A program made the position numbers and the translations under genes. Below, piece by piece: positions 1-64,000 of a stretch of 64,000 bases of DNA (positions are counted from its first letter, which is position 1; each line of letters starts with the position of its first letter). The notes under the pieces are model-generated. The model made no database searches and was not told where the DNA came from. It saw only the letters and a program-made list of their open reading frames with translations. The stretch is from Azotobacter salinestris (lineage in GTDB: Bacteria > Pseudomonadota > Gammaproteobacteria > Pseudomonadales > Pseudomonadaceae): positions 633,001 through 697,000 of the forward strand of contig NZ_CP045302.1 of the NCBI RefSeq assembly GCF_009363155.1, given 5' to 3'.

Positions 1-904
1 GACCGGCATGCAGGGCTTCGTCTTCAATATCCGCCGGCCGCTGTTCCAGGACCGCCGGGTACGCGAGGCCCTGGCCCTGCTGTTCGACTTCGAGTGGACC
101 AACCGCCAGTTGTTCAACGGCGCCTATACCCGCACCCGCAGCTATTTCGACAATTCCGAGCTGGCCTCCCGCGGCCTGCCCGATGCGGCCGAGCTGAAGA
201 TCCTCGAGCCGCTGCGTGAGCAGATTCCGCCGGAGGTCTTCAGCAGCGAATTCCGCCCGCCGGTCAGCGACGGCAGCGGCATCGTCCGCGACCAGCAGCG
301 GCGCGCCTACCAGCTGCTGCAGGAGGCCGGCTGGCGGGTCGAGGGCGACCGCATGCTGGATGCCAAGGGCCAGCCGGTGCGCATCGAGTTCCTCCTCGTC
401 CAGGCCGATTTCGAGCGCATTCTGCTGCCCTACAAGCGCAATCTCGCCGATCTCGGCATCAACCTGGAGATCCGCCGGGTGGATGTCTCCCAGTACATCA
501 ACCGCCTGCGCTCGCGCGACTTCGACATGATGGTCGGCGGTTTCGCCCAGTCCAACTCGCCCGGTAACGAACAGCGCGAATACTGGCACTCGGACAGCGC
601 CGACAACCCGGGCAGCCGCAACTTCATCGGCCTCAAGGATCAGGCCATCGACCGCCTGGTCGATGGCCTGATCCAGGCCGACACCCGCGACAGCCTGATC
701 GCCCACACCCGTACCCTGGACCGGGTGCTGTTGTGGGGCCACTACGTGGTGCCCAACTGGCACATCAAGACCTGGCGGGTGGCCTACTGGAATCGTCTCG
801 CCCACCCGAAGGTGACCCCGCGCTACGACATCGGCCTGTACACCTGGTGGAGCAAATCCGAGCCCGCAGCCGCCTCGGACGCGCCGGCGACCACGGAGCG
901 CTGA
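1..904 (+). CDS. YejA-like peptide/oligopeptide ABC transporter solute-binding protein, C-terminal part
   Basis: Only the C-terminal ~300 residues are present; the frame is open at the left edge, so the first Met in the window is internal. The text matches the end of family 5 extracellular solute-binding proteins: about residues 190-215 hold the region typical of YejA/DppA-type proteins ([17 protein letters not shown]), followed by a conserved C-terminal [11 protein letters not shown] segment. It would capture oligopeptides or microcin C-like compounds in the periplasm and hand them to the YejBE permease. It ends one base before the yejB start region and is plainly the first gene(s) of the yejABEF-type operon. 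The substrate cannot be deduced from the sequence. Confidence 0.88.
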
Positions 905-905
905 G

Positions 906-1991
906 ATGTTCGCCTATATTCTGCGCCGCCTGCTGCTGATCGTACCGACCCTGCTCGGCATCCTGCTGCTCAACTTCGTCATCATCCAGGCCGCCCCCGG
1001 CGGCCCGGTGGAGCAGGCCATCGCCAAGCTGGAAGGCTTCGAGGCCGCTGCCGGCGGCGCCACCGGACGCATCTCCGGCGGCGGCGGCGAAGTTTCCGCA
1101 GGCAGCTCCCGCTACCGCGGCGCCCAGGGACTGGACCCCGAACTGATCGCCGAGATCGAACGCATGTACGGCTTCGACAAGCCGGCCCACGAGCGCTTCT
1201 GGCTGATGCTGACCAACTATCTGAAGCTGGACTTCGGCGAAAGCTTCTTCCGCGACGCCACGGTCGTCGACCTGATCCTCGAGAAGATGCCGGTGTCGAT
1301 CTCCCTGGGGCTGTGGAGCACGCTGATCATGTACCTGGTGTCCATTCCCCTGGGGATCGCCAAGGCGGTGCGCCACGGCAGCGCCTTCGACGTCTGGACC
1401 AGTTCGGCGATCATCGTCGGCTATGCGATCCCGGCCTTTTTGTTCGCCATCCTGCTGATCGTGCTGTTCGCCGGCGGCAGCTACTTCGACTGGTTCCCGC
1501 TGCGCGGGCTGACCTCGAACAACTTCGACGAACTCAGCCTGGGCGGCAAGATCCTCGACTACTTCTGGCACCTGGCCCTGCCGGTGACCGCCCTGGTGAT
1601 CGGCAACTTCGCCACCCTCACCCTGCTGACCAAGAACAGCTTCCTCGACGAGATCAACAAGCAGTACGTGGTGACCGCGCGCGCCAAGGGTCTGTCGAAG
1701 AACCGCGTGCTCTACGGACACGTGTTCCGCAACGCCATGCTGATCGTCATCGCCGGCTTCCCTTCGACCTTCATCGGCCTGTTCTTCACCGGCTCGCTGC
1801 TGATCGAGGTGATCTTCTCCCTCGACGGCCTCGGCCTGCTGAGCTTCGAGGCGGCGATCAACCGCGACTATCCGGTGGTGTTCGGCACCCTCTTCATCTT
1901 CACCTTGCTGGGACTGGTCGTGAAACTGATCGGCGATCTCACCTACACCCTGGTCGATCCGCGCATCGACTTCGAAAGCCGGGAGAGCTGA
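906..1991 (+). CDS. yejB: Peptide ABC transporter permease YejB
   Basis: 361 residues. The N-terminal membrane helix ([20 protein letters not shown]) and the binding-protein-dependent transport fold, with the EAA loop near residues 250-265 ([20 protein letters not shown]), identify a DppB/OppB-type inner-membrane permease. Length and the Gly/Ser-rich periplasmic insertion near residues 55-75 fit YejB rather than OppB. It sits directly after the binding protein and 2 bp before yejE, so it is almost certainly co-transcribed. Role: one half of the transmembrane channel for peptide (in E. coli also microcin C) uptake. Confidence 0.93.
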
Positions 1992-1993
1992 CG

Positions 1994-3013
1994 ATGAAAC
2001 TGACTCCCCTCAACCGGCGCCGGCTGGAGCTCTTCAAGGCGCACCGGCGCGGCTGGTGGTCGCTCTGGCTGTTCCTCGCGCTGTTCATCGCCAGCCTCGG
2101 CGCCGAGCTGATCGCCAACGACAAGCCGCTGGTCGTGCGCTATGACGGCGGCTGGTACTTCCCGGTGTTCAAGCGCTACCCGGAGACCACCTTCGGCGGC
2201 GAATTCCCGCTGACCACCAACTACAAGAGTCCCTACATCCAGAGCCTGATCGCGGAGAAGGACGGCTGGATGCTCTGGCCGCCGATCCCCTTCAGCTACT
2301 CGAGCATCAACTACGAGCTGACCGTTCCGGCACCGGCGCCGCCGTCGCAGGTCAACTGGCTGGGCACCGACGACCAGGGCCGCGACGTGCTCGCCCGGGT
2401 CATCTACGGCTTCCGCATCTCGGTGCTGTTCGCCATAACCCTGACCCTGCTCAGCTCGCTCGTCGGTGTCCTCGTCGGTGCCCTGCAGGGCTTCCACGGC
2501 GGCTGGGTCGACCTGCTCGGCCAGCGTTTCCTGGAGGTCTGGTCCGGCCTGCCGGTGCTCTACCTCCTGATCATCCTGGCCAGCTTCGTGCAGCCGAACT
2601 TCTGGTGGCTGCTGGGCATCATGCTGCTGTTCTCCTGGATGAGCCTGGTCGACGTGGTGCGCGCCGAGTTCCTGCGCGGCCGCAACCTGGAGTATGTGCG
2701 CGCCGCCCGCGCCCTGGGCATGGGCAACGGCGCGATCATGTTCCGGCACATCCTGCCCAACGCCATGGTCTCGACCATGACCTTCATGCCCTTCATCCTC
2801 ACCGGCGCCATCGGCACCCTCACCGCCCTGGACTTCCTCGGCTTCGGCCTGCCGCCCGGCGCGCCGTCCCTCGGCGAACTGGTCGCCCAGGGCAAGGCCA
2901 ACCTGCAGGCGCCCTGGCTGGGGATCACCGCCTTCGTGGTGCTGGCGCTGATGCTCAGCCTCTTGGTGTTCATCGGCGAGGCGGCGCGCGATGCCTTCGA
3001 TCCCAGGAAGTGA
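1994..3013 (+). CDS. yejE: Peptide ABC transporter permease YejE
   Basis: 339 residues from the ATG 2 bp after the yejB stop; a longer reading frame upstream lies inside yejB and is rejected. The N-terminal part has one helix and a long periplasmic stretch (about 45-120) typical of YejE. The permease domain follows, with the EAA motif near residue 240 (RAARALGMGNGAIMFRHILPNA). It forms the second channel subunit with YejB. The next gene, yejF, starts 1 bp after its stop, indicating translational coupling. Confidence 0.93.
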   Translation: MKLTPLNRRRLELFKAHRRGWWSLWLFLALFIASLGAELIANDKPLVVRYDGGWYFPVFKRYPETTFGGEFPLTTNYKSPYIQSLIAEKDGWMLWPPIPFSYSSINYELTVPAPAPPSQVNWLGTDDQGRDVLARVIYGFRISVLFAITLTLLSSLVGVLVGALQGFHGGWVDLLGQRFLEVWSGLPVLYLLIILASFVQPNFWWLLGIMLLFSWMSLVDVVRAEFLRGRNLEYVRAARALGMGNGAIMFRHILPNAMVSTMTFMPFILTGAIGTLTALDFLGFGLPPGAPSLGELVAQGKANLQAPWLGITAFVVLALMLSLLVFIGEAARDAFDPRK

Positions 3014-3014
3014 A

Positions 3015-4628
3015 ATGAACGATTCGCAGAACCTCATCGAGATCCGCGATCTCGCGGTCGAGTTCGTCGGTAGCGACCGGGTGCAGCGCGTGGTGGAAGG
3101 CGTCAGCTTCGACATCCGCCGCGGCGAGACCCTGGCCCTGGTCGGCGAGAGCGGCTCCGGCAAGTCGGTCACCGCCCACTCGATCCTGCGCCTTCTGCCC
3201 TACCCGCTGGCCCGCCACCCGGCCGGCAGCATCCGCTACGCCGGGCAGGATCTGCTCAGGCTCGACGAGCGCCAGCTGCGCGGCATCCGTGGCAACCGCA
3301 TCGCCATGGTCTTCCAGGAACCGATGACCTCGCTGAACCCGCTGCACAGCATCGAGAAGCAGATCAACGAGGTCCTCGCCCTGCACAAGGGCCTGCGCGG
3401 AGCAGCCGCCACCGCGCGGACCCTGGAACTGCTCGAGCTGGTCGGCATTCCCGAACCGCACAAGCGCCTCAAGGCCTATCCCCACGAACTCTCCGGCGGC
3501 CAGCGGCAGCGGGTGATGATCGCCATGGCCCTGGCCAACGAGCCGGAGCTGTTGATCGCCGACGAGCCGACCACGGCGCTGGACGTCACCGTGCAGCTGA
3601 AGATCCTCGAGCTGCTCAAGGATCTGCAGGCCCGCCTGGGCATGGCGCTGCTGCTGATCACCCACGACCTCAACCTGGTGCGGCGCACCGCCCACCGGGT
3701 CTGTGTCATGCGCGGCGGTACCATCGTCGAACAGGCCGGCTGCGAGGAAATCTTCCACGCCCCCAAGCACCCCTATACTCAGGAACTGCTCGGCGCGGAA
3801 CCGCGCGGCGAGCCGGCGGACAACCCGGTCGGCGAACCGTTGCTGGAGATCGAGGGTCTGCGTGTCTGGTTCCCGATCAGGAAGGGTTTGCTGCGCCGCA
3901 CGGTCGACCACGTCAAGGCGGTGGACGGCATCGGCTTCACCCTGCACCGCGGGCAGACCCTGGGGATCGTCGGCGAAAGCGGTTCCGGCAAGTCCACTCT
4001 CGGCCTGGCGATCCTGCGCCTGCTGTCCAGCCAGGGTTCGATCCGCTTCCGCGGCCAGACGCTGAACGGTCTGTCTCAGCATGAGATCCGCCCCCTGCGG
4101 CGGGAGATGCAGGTGGTCTTCCAGGACCCCTACGGCAGTCTCAGCCCGCGCATGTCGGTGGGCCAGATCGTTGGCGAGGGGCTGCGGATCCACGGCCCGG
4201 GCACGCCGGCCGAGCAGGAGCAGGCGATCATCGAGGCGCTGCGCGAGGTCGGCCTGGATCCGGAGACCCGTCACCGCTATCCCCACGAGTTTTCCGGCGG
4301 GCAGCGGCAGCGGATCGCCATCGCCCGGGCGCTGGTGCTGAAGCCGGCGCTGATCCTGCTGGACGAGCCCACCTCGGCGCTCGACCGCACGGTGCAGCGC
4401 CAGGTCGTGGAGCTGTTGCGTTCGCTGCAGCGCAAGTACGACCTGACCTACCTGTTCATCAGCCACGATCTGGCGGTGGTCAAGGCGCTCAGTCATCAGC
4501 TGATGGTGGTCAGGCAGGGGCAGGTGGTCGAACAGGGGGCGGCACGGGACATCTTCGCCGACCCGCAACATATTTATACACGGCAGTTGCTGGAAGCCGC
4601 CTTCCTGGCTCCCGGCAGCGCCGATTAA
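3015..4628 (+). CDS. yejF: Peptide ABC transporter ATP-binding protein YejF (two ABC domains)
   Basis: 537 residues with two complete nucleotide-binding domains in one chain. Each has a Walker A (GESGSGKS, near residues 46 and 323), a signature (LSGGQRQR and FSGGQRQR) and a Walker B (LLIADEP and LILLDEP). This duplicated architecture is characteristic of YejF/GsiA-type ATPases, which energise the YejBE channel alone. The start chosen is the ATG 1 bp after yejE. fabI follows after 19 bp, the same neighbour as in P. aeruginosa, so the operon may read into fabI. Confidence 0.93.
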
Positions 4629-4647
4629 CTAGAAGAGGAACTGATCC

Positions 4648-5442
4648 ATGGGATTTCTCGCCGGTAAGCGCGTACTGATCGTCGGCGTCGCCAGCAAACT
4701 GTCCATCGCCTCCGGTATCGCCGCCGCGATGCACCGCGAAGGTGCCGAACTGGCCTTTACCTATCAGAACGACAAGCTCAAGGGCCGTGTCGAGGAGTTC
4801 GCCACCGGCTGGGGCTCCAGTCCCGAGCTGTGCTTCCCCTGTGACGTGGCCAACGACGAGGACATCGCCAAGGTCTTCGAGGAACTGGGCAAGAAATGGG
4901 ATGGCCTGGACTGCATCGTCCACTCGGTCGGCTTCGCCCCGGGCGACCAGTTGAACGGCGACTTCACCGAAGTCACCACCCGCGAGGGCTTCAAGATCGC
5001 CCACGACATCAGCGCCTATAGCTTCGTCGCCCTGGCCAAGGCCGGCCGCGAGATGATGAAGGGCCGCAACGGCAGCCTGCTGACCCTGTCCTACCTGGGC
5101 GCCGAGCGCACCATGCCCAACTACAACGTGATGGGCATGGCCAAGGCCAGCCTGGAGGCCGGCGTACGCTACCTGGCTGCCAGCCTCGGCCCGGAAGGCA
5201 CCCGCGTCAACTGCATCTCCGCCGGCCCGATCCGCACCCTGGCCGCCTCCGGCATCGCCAGCTTCCGCAAGATGCTCGCCGCCAACGAGCGCCAGACCCC
5301 CCTGCGCCGCAACGTGACCATCGAGGAGGTCGGCAATGCCGGCGCCTTCCTCTGCTCCGACCTCGCCTCGGGCATCAGCGGCGAAGTCCTCTACGTCGAC
5401 GGCGGCTTCAACACCACGGCCATGGGCTCGCTGGAAGACTGA
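4648..5442 (+). CDS. fabI: Enoyl-[acyl-carrier-protein] reductase FabI (NADH)
   Basis: 264 residues, normal FabI length. It catalyses the last reduction in each cycle of type II fatty acid synthesis. The N-terminal nucleotide-binding segment ([14 protein letters not shown]) has the atypical FabI form rather than the classic SDR Gly motif. Catalytic Tyr149, Tyr159 and Lys166 are present ([10 protein letters not shown] and [10 protein letters not shown]), matching Tyr146/Tyr156/Lys163 of E. coli FabI. A purine-rich ribosome binding site (AGAGGAA) precedes the ATG. It follows yejF by 19 bp and is ended by a strong hairpin. Confidence 0.97.
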
Positions 5443-5482
5443 TACCGCCTACAGGGATCGGCGTCCCAGCCCCCCTACCGAG

Positions 5483-5512
5483 CAATGCCCGTATCCTGCG
5501 ATACGGGCATTG
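5483..5512 (+). terminator. Hairpin terminator after fabI
   Basis: Perfect 13-bp stem (5483-5495 with 5500-5512) closed by a CTGC loop, 40 bp past the fabI stop. The T tract after it is weak (TCGTTTCC), so it may work partly as an mRNA 3' end stabiliser. It also lies between fabI and the convergent EamA gene and could serve both strands. Confidence 0.75.
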
Positions 5513-5597
5513 TCGTTTCCGGGTCTTGTCCGACTCTCCCGCACGCCCTTTTGAGAAATCCATATTTTGCGCAGCCTATCCCCGAAGGTGATTTCGC

Positions 5598-6530
5598 TCA
5601 GGAGCGGGATTCATCGCCGGGCAGCGTCGCCGCTCCATGCAGTGCCGGACGGTACATGGTCAAGGCGATTCCCGCGAAGACCAGGGCGATGCCGGCGAGG
5701 TGATAAAGCTGTGGCCGCTCGCCCAGCAACAGCGTCGAGAGGATGGTGCCGAACACCGGCATCAGGTGCAGGAACAGCGAGCCCCGCGCCGGTCCGATGG
5801 CGGCCACGCCCGCGTTGTAGCAGAGAAACCCCAGGAAGGCCGCCACCACACCTGCGTAGAGAATGCCGCCGACGGACTGTGCGTTGAGCACGATCGAACG
5901 CCCGCCCGCGATCTCCCAGGCGTAGACCGGCGCCTGGACCAGCAGACCGACTGCGATACATGCGGCGAGCAGCAGCAGCGGATGCACGCCCTGCGGCCGC
6001 CACTGCAGTCCCACGGTGTAGAACCCCCAGGACAGCACCGCCGCAAGCATCCACAGGTCGCCGGCGTTCAGGCTGAGCGCCAGCAAGGTGTCGAGGCTGC
6101 CCTGAGCCACCAGAATCACGACCCCGAGCAGCGAGACGACCACACCCAGAGCCTCCTGGCGGGCAAGACGCTTGCCGAAGAACAGGAAGGCCAGGGCGAT
6201 GGTCGCCACGGGAATGAAGGAGTTGAGCAGGATGGCGCTGGTCGCCGTCGTGTACTGCAGGGCGATATAGGAGAAGGTGTTGTAGCAACCCACGCCCAGG
6301 ACGCCGAGCAGGAGCACCGCCCACCAGCCTGCGCGCAGTGCCGGCCATTGGCTACGCAGGTGCGGCAAGGCAAGCGGCAGCACCAGCAGGAAGGCGGTGG
6401 TCCAGCGCCAGAACGCCAGCCCCACCGGCGGCAGGTCGCCGCGCAGTCCGCGGCCCATGACCAGATTTCCCGACCAGAACAGCGAGGCCAGGGTCAGCAG
6501 CAGATAGGGATTGACCAGCAGTCGCTTCAT
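5598..6530 (-). CDS. EamA/DMT-family transporter
   Basis: 310 residues with about ten hydrophobic helices in two EamA repeats (roughly 8-140 and 155-290). The N-terminal SLFWSGNLVMGR and the second-repeat text SWGFYTVGLQW and GPARGSLFLHLMPVFG are typical of RhaT/YdcZ-like drug/metabolite exporters of the inner membrane. The substrate is unknown. It lies 24 bp downstream of the DUF599 gene on the same strand, so the two are probably co-transcribed. No good ribosome binding site is seen before the ATG, which suggests dependence on the upstream gene. Confidence 0.88.
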   Translation of the reverse strand: MKRLLVNPYLLLTLASLFWSGNLVMGRGLRGDLPPVGLAFWRWTTAFLLVLPLALPHLRSQWPALRAGWWAVLLLGVLGVGCYNTFSYIALQYTTATSAILLNSFIPVATIALAFLFFGKRLARQEALGVVVSLLGVVILVAQGSLDTLLALSLNAGDLWMLAAVLSWGFYTVGLQWRPQGVHPLLLLAACIAVGLLVQAPVYAWEIAGGRSIVLNAQSVGGILYAGVVAAFLGFLCYNAGVAAIGPARGSLFLHLMPVFGTILSTLLLGERPQLYHLAGIALVFAGIALTMYRPALHGAATLPGDESRS

Positions 6531-6554
6531 CGGGAAATCCAGGTGGAGGAAAGG

Positions 6555-7286
6555 CTACTTCTCTTCCTTCAGGGGGGGCATGGGCGGAGTCGGCGTATAG
6601 ACCATCACTTCCAGCACCTCGGAATGGAACTCACGGTGGTAGAGCACCATGACCACGCCCGTGGTGACCAGCATGAACACCCAGGGGTTGATGAACCAGG
6701 CCAGCATGGCCAGGCCGAAATAGTAGGCGCGCAGGCCGAAGTTGAACTGGTTGGCAGCCAGCGAGATCACCCGCGCGACGCGCTCGGCAAACGCCTTGCG
6801 CTCCTGCTCGGTAACGTGCCGCTCCCCCAACATGGGGGCAGCACCGACCAGCACTGCCACGAAATTGTACTGGCGCATGCACCAGGTAAAGGTGAAGAAG
6901 GCATAGACGAACACCACGCTCAGGCAGAGCAGCTTGATTTCCGACAGCTCGCGGCTGGCCATCTGGACAAAGGGCAGCTCGGCCAGCAGGGAAACCGCAC
7001 GCTCCGACGATCCCAGCACGGTGAGAATGCCGGCAAGGATGATCAGCGTACTGGAGGCGAAAAAGGACGCACTGCGCTCCAGACTGCCGATCACGCTGGC
7101 ATCGGCGATGCGGCTGTCGCGCAGCAGCAGGCGTCGCATCCAGTCCTCGCGATAGAGGTGCATGATGCTGGCGAGACAGGGGGTGTCGCGCCCTTTCCAG
7201 ATGGCATAGCGGGTATAGCCCCCCCAGCAGAGCACGAACCAGATGACGGCGAACAGGTGAGGCAGATAGCTTTCGGCGCTGAACAT
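6555..7286 (-). CDS. DUF599 family membrane protein
   Basis: 243 residues from the ATG at 7286, chosen because an AGGAG lies five bases upstream; a start seven codons earlier has no such site. Four hydrophobic segments are visible (about 8-25, 75-95, 110-130 and 185-215). The text WFVLCWGGYTRYA, the MRRLLLRDSRIADASVIGSL block and RQYNFVAVLVGAAP are typical of the DUF599 family, which has no known function. An acidic/basic Pro-rich tail ends the protein. Upstream partner of the EamA gene. Confidence 0.85.
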   Translation of the reverse strand: MFSAESYLPHLFAVIWFVLCWGGYTRYAIWKGRDTPCLASIMHLYREDWMRRLLLRDSRIADASVIGSLERSASFFASSTLIILAGILTVLGSSERAVSLLAELPFVQMASRELSEIKLLCLSVVFVYAFFTFTWCMRQYNFVAVLVGAAPMLGERHVTEQERKAFAERVARVISLAANQFNFGLRAYYFGLAMLAWFINPWVFMLVTTGVVMVLYHREFHSEVLEVMVYTPTPPMPPLKEEK

Positions 7287-7339
7287 CGGTACTCCTAGCC
7301 GCAGCAACGCGAGAAGCCCGTCACTTTACCCAGACGATG

Positions 7340-7373
7340 AAAAAATGCCAGCCGGCAGAGCGACCGGCATTTG
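7340..7373 (-). terminator. Probable Rho-independent terminator of the sdh-suc operon
   Basis: Read on the minus strand this is AAATGCC ... GGCATTTTTT, a stem with an additional inner CCGG/CCGG pairing option and a run of six T. It lies about 20 bp past the sucD stop and is well placed to end the operon. Confidence 0.7.
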
Positions 7374-7394
7374 CCTCCAGGAGGGCCTTCGGCC

Positions 7395-8282
7395 TCAGGA
7401 CCGCTTCATTTCCCAGCCGGTCAGTTCGGCCAAGGCCTTGCCGATGTCCGCCAGGGAGCGCACGGTCTTCACTCCGGCATCCTGCAGAGCGGCGAACTTC
7501 TCGTCCGCGGTTCCCTTGCCTCCGGAGATGATCGCGCCGGCATGCCCCATGCGCTTGCCTGCCGGCGCGGTGACGCCGGCAATGTAGGAAACCACCGGCT
7601 TGGTGACGTTGGCCTTGATATAGGCTGCCGCTTCCTCCTCGGCACTGCCGCCGATCTCGCCGATCATCACGATGGCCTCGGTCTGAGGATCGTTCTGGAA
7701 CAGGCCGAGAATGTCGATGAAGCTGGAGCCCGGGATCGGGTCGCCGCCGATGCCCACGCAGGTGGACTGGCCGAAACCGGCGTCGGTGGTCTGCTTCACT
7801 GCCTCGTAGGTCAGGGTGCCCGACCGGGAGACGATGCCGACCTTGCCCGGCATATGAATGTTGCCCGGCTGAATGCCGATCTTGCATTCGCCGGGGGTAA
7901 TCACCCCCGGACAGTTGGGGCCGATCAGGCGTACGCCCAGCTCGTCGCACTTGAGCTTAACCTGCAGCATGTCGAGGGTCGGTACACCCTCGGTGATGCA
8001 GACGATCAAGCGGATGCCGGCAAAAGCCGCTTCGAGGATGGAGTCCTTGCAGAAAGGTGCGGGCACATAGATGACCGAGGCATCGGCGCCGGTGGCCTCC
8101 ACGGCTTCCCTGACCGTGTTGAAGACCGGCAGGCCGAGATGAACGGTACCGCCCTTGCCCGGAGTCACGCCCCCGACCATGCGGGTGCCATAGGCCATGG
8201 CCTGCTCGCTGTGGAAGGTTCCCTGGCTGCCGGTGAATCCCTGGCAGATGACCTTGGTGTCCTTGTTGACCAGAATGCTCAT
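7395..8282 (-). CDS. sucD: Succinate-CoA ligase [ADP-forming], alpha subunit
   Basis: 295 residues. It carries the N-terminal CoA-binding Rossmann domain ([15 protein letters not shown]) and the phosphohistidine loop [10 protein letters not shown] with His247, equivalent to E. coli His246. With SucC it converts succinyl-CoA to succinate with substrate-level phosphorylation in the TCA cycle. Its ATG overlaps the sucC stop by 4 bp (ATGA), indicating coupled translation and stoichiometric assembly of the heterotetramer. Confidence 0.98.
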
Positions 8283-9448
8283 CGGTTGCCCTCCGCTGCC
8301 TTGACTACCAGCACCGCCGCATCGGTCAGGGTGCTGGCCGGAATGATGTTCAGACCGCTCCGGACCAGTGCCTCGGCACCCAGCTCTGCGTTGTTGCCCT
8401 CCAAGCGGACGACCACCGGCACCTTCACGCCAACTTCCCGGACCGCACCGATGATGCCTTCGGCGATCATGTCGCAGCGCACGATGCCACCGAAGATGTT
8501 GACCAGCACGGCCTTAACGTTGGCATCGGAGAGGATGATCTTGAAGGCTTCGGTCACCCGCTCCTTGGTCGCGCCGCCGCCGACGTCGAGGAAGTTGGCC
8601 GGCCTGCCGCCATGGAGATTGACGATGTCCATGGTGCCCATGGCCAGGCCGGCACCGTTGACCATGCAACCGATGTTGCCCTCGAGGGCCACGTAGTTCA
8701 GCTCCCACTTCGCCGCATGCACCTCACGGGGATCATCCTGTGAAGGATCGTGCATGGCGCGCAACCTGGGTTGGCGGAACAGGGCATTGGCGTCGAGATT
8801 GATCTTGGCATCCAGACAGAGGAGATTGCCGTCCTTCTGGACCACCAGCGGGTTCACCTCCACCAGGGCCAGGTCGTGCTCCTGGAACAGTTTGGCCAGA
8901 GCGATGAAGATATGGGTGAACTGCTTGAGCTGGTCACCCTCGAGACCCAGCTGGAAGGCCAGCGCGCGGGCCTGGAACGGCTGGGCGCCGATCAGGGGAT
9001 CGATGGTGGCCTTGAGAATCTTCTCGGGCGTTTCGTGGGCGACCTGCTCGATGTTCACCCCGCCCTCGGTGGAAGCCATGAAGACGATACGGCGGCTGGA
9101 GCGGTCGACCACCGCCCCCAGATAAAGCTCCCGCTCGATCTCGGTGCAGGCCTCGACCAGGATCTTGTTGACCGCTTGTCCCGAAGCGTCGGTCTGGTAG
9201 GTCACCAGCCGCTTGCCCAGCCAGGTGAGGGCGAAGTCCCTCGCCGCCTCCCTGCTCTTGACCAGCTTGACACCACCGGCCTTGCCGCGACCACCGGCGT
9301 GCACCTGGGCCTTCACGACCCAGCAACTGCCGCCAATCGTGTCGCAGGCCTGTGCCGCAGCCTCCGGGGTATCGACGGCAATGCCTCGGGACACGGGTAA
9401 ACCATATTCGGCAAAAAGCTGCTTGCCCTGATATTCATGGAGATTCAT
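8279..9448 (-). CDS. sucC: Succinate-CoA ligase [ADP-forming], beta subunit
   Basis: 389 residues, usual length. The N-terminal ATP-grasp domain starts [20 protein letters not shown], with a Gly-rich lid ([14 protein letters not shown]). The C-terminal CoA-ligase domain holds [13 protein letters not shown] and [18 protein letters not shown]. It provides the nucleotide site and forms the complex with SucD, encoded immediately downstream. A 175-bp gap with a nested hairpin separates it from lpdG upstream, the largest gap inside the suc part of the operon. Confidence 0.98.
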
Positions 9449-9549
9449 GTCTGGGTACCGTTCTGGTTTTTATGGCTGTCCTTGCGCAGCATGGTGCCGG
9501 GACCATGCTGACACGGTAGTTATGACCATACCATACCAGCGAAAGCAGC

Positions 9550-9601
9550 GCGGCAGACGCTCCGCTATAGCTACAAGGAGCTACGACGGATTGTCTGCCG
9601 C
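9550..9601. repeat. Nested inverted repeat between lpdG and sucC
   Basis: The outer arms GCGGCAGAC (9550-9558) and GTCTGCCGC (9593-9601) pair perfectly. Inside them TAGCT (9568-9572) and AGCTA (9579-9583) form a second stem around ACAAGG. There is no T tract, so it is more likely an RNA-processing or stability element than a terminator. It could set different sucAB-lpdG and sucCD mRNA levels. Confidence 0.6.
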
Positions 9602-9623
9602 TGGGTGTTGCCTTGTTGCCTGA

Positions 9624-11072
<1,449 letters not shown>

Positions 11073-11077
11073 TTAAA

Positions 11078-11115
11078 GCGGCGTAAAGCCGCCGGCATAG
11101 GCCTCCTCAAAGGCC
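11078..11115. repeat. Small hairpins in the sucB-lpdG gap
   Basis: Two short stem-loops: GCGGC/GCCGC with loop GTAAA (11078-11092) and GGCCT/AGGCC with loop CCTCAA (11100-11115). They lie in the 83-bp gap and have no T tract; a role in mRNA processing is possible but unproven. Confidence 0.45.
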
Positions 11116-11140
11116 AGCGCCGGCAGCTTGCGGTCTCAGA

Positions 11141-12358
11141 TCAGATGTCCAGCAGCAGGCGAGCCGGGTCTTCCAGGAGATCCTTCATGGTCACCAGGAA
11201 GGTAACGGCTTCCTTACCATCGATCAGGCGGTGATCGTAGGACAGGGCAAGATACATCATCGGCAGGACGACTACCTGACCGTTCACGGCCATCGGGCGC
11301 TCCTGGATCTTGTGCATGCCGAGGATGGCCGTCTGCGGCGGGTTGACGATCGGGGTCGACAGCAGGGAACCGAACACGCCACCGTTGGAGATGGTGAAGG
11401 TACCGCCGGTCATTTCCTCGATGGTCAGCTTGCCGGCCTTGGCCTTCTTGCCGAACTCGTTGATGCCGCCTTCGATTTCCGCCAGGCTCATGAACTCGGC
11501 GTTGCGCAGGACCGGCACCACCAGACCACGATCGCTGGACACGGCCACACCGATGTCCTGGTAGCCGTGGTAAACGATGTCGTTACCGTCGATGGAGGCG
11601 TTGACGCCCGGCTGACGCTTCAGGGCCTCGACAGCGGCCTTGACGAAGAAGGACATGAAGCCCAGGCGCACGCCGTTGTGGGTCTTCTCGAACAGGTCCT
11701 TGTACTTGGCGCGCAGTTCCATGACCGGCTTCATGTTGACTTCGTTGAAGGTCGTCAGCATGGCCATGGAGGATTGGGCCTCGACCAGGCGCTCGGCGAC
11801 CTTGGCACGCAGGCGGGTCATCGGCACGCGCTTCTCGACGCGATCGCCGGCTGCGAACAGCGGAGCGGCAGTGGCGGCGGCAGCCGGCTGGCCGGCAGGA
11901 GCGGATTTCTTGGCCTCAACGGCAGCGACCGCATCTTCCTTGGTCACGCGACCGCCTTTGCCGGTACCGGTGATGCTGTCGGCAGCGATGGCGTTTTCCT
12001 CGGCGATCTTGCGAGCAGCCGGGGACAGGATCGGCGCCTCGGCAGCGGCCGGAGCGGCAGCGGCAGCCGGAGCGGCAGCAGCCGGAGCCGGGGCGGCAGC
12101 CGGAGCGGCAGTGGCAGCGCCGCCTTCGGTCAGCTTGCCGAGCAGTTCGCCGCTGAGCACGGTGTCGCCTTCGTTCTTGACGATCTCGGCAATCACGCCG
12201 TCCGCCTCGGCAAGCACTTCCATCACGACCTTGTCGGTCTCGATGTCGACGATCAGCTCGTCACGCTTGACGGCTTCGCCGGGCTTCTTGTGCCAGGTGG
12301 CAACAGTGCCGTCCGCGATCGATTCCGGGAAAGTCGGGGCTTTGATATCGATAGCCAT
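11141..12358 (-). CDS. sucB: Dihydrolipoyl succinyltransferase (E2 of 2-oxoglutarate dehydrogenase)
   Basis: 405 residues. The N-terminal lipoyl domain carries Lys43 in [12 protein letters not shown] long Ala/Pro-rich linker (about 78-115) is followed by a peripheral subunit-binding domain ([14 protein letters not shown]) and a catalytic acyltransferase domain ending with YDHRLIDG. It transfers the succinyl group to CoA. The Ala/Pro linker DNA is low-complexity and looks like a repeat, but it is the normal flexible linker. One lipoyl domain, as usual for SucB. Encoded 42 bp after sucA. Confidence 0.98.
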
Positions 12359-12400
12359 TATCTAAGATTCCTATTTATTCGTTGCTTCTGCGAGAAGGCA

Positions 12401-15232
12401 TTAAACAGTGAAAGCATCCTGCAGCAGTTTTTCCTGCTGCTCGGCATGCATCGACGCGTAACCGCAAGCCGGAGCGGCCGAGGCTTCGCGACCGGCATAC
12501 TGAAGGAACAGGTCCTTCTTGTGCGCGCTGGCGACACGACGCATGTGATGCTGGCTGCAATACCAGGCCCCCTGGTTCATCGGCTCTTCCTGACACCAGA
12601 CCACGTGCTTGAGGTTGGTGTAGGGCGCCATGACCTCGGCCAGCTCCTCTTCCGGGAACGGATAGAGCTGCTCGATGCGAACGATGGCGATGTCCTCGCG
12701 GCCCTCGGCACGGCGCTTGTCCAGCAGGTCGTAGTAAACCTTGCCGCTGCACAGGACCAGACGTTCGACCTTCTTCGGATCGAGGCTGTCGACCTCCGGC
12801 AGGACCGGATGGAAGGAGCCGTGAGCCAGATCCTCCAAGGTGGAGATCGCCGCCTTGTGGCGCAGCAGCGACTTCGGCGTCAGGACCACCAGCGGCTTGC
12901 GCAGCGGGCGGATCACCTGGCGACGCAGCATGTGGTAGACCTGCGCCGGGGTGGTCGGCACGCAGACTTGGATGTTCTGCTCGGCGCACAGCTGCAGGTA
13001 GCGCTCCAGACGGGCGGAGGAGTGCTCCGGCCCCTGACCTTCGTAGCCGTGCGGCAGCAGCATGGTCAGGCCGCACAGACGGCCCCACTTGGTCTCGCCG
13101 CTGCTGATGAACTGGTCGATCACCACCTGGGCACCGTTGGCGAAGTCACCGAACTGGGCTTCCCAGATCACCAGCGCGTTCGGCGTGGTAGTGGCGTAGC
13201 CGTATTCGAAGGCGAGCACCGCCTCTTCCGAAAGGAAGGAGTCGTACAGCTCGAACGTCGGCTGCCCCTCATAGAGGTTCTGCAGCGGGATGTAGCGGCT
13301 GGCGTCCTTCTGGTTGTGCAGCACGGCATGGCGGTGCGAGAAGGTGCCACGACCGACGTCCTGGCCAGTGATGCGCACCGGATGGCCTTCCTTCAACAAG
13401 GTGGCGTAGGCCAGGGTCTCGGCGCAGCCCCAGTTGATCGGCATGGCGCCGACGCCCATACGGTCGCGATCCTCGAGGATCTTGGCGACCTGGCGCTGCA
13501 CGACGAAACCTTCCGGGATCTGCAGCAGCTTGGCGTTCAGCTCCTGCAGGGTCTTCAGGTCGAAGCTGGTGTCGTGACGAGCAGTCCAGGCGTGGCCCAG
13601 GTACGGGGTCCAGTCGACGAACAGCTCGGTGTTCGGCTCCTTGACCAGGCTCTTGAGCACGTGCTGACCGTTGTCCAGCGCGGTACGGTACTCGTCACCC
13701 TTGGCCTGGACTTCTTCCTGGCTCAGGCTGCCTTCCTTGACCAGGGCATCGGCGTACAGCTCGCGGGTGGTGCGCTGCTTGGCGATCTTCTGGTACATCA
13801 GCGGCTGGGTGCCGCTCGGCTCGTCGGCCTCGTTGTGGCCGCGACGGCGGTAGCAAACCAGATCGATGACCACGTCGCGCTTGAATTGCATGCGGTAGTC
13901 GACGGCCAGCTGAGTTACGAACAGCACGGCTTCAGGATCGTCGCCGTTGACGTGCAGGACCGGTGCCTGAATCATCTTCGCCGGATCGGTGCAGTACTCG
14001 GTGGAGCGGGTATCGGCCGGGTTGCTGGTGGTGAAGCCAACCTGGTTGTTGACCACGATGTGGATGGTACCGCCCGTCTTGTAGCCGCGGATCTGCGACA
14101 TCTGGAAGGTTTCCATCACCACGCCTTGACCGGCGAAGGCCGAGTCGCCGTGGATGGAGATCGGTACCACCTTGTCGCCGATAGCGTCGCCACGACGGTC
14201 CTGACGGGCACGCACGGAGCCTTCGACCACTGGGGAGACGATTTCCAGGTGCGACGGGTTGAATGCCATGGCCAGGTGCACTTCGCCACCCGGGGTCATC
14301 ACGTTGGAGGAGAAGCCCTGGTGGTACTTCACGTCACCGGAGCCCAGCTCGACCATCTTCTTGCCTTCGAACTCGTCGAACAGGTCGCGCGGGTTCTTGC
14401 CCAGCGCATTGACCAGCAGGTTCAGACGGCCGCGGTGGGCCATGCCGATGACGACTTCCTTGGTGCCGTAGGAGCCGGAGCGCTGGATGATCTCGTCGAC
14501 AACCGGAACCAGGCTCTCGCCGCCTTCCAGACCGAAACGCTTGGTGCCCGGGTACTTGGTGCCCAGGTACTTCTCCAGGCCTTCGGCAGCGGTCAGGCGC
14601 TCGAGGAGGTGGCCTTTCACCTCTTTGGAGTAAACCGGGCGACCACGCACGCTCTCCATGCGCTGGGCGAACCAGTTGCGCTGCTCGGAATCGACGATAT
14701 GGGTGAACTCGGCGCCGATAGTGCGGCAATATGTCTCCTGCAATGCCTGCAGGATTTCGCGTAGGGTCGCTTCTTCCTTACCGATGTAGAGTTCGCCGGT
14801 GCGGAAGGTGGTGTCCAGATCGGCGTTGGTCAGCCCGTAATGAGTGATCGACAGATCGGAGGGCGCGGTGCGCTGCCAAAGACCGAGCGGGTCCAGTTGC
14901 GAGGCCTGATGGCCGCGCATGCGGTAGGCCTGGATCAGACGCAGGACTTCGACCTGCTTCTTCTCGTGTTCGGTGCTTACGCTGGAGGTTGCGACCGGCT
15001 GTGCGCGACGCTGGTTCTTGGCCAACAGAACGAACTGGTCGCGGACGGGAGCGTGTGGAACGTCGGAGGAGGTGCCGGCTTCGGCGGGCAGTTTCTCGAA
15101 ATAGGTGCGCCACTCTTCGGGCACAGCGTTGGGGTCGTGCAGGTAAAGCTCGTAGAGCTCTTCCACATAAGCAGCATTTCCACCGGAAAGGTGGGCACTG
15201 TTCCACATGCGTTGCATAACGCTATCTTGCAT
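12401..15232 (-). CDS. sucA: 2-oxoglutarate dehydrogenase E1 component
   Basis: 943 residues, full family length. The thiamine diphosphate-dependent decarboxylase of the TCA cycle complex: near residues 255-345 lie GMAHRGRLNLLVNALGK and HGDSAFAGQGVVMET, and the C-terminal half has the transketolase-like pyrimidine domain (GQDVGRGTFSHRHAV). The N-terminal SHLSGGNAAYVEELYELYL segment that binds the E2 core is intact. It starts 242 bp downstream of sdhB with an AGGGTGA-type ribosome binding site, so it may have its own promoter as well as sdh read-through. Confidence 0.98.
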   Translation of the reverse strand: MQDSVMQRMWNSAHLSGGNAAYVEELYELYLHDPNAVPEEWRTYFEKLPAEAGTSSDVPHAPVRDQFVLLAKNQRRAQPVATSSVSTEHEKKQVEVLRLIQAYRMRGHQASQLDPLGLWQRTAPSDLSITHYGLTNADLDTTFRTGELYIGKEEATLREILQALQETYCRTIGAEFTHIVDSEQRNWFAQRMESVRGRPVYSKEVKGHLLERLTAAEGLEKYLGTKYPGTKRFGLEGGESLVPVVDEIIQRSGSYGTKEVVIGMAHRGRLNLLVNALGKNPRDLFDEFEGKKMVELGSGDVKYHQGFSSNVMTPGGEVHLAMAFNPSHLEIVSPVVEGSVRARQDRRGDAIGDKVVPISIHGDSAFAGQGVVMETFQMSQIRGYKTGGTIHIVVNNQVGFTTSNPADTRSTEYCTDPAKMIQAPVLHVNGDDPEAVLFVTQLAVDYRMQFKRDVVIDLVCYRRRGHNEADEPSGTQPLMYQKIAKQRTTRELYADALVKEGSLSQEEVQAKGDEYRTALDNGQHVLKSLVKEPNTELFVDWTPYLGHAWTARHDTSFDLKTLQELNAKLLQIPEGFVVQRQVAKILEDRDRMGVGAMPINWGCAETLAYATLLKEGHPVRITGQDVGRGTFSHRHAVLHNQKDASRYIPLQNLYEGQPTFELYDSFLSEEAVLAFEYGYATTTPNALVIWEAQFGDFANGAQVVIDQFISSGETKWGRLCGLTMLLPHGYEGQGPEHSSARLERYLQLCAEQNIQVCVPTTPAQVYHMLRRQVIRPLRKPLVVLTPKSLLRHKAAISTLEDLAHGSFHPVLPEVDSLDPKKVERLVLCSGKVYYDLLDKRRAEGREDIAIVRIEQLYPFPEEELAEVMAPYTNLKHVVWCQEEPMNQGAWYCSQHHMRRVASAHKKDLFLQYAGREASAAPACGYASMHAEQQEKLLQDAFTV

Positions 15233-15418
15233 GCTTGGTCACCCTTGTGAGGGGACACCATCGGCGTGAGCCGCACATGGTCGTTCCAAAGTCATGAAGC
15301 AGCGACTTTGGTAAAGCCACTACGGATCCCACAGATAGTCCGGACGCCTGCCCGGATGCCCCTGCTAGTCAAATTCTTCATAGGAGCGCGGCTTCATGAG
15401 CTGCGGATCCATCTTCGA

Positions 15419-15450
15419 CTGCGGCGCCAGGATCGCTCCCGACGCCGCAG
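15419..15450 (-). other. Stem-loop between sdhB and sucA
   Basis: CTGCGGCG (15419-15426) pairs with CGCCGCAG (15443-15450) in the 242-bp gap after sdhB. No T tract follows on the minus strand, so it is more likely an attenuator, a processing site or an sdhB 3'-end stabiliser than a full terminator. Nothing else convincing was seen in the gap apart from a 6-bp repeat (15288-15309). Confidence 0.5.
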
Positions 15451-15474
15451 GTATACGGTATTGCCAAGAACCGA

Positions 15475-16194
15475 TCAGGTACCGCTACGCAGCAGCATGT
15501 CGCGCACGTGACCGATGGCCTTGGTCGGGTTCAGGCCTTTCGGGCAGACATACACACAGTTCATGATGCCGCGGCAACGGAATACGCTGAACGGGTCGTC
15601 CATGGCAGCCAGACGGTCCTGGGTCTTGGTGTCACGACTGTCGGCCAGGAAGCGATAAGCCTGCAGCAGTGCAGCGGGACCGAGGAACTTGTCCGGGTTC
15701 CACCAGAAAGACGGGCAGGAGGTCGAGCAGCAAGCGCACAGGATGCACTCGTAGAGACCGTCCAGCTTCTCACGCTCTTCCGGGCTCTGCAGACGCTCGA
15801 TGGCCGGGGCGGGAGTATTGTTTTGCAGGTAAGGCTGCACCTTTTCGTACTGCTTGTAGAAGATGCTCATGTCCACGACCAGGTCGCGGATGACCGGCAG
15901 GCCGGGCAGCGGGCGGATAACCAGCTTGCCGTCAGTCACCACGCTGGACAGCGGGGTGATGCAGGCCAGGCCGTTCTTGCCATTCAGATTCATGCCATCG
16001 GAGCCGCAGACACCTTCGCGGCAGGAGCGGCGGTAGGAGAAGCTGCCGTCACGCTCCTTGATCAGGGCCAGGACATCGAGGACCATAAGATCCTTGCCGT
16101 CGATGTCAATGTTCAGGTTCTGCATGTAGGGAGCAGAGTCCTGCTCCGGGTTGTAGCGATAAACGCTAACTTGCAATGTCTTGGGCAGCGACAT
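15475..16194 (-). CDS. sdhB: Succinate dehydrogenase iron-sulfur subunit
   Basis: 239 residues. Three Fe-S binding clusters are complete: a [2Fe-2S] ferredoxin-type set (CREGVCGSDGMNLNGKNGLAC), a [4Fe-4S] set (CILCACCSTSCP) and a [3Fe-4S] set (CRGIMNCVYVCPKGLNP). It carries electrons from SdhA flavin to the membrane quinone site. It has a few extra N-terminal residues compared with short SdhB proteins; an internal start at LQVSVYRYN is not supported by an ATG. Last gene of sdhCDAB. Confidence 0.98.
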   Translation of the reverse strand: MSLPKTLQVSVYRYNPEQDSAPYMQNLNIDIDGKDLMVLDVLALIKERDGSFSYRRSCREGVCGSDGMNLNGKNGLACITPLSSVVTDGKLVIRPLPGLPVIRDLVVDMSIFYKQYEKVQPYLQNNTPAPAIERLQSPEEREKLDGLYECILCACCSTSCPSFWWNPDKFLGPAALLQAYRFLADSRDTKTQDRLAAMDDPFSVFRCRGIMNCVYVCPKGLNPTKAIGHVRDMLLRSGT

Positions 16195-16205
16195 ATCGAT
16201 AACCC

Positions 16206-17978
16206 TTAATAAGTACGCACTTTGGGTTCAAACACCGGAACGGTCTTCGGCGCGAAGTTGACAGCACGCTTGGTCACGCGCTTCTCACCCGGGAAGTACA
16301 GGGTGTGGCACAGCCATTCCTTGTCGTCGCGCTCTTCGAAGTCCTCACGGGCGTGGGCGCCACGGGATTCCTTGCGAGCTTCCGCAGCGATCGCAGTGGC
16401 CTCGGCCACTTCGAGCAGGTTCTGCAGCTCGAGAGCTTCGATGCGAGCGGTGTTGAACGCCTGGCTCTTGTCGTTGATCTTGACTTGAGCGATGCGATCA
16501 CGCAGCTCGGCCAGCTGGGCGATACCCTTCTGCATGTATTCGCCGGTACGGAACACACCGAAGTAGTTCTGCATGCAGTTCTGCAGCTCTTTGCGCAGGG
16601 GAGCGACTTCTTCGCCAGTGCTGCGCTCGTTCACGCCGGACAGGCGCTTGAGGGACTCGTCCAGGTCGGACTCGGAAGCACCACGGTACTCGATGCCTTC
16701 CTTGAGTGCCTTCTCCAGATGCAGACCGGCGGCACGGCCGAACACGACCAGGTCGAGCAGCGAGTTGCCGCCCAGACGGTTGGCGCCGTGTACGGACACG
16801 CATGCCACTTCACCCACGGCGAACAGACCTTCGATGATCTTGTCGTTGCCGTTGGCGTCCTGGGTGATGGCCTGGCCGTGGATGTTGGTGGCCACGCCAC
16901 CCATCATGTAGTGGCAGGTCGGCACGACCGGAACCGGGGCAGTCACCGGATCGACATGGGCGAAGGTCTTGGACAGTTCGCAGATGCCGGGCAGGCGGCT
17001 GTGCAGCACTTCCTCGCCGAGGTGGTCGAGCTTCAGCAGCACATGGTCGCCATCCGGACCACAACCGTTGCCGGCGATGATTTCCTTGACCATGGAGCGG
17101 GCGACGACGTCACGACCGGCAAGGTCCTTCGCGTTCGGAGCATAACGCTCCATGAAACGCTCGCCGTGCTTGTTGATCAGGTAGCCACCTTCGCCGCGGC
17201 AGCCTTCGGTCACCAGCACACCGGCACCAGCGATACCGGTCGGGTGGAACTGCCACATCTCGATGTCCTGCACCGGCACGCCAGCACGCAGGGCCATGCC
17301 CACGCCGTCACCGGTGTTGATCAGAGCGTTGGTGGTCGAGGCGTAGATGCGACCGGCGCCGCCGGTGGCCAGAACCACGGCCTTGCAGCGGATGTAGACG
17401 GTTTCGCCGGTTTCGATGCAGATGGCGATGATGCCGACCACGGCGCCGTCCTGGTTCTTCACCAGATCGACCGCGTACCACTCGTTGAGGAACGTGGTGT
17501 TGTTCTTCAAGTTGCCCTGATACAGGGTGTGCAGCAGCGCGTGGCCGGTACGGTCGGCAGCTGCGCAGGTACGGGCAGCCTGGCCGCCGTTGCCATAGTC
17601 CTTGGACTGGCCACCGAACGGACGCTGGTAGATGCGGCCGGTTTCGGTACGGGAGAACGGCAGCCCCATGTGCTCGAGTTCGAATACGGCTTCGGGGCCG
17701 ACCGAGCACATGTATTCGATGGCGTCCTGGTCACCGATGTAGTCGGAGCCCTTGACGGTGTCGTACATGTGCCAGCGCCAATCGTCGTTCGGGTCGGCCG
17801 AGGCGATGGCGCAGGTGATGCCGCCCTGGGCGGACACGGTGTGTGAACGGGTCGGAAATACCTTGGTGACTACTGCAGTCTTGTGGCCGCCCTGAGCCAG
17901 TTGCAGAGCAGCACGCATGCCAGCACCACCACCGCCGACGATGATTGCGTCGAAGGAAAGCGTACGAATGTTAGCCAT
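16206..17978 (-). CDS. sdhA: Succinate dehydrogenase flavoprotein subunit
   Basis: 590 residues, normal length. The dinucleotide motif [12 protein letters not shown] is near residue 14, covalent FAD attachment is predicted at His46 in [11 protein letters not shown], and the substrate site includes HPTGIAGAG and the capping-domain text CHYMMGGV. It oxidises succinate to fumarate and feeds electrons to SdhB. It lies 3 bp after sdhD and 11 bp before sdhB, so all four sdh genes form one tightly packed transcript. Confidence 0.98.
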
Positions 17979-17981
17979 GAA

Positions 17982-18350
17982 TCAGATACCCCAAAGAATC
18001 TGCACACCCCAGACGAAAAACGCGAACATGGCGATGCCACACGCGGCCTGGAAAAGGAAACGCACAACGGTCGCCAGTTTGCCCAGCGCCATCGGAGTCA
18101 GGTAGTCAGTCGAGATGGTCCACATGCCGACCCAAGCATGTACGCTCAGTGCGACGAGAGCCAGCAGACTGAAGATCCGCATGCCGGTGCTGGAGAACAG
18201 GCCATGCCATTCGCCGTAGGTCAGATCCGAGCTGAAGAACAGGTAACCCAGCAGGAAGAGGGTATATGCCGCGAGAATGACCGCGGAGACACGCTGGGCC
18301 ATCCAGTCATAGAGGCCCGAGCGCGAGAAATTCGTGACATTAGTTACCAT
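17982..18350 (-). CDS. sdhD: Succinate dehydrogenase membrane anchor subunit SdhD
   Basis: 122 residues from the ATG at 18350 (MVTNVTNFSRSGLYDW); an ATG two codons earlier is possible but gives a larger overlap with sdhC. Three membrane helices are visible (about 20-40, 55-75 and 92-115), and the quinone/heme-side residues of the SRSGLYDWMAQRVSAV segment are conserved. It overlaps sdhC by 7 bp. In P. aeruginosa sdh mRNA is a known target of the iron-responsive PrrF small RNAs; whether that holds here cannot be seen. Confidence 0.96.
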   Translation of the reverse strand: MVTNVTNFSRSGLYDWMAQRVSAVILAAYTLFLLGYLFFSSDLTYGEWHGLFSSTGMRIFSLLALVALSVHAWVGMWTISTDYLTPMALGKLATVVRFLFQAACGIAMFAFFVWGVQILWGI

Positions 18351-18727
18351 ATCCAAACCCCCGACAGCAGGATCAGCGCCACCGAAACGCCGATAACGAT
18401 TTTCGAGCCCTTGGTGCCGCCTTCCAGCGTTTCACCGATGCCCATATCCATGATCAGATGGCGCACGCCGGCCACCAGGTGGTACAGCAATGCGGACACC
18501 AAGCCCCATGCCACCAGCTTGACCAGCGGACTGGCCAGATACCCCTTCACCTGCTCGAAGCCTTCCTCCGACGACAGAGACTTGTCGAGCCAGGACAGCA
18601 GCACGACAATTCCCAGGAAGAGGATGACACCAGAGATACGGTGAAGAATGGACGTGTAAGCAGTGACAGGAAGTTTGATTGTCCTAAGGTCTAGGTTTAC
18701 AGGTCGTTGGCTTTTCACGGCTTTCAT
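18344..18727 (-). CDS. sdhC: Succinate dehydrogenase cytochrome b556 subunit SdhC
   Basis: 127 residues with three membrane helices. The family signature RPVNLDLRTIKLPVTAYTSI is followed by LHRISGV, and the heme-ligand helix is LYHLVAGVRHLIMD. First gene of the sdh-suc operon. The ATG at 18727 has no strong ribosome binding site; a GTG three codons in (18718) is an alternative start. The gene lies 125 nt downstream of a near-consensus promoter. Confidence 0.96.
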   Translation of the reverse strand: MKAVKSQRPVNLDLRTIKLPVTAYTSILHRISGVILFLGIVVLLSWLDKSLSSEEGFEQVKGYLASPLVKLVAWGLVSALLYHLVAGVRHLIMDMGIGETLEGGTKGSKIVIGVSVALILLSGVWIW

Positions 18728-18851
18728 TCACTGTGAGAGCCCTGGCGAGCAGGGCGAAGTTGTTGGGATGTGCACTGGTCAGGTACCCACCACCCAGAGA
18801 GCGGCAACCTCCAGAATACGCGGCTTCAAAGCCCCTGGCGGTCGGTTGCCG

Positions 18852-18880
18852 AGTATAGACAGTTAGGGTACTAATGACAA
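18852..18880 (-). promoter_or_regulatory. Sigma70-type promoter of the sdhCDAB-suc operon
   Basis: On the minus strand TTGTCA (18880-18875) and TATACT (18857-18852) are separated by exactly 17 bp. Each hexamer matches the consensus at five of six positions. It is oriented towards sdhC and leaves an untranslated leader of roughly 120 nt. Confidence 0.75.
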
Positions 18881-18996
18881 CGCAAGCACCCTCAACAAAG
18901 TAGTGATTGCACGATGGCTATTAATCACGTAAATAGTTTCTTTTTTCGCGTGCAACCCGTTCTGAAACGAACGCACCACTACTACTTTGGTGCAGA

Positions 18997-19024
18997 TTGC
19001 TTTCAGACTCGTCACCCCTATAGT
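18997..19024 (+). promoter_or_regulatory. Candidate gltA promoter with overlapping dyads
   Basis: TTGCTT (18997-19002), a 16-bp spacer and TATAGT (19019-19024) form a plausible promoter about 80 bp before gltA. The -10 region lies within the inverted repeat GTCAC/GTGAC (19011-19015, 19023-19027). A second dyad CTCTAT-AG-ATAGAG follows at 19029-19042, near the expected transcription start. These could be regulator sites; the regulator is unknown. Confidence 0.45.
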
Positions 19025-19106
19025 GACGCTCTATAGATAGAGGCGGCCCCGCACATGTGGGACCCGCCGACGATACCTAGCAGAAAGCTCAAAAAGGAGG
19101 CCACTC

Positions 19107-20390
19107 ATGGCTGACAAAAAAGCGCAGTTGATCATCGAGGGCAAGGCTCCCGTTGAACTGCCCATGTTGACCGGTACTGTCGGTCCCGATGTGATTGATG
19201 TACGTGGTCTGACCTCGACGGGCCAATTCACCTTCGATCCTGGCTTCATGTCTACTGCCTCCTGCGAATCGAAGATTACCTATATCGACGGCGACAATGG
19301 CATTCTGTTGCACCGTGGTTATCCGATCGAACAACTCGCGGAAAATTCCGATTATCTCGAGACTTGTTATCTGCTGCTGAACGGCGAACTGCCCAACGCC
19401 GATCAGAAAGCGAAGTTCGTCAACAATATCAAGAACCACACCATGGTTCATGAGCAGCTGAAGAACTTCCTCAACGGTTTCCGCCGCGACGCTCACCCGA
19501 TGGCCGTCATGTGTGGTGTTGTCGGAGCCCTCTCCGCCTTCTATCACGACTCGCTGGACATCAATGATCCGCAGCATCGCGAGATCTCCGCAATTCGCCT
19601 GGTAGCCAAGATGCCGACTCTGGCCGCCATGGTTTACAAGTACTCTCTCGGCCAGCCGCTGATGTATCCGCGCAACGATCTGGATTACGCGGAAAACTTC
19701 CTGCACATGATGTTCAACACCCCCTGTGAAGTGAAGCCGATCAGCCCGGTTCTGGCCAAGGCCATGGATCGCATCTTCGTTCTGCATGCGGACCACGAGC
19801 AGAACGCCTCGACCTCCACCGTGCGTCTGGCCGGCTCCTCGGGTGCCAACCCGTTCGCCTGTATCGCTGCCGGCATCGCGGCCCTGTGGGGACCGGCACA
19901 CGGCGGCGCCAACGAAGCCGTGCTGACCATGCTCGACGAGATCGGCGATGTCTCCAACATCGAGAAGTTCGTGGCCAAGGCCAAGGACAAGAACGATCCG
20001 TTCAAGCTGATGGGCTTTGGCCATCGCGTCTACAAGAACTTCGACCCGCGCGCCAAGGTCATGAAGCAGACCTGCGACGAAGTGCTGTCCGAACTGGGCA
20101 TCAACGATCCCCAGCTGGAACTGGCCATGAAGCTGGAAGAGATTGCGCGCAACGATCCTTATTTCAAGGAGCGCAACCTCTACCCGAACGTCGACTTCTA
20201 TTCGGGCATCATTCTCAAGGCGATCGGCATTCCGACCAGCATGTTCACTGTGATCTTCGCCCTGGCACGTACCGTGGGCTGGATCTCGCACTGGAAGGAA
20301 ATGCTCTCCGGCCCGTACAAGATTGGCCGTCCGCGCCAGCTGTATACCGGCTACGAGAAGCGCGACTACGTCCCGGTGGAAAAGCGCTAA
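19107..20390 (+). CDS. gltA: Citrate synthase (type II)
   Basis: 427 residues, the length of NADH-sensitive hexameric type II enzymes. Catalytic motifs are present: [20 protein letters not shown] mid-protein and [15 protein letters not shown] with the active-site His and Asp. It condenses oxaloacetate and acetyl-CoA at the entry of the TCA cycle. An ideal AGGAGG lies 6 bp before the ATG. It is divergent from sdhC, the standard Pseudomonas layout, which allows coordinated control of the cycle from one intergenic region. Confidence 0.98.
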
Positions 20391-20409
20391 TCGCTTTCCC
20401 GCCCGGCGG

Positions 20410-20441
20410 AAAAAAGGCTGCGTTCTTACGCAGCCTTTTTT
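20410..20441. terminator. Bidirectional terminator after gltA
   Basis: Perfect hairpin: A6 then GGCTGCG, loop TTCTTA, CGCAGCC then T6. T tracts flank the stem on both strands, so it can stop gltA and also the convergent YkgJ-like gene. Confidence 0.92.
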
Positions 20442-20498
20442 ATTCGTGCTCTCATGTGCTGCCGATTTGATCAACACGGGGGCGCAAGCGGATCTGCC

Positions 20499-20750
20499 TC
20501 AGCGCGTTTCCTGCTCCAGCCAGGCGAGCAACTGCAATGCCTCTTCCTGACTGCTGCCGCAGACCGCCTCATCCGCACCGAAGGCGGAACAGACCAGCGG
20601 CCGTCCCAACTGACCGAACAGTATGCATAGATTGTCCTCCGAGAGGTGCAGGCAACGCTCGCCTGCCGGCTTGCCCTGCGGCATGCCCGGGATCGGAGAA
20701 CTGATGGAAGGAGCAATGCAACAGGCACCACAGCCCGCTCGACATTTCAT
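20499..20750 (-). CDS. YkgJ-family cysteine cluster protein
   Basis: 83 residues from the ATG at 20750, which has a GAGG eight bases upstream; a start eight codons earlier is possible. Eight cysteines include the family pattern CRAGCGACC near the N terminus, then ERCLHL, NLCILF and LVCSAF. This matches the Fe/Zn-chelating YkgJ (UPF0153) family, whose members bind metal; the biochemical role is not established. Convergent with gltA. Confidence 0.85.
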   Translation of the reverse strand: MKCRAGCGACCIAPSISSPIPGMPQGKPAGERCLHLSEDNLCILFGQLGRPLVCSAFGADEAVCGSSQEEALQLLAWLEQETR

Positions 20751-20889
20751 GATAGGACCTCGCAACCAGAGCAACTTCCGTGGAAGGTCGGATATCCTAC
20801 CGCTGCACCCGATGAGCTGCTAAGCCCCCCTCGGCCGACGCCCCTCCCCCCTCGTTCCGTCGCTGCCATCCCTTCCGGAGCCGCCCTTC

Positions 20890-21231
20890 ATGCCGATCTG
20901 GCTGCAAACTGCGCTGCTGCTCAGCCTTTCGAACATCTTCATGACCTTTGCCTGGTATGGCCATCTACGCACTCTCAACAGCAAGCCCTGGGTCATTGCC
21001 GCCCTCATAAGCTGGGGAATCGCCCTGTTCGAGTACCTGATCATGGTCCCGGCCAACCGCATCGGCTACACCGAACTCAGCGTGGGCCAACTGAAGATCA
21101 TGCAGGAAGTGATCACCCTGATGGTCTTCGTCCCCTTCAGCGTGCTGTTCATGCACCAGCCCCTCAAGCTCGACTACCTCTGGGCCGGACTCTGTCTGCT
21201 GGGCGCGGTGTATTTCATCTTCCGCAGCTGA
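20890..21231 (+). CDS. DMT-like small membrane protein (DUF486)
   Basis: 113 residues with four membrane helices (about 3-25, 33-52, 68-88 and 92-111). The text SNIFMTFAWYGHLR, WGIALFEYLIMVPANRIGY and FMHQPLKLDYLWAGLCLL is characteristic of DUF486, a family related to small multidrug-type transporters. The transported substrate is unknown. It is followed 134 bp later by the exonuclease gene on the same strand. Confidence 0.88.
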   Translation: MPIWLQTALLLSLSNIFMTFAWYGHLRTLNSKPWVIAALISWGIALFEYLIMVPANRIGYTELSVGQLKIMQEVITLMVFVPFSVLFMHQPLKLDYLWAGLCLLGAVYFIFRS

Positions 21232-21365
21232 CTGCCCTGCGAGTCGACAGGCCCGTGGCCAGTGTCCCGCCATCGGCCGGTACGGCTGCGGAGAGGGTTT
21301 ACACTGATACCTCTGGCCGCCAGCAAGGCTGGCATCCCCTCTTGCACGGAGCCTTGGAGCTGCCC

Positions 21366-21923
21366 ATGGACAAGTGGTTGGTGATTGATCTGGAAGCCAC
21401 GACGGACGAGGGCGGCTGGCCGCTGGAAGACATGGAAATCGTCGAAATCGGCGCCAGCCTGGTGGACAGGGGCGGCCATGAACTGGATCACTTCAAGCGC
21501 TTCGTACGTCCGTTGCGCCGCCCTCTCCTGACCGCCTTCTGCCGCGAGCTGACACGCATAGCCCAGTCCGACATCGACTCGGCCGTCCCTTTGCCCGCAG
21601 TCTGGGAGCAGTTCGAACATTGGCTCGAACCCCATCGCCCGCGCCTGGCGGGCTGGACCAGCTGGGGCGATTACGACCGCTGGCAACTGGTGCAGGAATG
21701 GCGCCGTCATGGCTTGGCCAGCAGCCTGGCTGCCATGCCTCATGTCAATCTGAAACAACGTTTCGCCGATACTCGCCAACTGAAGCACACAGTCGGTCTG
21801 AGGACTGCCCTGCAACTCGCCGGCATGAACTTTCAGGGACAACAGCATCGAGCCCTGGAAGATGCGCGCAATACGGCCCGACTGCTGCCGCTGGCGGCCA
21901 TGCCCGACGCTCAAAGCGGATGA
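21366..21923 (+). CDS. DEDDh-family 3'-5' exonuclease
   Basis: 185 residues from the ATG at 21366 (MDKWLVIDLEAT). The exonuclease motifs are visible: motif I DLEAT (Asp8, Glu10), motif II in WTSWGDYDRW and motif III HRALEDARNTARL with the catalytic His and Asp. It resembles the KapD/ERI-1-like subfamily of DnaQ-fold nucleases, which trim RNA or DNA 3' ends. The in-frame extension far upstream overlaps the DUF486 gene and is rejected. Physiological substrate not inferable. Confidence 0.85.
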   Translation: MDKWLVIDLEATTDEGGWPLEDMEIVEIGASLVDRGGHELDHFKRFVRPLRRPLLTAFCRELTRIAQSDIDSAVPLPAVWEQFEHWLEPHRPRLAGWTSWGDYDRWQLVQEWRRHGLASSLAAMPHVNLKQRFADTRQLKHTVGLRTALQLAGMNFQGQQHRALEDARNTARLLPLAAMPDAQSG

Positions 21924-21983
21924 CGCGGCAGAATGCCTTATGCATACTTGCGGGCCTTTTTCAGTCCCTCCTGAGGATCCAGC

Positions 21984-22265
21984 ATGTTCAAGGTCAACGA
22001 ATATTTCGACGGCACCGTCAAATCCATCGCTTTCGCCATGAGCCAAGGGCAGGCCACCATCGGTGTGATGGCTGCTGGCGAATACGAATTCGGCACCAGC
22101 CAGCTGGAGATCATGCATGTGATCGCTGGTGCCCTGACCGTGAAGCTGCCGGGCAGCGAACAGTGGGAAACCTTCGAGGCCGGCAGCCAGTTCACCGTTC
22201 CGGCCAACAGCAAGTTCCAGTTGAAGGTCGCCACGGACACGGCCTATCTCTGCGAGTACCGCTGA
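21984..22265 (+). CDS. ppnP: Pyrimidine/purine nucleoside phosphorylase PpnP
   Basis: 93 residues, a single cupin barrel of the former DUF1255 (YaiE) family. Conserved text: [52 protein letters not shown]. coli PpnP phosphorolyses several nucleosides to free base and ribose 1-phosphate. It stands alone between the exonuclease and a hairpin. Confidence 0.95.
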
Positions 22266-22272
22266 TCGAAGA

Positions 22273-22305
22273 GGTCCCTGGGCACCCGCCGGCGGTCCAG
22301 GGACC
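22273..22305 (+). terminator. Hairpin after ppnP, possible terminator
   Basis: GGTCCCTGG (22273-22281) and CCAGGGACC (22297-22305) pair perfectly around a GC-rich 15-nt loop, 7 bp past the ppnP stop. No T run follows, so terminator activity is uncertain. Confidence 0.5.
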
Positions 22306-22465
22306 GGGCAGAAGCGCGACGGCAACGTCGCCCCGCTATCCTTCCGCTCCTGTCCATATCCGCGTAACGCCTGCACGCACAACAGGCCGACCAGCTCCCT
22401 CTCGCCTCTTGTCGAGCGACTAAACTGCAGACTGCAGCTCAGCAGCGGAGGGAAAGTCAATCATC

Positions 22466-22669
22466 ATGAGCCCGCACAAGCACAGTCCCCAGCATCATTC
22501 CGCCCGCTTGCGCTCCCACCAACCCAGCGGCGGCGCAGTCATCGACGCACAGGGCCGGGAAATCCCGATCACCGAGGGCATGATCCAGAAGGCCTGCCGG
22601 CTTCTCGACAAGACTTGGGTAGCGGCTCCGCGCCAACCTCCCGCCGACGAACGAAGAGCGGATGACTGA
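22466..22669 (+). CDS. Small hypothetical protein
   Basis: 67 residues, not confidently recognised. The N terminus is rich in His and Ser (HKHSPQHHSARLRSH), the middle (VIDAQGREIPITEGMIQKACRLLDKTW) looks like a conserved amphipathic core, and the tail is charged. A GGAGGG lies about 13 bp upstream of the ATG. It converges on pdxB and ends 3 bp before the pdxB stop. The ordered core and upstream purine tract favour a real gene. Confidence 0.6.
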   Translation: MSPHKHSPQHHSARLRSHQPSGGAVIDAQGREIPITEGMIQKACRLLDKTWVAAPRQPPADERRADD

Positions 22670-22672
22670 GGC

Positions 22673-23815
22673 CTAGACCGGCTCGGCTCCCAACGCCTGT
22701 ACCAGTTGCCGCAAAAGTGGTGCCTCGCCGCTCAGCCGCACACGCAGGCCGTCGATTTCCCGGCGCGGCGGATAGTGCTTGCGCAGGGCGTCGAAGGCGC
22801 TGCGTCGGGCCTGCTCGTCGCCCTCAAGAGTGCGGCGGAAGTCGGCATCGTCCCGGCGCGGGTCGTATACGGCCCGGCATAGCGTCGCCAGCGCCCAGGC
22901 CGGATCGGCCCCAGCGTCGAGCCCCAGCTCGCAGAGCCAGGGCGGCGGCAGTAGCTCGTCCAGCAGCACGCTCGGCGGCACGCCCAGGTGCTCGCAGAAG
23001 GCCCGGTAGACCTGCGCCGTGCCGCGCAGCTTGCCGTCCAGGCTGTAGCCGGCGATATGCGGCGTGGCGATGTGGCAAAGCCCGGCCAGAGCGACATCCA
23101 CCTGTGGCTCGCCTTCCCAGACATCCAGCACCGCTTGCAGATCGCTGCGGGCTGCGAGCACCTCGCGCAGCGCCCGGTTGTCGACCACCGCGCCGCGACT
23201 GGCGTTGATCAGCCAGCTGCCGGGCCGCAGCCGCGCCAGCTGTTCGCGACCGAGCAGATGCCAGGTCGGGTGCGCCCCCCCGCGGGTCAGCGGCGTGTGC
23301 AGGCTCAGCACGTCGCACTCGCGCAGGACGGTGGGCAGATCGACGAAATCGCCCTCCCCGAGCGCCTGGCGCGGCGGGTCGCACACCAGCACGCGCCAGC
23401 CCAATCCGCGCAGCGCCTCGACCAGCCGCCCGCCGACCTGGCCGGCCCCGACCACTCCGTAACAGCGGGAAGAAAGATCGGCGCCCTGCCGCTCCGCCAG
23501 GCTCAGCAGACTGCCCAGCACGTAATCGACCACGCCGCGGGCATTGCAGCCCGGCGCACTGGCCCAGGCGATGCCGCGCCGGCGCAGATACTCGAGATCC
23601 AGATGGTCCGTGCCGATGGTGCAGGTGCCGACGAAGCGCACCCGGCTGCCCTCCAGCAGGGCGGCATCGACCCGGGTCACCGAGCGCACCAGCAGCACCT
23701 CGGCGTCCTGCAGCGAGCCCGGCTCGATGGCGCGGCCGGGCAACTGGCGGATCTCGCCGAAGGCGGAAAAGAAGGCATGGGTCAGGGGAATGTTTTCGTC
23801 GGCGAGGATTCGCAT
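22673..23815 (-). CDS. pdxB: 4-phosphoerythronate dehydrogenase
   Basis: 380 residues. A 2-hydroxyacid dehydrogenase of pyridoxal 5'-phosphate synthesis: starts [23 protein letters not shown]-binding [14 protein letters not shown], catalytic Arg in [10 protein letters not shown], Glu in DVWEGEP and His in [12 protein letters not shown]. The C-terminal dimerisation domain (about 290-380) that distinguishes PdxB from other family members is present. Single gene, convergent with the small hypothetical gene and divergent from the MATE exporter. Confidence 0.96.
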
Positions 23816-23961
23816 GGCGGACTCCTTTCAAGGCCGCCCATTCTAGGCGCATCGTCAGGCGGGGGCGACCGGCCGCGGGCGAGCGGGACAATTGCGCATT
23901 TCCCGCCTCCCCCGCAGGGCGTAGACTAGCCGCCCTTCCGCTCCACCCGGCGAATACCGAC

Positions 23962-25341
23962 ATGCCTCTCGAACCGCGCCTGCAGCGGCTGCGCCGCGAA
24001 CTGCGTGCGCTGGCCGGCCTCGCCCTGCCGATCATCGTCGCGCAACTGGCGCATATCGCCATGGGCTTCGTCGATACCCTGATGGCCGGCCGGGTCGGTC
24101 CCGCCGATCTCGCCGCGGTCGCCCTCGGCAATTCGTTCTGGGTACCCACCTATCTGCTGACCACCGGCATCCTGCTGGCCACCACTCCCCGAGTCGCGCA
24201 CCTTCACGGCGCCGGCCGCCAGCCGGAGATCGGCCCGCTGGTCCGCCAGGCACTGTGGCTGGCCCTGGCGGCCGGCAGCAGCGCCGCCCTGCTGCTGTGG
24301 AACGCCGCGCCCGCACTGCGCCTGATGCAGGTCGAGGCCAGCCTGATCGAGCCGACCATGGGTTATCTGCGCGCGATCGCCTGCGGCATCCCGGCCGTGG
24401 CCCTGTACCACGTCCTGCGCTGCTTCAGCGACGGACTCGGGCACACCCGGCCGAGCATGCTGATCGGCATCGCCGGCCTGCTGCTGAACATCCCGGCCAA
24501 CTACGTCTTCATCCACGGCAAGCTCGGCCTGCCGGCCATGGGTGGCGTCGGCTGCGGCTGGGCGACCGCGCTGGTGATGATCTTCATGCTGCTGGCCATG
24601 CTGTTCCGGGTGAAGCGAGCTCCCTGCTACCAGCCAAGCCGCTTGTTCGACCGCATCGACCCTCCCCGCTGGCCGATCATCCGCCGCCTGCTGGGCATCG
24701 GCCTGCCGATCGGCGTGGCGGTGTTCGCCGAGGCGAGCATCTTCTCGGTGATCGCCCTGCTGATCGGCGGCCTGGGCGCCAAGGTGGTCGCCGGACACCA
24801 GATCGCCCTGAACTTCTCCGGTCTGGTGTTCATGGTGCCCTACTCCCTGGGCATGGCGGTCACCGTCCGCGTCGGCCACGCCCTGGGCCGCGGCAGTTCG
24901 CGCGACGCCCGCTTCAGTGCCGGCACCGGAATAGCCGCAGCGCTCGGCTTCGCCACCCTCGCCGTCAGTCTCATGCTGCTGCTGCGCGAGCAGATCCCGC
25001 ACCTCTACAGCACCGATCCGGCGGTGATCGCCATTGCCAGCGGCCTGCTCCTCTATTCCGCGCTCTTCCAGTTCTCCGACGCCATCCAGGTGACTGCCGC
25101 CGGTGCGCTGCGCGGCTACCAGGACACCCGCGCGATCATGCTGATCACCCTGCTCGCCTACTGGGGAATCGGCCTGCCGATCGGTTATGGCCTCGGTCTC
25201 GACGGCTGGCTCGGCGCCCCCAGCGGTCCGCGCGGGCTCTGGCAGGGCATGGTCATCGGCCTGAGCTGCGCCGCCCTCCTGCTGGGTGCGCGCCTGGCCC
25301 GCAGTGCACGACGGCACATTCACGGAACCGGAGCGGATTGA
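23962..25341 (+). CDS. MATE-family multidrug/sodium or proton antiporter
   Basis: 459 residues with twelve hydrophobic helices in two six-helix halves. The N-terminal LPIIVAQLAHIAMGFVDTLM and AGRVGPADLAAVALG, then GSSRDARFSAG and GAKVVAGHQIALNFSGLVFM, are typical of NorM/PmpM-type MATE exporters of the inner membrane. The pdxB-MATE neighbourhood resembles the P. aeruginosa pmpM region. It exports cationic drugs by H+ or Na+ exchange in characterised relatives; the substrate here is inferred only. Confidence 0.92.
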   Translation: MPLEPRLQRLRRELRALAGLALPIIVAQLAHIAMGFVDTLMAGRVGPADLAAVALGNSFWVPTYLLTTGILLATTPRVAHLHGAGRQPEIGPLVRQALWLALAAGSSAALLLWNAAPALRLMQVEASLIEPTMGYLRAIACGIPAVALYHVLRCFSDGLGHTRPSMLIGIAGLLLNIPANYVFIHGKLGLPAMGGVGCGWATALVMIFMLLAMLFRVKRAPCYQPSRLFDRIDPPRWPIIRRLLGIGLPIGVAVFAEASIFSVIALLIGGLGAKVVAGHQIALNFSGLVFMVPYSLGMAVTVRVGHALGRGSSRDARFSAGTGIAAALGFATLAVSLMLLLREQIPHLYSTDPAVIAIASGLLLYSALFQFSDAIQVTAAGALRGYQDTRAIMLITLLAYWGIGLPIGYGLGLDGWLGAPSGPRGLWQGMVIGLSCAALLLGARLARSARRHIHGTGAD

Positions 25342-25961
25342 CTCCTTCTCGCCATTCCCTCCCAACAGTTCCAATCGAACCGCTGGCCTGCGCGATCTAC
25401 TGCAGCCTGCGAACATCCCCTGCCGCCCATTGCGACGAGCCCGGTTCCCGATAGCCACATTCACGCCTCAAGCAAAAACGCTTCGCTGTCGGCCGGGCAG
25501 AAGCAAAACCTTTTATGCCGCTGGAAGTGTCAAACTTAATAACTGTAGAAAACTTCCATTCAAACTAACCAAACGGCAGCGAGGCAACGCAGAACTTTCC
25601 ACTCTTCTCCGAACATGACCGCCTATCGGCTGACGTACGGACATGACAATCCTGTAAACAACCCTGAACTACACTTTGCCACTTCTGAGTGGATTATTCT
25701 GCTGTGGTTTGGCGAAGTAACATTAATTTGCTACCAGAAACGGGACGGGAACAACCATAGCAAATTCATAAATATAAAAAGACAAAGAATCCATGAAGTA
25801 CCCTGCTGTTGTTTGCACGGTGGATTGAGTGCCGAGCAAGAATTCCGGCGATGACCATACCCGAGAAACCGAACGCAAGCCTGAACGAGGCGGCGCACAG
25901 GTGTTCGCACGCCCCGCAATGGCTACTTACCCGTCTTCAGGAGGCCGACGCCAAATCCTGG

Positions 25962-25972
25962 GGCGGTAGCGT
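25962..25972 (+). promoter_or_regulatory. ops element (RfaH recruitment site)
   Basis: GGCGGTAGCGT is an exact match to the core operon polarity suppressor sequence found in JUMPstart leaders of enterobacterial capsule, LPS and haemolysin operons. It is on the coding strand, 180 bp before the first gene of a polysaccharide locus longer than 37 kb. In known systems RNA polymerase pauses here and RfaH loads, preventing Rho termination and helping translation. No second copy was seen in the window. Function here is inferred. Confidence 0.7.
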
Positions 25973-26100
25973 ACCCGAAGAGGACAGCGCGCCCGCACAT
26001 ATAAGCAACCACGACTATTTCGCCTCGCTTGCTTCAGAAAGTTCCGATGGCTCTCTGCATGGAAAGTCCACGCCGGACTTCCATTACAGCGCCTGCAATT

Positions 26101-26135
26101 GTTAGCGCCGTTTTTCCAAGTCACGGCGCCATAAC
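26101..26135 (+). other. Stem-loop just upstream of wzb
   Basis: GTTAGCGCCG (26101-26110) pairs with CGGCGC-CA-TAAC (26124-26135), a 10-bp stem with a 2-nt bulge and a loop containing a T5. It lies 16 bp before the wzb start codon and could influence translation or pausing after the ops site. Confidence 0.45.
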
Positions 26136-26151
26136 TCTGGAAGCATATAAA

Positions 26152-26598
26152 GTGCTCGAACGGATACTCATCGTCTGCATCGGCAATATATGCCGAAGTC
26201 CCAGCGCCCAGGCATTGATGAAAGAAGCGCTGTCCCGCGGCAACCGGACCGTGAAGATCGACTCCGCCGGTCTGGCGGCACAGGTCGGCCTGCCGATGGA
26301 GCCCACCGCCCGCGCAGTACTTCTCGAACACCGCCACCGACCTCCCGAACACAAGGCCTGTCAGCTGAATCGCGCCATGCTGCAGCAGGCCGATCTGGTG
26401 CTGGTCATGGAGCGCCGCCATATCGGCAGCATCTACCGGATCGCTCCCGAGGCACGCGGCAAGACCTTCCTGCTCGGCAAATGGCAGGACGAAGCGGAAA
26501 TCCAGGATCCCTTCCGCCGCGACCGGACGGCCTTCGAACAGGCCTATCGACAGATTCGCACGGCCGTCGAGGCATGGGCCGCGCGCCTGGGTCACTGA
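26152..26598 (+). CDS. wzb: Low-molecular-weight protein-tyrosine phosphatase, Wzb type
   Basis: 148 residues from a GTG at 26152 (VLERILIVCIGNICRSP), selected because the homologous region begins here and a GGAAG lies eight bases upstream. The frame is open further upstream, but that part has no family text. The P-loop C-X5-R (CIGNICRS) and the general acid Asp in IQDPFRRD are intact. It dephosphorylates the Wzc tyrosine kinase encoded next, 33 bp downstream, and so cycles polysaccharide polymerisation and export. First gene of the operon. Confidence 0.92.
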   Translation: MLERILIVCIGNICRSPSAQALMKEALSRGNRTVKIDSAGLAAQVGLPMEPTARAVLLEHRHRPPEHKACQLNRAMLQQADLVLVMERRHIGSIYRIAPEARGKTFLLGKWQDEAEIQDPFRRDRTAFEQAYRQIRTAVEAWAARLGH

Positions 26599-26631
26599 CT
26601 GCCGGAGCACCTCCTCCAGGGAACCATCCCC

Positions 26632-28836
26632 ATGCACCCCACTTCCGTATCCAGCCCGCAAGATCACGAGGACAGCGGCATCGACCTGCGCAAGCTGCTC
26701 GGCGCCCTGCTCGACTACAAGTGGCCGATCCTCGGCGTGACCCTCCTGTTCTTCCTGGGCGGCACCCTCTACGGCATGTTCGCCACACCGATCCACCGCA
26801 CCAGCGCCCTGGTCCAGATCGAGAAGAAAAGCGGCACCGTTCCCGGACTGGAGATGGGGGACTTCACCCAGGCGTCCAGCGCCAGAACCGAAATCGAACT
26901 GATCCGTTCGCGCAGCGTGATCGGCCAGGCGGTCGACAACCTGCACCTCGATGTCCAGGCCACCCCCCTGCGCTTTCCGCTGATCGGCGACTACCTCGCC
27001 CGCCGCCATCGCGGTCAGGACCTGGCGGAGCCCCTCCTCGGCCTCGAGGAATACGCCTGGGGCGGCGAGAAGATCGATGTCTTCCGCTTCGAGGTCGAGC
27101 CGCGCTGGATCGGCAAGGCCTTCCTGCTGACCGCCGGCGACAACGGCACTTTCACCCTGGAGGAAAGCGAGGGCAAGCCGCTGCTCCAGGGCCGGGTCGG
27201 CGAAGCCCTCGACCGCAACGGCATCCGCCTGCAGATCCGTGAGCTGCAGGCCCGGCCGGGTACCCGCTTCAGCCTGCGCAAGGCGAGCCGGCTGAGCACC
27301 ATCCGCACCTACCGGGGCGCGCTGCAGCTCACCGAACTGGGTACCGACACCGGCCTGATCACCGTGGCCATGGAGCATCCGGACCCCCAGCATGCCAGCC
27401 GGGTGGTGGACGAGATCAGCCGCCTGTTCGTCCGCCAGAACGTCGAGCGCATGTCCGCCGAGGCCGATGGCAGCCTGGAGTTCCTGCGCACCCAGCTGCC
27501 GGAAGTACGCCGCGAACTGGACAAGGCCGAAGGCGCATTGAACGACTACCGCAAGCAGCACGGCTCCGTCGACATCGGCATGGAAACCGGCACCGTGCTC
27601 AGCCAGGCCGTCGAGCTGGAGACCCGCATCTCGGAGCTGAGGATGCAGCAGGCCGAACTCGACCGCCGCTTCACCCGCGAGCACCCGGCCTACAAGACCC
27701 TGCTGATGCAGATCCAGGGCCTGACCCGGCGCCAGAACGAGATCGCCAGACGGGTACAGGGCCTGCCGGAAACCCAGCAGGAGCTCCTGCGGCTGTCGCG
27801 GGACGTCCAGGTCAGCACCGCGATCTACACCCAGCTGCTGAACAAGGCCCAGGAGCTCGATCTGGTCCGCGCCGGTACCGTCGGCAACGTGCGCATCGTC
27901 GATCAGGCGGTCATCGACGGCGGCCCGGTCGCCCCGAACAAGAGCCTCATCCAGGTGGGCGCCACGCTGGCCGGGGCACTGCTGGCGATCGGCCTGGTGC
28001 TGCTGCGCAAGCTGCTCAATCCGGGCCTGGAGACCCCGGAGGCCATCGAACAGCTGGGTCTGCCGGTATACGCGGCGGTCCCCTTCAGCGGGCGGCAGGC
28101 GCATATCAAGCCCAAACGCCGTCAGATGGCCGGCGATCCCGCCGCCTCTCCGCTGCTCGCCTTGAGCCATCCCAACGATCCGGCGGTCGAGGCCCTGCGC
28201 AGCCTGCGCACCAGCCTGCACTTCATCATGCTGGGCGCCCAGGACAACCGCCTGGTGATTTCCGGCCCCGGCCCGCAGGCGGGCAAGAGCTTCGTCTGCG
28301 CCAATCTGGCCGCCGTCGTCGCCCAGGCCGGCAAGCGCGTGCTGCTGATCGACGTGGACATGCGCAAGGGCCATCTGCACAGGCTGCTCGGCATGCCGGC
28401 GGACATGGGACTGGCCGATCTCCTCGCCGGACGCTGCGAGCTCGCCGACGTGATCCACCCGACCCCGCTCCCCGGCCTGTTCCTGCTGCCGCGGGGGCAG
28501 CTTCCGCCGAACCCCTCCGAACTGCTCATGCGTCCCCAGCTCACGGCCGCCCTCGAGCAGGCCAGCGCGAGCCACGACCTGGTGATCCTCGACACCCCGC
28601 CGCTGCTGGCCGTCACCGACGCCGCCATCGTCGGCCGGCAGGCGGCCACCACCCTGATCGTGACCCGCTACGGCACGAGTTCCGCCCGGGAAATCGAGAT
28701 GACCGTCAGGCGCTTCGCGCAGAGCGGCATCGAAATCAAGGGCGCCATCTTCAACGGCCTGGAAAAGCGTGCCGCCATCTATGGCTACGGACACGCCGCC
28801 TACCACCACTACGAGTACAAGTCGGACAACGCCTGA
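26632..28836 (+). CDS. wzc: Polysaccharide co-polymerase / tyrosine autokinase, Wzc type
   Basis: 734 residues. A first membrane helix is near residues 30-50, a large periplasmic Wzz-type domain with coiled coil follows (about 280-400), and a second helix is near 442-460. The cytoplasmic BY-kinase has Walker [11 protein letters not shown] (~544), Walker A' [11 protein letters not shown] (~569) and Walker [11 protein letters not shown] (~648). The C terminus carries a tyrosine cluster ([14 protein letters not shown]), the autophosphorylation tail. It controls chain length and couples to an outer-membrane exporter in Wzy-dependent systems. No such exporter gene is visible in the window. Confidence 0.95.
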
Positions 28837-28906
28837 GCCCTGCCATCCGTTCGAGCCGATACGGACCGCGAACCCCTCCCACCAGCCGATCGTTACGGGC
28901 ACCGCC

Positions 28907-30180
<1,274 letters not shown>

Positions 30181-30184
<4 letters not shown>

Positions 30185-31287
30185 CACGCTACCAACGCCT
30201 GCTCCTCGACCTGCCGCAAACGCCCGCCACCTGGCTGGTCACCGGGGTGGCCGGCTTCATCGGCTCCAACCTGCTGGAAACCCTGCTCGGGCTCGACCAG
30301 TGGGTGGTGGGCCTGGACAACTTCTCCACCGGCCACCTGCACAATCTGGAGGAGGTCCGCAGCCGGACCTCCGCAGAGCGCTGGGCCAGGTTCCAGCTCA
30401 TCCGCGGCGACATCCGCACGCTGCACGACTGCCGCCAGGCGATGACCTTCGTGGCGGTCGTGCCGGGCTGCCGGCCCCGTCCGGTCGAGCACGTCCTCCA
30501 TCAGGCGGCCCTCGGCTCCGTGCCGCGCTCGCTGGAAGATCCCATCGCCACCAACGCCTGCAATGTCGACGGCTTCCTCAACATGCTGGTGGCCGCCCGC
30601 GACGCCGGGGTCAGGAGCTTCACCTACGCTGCCAGCAGCGCCGCCTACGGCGACCATCCCGGGCTGCCCAAGGTCGAGGACAGCATCGGCCGGCCGCTCT
30701 CCCCCTATGCCGTGAGCAAGTACGTCAACGAGCTGTACGCCGACACCTTCGCCCGCAACTACGGGCTGCCCAGCATCGGCCTGCGCTACTTCAACGTCTT
30801 CGGCAGGCACCAGGACCCGGAGGGCGCCTATGCCGCGGTGATCCCGAAATGGATCACCGCGATGCTGCGCGGCGAGGAGGTGTTCATCAACGGCGACGGC
30901 AGCACCAGCCGCGACTTCTGCTACGTCGACAACGCCGTGCAGGCCAACCTGCTCGCCGCCTGCGCCGAAGCCTGCGCGCGCAACCAGGTCTACAACATCG
31001 CCGTCGGCGAGCGCACCAGCCTCGACCGGTTGTTCCTGGCGCTTCGCCAGAGCCTGGCGAAAAACGGCCTGCGCTACGCCAGAGCCCCCCGCCATCGCGA
31101 CTTCCGCCCGGGCGACGTACGCCATTCCCTGGCGGACATCGGCAAGGCGCGACGCCTGCTGGGCTACGTCCCGCAATACGACCTGCAGGCCGGCATCGCC
31201 CAAGCCATGCCCTGGTTCATCGCCCGGAGCCTGGAGTCGGAGCCCGTCGCCTCCCGGCACCACACGCACCAACCTGCCGCGCGATAG
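30181..31287 (+). CDS. wbpP: UDP-N-acetylglucosamine 4-epimerase, WbpP/TviC type
   Basis: 368 residues; the ATG overlaps the wbpO stop (ATGA). The extended SDR fold has the NAD motif [14 protein letters not shown] and the catalytic YAVSK with Tyr176 and Lys180. [15 protein letters not shown] is the WbpP-type signature, and [14 protein letters not shown] lies near the end. With WbpO it would give UDP-GalNAcA or a related sugar. An apparent insertion near residues 88-101 ([14 protein letters not shown]) before the [10 protein letters not shown] strand is unusual. A His-rich tail extends the C terminus. Confidence 0.88.
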
Positions 31288-31294
31288 AAGGTGG

Positions 31295-33208
31295 ATGTCC
31301 TCTTCGCCAGCCATTGACCCTCGGAGCGAGCCCTTGCCCATGCGCAATACCGATCCTTCGCTGAGCCGCATCCTCAGGAGCCTCCATCCCCATCTGTCCA
31401 GGCGCCGGCGCGTCCAGCTGCTCGGCCTGATCCTGCTCATGCTGGCGGGCATCGTCGCCGAGCTGGCGACCTTCGGCAGCATAATTCCCCTGCTCACGCT
31501 GCTGGCCAACCCGCAGAAGGCGCTCGAGTTTCCGTTGCTGCAGCAGCTGTTCAATCTGTTCGGCTGGCAGCACGAGAACATCCTGCTCCCCGCCACCGTG
31601 CTGTTCGGCGTGATGGCGGTGCTCGCCTCCTTCGTGCGCATGCTGCTGATCTGGGCCAGCAACAAGACCACCTACGGCATCGGCTTCGATCTGGGCGTCG
31701 AGGTCTACCGACGCACCCTGCTTCAGCCCTACCGCTACCACGTGGCGCGCAACACCAGCCAGATCATCGCCGGCATGGGCAAGGTCCAGAGCGTGGTCAG
31801 CGGCCTGCTCATGCCGCTGATCAGCACCCTGATCGCCACCCTGATGACCTCGGCGATCTTCGTCGCCCTGATCCTCATCGACCCGGCGGTCGCCTTCGCC
31901 GCCGGCATCCTGTTCAGCCTGCTGTACCTGCTGATCAGTCTGGGCACCCGGCGCAAGCTGCGAAAGAACAGCCGGATCATCGCCCAGGCGCACAATGTGC
32001 GCGTCCAAGCCATCCAGGAAGGCCTCGGCGGCATTCGCGACATCCTGATCGACGGCTCCCAGGAGCTCTACGTCAAACGCTTCCGCAAGGTCGACGCCGA
32101 CCTGCGCAAGGCGCAGATCGTCAACTCCTTTCTCGGCACGGCGCCGCGCTACCTGATCGAAGCCATCGGCATGCTCGCCATCGCCATGCTGGCCTACACC
32201 CTCAGCCAGCGCGCGGGCGGCCTGGCCGAAGCCCTGCCGGTGCTGGGCGCCCTGGCCATCGGCGCGCAGCGCCTGCTGCCGCAGATGCAGCAGATCTACC
32301 ACGGCTGGTCGACCATCATGGGCAACCGGGGCAACATCGAGGACGTACTGGAACTGCTCGAACAGCCGATTCCGCCCGAATACCAGAAGCGCCTCCCGCC
32401 GCAGCCGATCCCCTTCGCGCGGAGCATCGAGCTCAGGGACATCAGCTTCCGCTACGCCAGCGAGGGCCCGGAGGTACTCAGGCACCTGAGCCTGGAAATC
32501 GCCAAGGGCAGCCGCACCGGCTTCATCGGCAAGACCGGCAGCGGCAAGAGCACCACCCTGGACCTGCTCATGGGCCTGCTGGAGCCCATCGGCGGCAGCA
32601 TCCTCATCGACGGCGTGCCCCTGACCCCGGCCAACCGGCGCGACTGGCAGGCGCACATCGCCCATGTGCCGCAAAGCATCTACCTGGCCGACAGCTCGAT
32701 CGCCGAGAACATCGCCTTCGGCGTCGAGCGGCGCGACCTGGACTGGGAGCGCCTGCGCGAAGCCGCACGCAAGGCGCATATCGCCGACTTCATCGAGGGC
32801 CTGGCGGATCAGTACGACACCCGGATCGGCGAGCGCGGCGTGCGCCTGTCCGGCGGCCAGCGCCAGCGCATCGGCATCGCCCGCGCGCTCTACAAGCAGG
32901 CCGACGTGCTGATCTTCGACGAAGCCACCAGCTCCCTGGACAGCGCCACCGAAAGCGCCGTGATGGAGGCCATCCGCGACCTGGGCCCGGAGCTGACCGT
33001 GCTGATCATCGCCCACCGCACCTCGACCCTGAGCGATTGCGACTGCATCTACGAGCTCGCCAGCGGCCGTCTGCTGCGCACGGCAAACCAAACCCAGATC
33101 CGCCCGCCAGGCGGTTCAAGACTGCAGATAAAGGGCTCGGGCACGCCCGAAGAGGATCTGCCGAACCTGCTCGCAGCAGGAAAAGCACACTCGATGCAAG
33201 GCAAATGA
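31295..33208 (+). CDS. ABC transporter with fused membrane and ATPase domains, PglK-like lipid-linked sugar flippase candidate
   Basis: 637 residues. The N-terminal half has six membrane helices (from about residue 45 to 330), followed by one nucleotide-binding domain: Walker A GKTGSGKST, signature LSGGQRQR, Walker B DVLIFDEATSSLD and switch His in AHRTSTL. The layout matches MsbA/PglK half-transporters. The region preceding the ATPase (GAQRLLPQMQQIYHGW) resembles PglK, the flippase of undecaprenyl-linked oligosaccharides in Campylobacter. A second ATG 15 codons in (31340) is an alternative start. It follows the epimerase by 7 bp. A flippase role in this Wzb/Wzc locus is inference. Confidence 0.8.
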   Translation: MSSSPAIDPRSEPLPMRNTDPSLSRILRSLHPHLSRRRRVQLLGLILLMLAGIVAELATFGSIIPLLTLLANPQKALEFPLLQQLFNLFGWQHENILLPATVLFGVMAVLASFVRMLLIWASNKTTYGIGFDLGVEVYRRTLLQPYRYHVARNTSQIIAGMGKVQSVVSGLLMPLISTLIATLMTSAIFVALILIDPAVAFAAGILFSLLYLLISLGTRRKLRKNSRIIAQAHNVRVQAIQEGLGGIRDILIDGSQELYVKRFRKVDADLRKAQIVNSFLGTAPRYLIEAIGMLAIAMLAYTLSQRAGGLAEALPVLGALAIGAQRLLPQMQQIYHGWSTIMGNRGNIEDVLELLEQPIPPEYQKRLPPQPIPFARSIELRDISFRYASEGPEVLRHLSLEIAKGSRTGFIGKTGSGKSTTLDLLMGLLEPIGGSILIDGVPLTPANRRDWQAHIAHVPQSIYLADSSIAENIAFGVERRDLDWERLREAARKAHIADFIEGLADQYDTRIGERGVRLSGGQRQRIGIARALYKQADVLIFDEATSSLDSATESAVMEAIRDLGPELTVLIIAHRTSTLSDCDCIYELASGRLLRTANQTQIRPPGGSRLQIKGSGTPEEDLPNLLAAGKAHSMQGK

Positions 33209-33212
33209 GCCC

Positions 33213-34181
33213 ATGAACTTCATCTCCTATGCCGACCTCAGCGGCGACATCCGGAAGAATCTGCACAGGCTGCACGACCGGGAAATCGATCTGGTGGTGG
33301 GCATTCCGCGCAGCGGCATGATCCCGGCCTACATGATCGCCCTGTATCTGAACCTGAGCTGCATCGACCTGGTGTCCTTCTGCCGGAACGAAAGCCCCGC
33401 CAATGGCAGCACGCGCAGCCCGGGCAAAGCCCTGGCCCGGGCCTGGGACGCGAAGACCATCCTGCTGGTGGACGACAGCATCACCTCGGGCCGCTCCATG
33501 CGCTCGGCCGTCGAGCAACTGCCCGAGGCGTTCACCGGCAGGGTGATCAGAATGGCCGTCTACTCGTCCTCGACGACGCCCGCCGAGGTCGACCTGTATG
33601 TCAGGCACCTGGCCTGGCCGCGCCTCTTCGAATGGAACGTCTACCACCACGGCATCCTGATTCGTTCATGCGTCGACATCGACGGCGTGCTGTGCATGCG
33701 CCCGACGCCGGAGCAGCGCCATGACCAGGAGCTGTACAGGGCCTTTCTGCAGAACGCCGAACCGCTGATCCTGCCCTCCGGCAAGATCCACTCCCTCATC
33801 AGCAGCCGGCCGGAGGCATACCGGAAAGAAACCGAGGCCTGGCTGGAAAAACACGGCATCCGCTATGAACGGCTGGTCCTGCTCGGTCTTGCCGAACAGA
33901 CGGACGGCCAGCGTCTCGCGTCATGCAGCGCAGGCAAGGCCGATTATTACCACGCCGAGGCGAAACTGGATCTGTTCCTGGAAGGCGATCCCGGCCAGGC
34001 GCTCGCCATCGCGAAGGCGACCGGCAAGCCGGTGTTTTGCGTCGGCGACAACCGGATCTATCGAGCCGGCACCCGGGAAGCCCTCCTCACCGACCCGGCC
34101 TGGATTTTGCGAAGCACCCTCAAGAAACTCAGCCAATCGATTCCAACCTCCCTGAAGAGACGCCTGCACAAACCGAGTTAG
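33213..34181 (+). CDS. Phosphoribosyltransferase-HAD phosphatase fusion protein
   Basis: 322 residues with two domains. Residues ~1-145 are a type I phosphoribosyltransferase: VVGIPRSGMIPAYM and the PRPP-binding loop TILLVDDSITSGRSM. Residues ~150-300 look like a HAD hydrolase: motif I CVDIDGVLC, motif II in LISSRPEAYRKETEAWL, a Lys in AEAKLDLF and acidic FLEGDP. Automated pipelines may call it orotate phosphoribosyltransferase, which the fusion and context argue against. It sits 4 bp after the ABC gene inside the polysaccharide operon. It might make or transfer a ribose-phosphate unit; this is inference. Confidence 0.75.
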   Translation: MNFISYADLSGDIRKNLHRLHDREIDLVVGIPRSGMIPAYMIALYLNLSCIDLVSFCRNESPANGSTRSPGKALARAWDAKTILLVDDSITSGRSMRSAVEQLPEAFTGRVIRMAVYSSSTTPAEVDLYVRHLAWPRLFEWNVYHHGILIRSCVDIDGVLCMRPTPEQRHDQELYRAFLQNAEPLILPSGKIHSLISSRPEAYRKETEAWLEKHGIRYERLVLLGLAEQTDGQRLASCSAGKADYYHAEAKLDLFLEGDPGQALAIAKATGKPVFCVGDNRIYRAGTREALLTDPAWILRSTLKKLSQSIPTSLKRRLHKPS

Positions 34182-34308
34182 ACAACCTTCACCGATTGAG
34201 CCAGACGCTATATGAAGCAATGCCTTTCCTTTTGCTACGACTCGGGCCGGCCAGGCCCGCAACAAGACTTGTCCTCTGGGAAATCTCAACCATCAGTCGG
34301 TCAGGAAA

Positions 34309-35268
34309 ATGCTCCCTCTCAAGGTCCTTGCTCTTTACAGAAGGGTCCAGAAGCTGCTGGATCGGAAACTTCCCGAACCGCTATTTTACCAACGACGCTA
34401 CTTCATACTGCACGGGCGGTTCTGCAACTTCAGGAAACCCAAGCGCTTTTCCGAGAAGATATTTCACCGGATGCGCTATCCCGCGCCGATATTCTCCCTC
34501 CTGGCAGACAAAGTCCGCGCCCGGGAATATATAGAAAGCACAGTCGGCACCCAGTATCTGGTCCCCTACTATCTCGTCTGCGACAGGGTGACCCTGGAAA
34601 CCTTCGACACCCTGCCCGACAGCTTCGTGATGAAGGCCAACCACAGCTCCGGGCAGATCAAGATCATTGCAAACAAGCACAAGGAGAATCTGCAAGAGCT
34701 GACCCATAAAGCCAACAACTGGCTGGAGAAAGACTTCTCCAAACTGTTCAGAGAAAAGCACTATGCCGGCATTCAACCCAGAGTCATCTTTGAAAAGGCT
34801 CTGCTTTGCAATGGCAAGCCGCCGAACGACTATAAATTCCATATATTCAATCACGGCCCCGGCAGTCCGCCCTACGTTTTCATACAAGTCATGCAGGGCC
34901 GCTTCGAGAAGCTGACGCAGATTCTGTTCTTCGAAGACTGGTCCATCGCCCCCTTCAACTACATCGAGAATGAGTCAGGCCAGGAGTCGCCCATATTCAC
35001 CACACCCAAGGAGTTGCCGGAAATGCTCGAAATAGCGAAGAGACTGTCGGCGCCTTTCGGCTATCTGCGCGTGGACCTCTATTGTCATGAAGGAAAAATA
35101 TACGTGGGTGAATTGACCATCACCCCGGCTGCCGGCGCCTACAGGTTCCTGCCACCGGAATGGGATCTGATATTGGGCAGCAAATTCGGCTGGCCTGAAA
35201 ATCCGCCGCCAGCCTGGTCGATCGGACAACCCTGTAGCCTGCCGTGCGCAGAAGCCGAAAAACGCTGA
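34309..35268 (+). CDS. TupA-like ATP-grasp protein
   Basis: 319 residues. FCNFRKPKRFSEKIFHRM, DSFVMKANHSSGQ, NDYKFHIFNHG and the C-terminal GYLRVDLYCHEGKIYVGELTITPAAGAYRF match the TupA-like ATP-grasp family (named after teichuronopeptide synthesis), whose members are common in polysaccharide clusters. ATP-grasp enzymes activate carboxylates for bond formation with amines or thiols, so amidation of uronic acids is plausible. The gene is less GC-rich than its neighbours, suggesting separate acquisition. The start is uncertain because AGGAAA abuts the ATG. 127 bp separate it from the previous gene. Confidence 0.8.
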   Translation: MLPLKVLALYRRVQKLLDRKLPEPLFYQRRYFILHGRFCNFRKPKRFSEKIFHRMRYPAPIFSLLADKVRAREYIESTVGTQYLVPYYLVCDRVTLETFDTLPDSFVMKANHSSGQIKIIANKHKENLQELTHKANNWLEKDFSKLFREKHYAGIQPRVIFEKALLCNGKPPNDYKFHIFNHGPGSPPYVFIQVMQGRFEKLTQILFFEDWSIAPFNYIENESGQESPIFTTPKELPEMLEIAKRLSAPFGYLRVDLYCHEGKIYVGELTITPAAGAYRFLPPEWDLILGSKFGWPENPPPAWSIGQPCSLPCAEAEKR

Positions 35269-35277
35269 GGATCAGCC

Positions 35278-36600
35278 ATGAAAGTCACCGTATTCGGAAT
35301 AGGCTATGTCGGACTGGTGCAAGGTGCCGTTCTGGCGGAAGTTGGCCACGATGTGCTGTGCGTCGATATCGACGAGGAAAAGATCGAGCGCCTGCACCAG
35401 GGCCATATCCCCCTCTACGAGCCGGGGCTGGAGACGCTGGTCAGGGAAAACCATGCTGCCGGCCGTCTCAACTTCACCACCGATGCCGCCGAAGGCGTGA
35501 GGCGCGGCGAGGTGCAGTTCATCGCCGTGGGCACGCCCGCCGACGAGGACGGCTCCGCCGACCTGCGCTACGTGCTGGCCGTGGCGGAGACCATCGCCGA
35601 GCACATGGAGCGCCCCCAGGTCATCGTCGACAAATCCACCGTCCCGGTAGGCACCGCCGACCGGGTCGCCACCCGGGTCGCCGAGATCCTCGCCCGCCGC
35701 GGGCGCGAAGACCTGACCTTCGAGGTGGTCTCCAATCCCGAATTCCTCAAGGAAGGCTCGGCCGTCGCCGACTGCATGCGTCCCGACCGCATCGTCATCG
35801 GCACCACCAGCCGCGATGCCGAAGAGGTGATGCGCGAGCTGTACGCGCCCTTCAACCGCAACCACGAAAAGATCATCGTCATGGACGCGCACAGCGCCGA
35901 GCTGACCAAATACGCCGCCAACTGCATGCTGGCGACCAAGATCAGCTTCATGAACGAAATGGCCAGCCTGGCCGAGATGCTCGGCGCCGACATCGAGATG
36001 GTCCGCCGCGGCATCGGCTCCGACCCGCGCATCGGCTACGACTTCATCTATGCCGGCGCCGGCTATGGCGGCTCCTGCTTCCCCAAGGACGTACAGGCGC
36101 TGATCCGCACCGCCGAGAACATCGACTTCGACGCCAAGCTGCTGAAGGCGGTGGCGCAGCGCAACAAGGAACAGAAGGCCAGCCTGTACAAGAAGATCAG
36201 CCAGCACTTCGAGGGCGCCCTGCAGGACAGGACCTTCGCCGTCTGGGGCCTGAGCTTCAAGCCCAGGACCGACGACATGCGCGAGGCTCCCAGCCGCACC
36301 CTGATGGAGGCGCTGTGGAACGCCGGGGCACGGGTGCAGGCCTACGATCCGGAGGCCATGGAAGAGGCCCAGCGCCTGTACGGCAACCGCACCGAGCTGG
36401 CCCTCTGCGGCACCAAGGAGGCCGCGCTGAAGGATGCCGACGCCCTGGTGATCGTCACCGACTGGCAGGCCTTCAAGGCCCCGGACTTCGAGTTCATCAA
36501 GCAGCAACTCAGGCAGCCCTTGATCTTCGACGGACGCAACCTGTTCGAGCCCGCGCGCATGCAGAGCAAGGGGATCAAGTACTACTCGATTGGACGCTGA
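35278..36600 (+). CDS. ugd: UDP-glucose 6-dehydrogenase
   Basis: 440 residues. The NAD motif is [19 protein letters not shown]. Catalytic Cys267 lies in [14 protein letters not shown] and Lys in the [20 protein letters not shown] stretch. The C-terminal domain is [17 protein letters not shown]. It oxidises UDP-glucose to UDP-glucuronate (AlgD/Ugd superfamily). It is distinct from the WbpO-like enzyme upstream, so the locus makes at least two UDP-uronic acids. It follows the ATP-grasp gene by 9 bp. Confidence 0.93.
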
Positions 36601-36802
36601 ACAACCGAAACCAGCGGGAAATCATCGTGCCGAGCCGATGCCCCATATCCGCACGGCCTTCAGGGAAGTTGCCGCCCCATCTTCCGACAGGCCATGCATG
36701 CAACTATCACATGTCGGGTCAACGGATCGTCCCCCGTGATGCGGTCGGGGGTCAGCAGGACTGGATTATCGAGCAAACCAAGCCCGTCGAGAGTCGACCA
36801 AC

Positions 36803-37636
36803 ATGGACAAGCTCCGCATGACCACTCCGAAGAAAATAGCCGTATACACAGCCATAACCGCTGGCTACGACAACTTGGAAGAGCCCACCTGCACATCTCC
36901 GGAGCATATCGATTATCTGGCCTTCACCGATTGCGACATCCATTCCCGGTTCTGGAAAATAATTCGCCTGGATGAAAGCTACTCGCATCTGGACAGCGTC
37001 AGAAAGGCAAGAAAAATCAAGATCGTCGGCCACCCCGTCCTGGAACAATATGACTGCACCATCTGGATAGATGGAAACATCGACATAATAGGCGACATCA
37101 CCGAACTCCTGCCGCTGCTCGACAAGCATGACCTGATCACCTTCAAGCACCCGCGCAGAAACTGCATCTACGAGGAAGCCATGTCCTGTCTGTCGAGCAA
37201 GAGGGACTCCGTAGACGTTCTGAAGGAACACATCGAATTCCTGAAGAGACAAGGCTATCCGGCAAAGCATGGGCTGATCGAAAGCAACGTCCTGCTCCGC
37301 AGGAAGACCCCCGCACTTGAAAAGCCCATGAACGCCTGGTGGGAAATGGTGCTCGGGCGGAGCAGAAGAGACCAACTGTCCTTCAACTACATAGCCCATC
37401 AACACAATCTGAACTTCGGGCTCATGGGCAACGACAATGCATACGACGGAACAAGCAAATACTTTTTCCGGCGTGAACGGCATCGGCGCCCTCCGCCTGT
37501 CGAGCGCTATTCCTGGCACTACCGTTACTCGGCCTACCTGGCCCTCTTCCATACCAGGAGATATGTGAGCAGGGTCCGTAAAAAACTGATCAAGCACCTG
37601 GACAGCCTGGCCCATACCCGCCCCAAGGATGCCTAG
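36803..37636 (+). CDS. DUF616 (TOD1/MUCI70-like) glycosyltransferase-like protein
   Basis: 277 residues. Conserved text: VYTAITAGYDNLEEP, DYLAFTD, SVRKARKIKIVGH, DCTIWIDGNIDI and HPRRNCIYEEA. These fit DUF616, a family with a GT-A-like core including a DxN/DxD-type stretch (IDGNIDI, near residue 90). Biochemical activity is not established in bacteria. Lower GC content than the flanking genes. It is preceded by a 202-bp gap after ugd, in which only a short CCCCCG/CGGGGG dyad (36731-36751) was noticed. Confidence 0.8.
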   Translation: MDKLRMTTPKKIAVYTAITAGYDNLEEPTCTSPEHIDYLAFTDCDIHSRFWKIIRLDESYSHLDSVRKARKIKIVGHPVLEQYDCTIWIDGNIDIIGDITELLPLLDKHDLITFKHPRRNCIYEEAMSCLSSKRDSVDVLKEHIEFLKRQGYPAKHGLIESNVLLRRKTPALEKPMNAWWEMVLGRSRRDQLSFNYIAHQHNLNFGLMGNDNAYDGTSKYFFRRERHRRPPPVERYSWHYRYSAYLALFHTRRYVSRVRKKLIKHLDSLAHTRPKDA

Positions 37637-37683
37637 TCCCGAGCGATCTCTCCCATCCCCACCCAATAAGAGCTGGAAGAGCC

Positions 37684-38661
37684 ATGAATATCTCCATTGC
37701 CATGGCCACCTACAATGGCAGCCGCTACCTGCAGGAACAGCTGGACAGCTTCGTCCGCCAGACCCGCCAGCCCGACGAGCTGGTGGTCTGCGACGACTGC
37801 TCGAGCGACGAAACCGTCCATATCCTGGAGAAGTTTCAGAGACAGGCGCCCTTTCCCGTGCGCCTCTACCGCAACGAAAGAAACCTGGGCTACATCAGGA
37901 ACTTCGAGAAGGCGCTGTCCCTGTGCCGCGGCGATGTCCTGTTCCTGAGCGACCAGGACGATGTCTGGTTCGAGAACCGGCTCGAGATCGTCGAGCAGGC
38001 TTTCCTGGCGCACCCCGAGAAGATGGTCGTGCTCAACGACCAGGAAATCACCACGCAGAACCTGGAGCCCACCGGCCGCAGCAAACTGGGCAACACCCGC
38101 AGCCTGGGCTTCAGCGACACCTATTTCATCACCGGTTGCTGCACCGCGCTGCGCAGGGTCTGGCTCGAGGTCGCGCTGCCGATTCCCGAGGTGGTCGGCC
38201 ATCACCACATCCCGCACGACATCTGGATCAACAAGCTTGCCGACTTCCTCGGCCTGCGGCTGATCATCGATCGCCCGCTGCAGTTCTACCGAAGGCACGG
38301 CAACAACGCCTCGCACAGCGTCTCCAGCAGCACCGGCCGACTGTCCCGGCTGCAGGTGCTGGCCAGCCATGGCCTGAAGGATGCCCGCGAAGGCTGGATG
38401 ACCCAGATCGTCCACGCCAACCTGTACCTCGAGCGGCTCGAGGCGAACCGGACGCGCCTGAAGGTCCTCGGCGCCGACCAGCGCCTGGAGCAGGCGCTGG
38501 CCCGCCTGCAGGCCCGGATTCCGGCCTTCGAGCGACGCCTGGCGATCGCCGCGCGCCCGCGCTGGCGACGCAGCCCGGAACTGCTGCGCTTCTGGCTGTC
38601 GGGCGGCTACCAGACCTTCGCCGGCTGGAAGAGCGCGCTCAAGGACATGGTCCGGCCATGA
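37684..38661 (+). CDS. Family 2 glycosyltransferase, rhamnosyltransferase-like
   Basis: 325 residues. GT-A fold: SIAMATYNGSRYLQEQLDSF, the VVCDDCSSDET nucleotide-binding Asp pair, a DxD-type FLSDQDDVWF near residue 85-95 and a membrane-proximal C terminus. The SDQDDVW motif is typical of dTDP-rhamnose or related transferases. GGAAGAG precedes the ATG. Its stop overlaps the start of the next gene by 4 bp, beginning a chain of overlapping glycosyltransferase genes. Donor and acceptor are not deducible. Confidence 0.88.
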   Translation: MNISIAMATYNGSRYLQEQLDSFVRQTRQPDELVVCDDCSSDETVHILEKFQRQAPFPVRLYRNERNLGYIRNFEKALSLCRGDVLFLSDQDDVWFENRLEIVEQAFLAHPEKMVVLNDQEITTQNLEPTGRSKLGNTRSLGFSDTYFITGCCTALRRVWLEVALPIPEVVGHHHIPHDIWINKLADFLGLRLIIDRPLQFYRRHGNNASHSVSSSTGRLSRLQVLASHGLKDAREGWMTQIVHANLYLERLEANRTRLKVLGADQRLEQALARLQARIPAFERRLAIAARPRWRRSPELLRFWLSGGYQTFAGWKSALKDMVRP

Positions 38662-39794
38662 CCGCTCCGCGCCCCTCGGTCCTCCATCTGCTCACCTCGC
38701 TGCACTTCGGCGGCGTGGAAAAGCGCATGGAGCTGCTCGCCGAACAGCCGGCAGGCGACATGCAGCACCTCTTCTGCGCCATCGGCGGCGGGGGCAGTGC
38801 CGAGCGCCAGCTGAAAACCCTCGGTGCCCCGGTCCACTGCCTGCACCAGCCGGCGAAAATCCCCAGCCCGGCCGCCATCCTCGCCCTCGTCCGGCTGCTC
38901 CGCCGGCTGCGTCCGACGGTGCTGCACGCCCATGGCGCCGAGGCCAACTTCCACGGCCTGATCGCCGCCCGGCTGGCCGGGGTGCCGGTGCGGGTCGGCG
39001 AAGAGATCGGCATCCCGACGCACAGTGCGCACGCCCGCCGGGTGTTCCGCCAGCTCTACCGCTGCGCCCACTGCGTCATCGGCATCTCCGACGCGGTGAC
39101 CGGCTGGCTGGTCGACAGTGGGGAGGTACCGCCGGCCAAGGCGATCCGGGTCTACAACCCGGTCAAGCTGCCGAACGGGCGCAGTGCGCGGGTGCCGACG
39201 GCCGAAACGCTGCGCATCGGCTTCGTCGGCCGCCTCGAGGCGGTCAAGAACCCCCAGGCGCTGGTCGAGGCCGTCGCCCTGCTGCGCGCCCGTGGCATTC
39301 CCGCGGAACTCTGGCTGATCGGCGAGGGTCGCGAGCGGGAACGGCTCGAAGCCTTCATCCGCGCCCAGGGGCTGGACGACCGCGTGCATCTGCTGGGCTA
39401 CCGGCCGCATCCCGACGCGTACGTGCGCCAGTGCCACCTCTACGTCCAGCCGTCCCGCTCCGAAGGCTTCGGTCTGGCGCTGGTCGAGGCCATGGGTTGT
39501 GGCGTCCCGGTCATCGCCACCGCGGTGGGCGGTGCGCCGGAAATCGTCGCCCCAGGCACCACCGGCTGGCTGCTGCCGGAGGCGACCCCGACCGCCCTCG
39601 CCGCCGCCCTCGAGGCGGCCTGGCGGATCGGCCCGCAGCGGCTCGCGGCCATGGGCGCGCGGGCGCGCGGCGCCGTCGAGGGACGCTTCGAACCCGCCCG
39701 CTACAAAAGCCGGCTGGAAACCCTGTACCGGCAATTCACCCCCAAACGGGCCCAAGGCGAACATGGACAAGATCCGGATTCTGCACTGCCTTGA
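38658..39794 (+). CDS. Family 4 glycosyltransferase
   Basis: 378 residues from the ATG overlapping the previous stop. GT-B fold: N-terminal VLHLLTSLHFGGVEKRM, HAHGAEANFHGLIAARLAG, then the C-terminal donor domain IGFVGRLEAVKNPQALVEA and the EX7E region PSRSEGFGLALVEAMGCGVPVIATAVGG. Retaining cytoplasmic transferase. The gene overlaps the next one by 32 bp, an unusually long coding overlap. It is clearly a paralogue of that next gene (same GGVEKR/GGVEQR opening). Confidence 0.9.
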   Translation: MTAPRPSVLHLLTSLHFGGVEKRMELLAEQPAGDMQHLFCAIGGGGSAERQLKTLGAPVHCLHQPAKIPSPAAILALVRLLRRLRPTVLHAHGAEANFHGLIAARLAGVPVRVGEEIGIPTHSAHARRVFRQLYRCAHCVIGISDAVTGWLVDSGEVPPAKAIRVYNPVKLPNGRSARVPTAETLRIGFVGRLEAVKNPQALVEAVALLRARGIPAELWLIGEGRERERLEAFIRAQGLDDRVHLLGYRPHPDAYVRQCHLYVQPSRSEGFGLALVEAMGCGVPVIATAVGGAPEIVAPGTTGWLLPEATPTALAAALEAAWRIGPQRLAAMGARARGAVEGRFEPARYKSRLETLYRQFTPKRAQGEHGQDPDSALP

Positions 39795-40893
39795 AACGGT
39801 CGGCTCCGGCGGCGTCGAACAGCGCCGCCTGACCCTGGCCCGTCAGCTCGACGGCTCGCGCTACCAGCAGGCGCTGGTCTGCACCCAGGCCATGGGCGCC
39901 CTGCCGGCGCGCTTCGCCGAGGCCGGCTGCCCGCTACACGCCGTCGGGGTGTTCCGCGGCGTGCTGGACCGCGAACCGTACCGACGGGCCCTGCGCGTGA
40001 TCCGCGAGTTCCGCCCGCACATCATCCACGGCGCGGTGTTCGAGGGCGTGTCCCTGGCCGCCATCCTCGGCCGCCTCGCCCGGGTGCCGGTGATCATCGG
40101 CGAGGAAACCTCCGACCCGGTCAACCGCCGCTGGCGCGGCCACCTGCTGCTGCGGCTGCTGGGCAGCCTGAGCCACCAGATGGTGGCGGTGTCGCCCGCC
40201 GTCGAGCAGTACCTGCTCGGGCGCCTGCACCTGCCGCGCAGCAAGGTCACCCTGATCAACAACGGCGTGGCCGAGACGGCGCCGCCCGACGAGGAGCGGA
40301 TCCACGCCTTGCGCGAGCAGTTCGGGCTGGCCCCGGAGCACTTCGTGATCGGCACCGTCGGCCGGCTGCACGACCACCACAAGCGCGTCAGCGACCTGCT
40401 CCGCGCGCTGGCCACGCTGCTCCCGGCCTGTCCCGAGACGCGCCTGCTGATCGTCGGCCGCGGGCCGGACGAAGGCCGGCTGCGCGAACTGGCCGACCGG
40501 CTCGGCGTCGCCGATCAAGTGCGCTTCGCCGGCTACCAGGCCGACCCGCAGCCTTGCTACGCGCTCATGGACGTCTTCGCCCTGGCCTCGGCCATGGAGG
40601 CCTTCGGCCTGGTGCTGGTCGAGGCGATGTACGCCGGACTGCCGGTGGTGGCGACCCGGGTGGGCGGCATCCCCAACATCGTCGACGAAGGCAGGAGCGG
40701 CCTCTTGGTGTCGCCCGGCCAGCCGCAGGCGCTCGCCGAGGCCATCCTGGACCTGCAGCGCGACCCCGCCCGGCGCCAGGCCATGGGCCGGGCCGGGCAG
40801 CGCCTGGCCACCGCCAACTTCGGCGCGGAACGCTACGTCCGCGAAGTCGACCACCTCTACCAGCGCCTCGCCGCCGAGCGCCTCGCGTCATGA
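39763..40893 (+). CDS. Family 4 glycosyltransferase
   Basis: 376 residues from the ATG at 39763 (MDKIRILHCLETVGSGGVEQRR), inside the last 32 bp of the previous gene. The family start motif sits right at this ATG, so the overlap is real and not a mis-set start. Donor-site text: GTVGRLHDHHKRVSDLLRAL and SAMEAFGLVLVEAMYAGLPVVATRVGG. It overlaps the following gene by 4 bp (ATGA). Likely adds one sugar of the repeat unit; specificity unknown. Confidence 0.9.
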   Translation: MDKIRILHCLETVGSGGVEQRRLTLARQLDGSRYQQALVCTQAMGALPARFAEAGCPLHAVGVFRGVLDREPYRRALRVIREFRPHIIHGAVFEGVSLAAILGRLARVPVIIGEETSDPVNRRWRGHLLLRLLGSLSHQMVAVSPAVEQYLLGRLHLPRSKVTLINNGVAETAPPDEERIHALREQFGLAPEHFVIGTVGRLHDHHKRVSDLLRALATLLPACPETRLLIVGRGPDEGRLRELADRLGVADQVRFAGYQADPQPCYALMDVFALASAMEAFGLVLVEAMYAGLPVVATRVGGIPNIVDEGRSGLLVSPGQPQALAEAILDLQRDPARRQAMGRAGQRLATANFGAERYVREVDHLYQRLAAERLAS

Positions 40894-42101
40894 ACATTCT
40901 CTACGTCACCTGGGACGGCCCGCAGGTCACCTACCTGGAGAGCCTGTTCCTGCCGATCTTCCAGCGGCTCTCCGCGGTGGGACTGCACTTCCACATCCTG
41001 CAGTTCACCTGGGGCGAGGAGACGCTCATCGAGCGCCGCCGCCAGGCCTGCCGGCAGGCCGGACTGGCCTACCGGGCGCAGCGGATCCGGCGCCGGCCCC
41101 GCGCCCTGGGCGGCCTGCTGACCGCGCTCGAGGGCGCCCGGCTGATCCGCCGGGCGATCGACGAGCAACAGATCGATGTGCTGATGCCGCGCAGCACGCT
41201 GCCGGCCCTGGCCAGCCTGCTGGCGCTGCGCGGCCGTACGCTGCCGATGGTCTTCGACGCCGACGGCCTGCCCCTGGACGAACGGGTGGAGTTCGCCGGC
41301 CAGTCGCCGTCCAGCCTGGCCCAGCGCCTGCTGCGCGATGTCGAGGCGCAGGCCGTGCGCCGCGCCGACCGCGTGCTGACCCGCTCGCAGCAGGCGGTGG
41401 AGATCCTCCTGGCGCGGGCCGGCCCGGGCACCTCGCCCGGCAAGTTCCAGGTGGTCGGCAACGGCCGCGACATCGAGCGCTTCAGCCCGGGAGACGCCGA
41501 CTCGCGGCGGCGGATGCGCGAGCGGCTGGGATTGGCCGCCGACACGCCACTGCTGGTCTATGCCGGCTCGCTCGGCCCGCAGTACTGCGCGGAGGAAATG
41601 TTCCGCCTGTTCGGGCGAATCCTTCAGCGGCGCACCGATGCCCGCCTGCTGGTCCTGACCGGCTCGCCGGAGCTGCTGCAGCCCACCTTGGAGCGCTTCG
41701 CCGCGCTGGCGCCGGCGGTGTCCTGCCTGTCCGTGCCGGGCGAGGCGGTGCCCGGCTACCTGGCCTGCGCCGACCTGGGCCTGGCGCTGCGCCGGAGCAG
41801 CTTTTCCATGCGCGGCGTGGCGCCGATCAAGCTCGGCGAGTACCTGCTCTGCGGCCTGCCGGTGCTGGCCAGCGCCGGCATCGGCGACACCGACGCCATC
41901 GCCGCCAGAGCCGGGCGGCTGCTCGCCGCTCTGGCGGACGCCGAACTGGACCGGGCGGCCCGCTGGTTCTGCGACGAGGTGCTGGCGCAGCGCGAGGCCT
42001 GGCGCGAACGCTGCCGGAACCTCGGCATCCGCCACTTTTCCCTGGAGGCCTGTGCCGACGCCTATGCGGCGGCCCTGACGCCCCTGCGCACATCCGTGTA
42101 G
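40890..42101 (+). CDS. Family 4 glycosyltransferase
   Basis: 403 residues; ATG overlapping the previous stop. N-terminal MNILYVTWDGPQVTYLESLF, the acceptor-domain segment VFDADGLPLDERVEFAG and the donor domain VVGNGRDIERFSPGD and LLVYAGSLGPQYCAEEMF identify a GT-B glycosyltransferase. The terminal Glu motif is less canonical (RRSSFSMRGVAPIKLGEYLLCGLPVLAS), with the GVAPIKLGEY form seen in some GT4 subgroups. Last of the directly overlapping chain 37684-42101. Confidence 0.85.
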   Translation: MNILYVTWDGPQVTYLESLFLPIFQRLSAVGLHFHILQFTWGEETLIERRRQACRQAGLAYRAQRIRRRPRALGGLLTALEGARLIRRAIDEQQIDVLMPRSTLPALASLLALRGRTLPMVFDADGLPLDERVEFAGQSPSSLAQRLLRDVEAQAVRRADRVLTRSQQAVEILLARAGPGTSPGKFQVVGNGRDIERFSPGDADSRRRMRERLGLAADTPLLVYAGSLGPQYCAEEMFRLFGRILQRRTDARLLVLTGSPELLQPTLERFAALAPAVSCLSVPGEAVPGYLACADLGLALRRSSFSMRGVAPIKLGEYLLCGLPVLASAGIGDTDAIAARAGRLLAALADAELDRAARWFCDEVLAQREAWRERCRNLGIRHFSLEACADAYAAALTPLRTSV

Positions 42102-42154
42102 GCGGTGCCCCTGCAGCCTTCCCTGTCCGGCAGCCAGCCCCGCGGAGAACCGAG

Positions 42155-43240
42155 ATGAAGATCCTCCTGCTCACCCGCTACCCGCGCACGGGCGCCAGCA
42201 GCCGGCTGCGCACCCTGCAGTATCTGCCCCACCTGCAGGCCGCCGGCCACGAGGTCCGGGTGCAGAGCCTGTTCGACGAGGCCTACCTGGAAAGCCTCTA
42301 CCGGTACGGCCGGCGCTCGCCGGGACGGACCGCGGCGCTCTACCTGCGCCGCCTGGCCGCGCTCGCCAGGGCCGGCGACCACGACCTGCTGTGGATCGAG
42401 AAGGAGCTCTTCCCCTACCTGCCCGCCTGGGTCGAGCGCCAGCTGGGCACGCCCTGGATCGTCGACTACGACGATGCGGTGTTCCACAGCTACGACCAGG
42501 CGCGCAATCCCCTGGTCCGCCGGCTGCTGGGCGGCAAGATCGACGCGGTCATGCGCAGCGCCAGCGGCGTGATCGCCGGCAACCACTACCTGGCCGAGCG
42601 CGCCCGCGCCGCCGGCGCGGCCCGGGTGACGGTGATTCCCACCGTGGTGGACCAGGCCCGCTACCAGCCGCGCATCGTGGCGCCGGCCGCGCACCCGGTG
42701 ATCGGCTGGATCGGCTCGCCCTCCACCCAGAAGTACCTGCTCGACATCCGCGAACCCCTGCAGCAGGCCTGCCGGCGATACGGCGCGCACCTGCTGCTGG
42801 TCGGCGCGACGGCGGAGATCCGCGCCTGCCTGCCCGGCATCGAGATCCAGATCGAGCCCTGGAGCGAGGCGCGCGAGGCGGCGCTGATCCGGCGCATGGA
42901 CGTCGGCATCATGCCGCTGCCGGACGGGCCCTGGGAGCGCGGCAAGTGCGGCTACAAGCTGATCCAGTACATGGCTTGCGCCGTGCCGCTGGTGGCCTCG
43001 TCGACCGGCGCCAACCGGGAGATCGTCGAGCACAGCGGCGCGGGCCTGCTGGCCGACTCGGGCGATGCCTGGCACGACGCCCTGTCCCGCCTGCTGACCT
43101 CGGCCTCCGAACGGGAACGGCTGGGCCGGGCCGGGCGCCAGGCCGTGGAGAACCGCTATTCGCTGCAGCGCCAGTTGCCGGTGCTGCTGGACACCCTGGC
43201 CGCGGTGCTTCCGGCCAGCCGCAAGGCTTTGGCCCATTGA
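42155..43240 (+). CDS. Family 4 glycosyltransferase
   Basis: 361 residues. MKILLLTRYPRTGASSRLR is the opening of a GT4 group common in exopolysaccharide loci. VDYDDAVFHSYD lies near residue 110, the donor site IGWIGSPSTQKYLLDI is mid-protein, and the C-terminal text is PDGPWERGKCGYKLIQYMACAVPLVAS. GGAG precedes the ATG. 53 bp separate it from the previous gene and 15 bp from the polytopic protein that follows. Specificity unknown. Confidence 0.9.
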   Translation: MKILLLTRYPRTGASSRLRTLQYLPHLQAAGHEVRVQSLFDEAYLESLYRYGRRSPGRTAALYLRRLAALARAGDHDLLWIEKELFPYLPAWVERQLGTPWIVDYDDAVFHSYDQARNPLVRRLLGGKIDAVMRSASGVIAGNHYLAERARAAGAARVTVIPTVVDQARYQPRIVAPAAHPVIGWIGSPSTQKYLLDIREPLQQACRRYGAHLLLVGATAEIRACLPGIEIQIEPWSEAREAALIRRMDVGIMPLPDGPWERGKCGYKLIQYMACAVPLVASSTGANREIVEHSGAGLLADSGDAWHDALSRLLTSASERERLGRAGRQAVENRYSLQRQLPVLLDTLAAVLPASRKALAH

Positions 43241-43255
43241 TCGGGGAAAATAGCC

Positions 43256-44473
43256 ATGGCACTGGTCTCATCCGTCTGGCACGTCATCAGCGCCATCCTG
43301 ATCTTCCTCATCGGCGCGCTCCTGGTCACCTGGGCCGGCCGCCATTTCCGCACCGGCACCGGCCGCGGCCTGACGCTCTACGTCTGGCACACGCTGTTCT
43401 GCCTGGTCTATGCCTGGTACACCCTGAAGTACGGCGGCGATGCGATCAGCTACTACCGCGCGGCCCGCAGCGGCGCACCCGAGTTCCATGTCGGCACCTA
43501 CGGCGTCATCTACCTGACCCACCTGCTGATCAAGTACCCGGGCCTGTCCCTGCTCGGCGCCTTCCTGGTCTACAACATTTTCGGCAGCCTCGGCCTGCTG
43601 GCCTTCGACGCCAGCCTGCGCGCCGTCACCCACGGCAAGAGGCGCCTCTACCGCCGGCTGGCCACCCTCATCGTGTTCCTGCCCTCGGTGAGCTTCTGGA
43701 CATCGGGCATCGGCAAGGACGCCCTGTCCTTCCTCGCCACCGGCCTCGCCCTGTGGGCGGCGCTGGACCTGCAGCGGCGCACCCCGCTGGTCGGGATCGC
43801 CGTCGCCATCCTGCTGCTGGTCCGCCCGCACATGGCCGGCATGCTGGTCATGAGCCTGAGCCTGGCCCTGCTGCTGCACCCGAAGACCTCCCTGGCCAGG
43901 CGGGTGCTGCTGGGCAGCATCGCCGTCGCCGTGGCGGCCTCCCTGGTGCCCTTCGGGCTGGAGTACGCCGGGGTCAAGGGCACCGACACCGAAGCGCTGA
44001 TGGAGTACGTGGAGGGTCGCCAGGAGCACAACATGAAAGGCGGCGGCGCGGTGGACATCTCCTCCATGAGCCTGCCGATGCAGCTGTTCACCTATCTGTT
44101 CCGCCCGCTGCCGTTCGAGGCGTTCAGCATCTTCGCCCTGGCCGCCGCCCTCGACAACATGATCCTGCTCTACCTGTTCGTCATGGGCGGACGCGCCATG
44201 CTGCGTCGTCCCGCCGGCCGGCGTTACCGGGAAAACCGCATCTTCCTCTGGAGCTACGCCCTGGTCGCCTGGCCGATGCTGGCCATGACCACGGCCAACC
44301 TGGGCATCGCCCTGCGCCAGAAATGGATGTTCACCCCCATGCTGATCCTCCTGTTCCTCTCGGCGCTCGGCACGGTGCGCCAGCAGGTGCGCCCGGCGAG
44401 CCCGCCGCCGAGCCCGGTCATGCAGATCTATCAACGCTACGGCATCCGTCCCGGACAGAGGCACGAACCATGA
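43256..44473 (+). CDS. Polytopic membrane protein, candidate polysaccharide polymerase
   Basis: 405 residues with about ten predicted helices. A loop with SFWTSGIGKDALSFLATGLAL near residues 145-165 is followed by a large non-membrane loop about residues 240-285 (KGTDTEALMEYVEGRQEHN). Overall length, placement between glycosyltransferases and such a loop fit a Wzy/EpsG-type polymerase. Wzy proteins diverge too far for this to be settled by eye; an O-acetylation or transport role remains possible. A GGGGAAA site precedes the ATG. The stop overlaps the next gene's ATG by 4 bp. Confidence 0.7.
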   Translation: MALVSSVWHVISAILIFLIGALLVTWAGRHFRTGTGRGLTLYVWHTLFCLVYAWYTLKYGGDAISYYRAARSGAPEFHVGTYGVIYLTHLLIKYPGLSLLGAFLVYNIFGSLGLLAFDASLRAVTHGKRRLYRRLATLIVFLPSVSFWTSGIGKDALSFLATGLALWAALDLQRRTPLVGIAVAILLLVRPHMAGMLVMSLSLALLLHPKTSLARRVLLGSIAVAVAASLVPFGLEYAGVKGTDTEALMEYVEGRQEHNMKGGGAVDISSMSLPMQLFTYLFRPLPFEAFSIFALAAALDNMILLYLFVMGGRAMLRRPAGRRYRENRIFLWSYALVAWPMLAMTTANLGIALRQKWMFTPMLILLFLSALGTVRQQVRPASPPPSPVMQIYQRYGIRPGQRHEP

Positions 44474-45594
44474 TCTTCCTGCTCGTCGCCGGCTTCGCCG
44501 ACTCGCTCCTGGCCTTCCGCGGCCCGCTGCTCGAGGCTCTGCTCGCCCGCGGTCTGGAGGTGCACGTGGCGGCGCCGCAACTGGCGCCCGGCTGTCCCCT
44601 GCGCCGGCGCCTGGAAGCGCGCGGCCTGCACGTGCACGACCTGCCGCTGCGGCGCACCGGCATGAACCCGCTGCAGGACTGCGCCACCCTGCTGCACCTG
44701 TGGCGGCTGAAGCGGCGCATCCGTCCGACCCACGTCCTCGGCTACACCGCCAAGCCGGTGATCTACGGTTCGCTGGCCGCCGCCTGGGCCGGGGTGCCGC
44801 AGCGTTTCGCACTGATCACCGGGCTGGGCTACGCCTTTCTCGGCGAGGCCGGGGACGGCGGCGCCCGCGGCCTGCTGCACGCCCTGCTGCCGCGCCTGTA
44901 CGCCCTGGCGTTGCGGCGGACCCACAAGGTGTTCTTCCAGAACCCCGACGACCAGGCCCTGTTCCGCGGCCAGGGCATCCTCGGCCCGGCGATTCCCTCC
45001 TGCGTGATCAACGGCTCCGGCGTCGACCTGCTCGAATATCCCGTCGCGCCCGTGCCGGCGCGCCCGCATTTCCTGCTGATCGCCCGGCTGCTGGGCGACA
45101 AGGGCGTGCGCGAGTACGCCGCGGCGGCGCGCCAGGTGAAGAACCGCTGCCCAGCGGCGCTCTTCACCCTGGTCGGCTGGATCGACGACAACCCCGACGC
45201 CATCGGCCAGGCGGAGCTGGACGGCTGGATCGCCGACGGCACGCTGCGCTACCTCGGCCGCCTGGACGACGTGCGCCCGGCGATCGCCGCCTGCAGCGTG
45301 TACGTCCTGCCCTCCTACCGCGAGGGCACGCCGCGCACGGTGCTGGAGGCCATGGCCATGGGCCGCGCGGTGATCACCACCGACGCCCCCGGCTGCCGCG
45401 AGACGGTGGTGGACGGCGACAACGGCTTTCGCGTGCCGGTGAAGGCGGTGGACGAGCTGGCCCGCGCCATGCAGCGCTTCATCGAGGAGCCGGCGCTGGC
45501 CGTGCGCATGGGGGGCCGCTCGCGGCAGCTGGCCGAGGAGAAATACGACGTGCAGCGGATCAACGCCCGGCTGCTGCAGGAGATGGGGCTGTGA
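44470..45594 (+). CDS. Family 4 glycosyltransferase, PglA-like
   Basis: 374 residues. Starts MIFLLVAGFADSLLAFRGPL, with GYTAKPVIYGSLAAAWAGVP and ALITGLGYAFLGE near 85-125 and the donor site LIARLLGDKGVREYA. The EX7E segment is PSYREGTPRTVLEAMAMGRAVITTDAPGCRE. The GYTxKPVIYG...ITGLGYxF pattern is typical of the PglA/WbpH-like group that adds HexNAc to an undecaprenyl-linked first sugar. Its stop overlaps the next start (TGATG), directly linking it to the initiating transferase. Assignment as the second-sugar enzyme is inference from this pairing. Confidence 0.88.
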   Translation: MIFLLVAGFADSLLAFRGPLLEALLARGLEVHVAAPQLAPGCPLRRRLEARGLHVHDLPLRRTGMNPLQDCATLLHLWRLKRRIRPTHVLGYTAKPVIYGSLAAAWAGVPQRFALITGLGYAFLGEAGDGGARGLLHALLPRLYALALRRTHKVFFQNPDDQALFRGQGILGPAIPSCVINGSGVDLLEYPVAPVPARPHFLLIARLLGDKGVREYAAAARQVKNRCPAALFTLVGWIDDNPDAIGQAELDGWIADGTLRYLGRLDDVRPAIAACSVYVLPSYREGTPRTVLEAMAMGRAVITTDAPGCRETVVDGDNGFRVPVKAVDELARAMQRFIEEPALAVRMGGRSRQLAEEKYDVQRINARLLQEMGL

Positions 45595-46190
45595 TGCTCA
45601 AGCGCCTGTTCGATATCCTCGTCGCCGCCAGCGCCCTGCTGCTGCTCGCCCCGCTGCTGCTGGTGCTGGCCTGGCTGGTGCGCCGGCGGATCGGCACGCC
45701 GGTGCTGTTCCGCCAGCTGCGGCCCGGCCTGCGCGGCCGGCCGTTCGAGCTGCTCAAGTTCCGCAGCATGCGCGAGGCGCTGGACGCGCACGGCATGCCG
45801 CTGCCCGACGCCGAACGCCTGACGCCGTTCGGCCGCTTCCTGCGCGCCACCAGCCTGGACGAGCTGCCGGAGCTGTGGAACGTGCTCAAGGGCGACATGA
45901 GCCTGGTCGGCCCGCGCCCGCTGTTGATGGAGTACCTGCCGCTCTACACCCCGGAGCAGGCCCGCCGCCACGCGGTCCGCCCCGGCATCACCGGCTGGGC
46001 CCAGGTCAACGGCCGCAATGCTCTAAGCTGGGAAGAGAAATTCCGCCTGGATGTCTGGTACGTGGACCACCGCTCGTTTCGCCTCGACCTGCGCATTCTG
46101 CTGCTGACCCTGCGGCGGGTGCTGGCGCGCGAGGGCATCAATGCCGAGGGCGAGGCGACCATGGCCCGCTTCACCGGGAGCAAACCATGA
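45594..46190 (+). CDS. Initiating phosphoglycosyl transferase, PglC-like
   Basis: 198 residues, the short monotopic form. One N-terminal hydrophobic re-entrant helix (about 5-30) is followed by the catalytic domain: VLFRQLRPGLRGRPFELLKFRSM, the Asp-Glu pair in TSLDELPELWNVLKGDMSLVGPRPL, and PGITGWAQVNGRNALSWEEKF. It transfers a sugar 1-phosphate from UDP-sugar to undecaprenyl phosphate. Length and neighbours (PglA-, PglD- and PglE-like genes) point to a di-N-acetyl-bacillosamine-type substrate rather than galactose or glucose. It overlaps the next gene by 4 bp. Confidence 0.93.
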   Translation: MLKRLFDILVAASALLLLAPLLLVLAWLVRRRIGTPVLFRQLRPGLRGRPFELLKFRSMREALDAHGMPLPDAERLTPFGRFLRATSLDELPELWNVLKGDMSLVGPRPLLMEYLPLYTPEQARRHAVRPGITGWAQVNGRNALSWEEKFRLDVWYVDHRSFRLDLRILLLTLRRVLAREGINAEGEATMARFTGSKP

Positions 46191-46804
46191 AAAGACTGGC
46201 CATTCTCGGCGCCAGCGGTCACGGCAAGGTGGTGGCGGACACCGCCGAACGCTGCGGCTGGCGCTCGCTGGTGTTCTTCGACGATGCCTGGCCGAAACGC
46301 CAGCACAACGGTCCCTGGGTGGTGATCGGCAACGGCTCGATGCTGTTCGACGCCCTGGCCGGTTTCGACGGGGTGCTGGTGGCGATCGGCGACAACCGCA
46401 TCCGTCAGGACCGGCTGCGCCGCCTGCGCGATGCCGGGGCGCCGCTGGTCACACTGATCCACCCGACGGCCACGGTCAGCGCCCATGCCCGGCTCGGCGC
46501 CGGCTCGGTGGTGTTCGCCGGCGCGGTGCTGAACGTCGACGCCCGAGTCGGTCCGGGCGCCATTCTCAACACCGGCTGCAGCGTCGACCACGACTGCCTG
46601 CTGGGCGAGGCGGTGCACGTCAGCCCCGGCGCGCGCCTGGCCGGCGGCGTGCAGGTGGGCGACCTGAGCTGGATCGGCATCGGCGCCAGCGTGCGCCAGT
46701 CGCTGCGCATCGGCCGGCGGGCGATGGTCGGCGCCGGCGCGGCGGTGGTGGCCGACGTGCCGGACGGCGCCACGGTGGTCGGCGTTCCGGCGCGGCCGCT
46801 CTGA
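46187..46804 (+). CDS. UDP-amino-sugar N-acetyltransferase, PglD/NeuD-like
   Basis: 205 residues. The N-terminal sugar-nucleotide domain has LAILGASGHGKVVADTAE. The C-terminal left-handed beta-helix of hexapeptide repeats holds the catalytic base His in SVDHDCLLGEAVHVSPGA and the acetyl-CoA site GIGASVRQSLRIG and GAGAAVVADV. PglD N-acetylates the 4-amino group of UDP-4-amino-trideoxy sugar made by PglE. The aminotransferase gene lies 1 kb downstream, separated by the giant palindrome. Confidence 0.9.
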   Translation: MKRLAILGASGHGKVVADTAERCGWRSLVFFDDAWPKRQHNGPWVVIGNGSMLFDALAGFDGVLVAIGDNRIRQDRLRRLRDAGAPLVTLIHPTATVSAHARLGAGSVVFAGAVLNVDARVGPGAILNTGCSVDHDCLLGEAVHVSPGARLAGGVQVGDLSWIGIGASVRQSLRIGRRAMVGAGAAVVADVPDGATVVGVPARPL

Positions 46805-46856
46805 GCCGGGTCAGGACATCGTGACGTTCGCGGAGCCCGGTATCGGTGGCTGATAA

Positions 46857-47584
46857 CAGGGCAATCGTATGAGGGTGAAAGCGGGCTGGAAAAAAGATGG
46901 TGCGTCGGGTCGCTCCGGCATGGCCTTCGGACTCGCTGCACTGGCTGCCTGCCGAGTGCTCTGATACTCCCTGTTTCGGGCCCCCGCCCGAGTCACTTTC
47001 TTGTTGCTTGCCCAACAAGAAAGTAACCAAAGAAAAAGGGCACCCGACCATCCGGCCCCAGCCGCTGCGCAGCTGGGGTTCCCTCGCTCCGGTGCCGCTC
47101 CGAGGGTCGTCGCACAAGGGGCATCCATGCCCCTCGTACGACTCTCGCCGCGTCCTGCGGCTCGCCCCTCTACGCGACACCTGCGCTCGGCCTCCTGGAC
47201 GGGAGTCGAACTCCGAGCCGCCTGAAAGCGCTTTCGCTCTTCCGGCACGGCCTGTCGGGCAGCGCCGGACTCCCCCTTCAGGAGGCCGAGCGGAATCGTC
47301 GTGGAGGGGGCCGAGCGGCAAGGATGCCGCGAGAGCCGTGATGGGCCATGGATGGCCCTTCGCGGCGAGCCCCTGGAGCGGCGATGGAGCGAGGGAACCC
47401 GGAGCGAAGCGCAGGGCCGGATGAGGGGGTGGCCTTCTTTTTGGTTACTTTTTCTTGGCCAGACAAGAAAAAGTGACTCGGCCGGGGGGCCGAAACAGGG
47501 AGTGTCGGCCCACTCGGCAAGCAGCCATGCCAAGGCTCACACAGTCTTTCCAGCCCGGTATCGGCGTTTCATGCGGTTGCCCTG
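46857..47584. repeat. 728-bp imperfect giant inverted repeat, non-coding, possibly mobile
   Basis: The two ends are inverted copies: CAGGGCAATCGTATGA (46857-46872) against TCATGCGGTTGCCCTG (47569-47584). The arms stay recognisable for about 340-360 bp each, at roughly 70% identity by eye. They meet near a perfect GAAAGCGCTTTC palindrome (47224-47235). Each arm also contains its own small palindrome (CTTGTTGCTTGCCCAACAAG at 47002 region, and TTCTTGGCCAGACAAGAA at 47450-47470). Elements with the same CACTTTCTT...AAGAAAGTAACC core are recurrent in Pseudomonas-group genomes. Frames inside it on both strands are taken as spurious. Confidence 0.8.
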
Positions 47585-47701
47585 CTGGTGATGAACGGCG
47601 CCGGCGTGGCGGTGGCTTGCAGGAACAGATTCCTCTGCGACGACGGGGCGACACGAATTCGCCCCCAATGCCAGACGAGCACTCGCACAGATTCATGGAC
47701 C

Positions 47702-47722
47702 GTTCGCAGAAGGTCTGCGAAC
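47702..47722. other. Perfect 9-bp hairpin upstream of the PglE-like gene
   Basis: GTTCGCAGA, loop AGG, TCTGCGAAC. No T tract. It lies 115 bp before the aminotransferase start, in a 250-bp stretch (47585-47836) where no gene was found. Possible regulator site or mRNA structure. Confidence 0.5.
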
Positions 47723-47836
47723 TCCGTAACGGCGCTCCGCCACGGAACCGCTCCCGCTCACAGCACCACCCACCCGCACGACACGCCAGCGTGTCCATCG
47801 AACCACCCTCGCCAATATCCTGGAGGTCTTTCCAAG

Positions 47837-49012
47837 ATGCTGGACAGCCCCTTCGCCCCCTGGCCCTGCTTCACCGAGGAAGAAGCCGACGCCGTGCGCG
47901 CGGTGCTGCTCTCCAACCGGGTCAACTACTGGACCGGCCAGGAGTGCCGCGCCTTCGAGGAGGAATTCGCCGCCTGGAGCGGCTGCGCCCACGCCATCGC
48001 CCTGGCCAACGGCACCGTGGCCCTGGACGTGGCGCTCGGGGCCCTGGGCATCGGCCCGGGCGACGAGGTGGTGGTGACGCCACGCACCTTCTTCGCCTCG
48101 GTGTCCTGCATCGTCAACGCCGGTGCCGTGCCGGTGTTCGCCGAGATCGACCGCGACTCGCAGAACGTCACCGCCGAGACCATCCGCGCGGTGCTGACGC
48201 CGCGCACCCGGGCGCTGCTCTGCGTGCACCTGGCCGGCTGGCCCTGCGACATGGATCCGATCATGGCGCTGGCCGAGGCCCACGGCCTCAAGGTGATCGA
48301 GGACTGCGCCCAGGCCCACGGCGCGCGCTACCGGGGCCGCTCGGTCGGCAGCATCGGGCATGTCGGCGCCTGGTCGTTCTGCCAGGACAAGATCATCAGC
48401 ACCGGCGGCGAGGGCGGCATGGTCACCACCAGCGACCGGTCGCTGTGGTCGCGGATGTGGTCGCTCAAGGACCACGGCAAGAGCTGGGAGGCGGTGCATG
48501 CGCGCCGCCATCCGCCGGGCTTCCGCTGGCTGCACGAGAGCTTCGGCGGCAACGGGCGGATGACCGAAATGCAGGCGGCGCTCGGGCGCATCCAGCTGCG
48601 CCGGCTGCCCGACTGGCACGCGCGGCGGCAGGCCAACGCCGAACGCATCTGGCGCTGCGCGCGGCGCCTGCCGGGGTTGCGCGTGCCGGAACTGCCGGCG
48701 GACATCGAGCACGCCACCTACAAGTGCTACCTGTTCGTCGAGCCTTCCCGGCTGAAGAGCGACTGGAGCCGCGAGCGCATCCTCGACGAGATCGTCGCGC
48801 GCGGCGTGCCCTGCTTTTCCGGCAGCTGCGCCGAGGTGTACCTGGAGCGGGCCTTCGAGGACAGCCCCTGGCGCCCGGCCGAGCGCCTGCCTGTGGCCCG
48901 CGAACTGGGCGAGACCAGCCTGATGTTCCTCGTCCATCCCACCCTGAGTGTTCTGGAGATCGAACGCACCTGCACCGTGCTGGGCGCCGTGATGGACGAG
49001 GCGGCGCACTGA
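47837..49012 (+). CDS. DegT/DnrJ/EryC1 sugar aminotransferase, PglE-like
   Basis: 391 residues from the ATG at 47837, where homology begins (MLDSPFAPWPCFTEEEADAV); a GGAGG lies 11 bp upstream. PLP-dependent fold: ALANGTVALDVALGALGIGPG near residue 55-75, VIEDCAQAHGA with the PLP Asp, and SFCQDKIISTGGEGG with the Schiff-base Lys185. It would convert a UDP-4-keto-6-deoxy-GlcNAc into the 4-amino sugar, between the WbpM-like dehydratase (57531) and the PglD-like acetyltransferase (46187). Confidence 0.92.
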   Translation: MLDSPFAPWPCFTEEEADAVRAVLLSNRVNYWTGQECRAFEEEFAAWSGCAHAIALANGTVALDVALGALGIGPGDEVVVTPRTFFASVSCIVNAGAVPVFAEIDRDSQNVTAETIRAVLTPRTRALLCVHLAGWPCDMDPIMALAEAHGLKVIEDCAQAHGARYRGRSVGSIGHVGAWSFCQDKIISTGGEGGMVTTSDRSLWSRMWSLKDHGKSWEAVHARRHPPGFRWLHESFGGNGRMTEMQAALGRIQLRRLPDWHARRQANAERIWRCARRLPGLRVPELPADIEHATYKCYLFVEPSRLKSDWSRERILDEIVARGVPCFSGSCAEVYLERAFEDSPWRPAERLPVARELGETSLMFLVHPTLSVLEIERTCTVLGAVMDEAAH

Positions 49013-49064
49013 GCCGGCCCTAGTGGCCGGCGACTCGTCATTCCCACTTCCGGAGGGTTTAGTA

Positions 49065-50045
49065 ATGATGTTCCCTGTTTTCCTGACGGTGGTGTTCGTC
49101 ATGCGCAACCAGGCGCCCTGCCTGGAGCGCCTGCTGACCGAAGCGGCCGCCGAGATCGCCGCGATCGCCAACGATTACGAGCTCATCATCATCGACAACG
49201 CCTCTCACGACGGCAGCGTCGCGGTCCTGCAGCGGCTCACCGGCGAAAACGGACTGGCCAACCTGCAGATCTACGCCCTGAACAAGGAAGTGGACATGGA
49301 TACCGCCGCCTGGGTCGGCCTGGAGAACGCCCTGGGCGACTACATCGCAGTCATCGATCCCTTGTGCGACGACATCGGCTTTCTGCCGGCCATGCTCGAA
49401 CAGGCGATGAAGGGCGCCGAGGCGGTCTTCGCCTGCAATCGGCAGAAGCCCCCGCAGGCTCTGGCCTACCGGCTGGCCTGCGCCCTCTTCAATGCCCTCT
49501 ACCGCCTGTTCAGCGGCATCCATCTGGACAGGGAGGCACCGCAGTACCGCATTCTCGGCAGGCGCGTGGTCAACTTCATCCTGCAGCATCCCCAGCCGGC
49601 CATCACCTACCGCCATCTGCCCGCCAGCGGGGGATTCGCCCGCGCCAACCTCGACTACAGCGCGCGTCCCAGGGGGCGGACCGGCAAGCATCTGTTCGAC
49701 AGCATCGACCGCGGCATGCGCCTGCTGGTGTCGACGACACACGCGCCCATGCGCCTGGTGACCTCGCTGTCCCTGTTCGGCGCGGTGGGCAATCTCCTGT
49801 ACTCCGGCTACGTGATCGCAGTGGGGCTGTTCAAGAGCGACATCGCCCCCGGCTGGATCAGCGTCTCGCTGCAACAGTCCGGCATGTTCTTCCTGATCTC
49901 CCTGGTTCTGCTGGTGCTGGGCGAGTACATCCTGACCATGGCCAGCCTGTCGAGCGAAGGCCCGCGCTTCTACGTCAGCCAGGAATTCACCAGCGCGCGC
50001 ATGACACGGCGCGAGAAGCTGAACGTCGAGGAAGCCCTGTCCTAG
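49065..50045 (+). CDS. GtrB/ArnC-type polyprenyl-phosphate glycosyltransferase
   Basis: 326 residues from the ATG at 49065, eight bases after GGAGG; an earlier in-frame start lacks this. N-terminal GT2 domain: ELIIIDNASHDGSVAVLQ and an Asp-rich IDPLCDD in place of the usual DxD. Two C-terminal membrane helices (about 232-260 and 275-300) end GEYILTMASLSSEGPRFYV, the layout of GtrB and ArnC, which load a sugar on undecaprenyl phosphate for use in the periplasm. The FxSTTHAPMRL lead-in to the helices also fits. Sugar unknown; the next four genes may make and flip it. Confidence 0.85.
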   Translation: MMFPVFLTVVFVMRNQAPCLERLLTEAAAEIAAIANDYELIIIDNASHDGSVAVLQRLTGENGLANLQIYALNKEVDMDTAAWVGLENALGDYIAVIDPLCDDIGFLPAMLEQAMKGAEAVFACNRQKPPQALAYRLACALFNALYRLFSGIHLDREAPQYRILGRRVVNFILQHPQPAITYRHLPASGGFARANLDYSARPRGRTGKHLFDSIDRGMRLLVSTTHAPMRLVTSLSLFGAVGNLLYSGYVIAVGLFKSDIAPGWISVSLQQSGMFFLISLVLLVLGEYILTMASLSSEGPRFYVSQEFTSARMTRREKLNVEEALS

Positions 50046-50057
50046 GTAGGTATCGCG

Positions 50058-51185
50058 ATGTCCATTCCATCTGCAGATCAGGATGCGATCGTGATCGGTG
50101 GCGGTTTCTATGGCTGCGTCATCGCCGTCTACCTGGCGAGGCAGCGCGGGCTCGGGCGCGTCACCCTGATCGAGCGCGAGCCGGCGCTGCTCAGGCGCGC
50201 CTCCCATAACAACCAGGCGCGGGTACACAACGGCTACCACTACCCGCGCAGCTTCACCACGGCCTATCGCAGCCGGGTCAACCTGCCCCGCTTCGTGCGC
50301 CAGTGGCCGGAGGCGGTGCGGCAGGACTTCATCAAGCTGTATGCGATCGCCCGCCACAACTCCAAGGTCACCGCCCGCCAGTTCGAGCGCTTCTGCCGGG
50401 AGATCGGCGCCAGGCTCCAGCCGGCGCCCCCGCCGCTGCGCGCGCTGTTCGAGCCGCACCTGATCGAGGAGGTGTTCCTGGTCGAGGAATGCGTCTTCGA
50501 CGCCACCCGGCTGGCCGCCTGGGCCGAGCGCGAACTGCAGGCCTGCGGCGTGCGGATCCGCTACGAGACGCAGGCCAGCGCGATCTTCCGCGGACCGAAC
50601 GGCATGCTGCAGGTAACGGCGGAGACGGGCCAGGGAACGCGGGAACGCCTCTCCTGCCGCTACCTGTTCAACTGCAGCTACAGCGGGCTCAACCAGCTCC
50701 GCGGGGACTTTCCCGGGACGCGGACCGGCCTCAAGCAGGAAATCACGGAAATCGCCCTGCTGCGGATGCCCACCGCCCTGCAGGGACTGGGCGTCACGGT
50801 CATGGACGGGCCCTTCTTCTCGCTGATGCCCTTTCCCGCGCGCAGCCTGCACAGCCTCAGCCATGTCCGCTACACCCCGCATCTGCACTGGGACGATGCG
50901 CCCGGACTCGACCCCTACCGGAAACTGGACCGCCATGAACATGAAAGCCGGGCCGACCGCATGCTCAGGGACGCGGCCCGCTACATGCCCGCCGTGCTCG
51001 GGGCGGTCCACGTCGATTCCCTGTTCGAGGTCAAGACCGTGCTGATCAGGAACGAGGACGACGACGGAAGGCCCATCCTCTTCGAGCAGCACCGCGAACT
51101 GCCCGGCTGTTACTCGGTGCTGGGCGGCAAGATCGACAACATCTACGACGTGCTCGACAGGCTCGACGAGCAGGAGATCGCGTGA
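50058..51185 (+). CDS. FAD-dependent oxidoreductase (DAO fold)
   Basis: 375 residues. The FAD-binding AIVIGGGFYGCVIAVYLA lies at the N terminus, followed by VTLIEREPALLRRASHNNQARVH and NGYHYPRS. The C-terminal YSVLGGKIDNIYDVLD is reminiscent of FAD-contacting ends in D-amino acid oxidase-fold proteins. No family name is certain; substrate could be a sugar or a hydroxy/amino acid. It starts 12 bp after the GtrB-like gene and is followed by an SDR, suggesting a shared pathway. Likely cytoplasmic, no signal peptide. Confidence 0.8.
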   Translation: MSIPSADQDAIVIGGGFYGCVIAVYLARQRGLGRVTLIEREPALLRRASHNNQARVHNGYHYPRSFTTAYRSRVNLPRFVRQWPEAVRQDFIKLYAIARHNSKVTARQFERFCREIGARLQPAPPPLRALFEPHLIEEVFLVEECVFDATRLAAWAERELQACGVRIRYETQASAIFRGPNGMLQVTAETGQGTRERLSCRYLFNCSYSGLNQLRGDFPGTRTGLKQEITEIALLRMPTALQGLGVTVMDGPFFSLMPFPARSLHSLSHVRYTPHLHWDDAPGLDPYRKLDRHEHESRADRMLRDAARYMPAVLGAVHVDSLFEVKTVLIRNEDDDGRPILFEQHRELPGCYSVLGGKIDNIYDVLDRLDEQEIA

Positions 51186-51216
51186 ACCATTCATCCGCCA
51201 GTGGAAAGCGAAGGCC

Positions 51217-52011
51217 ATGACTAACGCACTGATCGGCTTTAGCGGATTCGTCGGCACCACCCTGCTGGCCCAGACCCGCTTCGACGCCCTCTATCGCTCG
51301 ACGAACATCCGCGAGATCGAGGGCCGGACCTTCGACAGCGTCGTTTGCGCCGGCGCCCCCGCGCAGAAATGGCTCGCCAACCGCGACCCGGAAGCGGACC
51401 GGCGGAACATCGAGGCATTGATCGCCCATCTGGAAACGGTGCGCTGCCGCAGGTTCGTGCTGATCAGCACCGTGGACGTCTTCGCAACCCCTTCGGGGAT
51501 GGACGAGGACAGCCCCGTCGACGAGTGGGGCCTGCATCCCTACGGCCTGCACCGCCGCAGGCTCGAAGAGTTCGTCGAGCGGCACTTCCCCGGACACCTG
51601 ATCGTTCGCCTGCCGGGACTCGTGGGGCCGCGCCTGCGCAAGAACGTCGTCTTCGACCTGCTGAACGGCAACAACCTCGAGGCGATCGACAGTCGCAGCG
51701 TTTTCCAGTTCTACCCGATGGTCAACCTCTGGTACGACATCCAGATCGCGCTCGCGGCCGGTCTGCGGCTGCTGCATCTGACCGCGGAGCCGCTCGGCGT
51801 GGCGGAGGTCGCGCGCCTGGGCTTCGGCAGGCCTTTCGACAATCGCCTGGCCGCCAGACCGGCGAGCTACGACCTGCAGACCCGCCATGCGCGGATCTTC
51901 GGCAGTACCGGCCGCTACCAGTACAGCGCGCGGGAAAGCCTGCTGGCGATCAGGGCCTATGCGCAGTCCGAGCCGCTCGCCCGCGCGTCCGCCACCGAGG
52001 CGAAGGCATGA
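51217..52011 (+). CDS. NAD(P)-dependent sugar oxidoreductase/epimerase (atypical SDR)
   Basis: 264 residues. The N terminus has a short Rossmann motif ALIGFSGFVGTTLLA. FVLISTVDVFATPSG and GLHPYGLHRRRLEEFVERHF resemble the Ser-Thr and Tyr-X3-Lys region of extended SDRs, but the catalytic Lys position reads Arg (YGLHRRR), so activity may differ. HLIVRLPGLVGPRLRKN follows. It is shorter than typical epimerases. It overlaps the next gene by 4 bp. Function is inferred only at fold level. Confidence 0.75.
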   Translation: MTNALIGFSGFVGTTLLAQTRFDALYRSTNIREIEGRTFDSVVCAGAPAQKWLANRDPEADRRNIEALIAHLETVRCRRFVLISTVDVFATPSGMDEDSPVDEWGLHPYGLHRRRLEEFVERHFPGHLIVRLPGLVGPRLRKNVVFDLLNGNNLEAIDSRSVFQFYPMVNLWYDIQIALAAGLRLLHLTAEPLGVAEVARLGFGRPFDNRLAARPASYDLQTRHARIFGSTGRYQYSARESLLAIRAYAQSEPLARASATEAKA

Positions 52012-52844
52012 GACTGGCCATTTCCAACATCGCCTGGGAGCGCGACGAAGACCCGGCGATCGCCGGGCTGCTGCAGGCGCGCGGCATCGATGCGATCGAC
52101 GTCGCCCCCGGCAAGTACTTCCCGGAGCCCGGCCAGGCGAGCGAACGGGAGATCGAGCATGTCAGGCACTGGTGGTCCGCGCGCGGCATCGAGATCACCG
52201 GCATGCAGGCGCTGCTGTTCGGCACCCGGGGCCTGAACCTGTTCGGCGCGGCGCAGGTGCGCGAGGCGATGCTGAAGCATCTGGCCGCCGTCTGCCGCAT
52301 CGGTGCAATTCTGGGCGCCCGGCGCCTGGTCTTCGGCTCGCCGAAGAACCGCGACCGCAGCGGCCTGGACGAGCAGGCGGCGCTGGAGCTGGCGGTACCG
52401 TTCTTCCGGCGGCTGGGCAACATCGCCCAAGCCGAGGGCGTGATCCTCTGCCTCGAACCCAACCCGCCCCGCTACGGCGCGAATTTCCTGACCGGCAGCC
52501 TCGAAACCGCGCACTTCGTGAGGCTGGTCGAGCATCCGGCGATAAGAATGCAGCTGGACACGGGAACGCTGACCCTCAACGGCGAAGACCCGCGGGCCGT
52601 GCTGGAGGACTGCTCGGCGTTGATCGGGCATGTCCACCTCAGCGAGCCCGACCTGCTGCCGCTGGGCGACGGGGGCGCCGATCACGCCAGCCTGGCGGGT
52701 GCTCTGGCGCGGCTCCTGCCCGGGCATGTGACGACCGTCGAGATGCTGGCAACCGAAACCGAGCCGCACGCCGCCGCGATCGGACGCGCTCTCGACGCGG
52801 CCATCCGCCATTACCGCGACCAGGGGAGTGCAGCCAGACCATGA
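52008..52844 (+). CDS. Xylose isomerase-like TIM-barrel protein (sugar phosphate isomerase/epimerase)
   Basis: 278 residues. Barrel strands are visible as RLAISNIAWERDED, GIDAIDVAPGKYFPE, GARRLVFGSPKNRDRSG, ILCLEPNPPRYGANF, IRMQLDTGTLTLNGED and HVHLSEPDLLPLGDGGADH. The acidic and His residues at strand ends (Glu, Asp, His-x-His, Glu in TVEMLATE) fit the metal-dependent IolE/IolI and endonuclease IV superfamily. Likely a cytoplasmic isomerase or epimerase. Start overlaps the SDR stop (ATGA) and its stop overlaps the next gene by 4 bp. Confidence 0.82.
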   Translation: MRLAISNIAWERDEDPAIAGLLQARGIDAIDVAPGKYFPEPGQASEREIEHVRHWWSARGIEITGMQALLFGTRGLNLFGAAQVREAMLKHLAAVCRIGAILGARRLVFGSPKNRDRSGLDEQAALELAVPFFRRLGNIAQAEGVILCLEPNPPRYGANFLTGSLETAHFVRLVEHPAIRMQLDTGTLTLNGEDPRAVLEDCSALIGHVHLSEPDLLPLGDGGADHASLAGALARLLPGHVTTVEMLATETEPHAAAIGRALDAAIRHYRDQGSAARP

Positions 52845-53197
52845 AGTGGTTGATTCTGCTGTCGGGGATCGTCGCCAACGCATCCGCCAGCGTGCTGGTC
52901 AAGCTGGCCATGATGCCGCCGCGCAGGTTCCCCTCCCTCGAAGAGCCGCTGGCGGCCCTGCAGAACTGGCCGTTCTGGCTGGGCCTGGGCCTCTACGGGG
53001 CGGCCTTCCTGCTCTACGCCGCCGCGCTGGTTCACCTGCCGCTCAATGTCGCGCATCCGATCCTCACCGCAGGGGCGGTGGCGACCGTCGCCCTGTTCTC
53101 GCTGCTGGTCTTCCGCGAGGCCTTCCACTGGACGACAGGGGCCGGGATCGTGCTGGTCATCGCGGGCGTGGCGCTGATCACGGCGCGAACGGTTTGA
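52841..53197 (+). CDS. Small EamA/SMR-like half-flippase, ArnE/ArnF-like
   Basis: 118 residues with four membrane helices (about 2-22, 45-65, 70-90 and 95-115). The order W-L-G-L...LPLNVAHPILTAGAVATVAL... FREAFHWTTGAGIVLVIAGVALI closely follows ArnE/ArnF, the flippase subunits for undecaprenyl-phosphate aminoarabinose. Only one such gene is present, so a homodimer is likely. It ends the four-gene overlapping block after the GtrB-like enzyme, supporting a role in moving a lipid-linked monosaccharide to the periplasm. Confidence 0.8.
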   Translation: MKWLILLSGIVANASASVLVKLAMMPPRRFPSLEEPLAALQNWPFWLGLGLYGAAFLLYAAALVHLPLNVAHPILTAGAVATVALFSLLVFREAFHWTTGAGIVLVIAGVALITARTV

Positions 53198-53325
53198 GAC
53201 TTTCCGATTCACCTGCCAACTGGAGCCCAACCGGTTGCATTGGCCCCGCGCCGACCTGTCGGTTGCGGAGATGCGTTCCATACCCTCAGGGAAGTGACAT
53301 CCCCATACTGCCGTGGAGACGTCCA

Positions 53326-54963
53326 ATGCCAAGTCACTCCATACGCCATGGGAACCGCCGCTTTGGCATCATCCTGGGGATCGCTTGCCTGCTCGTCGTT
53401 TCGCTGGCCAGCATGAAGATGAAGGGCGGGATCCTGCATGACTCGTTTCACCACGGTGAATACTTCGCGTCTCTGGCCACATTGCTATCCAGCCAATACA
53501 CGCTCGTACCGCTGACCATCCATGGCGCACTCGACTATATTCCGGGACTCATAGCATTCCACACCTTCGGCCATGAGAATTACTTCTTCCCGACCTGGCT
53601 TATCTATCGGCTGTTGGATGTCGCCGCCGCGATACTTCTTTATCTGCTGGCAGAGGATTTCTCGAAGGACAGGCCACACAGCCTCTTTATAAGCCTTGCC
53701 TGGGCACTTTGCGCCCCTGCCTTCGTCGGCTACAGGGATGTGATGCTGCTCCTGTCAATCTACTTGTATTTTTCCATACAAAAGCAAGACAACCCCTTCA
53801 GTGCAAAAGTGCTTGAAGTATGCTTTGGAGTCGTGGTCGCCCTGGGGTTGTTCTGGTCTTTCGACAGAGGCATTACCGCAGCTGTCTCATTAGGCAGCGC
53901 CTGCCTCGTCCAGCTATTCAGAAGTCGACTGTATTCATCATCGCTCGTCTCTTTTGCCATTACCCTCCTGGCAATCGAGCTTGTATTCCCTCAGGCCTCT
54001 CTAAGCGGCTATTTCGATAACGTCAAGATTCTGCTCGAGACAGCATCACAATGGAGCAAGGAATGGAAACACGGCTACGGTATTTTCCTGGCTGGCCTGC
54101 TGGCCCTTGCGAATGCGCTGGCCATAGGGCTATTACTCCTGGCGATGTTCGATCGGAAAGCATCGACGAACCATCTGCCGAATTGCCTGTTTTTCATATT
54201 GCTTTCGCTGTTCCTGTTCAAGATCGGCTCGAACAGGATCGACCTCGGGCACATCCTCATGGGCCTGTGGGGACCTTTGCTTGCAAGCCTTTACTGGTAT
54301 TCGTCGACGCGGGAAAAAAAGCCCGGCCCCATCCTGAAAGCCTCACTGGGCCTGATTTTCGTCGCTCTCTTCATGGCCAGTTATAAATTCAGGAATCCCG
54401 TATTCATACCAATGGCGGCCAGCGTGATCATCGCGCTGTCCCACGCTTTTCCCCTGGCCAGGACAAAAGCCATGTCTCACACGCTGGCCACGTTATTACT
54501 GGTCCTGACCCTGTCCTCCTCCCTGCTTCAGGTAGCAAAGGGGCACAGCGACAAGGAATATGTCTGGCTCGATTATCTGGACTCACCGCCACCGAACCCG
54601 CTACTCGTCACCGAAGGAGTTCGCTGGGCCTCCCGGGAATTGCTAAGCAGCGGCTCCCACTGCGTGTTCGACCTTGCGAACAGCGGGGTCATCAATGGTC
54701 TGACCGGATTGCCTGCCTGCTCTCGCTTCACGTATCCGGTCTATGCCGATCGTCGCTACGAGAAAGAGATGATCGACTCCATGAAGAAGCAGCGCCCAAA
54801 GGCAATCATATACTCATCCACCTACTGGTCTTTCCGTATCGATGGAAAAACGATGCATGCCCGCTTTCCCAGTCTCAACGACTTTCTCAGAAACGAATAC
54901 GCACAGGAAAAGTGCCATCTCGAATATTGCATTCGATATTTGAAGAACCGAAACGACGGATAA
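53326..54963 (+). CDS. Large polytopic membrane protein, possible GT-C-type periplasmic transferase
   Basis: 545 residues, GGAG seven bases before the ATG; a longer frame upstream is ignored. About eleven hydrophobic helices are followed by a soluble C-terminal domain (about 430-545; VTEGVRWASRELLSSGSHCVFD). The first periplasmic loop holds HDSFHHGEYFAS, with His/Asp/Glu residues like the acidic first loop of GT-C transferases. No family name is certain. Clearly lower GC than neighbours. It could use the lipid-linked sugar made by the upstream cassette; this is inference. Confidence 0.7.
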   Translation: MPSHSIRHGNRRFGIILGIACLLVVSLASMKMKGGILHDSFHHGEYFASLATLLSSQYTLVPLTIHGALDYIPGLIAFHTFGHENYFFPTWLIYRLLDVAAAILLYLLAEDFSKDRPHSLFISLAWALCAPAFVGYRDVMLLLSIYLYFSIQKQDNPFSAKVLEVCFGVVVALGLFWSFDRGITAAVSLGSACLVQLFRSRLYSSSLVSFAITLLAIELVFPQASLSGYFDNVKILLETASQWSKEWKHGYGIFLAGLLALANALAIGLLLLAMFDRKASTNHLPNCLFFILLSLFLFKIGSNRIDLGHILMGLWGPLLASLYWYSSTREKKPGPILKASLGLIFVALFMASYKFRNPVFIPMAASVIIALSHAFPLARTKAMSHTLATLLLVLTLSSSLLQVAKGHSDKEYVWLDYLDSPPPNPLLVTEGVRWASRELLSSGSHCVFDLANSGVINGLTGLPACSRFTYPVYADRRYEKEMIDSMKKQRPKAIIYSSTYWSFRIDGKTMHARFPSLNDFLRNEYAQEKCHLEYCIRYLKNRNDG

Positions 54964-55018
54964 ATCATCGAGCAGCCGACTCCTGCTCATGAACTGCACG
55001 TGAATACAGATCATCCAC

Positions 55019-55137
55019 ATATTAATCCGGCAATACAATAGGGCACTTTCTGTATTTTGGTTTCTCCTTGAAAATCAAGGATATATGCCGATACTGGTAT
55101 GAGCCTTATTTGTGCTTTCGTATTGCCGGATTAATAT
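55019..55137. repeat. 119-bp element with perfect 18-bp terminal inverted repeats
   Basis: ATATTAATCCGGCAATAC (55019-55036) and its exact inverse (55120-55137) enclose 83 bp. A central hairpin TCCTTG-AAAAT-CAAGGA is at 55065-55081. The element is flanked on both sides by CAC (55016-55018, 55138-55140), a possible 3-bp target duplication. It lies in the 308-bp AT-rich gap between two membrane-protein genes; no gene was found there. It may be a MITE-like insertion or a transcription signal. Confidence 0.75.
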
Positions 55138-55271
55138 CACCAGGCCCCTGGCTTCTCTCCCTGCCCGAAGAGCAATGACCATCCTTGCGAAAAACACATC
55201 GGGCCGGTCATGACCTCTGGCTAACGGCTTCTGTCCAGGCAGAGCACACAACTATTCAGCGGACGCATCGC

Positions 55272-56519
55272 ATGCTCAGGTACTTCAAGCACAACCTGGT
55301 TGCAAGTTACCTTCTCTTCAGCCTGGCGCTCTTTACCGGTCTGAATCTTGTGCAGTACGAGAGCAATGCCCTGCCGTTCCTCTACAAGGACTACCCGACC
55401 TATGCGGTCAACGGCGAGAGGCAGTTCGATCGCAACAGCGAGAACCTGGTGTTCAACCGGATCGATTTTGCCGTCCGGGACGCTCCCTATCCCTACAGCT
55501 TCCATCTGTGGCGGAGCGGATCCGAAAAGACGGAGTCTGCCGGCCGGCAGTCGGCTTCCGGTCCGCTCGCACACGGGGCGCCCTACCGCTCGCAGATCGG
55601 CGTGCAGGCCTGGTTCTGGGCCGGGCTGACCGAGCTGCTGGACATCCACGACGCCCATTATCGGCTCCAGAAAACCCTGTCGGTCCTCCTCGCCGCCCTG
55701 GTGGCGGCAGTGCCGCTGGTCTGGATGCGAAAGAATTTCGGGCCCCTGCCTTCGCTGGCCGGCCTCGCCTTTCTGAGCTTCTCGACCGGCATGAACCTGT
55801 TCGCCGGCTCGCTCTACTGGTCGCTCTGGCTGTTCATGCTTCCGCTGGCCGTCACCTGCCTGCTGGACATGCTCGGGATCCGCAACCGCTACGCCCTGTT
55901 CCTCACCACGCTCCCGGCCTTTCTCGTCAAGTTCCTCGCCGGCTACGAATTCATCACCGTCATCGTGCTGGCCGCCATGACGCCCCACGCCTGGGATTTC
56001 TTCATCCACCGCGATAGCAGCGCCGCACGCCGGGCACTGGTCGTCGGGATCTCGAGCGTCTGTGCCTTCCTGATCAGCCTCCTCCACTACGATCTGCTGT
56101 TCTCCGCGAACTTCGGCCTCTCCGGGCTCGACCATCTGCTGGGACGCTCGGAGGCCTGGTCCATCCGCGGCCTGGACGATCATGGCCTGGCACTCTGGAG
56201 CCAGGCCGCCAAGCTGCTGGTCATGAACTTCATCGATTTCAACGGCTACGGCGTTCCCCTGGGGCTGTGCCTGGCGCTGATTGCCCTCGCCCTGCGCCAT
56301 GCCAGGCGCCAGCTGCACGCAGCGGAGCTGGGCTTCGTGCTGTTCCTGCTCCTCGGTTCCGCCAGCTGGCTGTTCGTCCAGCCGGGACACCTGCTGTTCC
56401 ATCCGCGCTATGCGACGCTGGTGTTCTCGCTGCCCTTCGGACTTTTCGCGGTCGGCTTCATCGCCAGGCTGTCAGGCGCCCGGCATCGGAAGGATGCAGG
56501 CGCCCTCGCCCCCTCCTGA
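55272..56519 (+). CDS. Polytopic membrane protein, possible GT-C-type transferase
   Basis: 415 residues from the ATG at 55272 (MLRYFKHNLVASYLLF), preferred over an upstream GTG/ATG extension because the first membrane helix begins here. About nine helices follow a large first periplasmic loop (about 30-125) containing LYKDYPTYAVNGERQFDRN. Aromatic and acidic residues in that loop and the helix pattern recall GT-C enzymes or O-antigen ligase-like proteins. Not recognised by name. GC is higher than in the preceding polytopic gene, so the two probably have different origins. Confidence 0.72.
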   Translation: MLRYFKHNLVASYLLFSLALFTGLNLVQYESNALPFLYKDYPTYAVNGERQFDRNSENLVFNRIDFAVRDAPYPYSFHLWRSGSEKTESAGRQSASGPLAHGAPYRSQIGVQAWFWAGLTELLDIHDAHYRLQKTLSVLLAALVAAVPLVWMRKNFGPLPSLAGLAFLSFSTGMNLFAGSLYWSLWLFMLPLAVTCLLDMLGIRNRYALFLTTLPAFLVKFLAGYEFITVIVLAAMTPHAWDFFIHRDSSAARRALVVGISSVCAFLISLLHYDLLFSANFGLSGLDHLLGRSEAWSIRGLDDHGLALWSQAAKLLVMNFIDFNGYGVPLGLCLALIALALRHARRQLHAAELGFVLFLLLGSASWLFVQPGHLLFHPRYATLVFSLPFGLFAVGFIARLSGARHRKDAGALAPS

Positions 56520-56566
56520 CCGCGGCACACCGCCGGCTTCGCCAGTCCCTGCGCGGAGGAATGAAG

Positions 56567-57391
56567 ATGATCACCGATACTGCAGCTGCCGCCCGCCGCC
56601 ACTGGCAGGTACCCACCTTCGATACGCCCTTCTGGCACGGTCGCCGCCACCCGTGGTGCGTGGTGATTCCGGTCATCGACGAAGGCGCCCGGATCCGCAG
56701 CCTGCTGTCCCGGATGGCAGCGCTCGACATCGCCGCCGTCGCCGACCTGCTGATCGTGGATGGCGGCAGCAGCGACGGCTCCCTGGAGCCGGAAGCCCTG
56801 CAGCAGCAGGGCGTGCACGGGCTGCTGCTCAAGACCGGGCCGGGCCGGCTGAGCGCCCAGCTGCGCTGTGCCTACGCCTTCGCCCTCGACCAGGGCTACG
56901 AGGGCATCGTCACCATCGACGGCAACGACAAGGACGACCCGCAGGCCATCCCCTGCTTCGTCGAGGCCCTGCGCCAGGGGGTGGACTTCGTCCAGGCCTC
57001 CCGCTTCATTCCCGGCGGAAGCGCGGAGAACACGCCACGCTCGCGCTATCTCGCCATTCGCCTGTTGCATGCGCCGCTGCTCAGCTGGGCTTCCGGGTTC
57101 CGCTGGACCGACACCACCCAGGGCTTTCGCGCCTACAGCCGGCGAATGCTGCTCGACCCGCGGATCGCGCCGTTTCGCGATGTCTTCAGCGGCTACGAGC
57201 TGCTGGCCTATCTGTCCAGCCGCGTGCCCAGACTGGGCTATCGCTGCATCGAGCTGCCCAGCGTCAGGCGCTATCCGAAGGACGAGGTGCCGACCAAGAT
57301 CGCTGCCGTCAGGGGCCACCTCGCGCTGCTGGTGGTGCTGTTTCGCGCCTGTGCCGGCCGCTACGACGCCCCTCCGGACGGCTTCGGCTAA
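56567..57391 (+). CDS. DPM1-like family 2 glycosyltransferase
   Basis: 274 residues from the ATG at 56567, seven bases after GGAGG; the ATG at 56561 abuts that site. GT2 text CVVIPVIDEGARIRSLLSRM, LLIVDGGSSDGSLEPEAL, the metal site VTIDGNDKDDPQAI and DTTQGFRAYSRRMLLD resemble dolichol/polyprenol-phosphate mannose synthase of the soluble type without C-terminal helices. It may load another sugar on polyprenyl phosphate for one of the two adjacent polytopic proteins. Substrate is not certain. Confidence 0.85.
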   Translation: MITDTAAAARRHWQVPTFDTPFWHGRRHPWCVVIPVIDEGARIRSLLSRMAALDIAAVADLLIVDGGSSDGSLEPEALQQQGVHGLLLKTGPGRLSAQLRCAYAFALDQGYEGIVTIDGNDKDDPQAIPCFVEALRQGVDFVQASRFIPGGSAENTPRSRYLAIRLLHAPLLSWASGFRWTDTTQGFRAYSRRMLLDPRIAPFRDVFSGYELLAYLSSRVPRLGYRCIELPSVRRYPKDEVPTKIAAVRGHLALLVVLFRACAGRYDAPPDGFG

Positions 57392-57530
57392 GCGCCCGTC
57401 GCTCACAAGCCCATGATCGTCACCGACTCCAACCTTCCAGGACGGTTTCACGCACTCAGGGACTGAAGACTACCTCCGCATTCCGGCCTCACCGGCGGAT
57501 GCCATTGCAGCAGAGGAGGTTCATCGTCCG

Positions 57531-59612
57531 ATGAAATCGCCACACCAGGAACCTTCGCACTCCATTCGCCAGCGCCTGCTGGACCTTTCCCATGGTCAGA
57601 AGCGGCTCATCCAGGTCAGCGTGGACATCCTGCTCGTCTGGCTCGCCCTCTGGCTGGCCTTCTACATCCGCCTCGAGGACATGAGCCTGATCGAACCTCT
57701 CGACGACCATGCCTGGCTGTTCGTCGCCGCGCCCGCCGTCGCCCTGCCGATCTTCGTGCGTCTGGGCATGTACCGCGCGGTCATGCGCTACCTGGGCAAC
57801 GAAGCCCTGCTGACCATCGCCAAGGCGGTCACCCTGTCGGCACTGCTGCTGGCCCTGGTCATCTTCCTCCACGGCAAGACGAGCCTGCTGATCCCGCGCT
57901 CGATGATCTTCAACTACTGGGGACTGAGCCTGCTGCTGATCGGCGGACTGCGCATCGCCATGCGCCAGTACTTCACCGGCGACTGGTTCAACCTGCGCGA
58001 GCTGTCCTTCAGGCGCCAGGAGGACTGCCTGCCGCGGGTGGCCATCTATGGCGCGGGCTCGGCCGGCAACCAGCTCGCCCACGCCCTGCTCATGGGCCAT
58101 GCGCTGCGCCCGGTGGCCTTCATCGACGACGATTCGCACCTCGCCGAACGCACGATCGCCGGCCTGCCAATCTACGCCCCCGATCAGCTGCCGCGCATGC
58201 TCAGGGAAACCGGCGCCACCGAGATCGTCCTGGCGATTCCCTCGGCCAGCCGCAGCCGCCGGCGCAAGATCCTCGAGATGCTGCAGGCCTACTCGTTGCC
58301 GGTACGCTCGATGCCCAGCATCGCCAAGCTGGCCTGCGGCCGCCTCACGGTGAACGACCTGCAGGAGGTGGATATCGCCGACCTGCTCGGCCGCGATGCG
58401 GTGCCCCTGCAGCCCGAGCTGCAGGAGCGCTGCATCCGCGACCAGGTGGTGATGGTGACCGGCGCCGGCGGCTCTATCGGCGCGGAACTGTGCCGGCAGA
58501 TCCTCGCCAACAGGCCGGCCACGCTGATCCTCTTCGAGCACGCCGAGTACAACCTGTACAGCATCCAGGGCGAGCTGGAGCAGCGGATCCGCCAGGAGGG
58601 TCTGAGCCTGCGCCTGGTGCCCGTCCTCGGCTCGGTCCGCCATGGCGACCGCCTGCTCGACACGCTGCGCCACTGGGGGGTCGATACGCTCTACCACGCC
58701 GCGGCCTACAAGCACGTGCCGCTAGTCGAGATCAACATCAGCGAAGGCGTGTCCAACAACACCTTCGGCACCCTGCGCGCCGCCCAGGCGGCGATGCGCG
58801 CCGGGGTGCGCAACTTCGTGCTGATCTCCACCGACAAGGCGGTGCGCCCCACCAACGTGATGGGCGGCAGCAAGCGCCTGGCCGAGATGGTGCTGCAGGC
58901 CTTCTCCCGGGAGCGCGAGCTGGAGCTGTTCGGCGAGCCCGGCCTGGCGCCGCAGCCCAACCGCACGCGCTTCACCATGGTTCGCTTCGGCAACGTGCTG
59001 GGCTCGTCCGGCTCGGTGATCCCGCTGTTCCGCGAGCAGATCCGCAACGGCGGGCCGATCACCGTCACCCACCCGGAGATCACCCGCTATTTCATGACCA
59101 TCCCCGAGGCGGCGCAGCTGGTGATCCAGGCCGGCGCCATGGGCGAAGGCGGCGACGTCTTCGTGCTGGACATGGGCGAGCCGGTGAAGATCCTCGACCT
59201 GGCGGAGAAGATGGTGCGCCTGTCCGGCCTCTCGCTGCGCACGGAGGCCAGCCCGGACGGCGACATCGAGATCCGCTTCATCGGCCTGCGCCCGGGCGAG
59301 AAGCTCTACGAGGAGCTGCTGATCGGCGACGGCGCGACGCCGACCAGCCACAGCCGGATTCTGCGCGCCCACGAGGAGCACCTGCCCTGGCGGGAGCTGA
59401 AGCCGCGTCTGGAGGCCCTGGCCGGGGCGCTCGAAGCCGACGACTTCCCGCGCATCCGCGAGCTGCTGCAACGCACCGTCAGCGGCTATCGGCCGAGCCA
59501 GGAAATCCTCGGACATCTTCCGCAGGAACATCCGGCCAGCTGTCACACCGTTCCCGCCTGGATGCACCTGGTGGTGCCGCAGGATGCCAGGCCGAACAGT
59601 GAAAACCCCTGA
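57531..59612 (+). CDS. wbpM: UDP-GlcNAc 4,6-dehydratase, WbpM/PglF type
   Basis: 693 residues. Four N-terminal membrane helices (about 25-165), a first Rossmann domain (VAIYGAGSAGNQLAHALL ~170-300) and a catalytic SDR domain with VMVTGAGGSIGAELCRQIL. STDKAVRPTNVMGGSKR carries Met in place of the usual catalytic Tyr, a feature known in WbpM/FlaA1-type dehydratases. GLRPGEKLYEELLIG is present near the end. It makes UDP-4-keto-6-deoxy-GlcNAc, the start of the amino-sugar branch finished by the PglE- and PglD-like enzymes. AGGAGG lies 11 bp upstream of the ATG. Confidence 0.95.
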   Translation: MKSPHQEPSHSIRQRLLDLSHGQKRLIQVSVDILLVWLALWLAFYIRLEDMSLIEPLDDHAWLFVAAPAVALPIFVRLGMYRAVMRYLGNEALLTIAKAVTLSALLLALVIFLHGKTSLLIPRSMIFNYWGLSLLLIGGLRIAMRQYFTGDWFNLRELSFRRQEDCLPRVAIYGAGSAGNQLAHALLMGHALRPVAFIDDDSHLAERTIAGLPIYAPDQLPRMLRETGATEIVLAIPSASRSRRRKILEMLQAYSLPVRSMPSIAKLACGRLTVNDLQEVDIADLLGRDAVPLQPELQERCIRDQVVMVTGAGGSIGAELCRQILANRPATLILFEHAEYNLYSIQGELEQRIRQEGLSLRLVPVLGSVRHGDRLLDTLRHWGVDTLYHAAAYKHVPLVEINISEGVSNNTFGTLRAAQAAMRAGVRNFVLISTDKAVRPTNVMGGSKRLAEMVLQAFSRERELELFGEPGLAPQPNRTRFTMVRFGNVLGSSGSVIPLFREQIRNGGPITVTHPEITRYFMTIPEAAQLVIQAGAMGEGGDVFVLDMGEPVKILDLAEKMVRLSGLSLRTEASPDGDIEIRFIGLRPGEKLYEELLIGDGATPTSHSRILRAHEEHLPWRELKPRLEALAGALEADDFPRIRELLQRTVSGYRPSQEILGHLPQEHPASCHTVPAWMHLVVPQDARPNSENP

Positions 59613-59719
59613 CGGGACCGGCCCGGCGTCGAACGCCGCGAGCACCGTCCGAACCCGCACCAGGCCAAGGCCGACCCGCCCCCCGAAAACACATTGACTG
59701 GACAAGAGCAACGGAACAG

Positions 59720-60586
59720 ATGAGCAACCTCACCGTAAACATTACGACCACCTACAACCGATTGGACTTGTGTTCGCAAACCGTATGGTCGCTGTTGAAC
59801 CAATCGACCCTCCCCCCCAAGATCGTCATCTGGGTGTCCAGGGAGGCGTACCTGATAGACCAGGGGATAGACAGGGAGCCGAGATGGGCTCAGGAGCTGA
59901 ACAAGTTGAGAAACATCATAGAGTTCAGATGGACGGCGAATACCGGCCCCTACAGAAAGCTGTTCCCTGCCCTGGATGCGGCAAGCGACGATCAGATCAT
60001 CGTCTATGCCGACGATGACACGATATACAAGGAAAACTGGCTCAATCTTTTGATCAGCAAATTCCAGGAGCACAACGAAGAAAAGATCGTGGCCTCGCGC
60101 ATCCGCATCAGCAAGCGAAACCTGTTCGGCTACCACAAGACCTACATGCTCTGGCCCATAGCCAAAAAAGAGGTCGAACTCGACAGCGACTACCTGATCA
60201 CGGGTGTGGGCGGGGCAATCCTCAAGAAAAATCATATAAAGGAAGAGTTCCGGAAAAACCAGGACTACCTGACAATCTGTCCGAAATGCGACGACCTATG
60301 GATAAGCGAAATAATCGCCCGCTCCAAAACCCCTGTTTTATCGTGCCCGGAGGCCATGCGCGAGATTCTCACCATCAACCATGAGCACGGCCTGGAAACT
60401 CAAAATACCCTGACCTCGCACAGCCTTGCACGCCAAGCCCTGAACAAAGTCAAAATAAACACCTTTGGCCGTCTCGGGATTCCGACGTGCAACAACGACG
60501 TGTCCTTCAAGCGAGTCAAGAGCTATTTCAACGAGATCGAAAAAACCACCCTGGGAAATGTACAGGCGGATAAACAGGTATCCTAA
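59720..60586 (+). CDS. Glycosyltransferase-like protein (GT-A fold)
   Basis: 288 residues. NLTVNITTTYNRLDLCSQTVWSL resembles a GT2 opening, and IIVYADDDTIYKENWLN near residue 95 supplies the Asp triad of a DxD motif. The middle KYRKLFPALDAASDDQ-like text and EVELDSDYLITGVGGAILKKNH are found in capsule and LPS transferases of uncertain specificity. Codon choice and lower GC differ from the WbpM gene before it, suggesting recent transfer. It starts 107 bp after wbpM. Confidence 0.78.
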   Translation: MSNLTVNITTTYNRLDLCSQTVWSLLNQSTLPPKIVIWVSREAYLIDQGIDREPRWAQELNKLRNIIEFRWTANTGPYRKLFPALDAASDDQIIVYADDDTIYKENWLNLLISKFQEHNEEKIVASRIRISKRNLFGYHKTYMLWPIAKKEVELDSDYLITGVGGAILKKNHIKEEFRKNQDYLTICPKCDDLWISEIIARSKTPVLSCPEAMREILTINHEHGLETQNTLTSHSLARQALNKVKINTFGRLGIPTCNNDVSFKRVKSYFNEIEKTTLGNVQADKQVS

Positions 60587-60758
60587 GCATGACGACCGTC
60601 AAAACCGGGCGCAACACATAATCGCTTCGGCAAGGTGGCGTGCTCTATACACCGCTCGAGCGATTTCAGAAAAGACGGGCCGGAGCAACATCAATAAGCA
60701 TCCTGCCAAGAAGCTGCGAGAAAACTTCCCCCATATAGCCTGAGCATGGAGCAACGCA

Positions 60759-61769
60759 GTGAAGAACGCGATAGCCGTCTCAGTCATAGTGCCTACCTAT
60801 AATGCCGAGCGCTACATCCAGCGTGCTCTCGATAGTTTGGCCAGCCAGTCACTTGAAAATATTGAAATTATCGTAGTGGATGATGCATCTACGGACAAAT
60901 CATCGCAAATCATTAACTTGAAAGAAAAGAGTCTTAACCTTATCTACCTGCGCCAACCAGTAAATCAGGGTACTCATAATGCACGCCTGCTAGGTCTACA
61001 ACATGCCAGCGGGGCATGGATAGGCTTTCTCGATTCCGATGACACAGTTCATCCTGACATGTTCGGCTCGATGCATGAGGTGGCCAACAAGCATCAGGCC
61101 GATATAGTCATATGTGGCTCATATCGCGTAGCCGAGTCCGGAGAACGCCTGGGCACCAAAATCAGCTTCCCTGAGAACACCGAAATCAACGCAGATGTAT
61201 TCCGCAAGTTTTGTCGCTTCGAGTTCGGAACCGGAATGTTATGCAACAAGCTATACCGGAAGGAAATCATCCTGCCACTTAAAAAAATGTACTTTCCCTG
61301 GCGACAGAACCTCAATGAAGATTTGCTACTGAATATAGGTTGCTTTTCAAAGGCCTCCACAGTCTACCTCATGAAAGACATCCTTTATGACTACACTCAC
61401 AACCAAGCCAGCACCACATCGATCCTTAGTCGCCCCAAGGCATATGTAGAAACATATAGAGCTTATGCCATTGCAGCCAGCAAATATTCCGAGCTAGGCG
61501 CCAGTGCGCTGGAAAATATTACGGAAATGTACAGGACGCAGCTGAGATGGGGGAATTACAACATCGACAACCTTGAAGACCTTTCCGAATACAGGGAGGA
61601 ACTCCAACAGGCCACCAACATGCTATACCAACACTACCCACATGGGCTTGCCCTGCTTGCCGCACGCCCCGAGCGCAAGCCTCCCGTCGAACAACCCATC
61701 ATGAAGCAGATCACCAGAAAGCTTGTCAAAACGTTGCAATCCATGGAGCTCCTGAGAGCCCCGAGATAA
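60759..61769 (+). CDS. Family 2 glycosyltransferase
   Basis: 336 residues from a GTG at 60759, seven bases after GGAG. GT2 motifs: VSVIVPTYNAERYIQRALDSL, IIVVDDASTDKSSQ, GFLDSDDTVHPDMFGS and the catalytic Asp pair in NLNEDLLLNIGCF. The C terminus is Arg/Lys/Pro-rich. Lower GC than the locus average. 172 bp separate it from the previous gene; no RNA or convincing frame was found in that gap. Confidence 0.88.
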   Translation: MKNAIAVSVIVPTYNAERYIQRALDSLASQSLENIEIIVVDDASTDKSSQIINLKEKSLNLIYLRQPVNQGTHNARLLGLQHASGAWIGFLDSDDTVHPDMFGSMHEVANKHQADIVICGSYRVAESGERLGTKISFPENTEINADVFRKFCRFEFGTGMLCNKLYRKEIILPLKKMYFPWRQNLNEDLLLNIGCFSKASTVYLMKDILYDYTHNQASTTSILSRPKAYVETYRAYAIAASKYSELGASALENITEMYRTQLRWGNYNIDNLEDLSEYREELQQATNMLYQHYPHGLALLAARPERKPPVEQPIMKQITRKLVKTLQSMELLRAPR

Positions 61770-62119
61770 GCCCCCACAGCTCTCGAAGTTGCTTGGCAAT
61801 AGAAAAATACCCATTACCCTCAGCAAAACAGCCGGGCCTGATTTCATTTACAGCTTTTCAATGCCTCATCCTGCCCGCCCCCATGGATATTCCCCTTAAG
61901 GGAGCTTCCAAAAGCCTTCGTCCCGGTAGAGTTTGCGCTCTCTTGACTGCCCCATGCGCTGCCTGTTCCGGGCACGCTCGGAGGTGAGTGTTTGGAAGTG
62001 CCCTCGTGAAGTTCATGTTGTCAGCCTGCTGCCGATGCGGGTGTCGTTCCTCAACTCCTGAATCAACCAGGCAGGCGCACCCCGATATCCCACTTCATTC
62101 CCGGCACAAGGAAACCACC
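61770..62119 (+). other. Gap before the duplicated glycosyltransferase gene
   Basis: About 350 bp. It holds a perfect CCCTTAAGGG palindrome (61893-61902) and, from about 62044, the leader that is repeated again at about 63120. Short frames here have no recognisable product. No terminator or promoter was identified. Confidence 0.5.
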
Positions 62120-63112
62120 ATGGCTCCGGAAAAGGTCAGCATCATCATTCCCGTCTACAACGTGGAACCTTACCTTGCACAATGCCTGGACTCGGTCGTC
62201 AATCAGGACTACGACAACCTGGAGATCATCGCCATCGATGACGGCTCCACGGACGCCAGCCTGGAAATACTCGAAACATTCCGTGCCCGGCACGGCAACC
62301 TGACAGTCAGGAGCACGAAAAACCAGGGCGTATCGATCGCCAGAAACACGGGCCTCGAATTGGCGACCGGCGAATACATTCTGTTCGTGGACAGCGATGA
62401 CTTTCTGGAAAGACAGGCCGTATCCACCTGCGTGGAAATTCTCAGGCGTCAGCCGGTGGACATGGTCTTCTTTGCATCGAATGTTTTCTTCGATGGAGTG
62501 GACGAGAGCCTGAGAGAAAACTTCAGAGGCGAAAGAACCCCGGACCTGCACGGCGCCTGCATTCCGGCACGCACCTTCTTCAGTCAGTCGGTCCGGCTCG
62601 GGAGCTATCTGGTGATGCCCTATCTCTACCTGTACCGGAGAAAGGAATTCGAAGGCCTGAGGTTCTATCCGAAGATCGTGCACGAGGACGATCTGTTCAC
62701 AACCAGGCTTCTCCTCGAAAAGGAACATGCCAAGGTCACCTGCATTCCGGACAAACTTTACAACCGGCGTGTCCGTCCCGGGTCGATCATGACGCAGAAG
62801 ACACAGCAGAAGCATATAAACGGATGCTTGATCGTCGCGAAGGAACTCCTGAGGCTCAAGCTGCCCCCGGGAGACAGCGAAGCAGCAGCGGCCTTGAACA
62901 AGTTCGTCCAGCTCACCCTTCTCCGTGCCCTGGAAAAATGCAAGCGGACCTACGCGGGCAGACTCCCCCCGCACGTGAGGGGCAGGCTGGTGATGCTGTT
63001 CGCAAGGACGAAAATCGAACGCAGGAAAGTCAAGCACATCCTGTTCTCCGTCTTTCCCGAACTGCTCGCACTGAGAAACTCCCTCAGGAAAAATTTCCGT
63101 TCAGGTACTTAG
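62120..63112 (+). CDS. Family 2 glycosyltransferase, copy 1
   Basis: 330 residues from the ATG at 62120 with AAGGAAA upstream; an upstream GTG extension has no family text. GT2 domain: VSIIIPVYNVEPYLAQ, IIAIDDGSTDAS (Asp40 and Asp41), ILFVDSDDFLERQA (DxD near residue 90) and the catalytic HEDDLFTTRL (Glu189-Asp190-Asp191). A C-terminal basic helical region (about 270-330) follows. Similar to capsule galactosyl- or glucosyl-type transferases, specificity unknown. Its tandem relative is 83 bp downstream. Confidence 0.92.
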   Translation: MAPEKVSIIIPVYNVEPYLAQCLDSVVNQDYDNLEIIAIDDGSTDASLEILETFRARHGNLTVRSTKNQGVSIARNTGLELATGEYILFVDSDDFLERQAVSTCVEILRRQPVDMVFFASNVFFDGVDESLRENFRGERTPDLHGACIPARTFFSQSVRLGSYLVMPYLYLYRRKEFEGLRFYPKIVHEDDLFTTRLLLEKEHAKVTCIPDKLYNRRVRPGSIMTQKTQQKHINGCLIVAKELLRLKLPPGDSEAAAALNKFVQLTLLRALEKCKRTYAGRLPPHVRGRLVMLFARTKIERRKVKHILFSVFPELLALRNSLRKNFRSGT

Positions 63113-63195
63113 CGGGCGCCGTTCGTCAGCTCCCTGAATCAGCCAGGCAGGCACACCCTGATCTCCCACTTCATTCTTGGCATGAGGAAATCACC

Positions 63196-64000
63196 ATGGC
63201 TCCGGAAAAGGTCAGCATCATCATTCCCGTCTACAACGTGGAACCTTACCTTGCACAATGCCTGGACTCGGTCGTCAATCAGGACTACGACAACCTGGAG
63301 ATCATCGCCATCAATGACGGCTCCACGGACGCCAGCCTGGAAATACTCGAAACATTCCGTGCCAGGCACGGCAACCTGATCGTCAGGAGCATGAAAAACC
63401 AGGGCTTATCGATCGCCAGAAACACGGGCCTCGAATTGGCGACCGGCGAATACATTCTGTTCGTGGACAGCGATGACTTTCTGGAAAGACAGGCCGTATC
63501 CACCTGCGTGGAAATATTCAGGCGTCAGCAGGTGGACATGGTCTCGTTTGCATTGAGTGTTTTCTTCGATGGAGTGGACGAGAGCCTGAGAGAAAACTTC
63601 AGAGGCGAAAGAGTTCCGGGCCTGCACGGCGCCTGCATTCCGGCACGCACCTTTTTCACTCAGTCGATCCAGCTCAGCAATTATCTGATGATGGCCTGTC
63701 TCTACATGTACCGGAGAAAGGAATTCGAAGGTCTGAGGTTCTACCCGAAGATCGTGCACGAGGACAATCTGTTCACGACCAGGCTTCTCCTCGAAAAGGA
63801 ACATGCCAAGGTCACCTGCATTCCGGACAAGCTTTACAACCGGCGTATCCGTCCGGACTCGATCACGACGCAGAAGAAGCAGAAAAAGCATATAAACGGA
63901 TACTTGATCGTCGCGAGGGAACTCCTGAAGCTCGAGCTGGCCCCAGGAGACAGCGAAGCAGCAGCGGCCTTGAACAAGTTCGTCCAGCTCAACCTCCTCC
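63196..64000 (+). CDS. Family 2 glycosyltransferase, copy 2 (partial at window edge)
   Basis: The first 268 codons are open to the edge with no stop. Same start and leader as copy 1 (MAPEKVSIIIPVYNVEPYLA). Two differences fall in motifs: Asp40 becomes Asn (INDGSTDAS, a form known in active GT2 enzymes) and the acidic HEDD becomes HEDN at residue 191. VDSDD is unchanged. Acceptor-side changes such as QSIQLSNYLMMACLYMYRR against QSVRLGSYLVMPYLYLYRR suggest altered specificity rather than decay. Confidence 0.9.
   Translation, partial: MAPEKVSIIIPVYNVEPYLAQCLDSVVNQDYDNLEIIAINDGSTDASLEILETFRARHGNLIVRSMKNQGLSIARNTGLELATGEYILFVDSDDFLERQAVSTCVEIFRRQQVDMVSFALSVFFDGVDESLRENFRGERVPGLHGACIPARTFFTQSIQLSNYLMMACLYMYRRKEFEGLRFYPKIVHEDNLFTTRLLLEKEHAKVTCIPDKLYNRRIRPDSITTQKKQKKHINGYLIVARELLKLELAPGDSEAAAALNKFVQLNLL

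Follow-up and report, generated by a model that had tools for sequence, protein, structure and literature searches.

One of the closest described counterparts of the leader analyzed here is the ops/RfaH regulon of Escherichia coli, whose rfaH gene is described as monocistronic and trans-acting (PMC7593976). In PMC11001881, escape of RNA polymerase from the ops pause is sped by GreA and, less strongly, by Mfd, the pause is said to be biochemically distinct from an RNA-hairpin-stabilized pause such as that of his, and ops and RfaH alone are suggested to determine the cycle. The RNA of these leaders was described by Weinberg et al. in 2010 as a conserved stem-loop, JUMPstart (PMC2864571), and the Rfam model RF01707, as printed, has one stem; since pseudoknots are beyond what covariance models can represent, the underlying Rfam or Weinberg alignments may carry annotation of a crossing helix. 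A NusG paralogue is also associated with a conserved leader RNA structure in Bacillus, where LoaP acts at the dfn leader (PMC12691694); LoaP, however, binds a UNCG RNA hairpin, whereas the known recruiter in the leader studied here is ops DNA. According to PMC7593976, about 60% of Pseudomonadaceae lack RfaH. In Azotobacter chroococcum NCIMB 8003, rfaH adjoins a surface-polysaccharide island, and the text of the genome paper gives no match to NusG, wzb, or wzc (PMC4465626). In the titles and abstract openings of the open-licence literature, we found no report of a leader pseudoknot for RfaH or JUMPstart.

Within the 64-kb stretch of the Azotobacter salinestris genome that we analyzed (here called the window), the 11-mer GGCGGTAGCGT has a single exact match, at 25962-25972 on the + strand, and its end lies 179 nt before position 26152, the probable GTG start codon of wzb. 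This confirms the original prediction, made from the letters of the window, of an exact ops 11-mer on the coding strand about 180 bp before wzb. The chance expectation of about 0.03 per window that came with it was too low, since the base composition of the window predicts 0.083 exact copies per 64 kb. Over the whole genome, we counted 7 exact copies against 6.9 expected from base composition, and the bare 11-mer is for that reason no evidence at genome scale. In 56 genomes of the genus to which family genome G163 belongs, we counted 73 occurrences of the bare 12-mer and 153 of its reversed control; with counts at or below chance, neither the bare 11-mer nor the bare 12-mer was accepted as a marker at genome scale. 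By itself, the 11-mer is weak and would not carry the case for RfaH.

Compared with the 12-nt ops sequence of the non-template strand, GGCGGTAGCGTG, the window has 11 of 12 bases, with A at position 12. Among 115 elements from the family (see below), this position is G in 111, A in 3, and T in 1, and it is G in both E. coli K-12 leaders; enterobacterial plasmid JUMPstarts without G12 also occur (A in L414 and C in L410). In E. coli, the G12C change is described as removing the U11 pause in vitro while recruitment is retained (PMC5995543). The element lies in the leader of a long surface-structure operon, the placement characteristic of ops in RfaH-dependent leaders (Table 1). When 26 + strand frames between 28769 and 63112 were scanned, 19 had a Pfam match at an E value of 1e-5 and 7 had none, and the matched families were mostly those of sugar-nucleotide, glycosyltransferase, and transport proteins. 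We found no match to a sigma-70-type consensus promoter in 25300-26700.

Table 1. Coordinates of the leader, the predicted RNA helices, ops, and the downstream genes in the window.
Feature	Position	Strand	Remarks
Leader, upstream MatE-family gene to wzb	25342..26151	+	
S1 5' strand CGTC	25932..25935	+	Covarying helix H1, alignment columns 9-12 with 25-28
L1, one nucleotide	25936..25936	+	May also pair with ops G1
S2 5' strand TCAGGA	25937..25942	+	Covarying helix H2
L2 loop	25943..25946	+	
S1 3' strand GACG	25947..25950	+	Covarying helix H1
L3 loop, AAA at end	25951..25955	+	AAA in search pattern
S2 3' strand TCCTGG, abuts ops	25956..25961	+	Covarying helix H2
ops positions 1-11, predicted RfaH recruitment element, non-template strand	25962..25972	+	Exact match; extended element in 91/398 family genomes
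ops position 12 = A	25973..25973	+	Also A in A. vinelandii and A. chroococcum
wzb, low-molecular-weight protein-tyrosine phosphatase, first gene of locus	26152..26598	+	PF01451, E 8e-32
wzc, BY-kinase/polysaccharide co-polymerase	26632..28836	+	WZC_N, GNVR, Wzz
Downstream frames: UDP-sugar dehydrogenases, ABC transporter, glycosyltransferases, sugar-phosphate transferase, aminotransferase, epimerase, others	28769..63112	+	Pfam scan

A Pfam search of the genome for NusG-family proteins identified two. The first is the housekeeping NusG (TIGR00922), and the second scores 162.3 bits with the RfaH equivalog model TIGR01955, for which the cut-off is 144.5. The best PDB matches of the second protein are RfaH entries such as 2oug, which we take to be E. 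coli RfaH, and its assignment as RfaH is based on these sequence models. It retains K10, R16, R23, Q24, and R73 and has N in place of H20, so that three of the four residues in the ops-contacting set (K10, H20, R23, and R73) are kept, the contacts being those given in PMC5995543. Among the 30 strongest RfaH matches in the family, 28 have H at residue 20 and 2 have N. The rfaH gene lies approximately 570 kb from the window element on the same contig, and RfaH would therefore act in trans there. The window genome shares with the E. coli regulon 11 of 12 ops bases, an RfaH equivalog, the leader position, the long surface-polysaccharide locus, and placement on the coding strand, but it differs in ops position 12 and in RfaH residue 20, and many relatives of the window genome differ further in having rfaH just upstream of the element.

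Conservation around the 11-mer extends beyond ops. When the leader DNA was compared with 57 relatives, 19 genomes matched, and many of the matches were short and confined to approximately 25925-25980; in the 13 short-match loci that we examined, the exact 11-mer was present in all and the shared upstream part in nearly all. In four Azotobacter genomes, the 11-mer is exact in every one while the flanking leader drifts, and the 41 nt at 25932-25972 are identical in three, with the fourth keeping the 11-mer and both helices listed in Table 1. Across 398 family genomes, the 3' half of the element, AAATCCTGGGGCGGTAGCGTG, was found at up to two mismatches in 91, and its reversed control had 0 matches among those listed for the family search. 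In this search, no more than two mismatches were tolerated over the S2 3' strand and the L3 AAA, and S1 and the S2 5' strand were unconstrained. Five genomes with only a chance match (G083, G098, G174, G217, and G298), in which ops was disrupted or the hairpin absent, were dropped, and five of the 120 element places (L206-L210) were excluded before alignment because the ops was broken or the hairpin missing; the window and the remaining 115 places make up alignment A1. The 11-mer is exact in 114 of the 115 kept family elements, a proportion to be read with the fact that the search itself required a near match. We conclude that the surrounding 41 nt, unlike the bare 11-mer, are not a product of chance. 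A class-wide scan with TGGGGCGGTAGCGTG, allowing one mismatch, matched 57 of 274 genomes; its reversed control also matched in many, and the scan was set aside as too loose. Four kept elements lack the Pseudomonad S2 (L149, L195, L199, and L200) and were retained in A1. Tandem elements were seen at two loci, at 635 and 1417 in L145 and at 661 and 1324 in L191 (with spacings of approximately 780 nt in genome G078 and 660 nt in G170), and the second L145 copy, which has a one-mismatch ops, was also retained.

To characterize the genes that follow the element, we took the longest frame after each one, which gave 112 frames, omitted 10 near-duplicates, and scanned the other 102 proteins. They matched 55 Pfam families, led by Wzz (20 proteins), GNVR (16), Polysacc_synt (13), and BBP2_2 (12), followed by GATase (11), WZC_N (10), SIS (8), and UDP-sugar dehydrogenase (7); five of the 102 were metallo-beta-lactamase-fold proteins. 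The commonest genes downstream of the element are thus those of surface-polysaccharide families.

RfaH scored over the cut-off in 198 of the 398 family genomes. When the element and RfaH tables of these 398 genomes were compared by eye, an RfaH match at an E value of 7e-27 or better was present in 85 of the 86 remaining element genomes, including three (G009, G205, and G382) in which, judged by E value, it is probably under the curated cut-off. The sole exception, G216, is a 92% complete metagenome-assembled genome (MAG) in which we found neither RfaH nor NusG. Three of the five dropped chance-match genomes had no RfaH. An rfaH match lies upstream of 61 of the 115 elements on the same strand, where the upstream DNA covered was mostly 481 to 697 nt, and in 59 of these 61 regions the match ends 57 to 455 nt from the element. 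For the 110 elements that fall in 109 named stretches, rfaH is in the locus of 63, being upstream on the same strand in 53, on the other strand in 9, and otherwise placed in 1. Of the 198 genomes in which RfaH exceeds its cut-off, no fewer than 112 do not have the element. In addition, at the 30 loci (L065-L094, approximately 3.5 kb each) around the strongest family RfaH matches, an exact ops with a hairpin was present in 2 and absent from 28, and one of the 30 had a two-mismatch match. Where RfaH is present and the element is not, recruitment may depend on a different signal. The RfaH control suggested by the original prediction is supported by the presence of the RfaH equivalog that a NusG-paralogue search of the genome had been expected to reveal and by the conservation of the 11-mer, which is exact in all four Azotobacter genomes and in nearly all family elements; the control itself is still something that we infer.

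The letters immediately 5' of ops can form two crossing helices, S1 and S2, and we consider it very probable, from the covariation in A1, that both helices are real and make up an H-type pseudoknot. In A1, S1 takes the form NGTY with RACN, and S2 that of YTCARGR with its complement immediately before ops. The pseudoknot pairs are formed in 91.9% of cells, and 96 cells show double changes, compared to 15.4 ± 3.4 in shuffled alignments (0 of 500 reached this number) and 13 to 24 in versions in which the helices were slid. S1 is 86.0% paired, with double changes in all four of its pairs (two of the pairs show them in 24 and 29 sequences), and S2 is 95.2% paired, with double changes in five of seven. 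Since relatedness can mimic covariation, we permuted the strands within genera, using 97 distinct elements. An S1 of at least 4 bp was present in 72% of the elements compared to 59% after permutation (0/500), while for an S1 of 5 bp the values of 34% and 28% gave no clear difference (38/500). A complete S2 was present in 84% compared to 64% (0/500), a figure that is flattered because the S2 5' arm was chosen for best pairing. Within the genus g5 (Halopseudomonas), S1 occurs as AGTC/GACT, TGTT/AACA, TGTC/GACA, CGTT/AACG, and CGCC/GGCG, each change being compensated; the outer S1 pair fails in many loci of genus g9. By mutual information with APC correction, 3 of the 11 pairs rank 1, 7, and 10 of 1,136 and the rest are lower, with only one of the three in S1. 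The two crossing helices of an H-type pseudoknot are thus both supported by compensatory changes, with a mixed APC result. Nested folding, which does not model pseudoknots, gave z-scores of -2.57 to -0.03 over six leaders.

Three of the seven 11-mers in the window genome follow a pairing-competent leader: that of the window and those at C2:1173972 and C2:1227857. The second (C2:1173963-1173983; L120 564-584) has the same extended element as the window and precedes a frame that we take to be methyltransferase-like. The third (C2:1227857-1227867; L121 ~2868, - strand) places ops approximately 75 nt past the stop codon of rfaH and before a frame that is presumably mannose-1-phosphate guanylyltransferase-like. 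At this rfaH-linked copy, S2 has drifted (TCGGAA with TTCTGG, the final G being ops G1) and S1 is TCGTT/AACGA. The four other copies (L002, L005, L006, and L007), judged by eye, lack the element. In two of these four, six upstream bases happen to be pairable, and pairing in S2 is thus not diagnostic by itself.

Outside the Pseudomonadaceae, 9 of 13 named stretches with the element pattern have S2 with six of six pairs and S1 with 4 to 5 bp: two each from Alcanivorax, Salinicola, and the Moraxellaceae and three from Marinospirillum. Their S1 helices include CGCC/GGCG, TGCC/GGCA, GGCG/TGCC, and AAGT/ACTT in Alcanivorax, Salinicola, and Marinospirillum. The remaining four stretches (L281, L295, L313, and L329), three from Methylotenera/Methylophilaceae and one from a Lentisphaerae MAG, have at most five of six S2 pairs and were set aside; we presume from their appearance that the three Methylotenera/Methylophilaceae matches are coding and hldE-like and that they resemble ops by coincidence. 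In viral contigs, our search confirmed no RfaH, and the element pattern matched 22 stretches, two of which (L398 and L400) contain an enterobacterial JUMPstart with both helices. L400 closely resembles the K-12 waa leader and is possibly host DNA.

The window leader and the JUMPstart model RF01707 have in common a stem immediately 5' of GGGGCGGTAGCGT and an occurrence in polysaccharide leaders, but they differ in the sequence of stem and loop, and the window leader scores 21.2 bits (E 0.093), which does not reach the gathering score of 35. The E. coli K-12 rfb and waa leaders, used as controls, score 60.0 and 55.2 bits. The model likewise gave no gathering hit in nine more loci, namely, the rfaH-linked copy in the window genome and eight family element loci, which include L199 and L200, both without the Pseudomonad S2. 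To compare the enterobacterial leaders themselves, which the Pseudomonad pattern did not find, we took 12 plasmid leaders among the matches listed (40 of 71 records), of which L412 and L418 gave no parse and were omitted. Across the remaining ten and the K-12 pair, S2 is 98.3% paired and ends at ops or one base before it, and S1 (CAGU with GCUG) is 93.8% paired; L415 lacks the S1 5' strand and L413 lacks one pair. The loops of this pseudoknot are 3, 1, and approximately 4 nt long. S2 covaries in these leaders, with 7 double-change cells compared to 2.9 in shuffles (1/500), although the number of pairs with such changes (2) is not above that in shuffles. Support for the enterobacterial S1 is conservation only, because the helix is nearly invariant there. 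As judged from their predicted pairing, the E. coli JUMPstart leaders fit the Pseudomonad pseudoknot topology with a different sequence.

That the 11-mer is there by chance, or belongs to a small coding frame at 25851-26105, is barely credible: the genomic count equals the chance expectation and the frame spans the site with 84 codons, its start and its course to the element being open in A. chroococcum, but the extended element recurs in the family while its reversed control does not appear among the matches listed, and the frame has no Pfam match, is broken from its start by indels in A. vinelandii and A. beijerinckii (G002), and has a different end in A. chroococcum. The frame is broken, moreover, while the 41 nt stay identical in three of four genomes. 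It is also quite unlikely that this is an ordinary ops/JUMPstart leader in which only ops DNA and a simple S2 stem-loop matter and S1 is an artefact of the alignment or of particular clades. S2 is the stronger helix and corresponds to the stem in RF01707, S1 is nearly invariant in enterobacteria, and a single S1 pair is in the APC top 10; however, S1 had no part in the search pattern, and it shows double changes in every pair, survives the within-genus permutation at 4 bp or more, changes its type with compensation in g5, and recurs in Alcanivorax, Salinicola, and Marinospirillum.

A different fold for the same strand would be a single long hairpin, in which the CGTYY strand pairs with the GGGCG of ops RNA and extends S2 rather than crossing it. 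This hairpin is the nested minimum free energy structure in the window (-18.9 kcal/mol), and its pairs are formed in 93.2% of cases compared to 91.9% for the pseudoknot. Since ops does not vary, no double changes occur in the added pairs (columns 9-45, 10-44, and 12-43). Column 9 departs from this pairing in 24 of 111 rows, and its covariation is with column 28 (24 rows doubly changed and 29 unpaired); we regard the long hairpin as very improbable. The structure could also serve translation or the fate of the mRNA, by ribosome docking or protection from Rho, after polymerase has left, rather than pausing. A need for RNA in initial ribosome loading is left open in PMC11001881; such a role, however, would not require the register between S2 and ops, which is present also in the enterobacterial JUMPstarts (the abutment in Pseudomonads was built into the search pattern), and we regard it as somewhat unlikely.

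We favor the reading that 25932-25972 is an RfaH recruitment module, made of ops DNA and a 5' RNA pseudoknot, in the leader of the wzb-wzc surface-polysaccharide locus, and consider this reading probable as a whole; for the recruitment of RfaH at the window ops, as predicted from the sequence, our confidence is high. By analogy to E. coli, RNA polymerase would transcribe the leader and pause at ops. If the RfaH of the window genome acts as its homologs do, RfaH would then bind the non-template ops hairpin, exclude NusG, and stay with polymerase and ribosome along the long locus. From the end of S2 at 25961 to the RNA 3' end at U11 there are exactly 11 nt (25962-25972), and S2 could therefore close only as polymerase reaches or leaves ops; it would be free to close once polymerase is at ops positions 11 to 13. 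In the his-type pause, the stabilizing RNA stem likewise stands some 11 nt behind the 3' end of the paused transcript, a spacing shared by the window stem. Closing at the RNA exit channel, the pseudoknot might limit backtracking and set the length of the pause, which would be tuned so that RfaH can load while polymerase still escapes. The time at which S2 closes is where a block to backtracking would be useful, and we put an anti-backtracking or pause-tuning role for the pseudoknot at somewhat less than an even chance.

The covariation of the helices suggests that more than ops and RfaH is selected in the cell. We tentatively propose, as an idea that may well prove wrong, that a pseudoknot behind polymerase is a third ancient component of RfaH recruitment, an anti-backtracking or escape device retained in enterobacteria, in Pseudomonadaceae, and in some further Gammaproteobacteria, with its sequence replaced along the way. 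The element provides candidate RfaH targets in the exopolysaccharide loci of Pseudomonads, among them the window and nine loci missed by the present Rfam model, and a second conserved element with compensatory changes would mean that selection acts on some feature of the nascent RNA as well.
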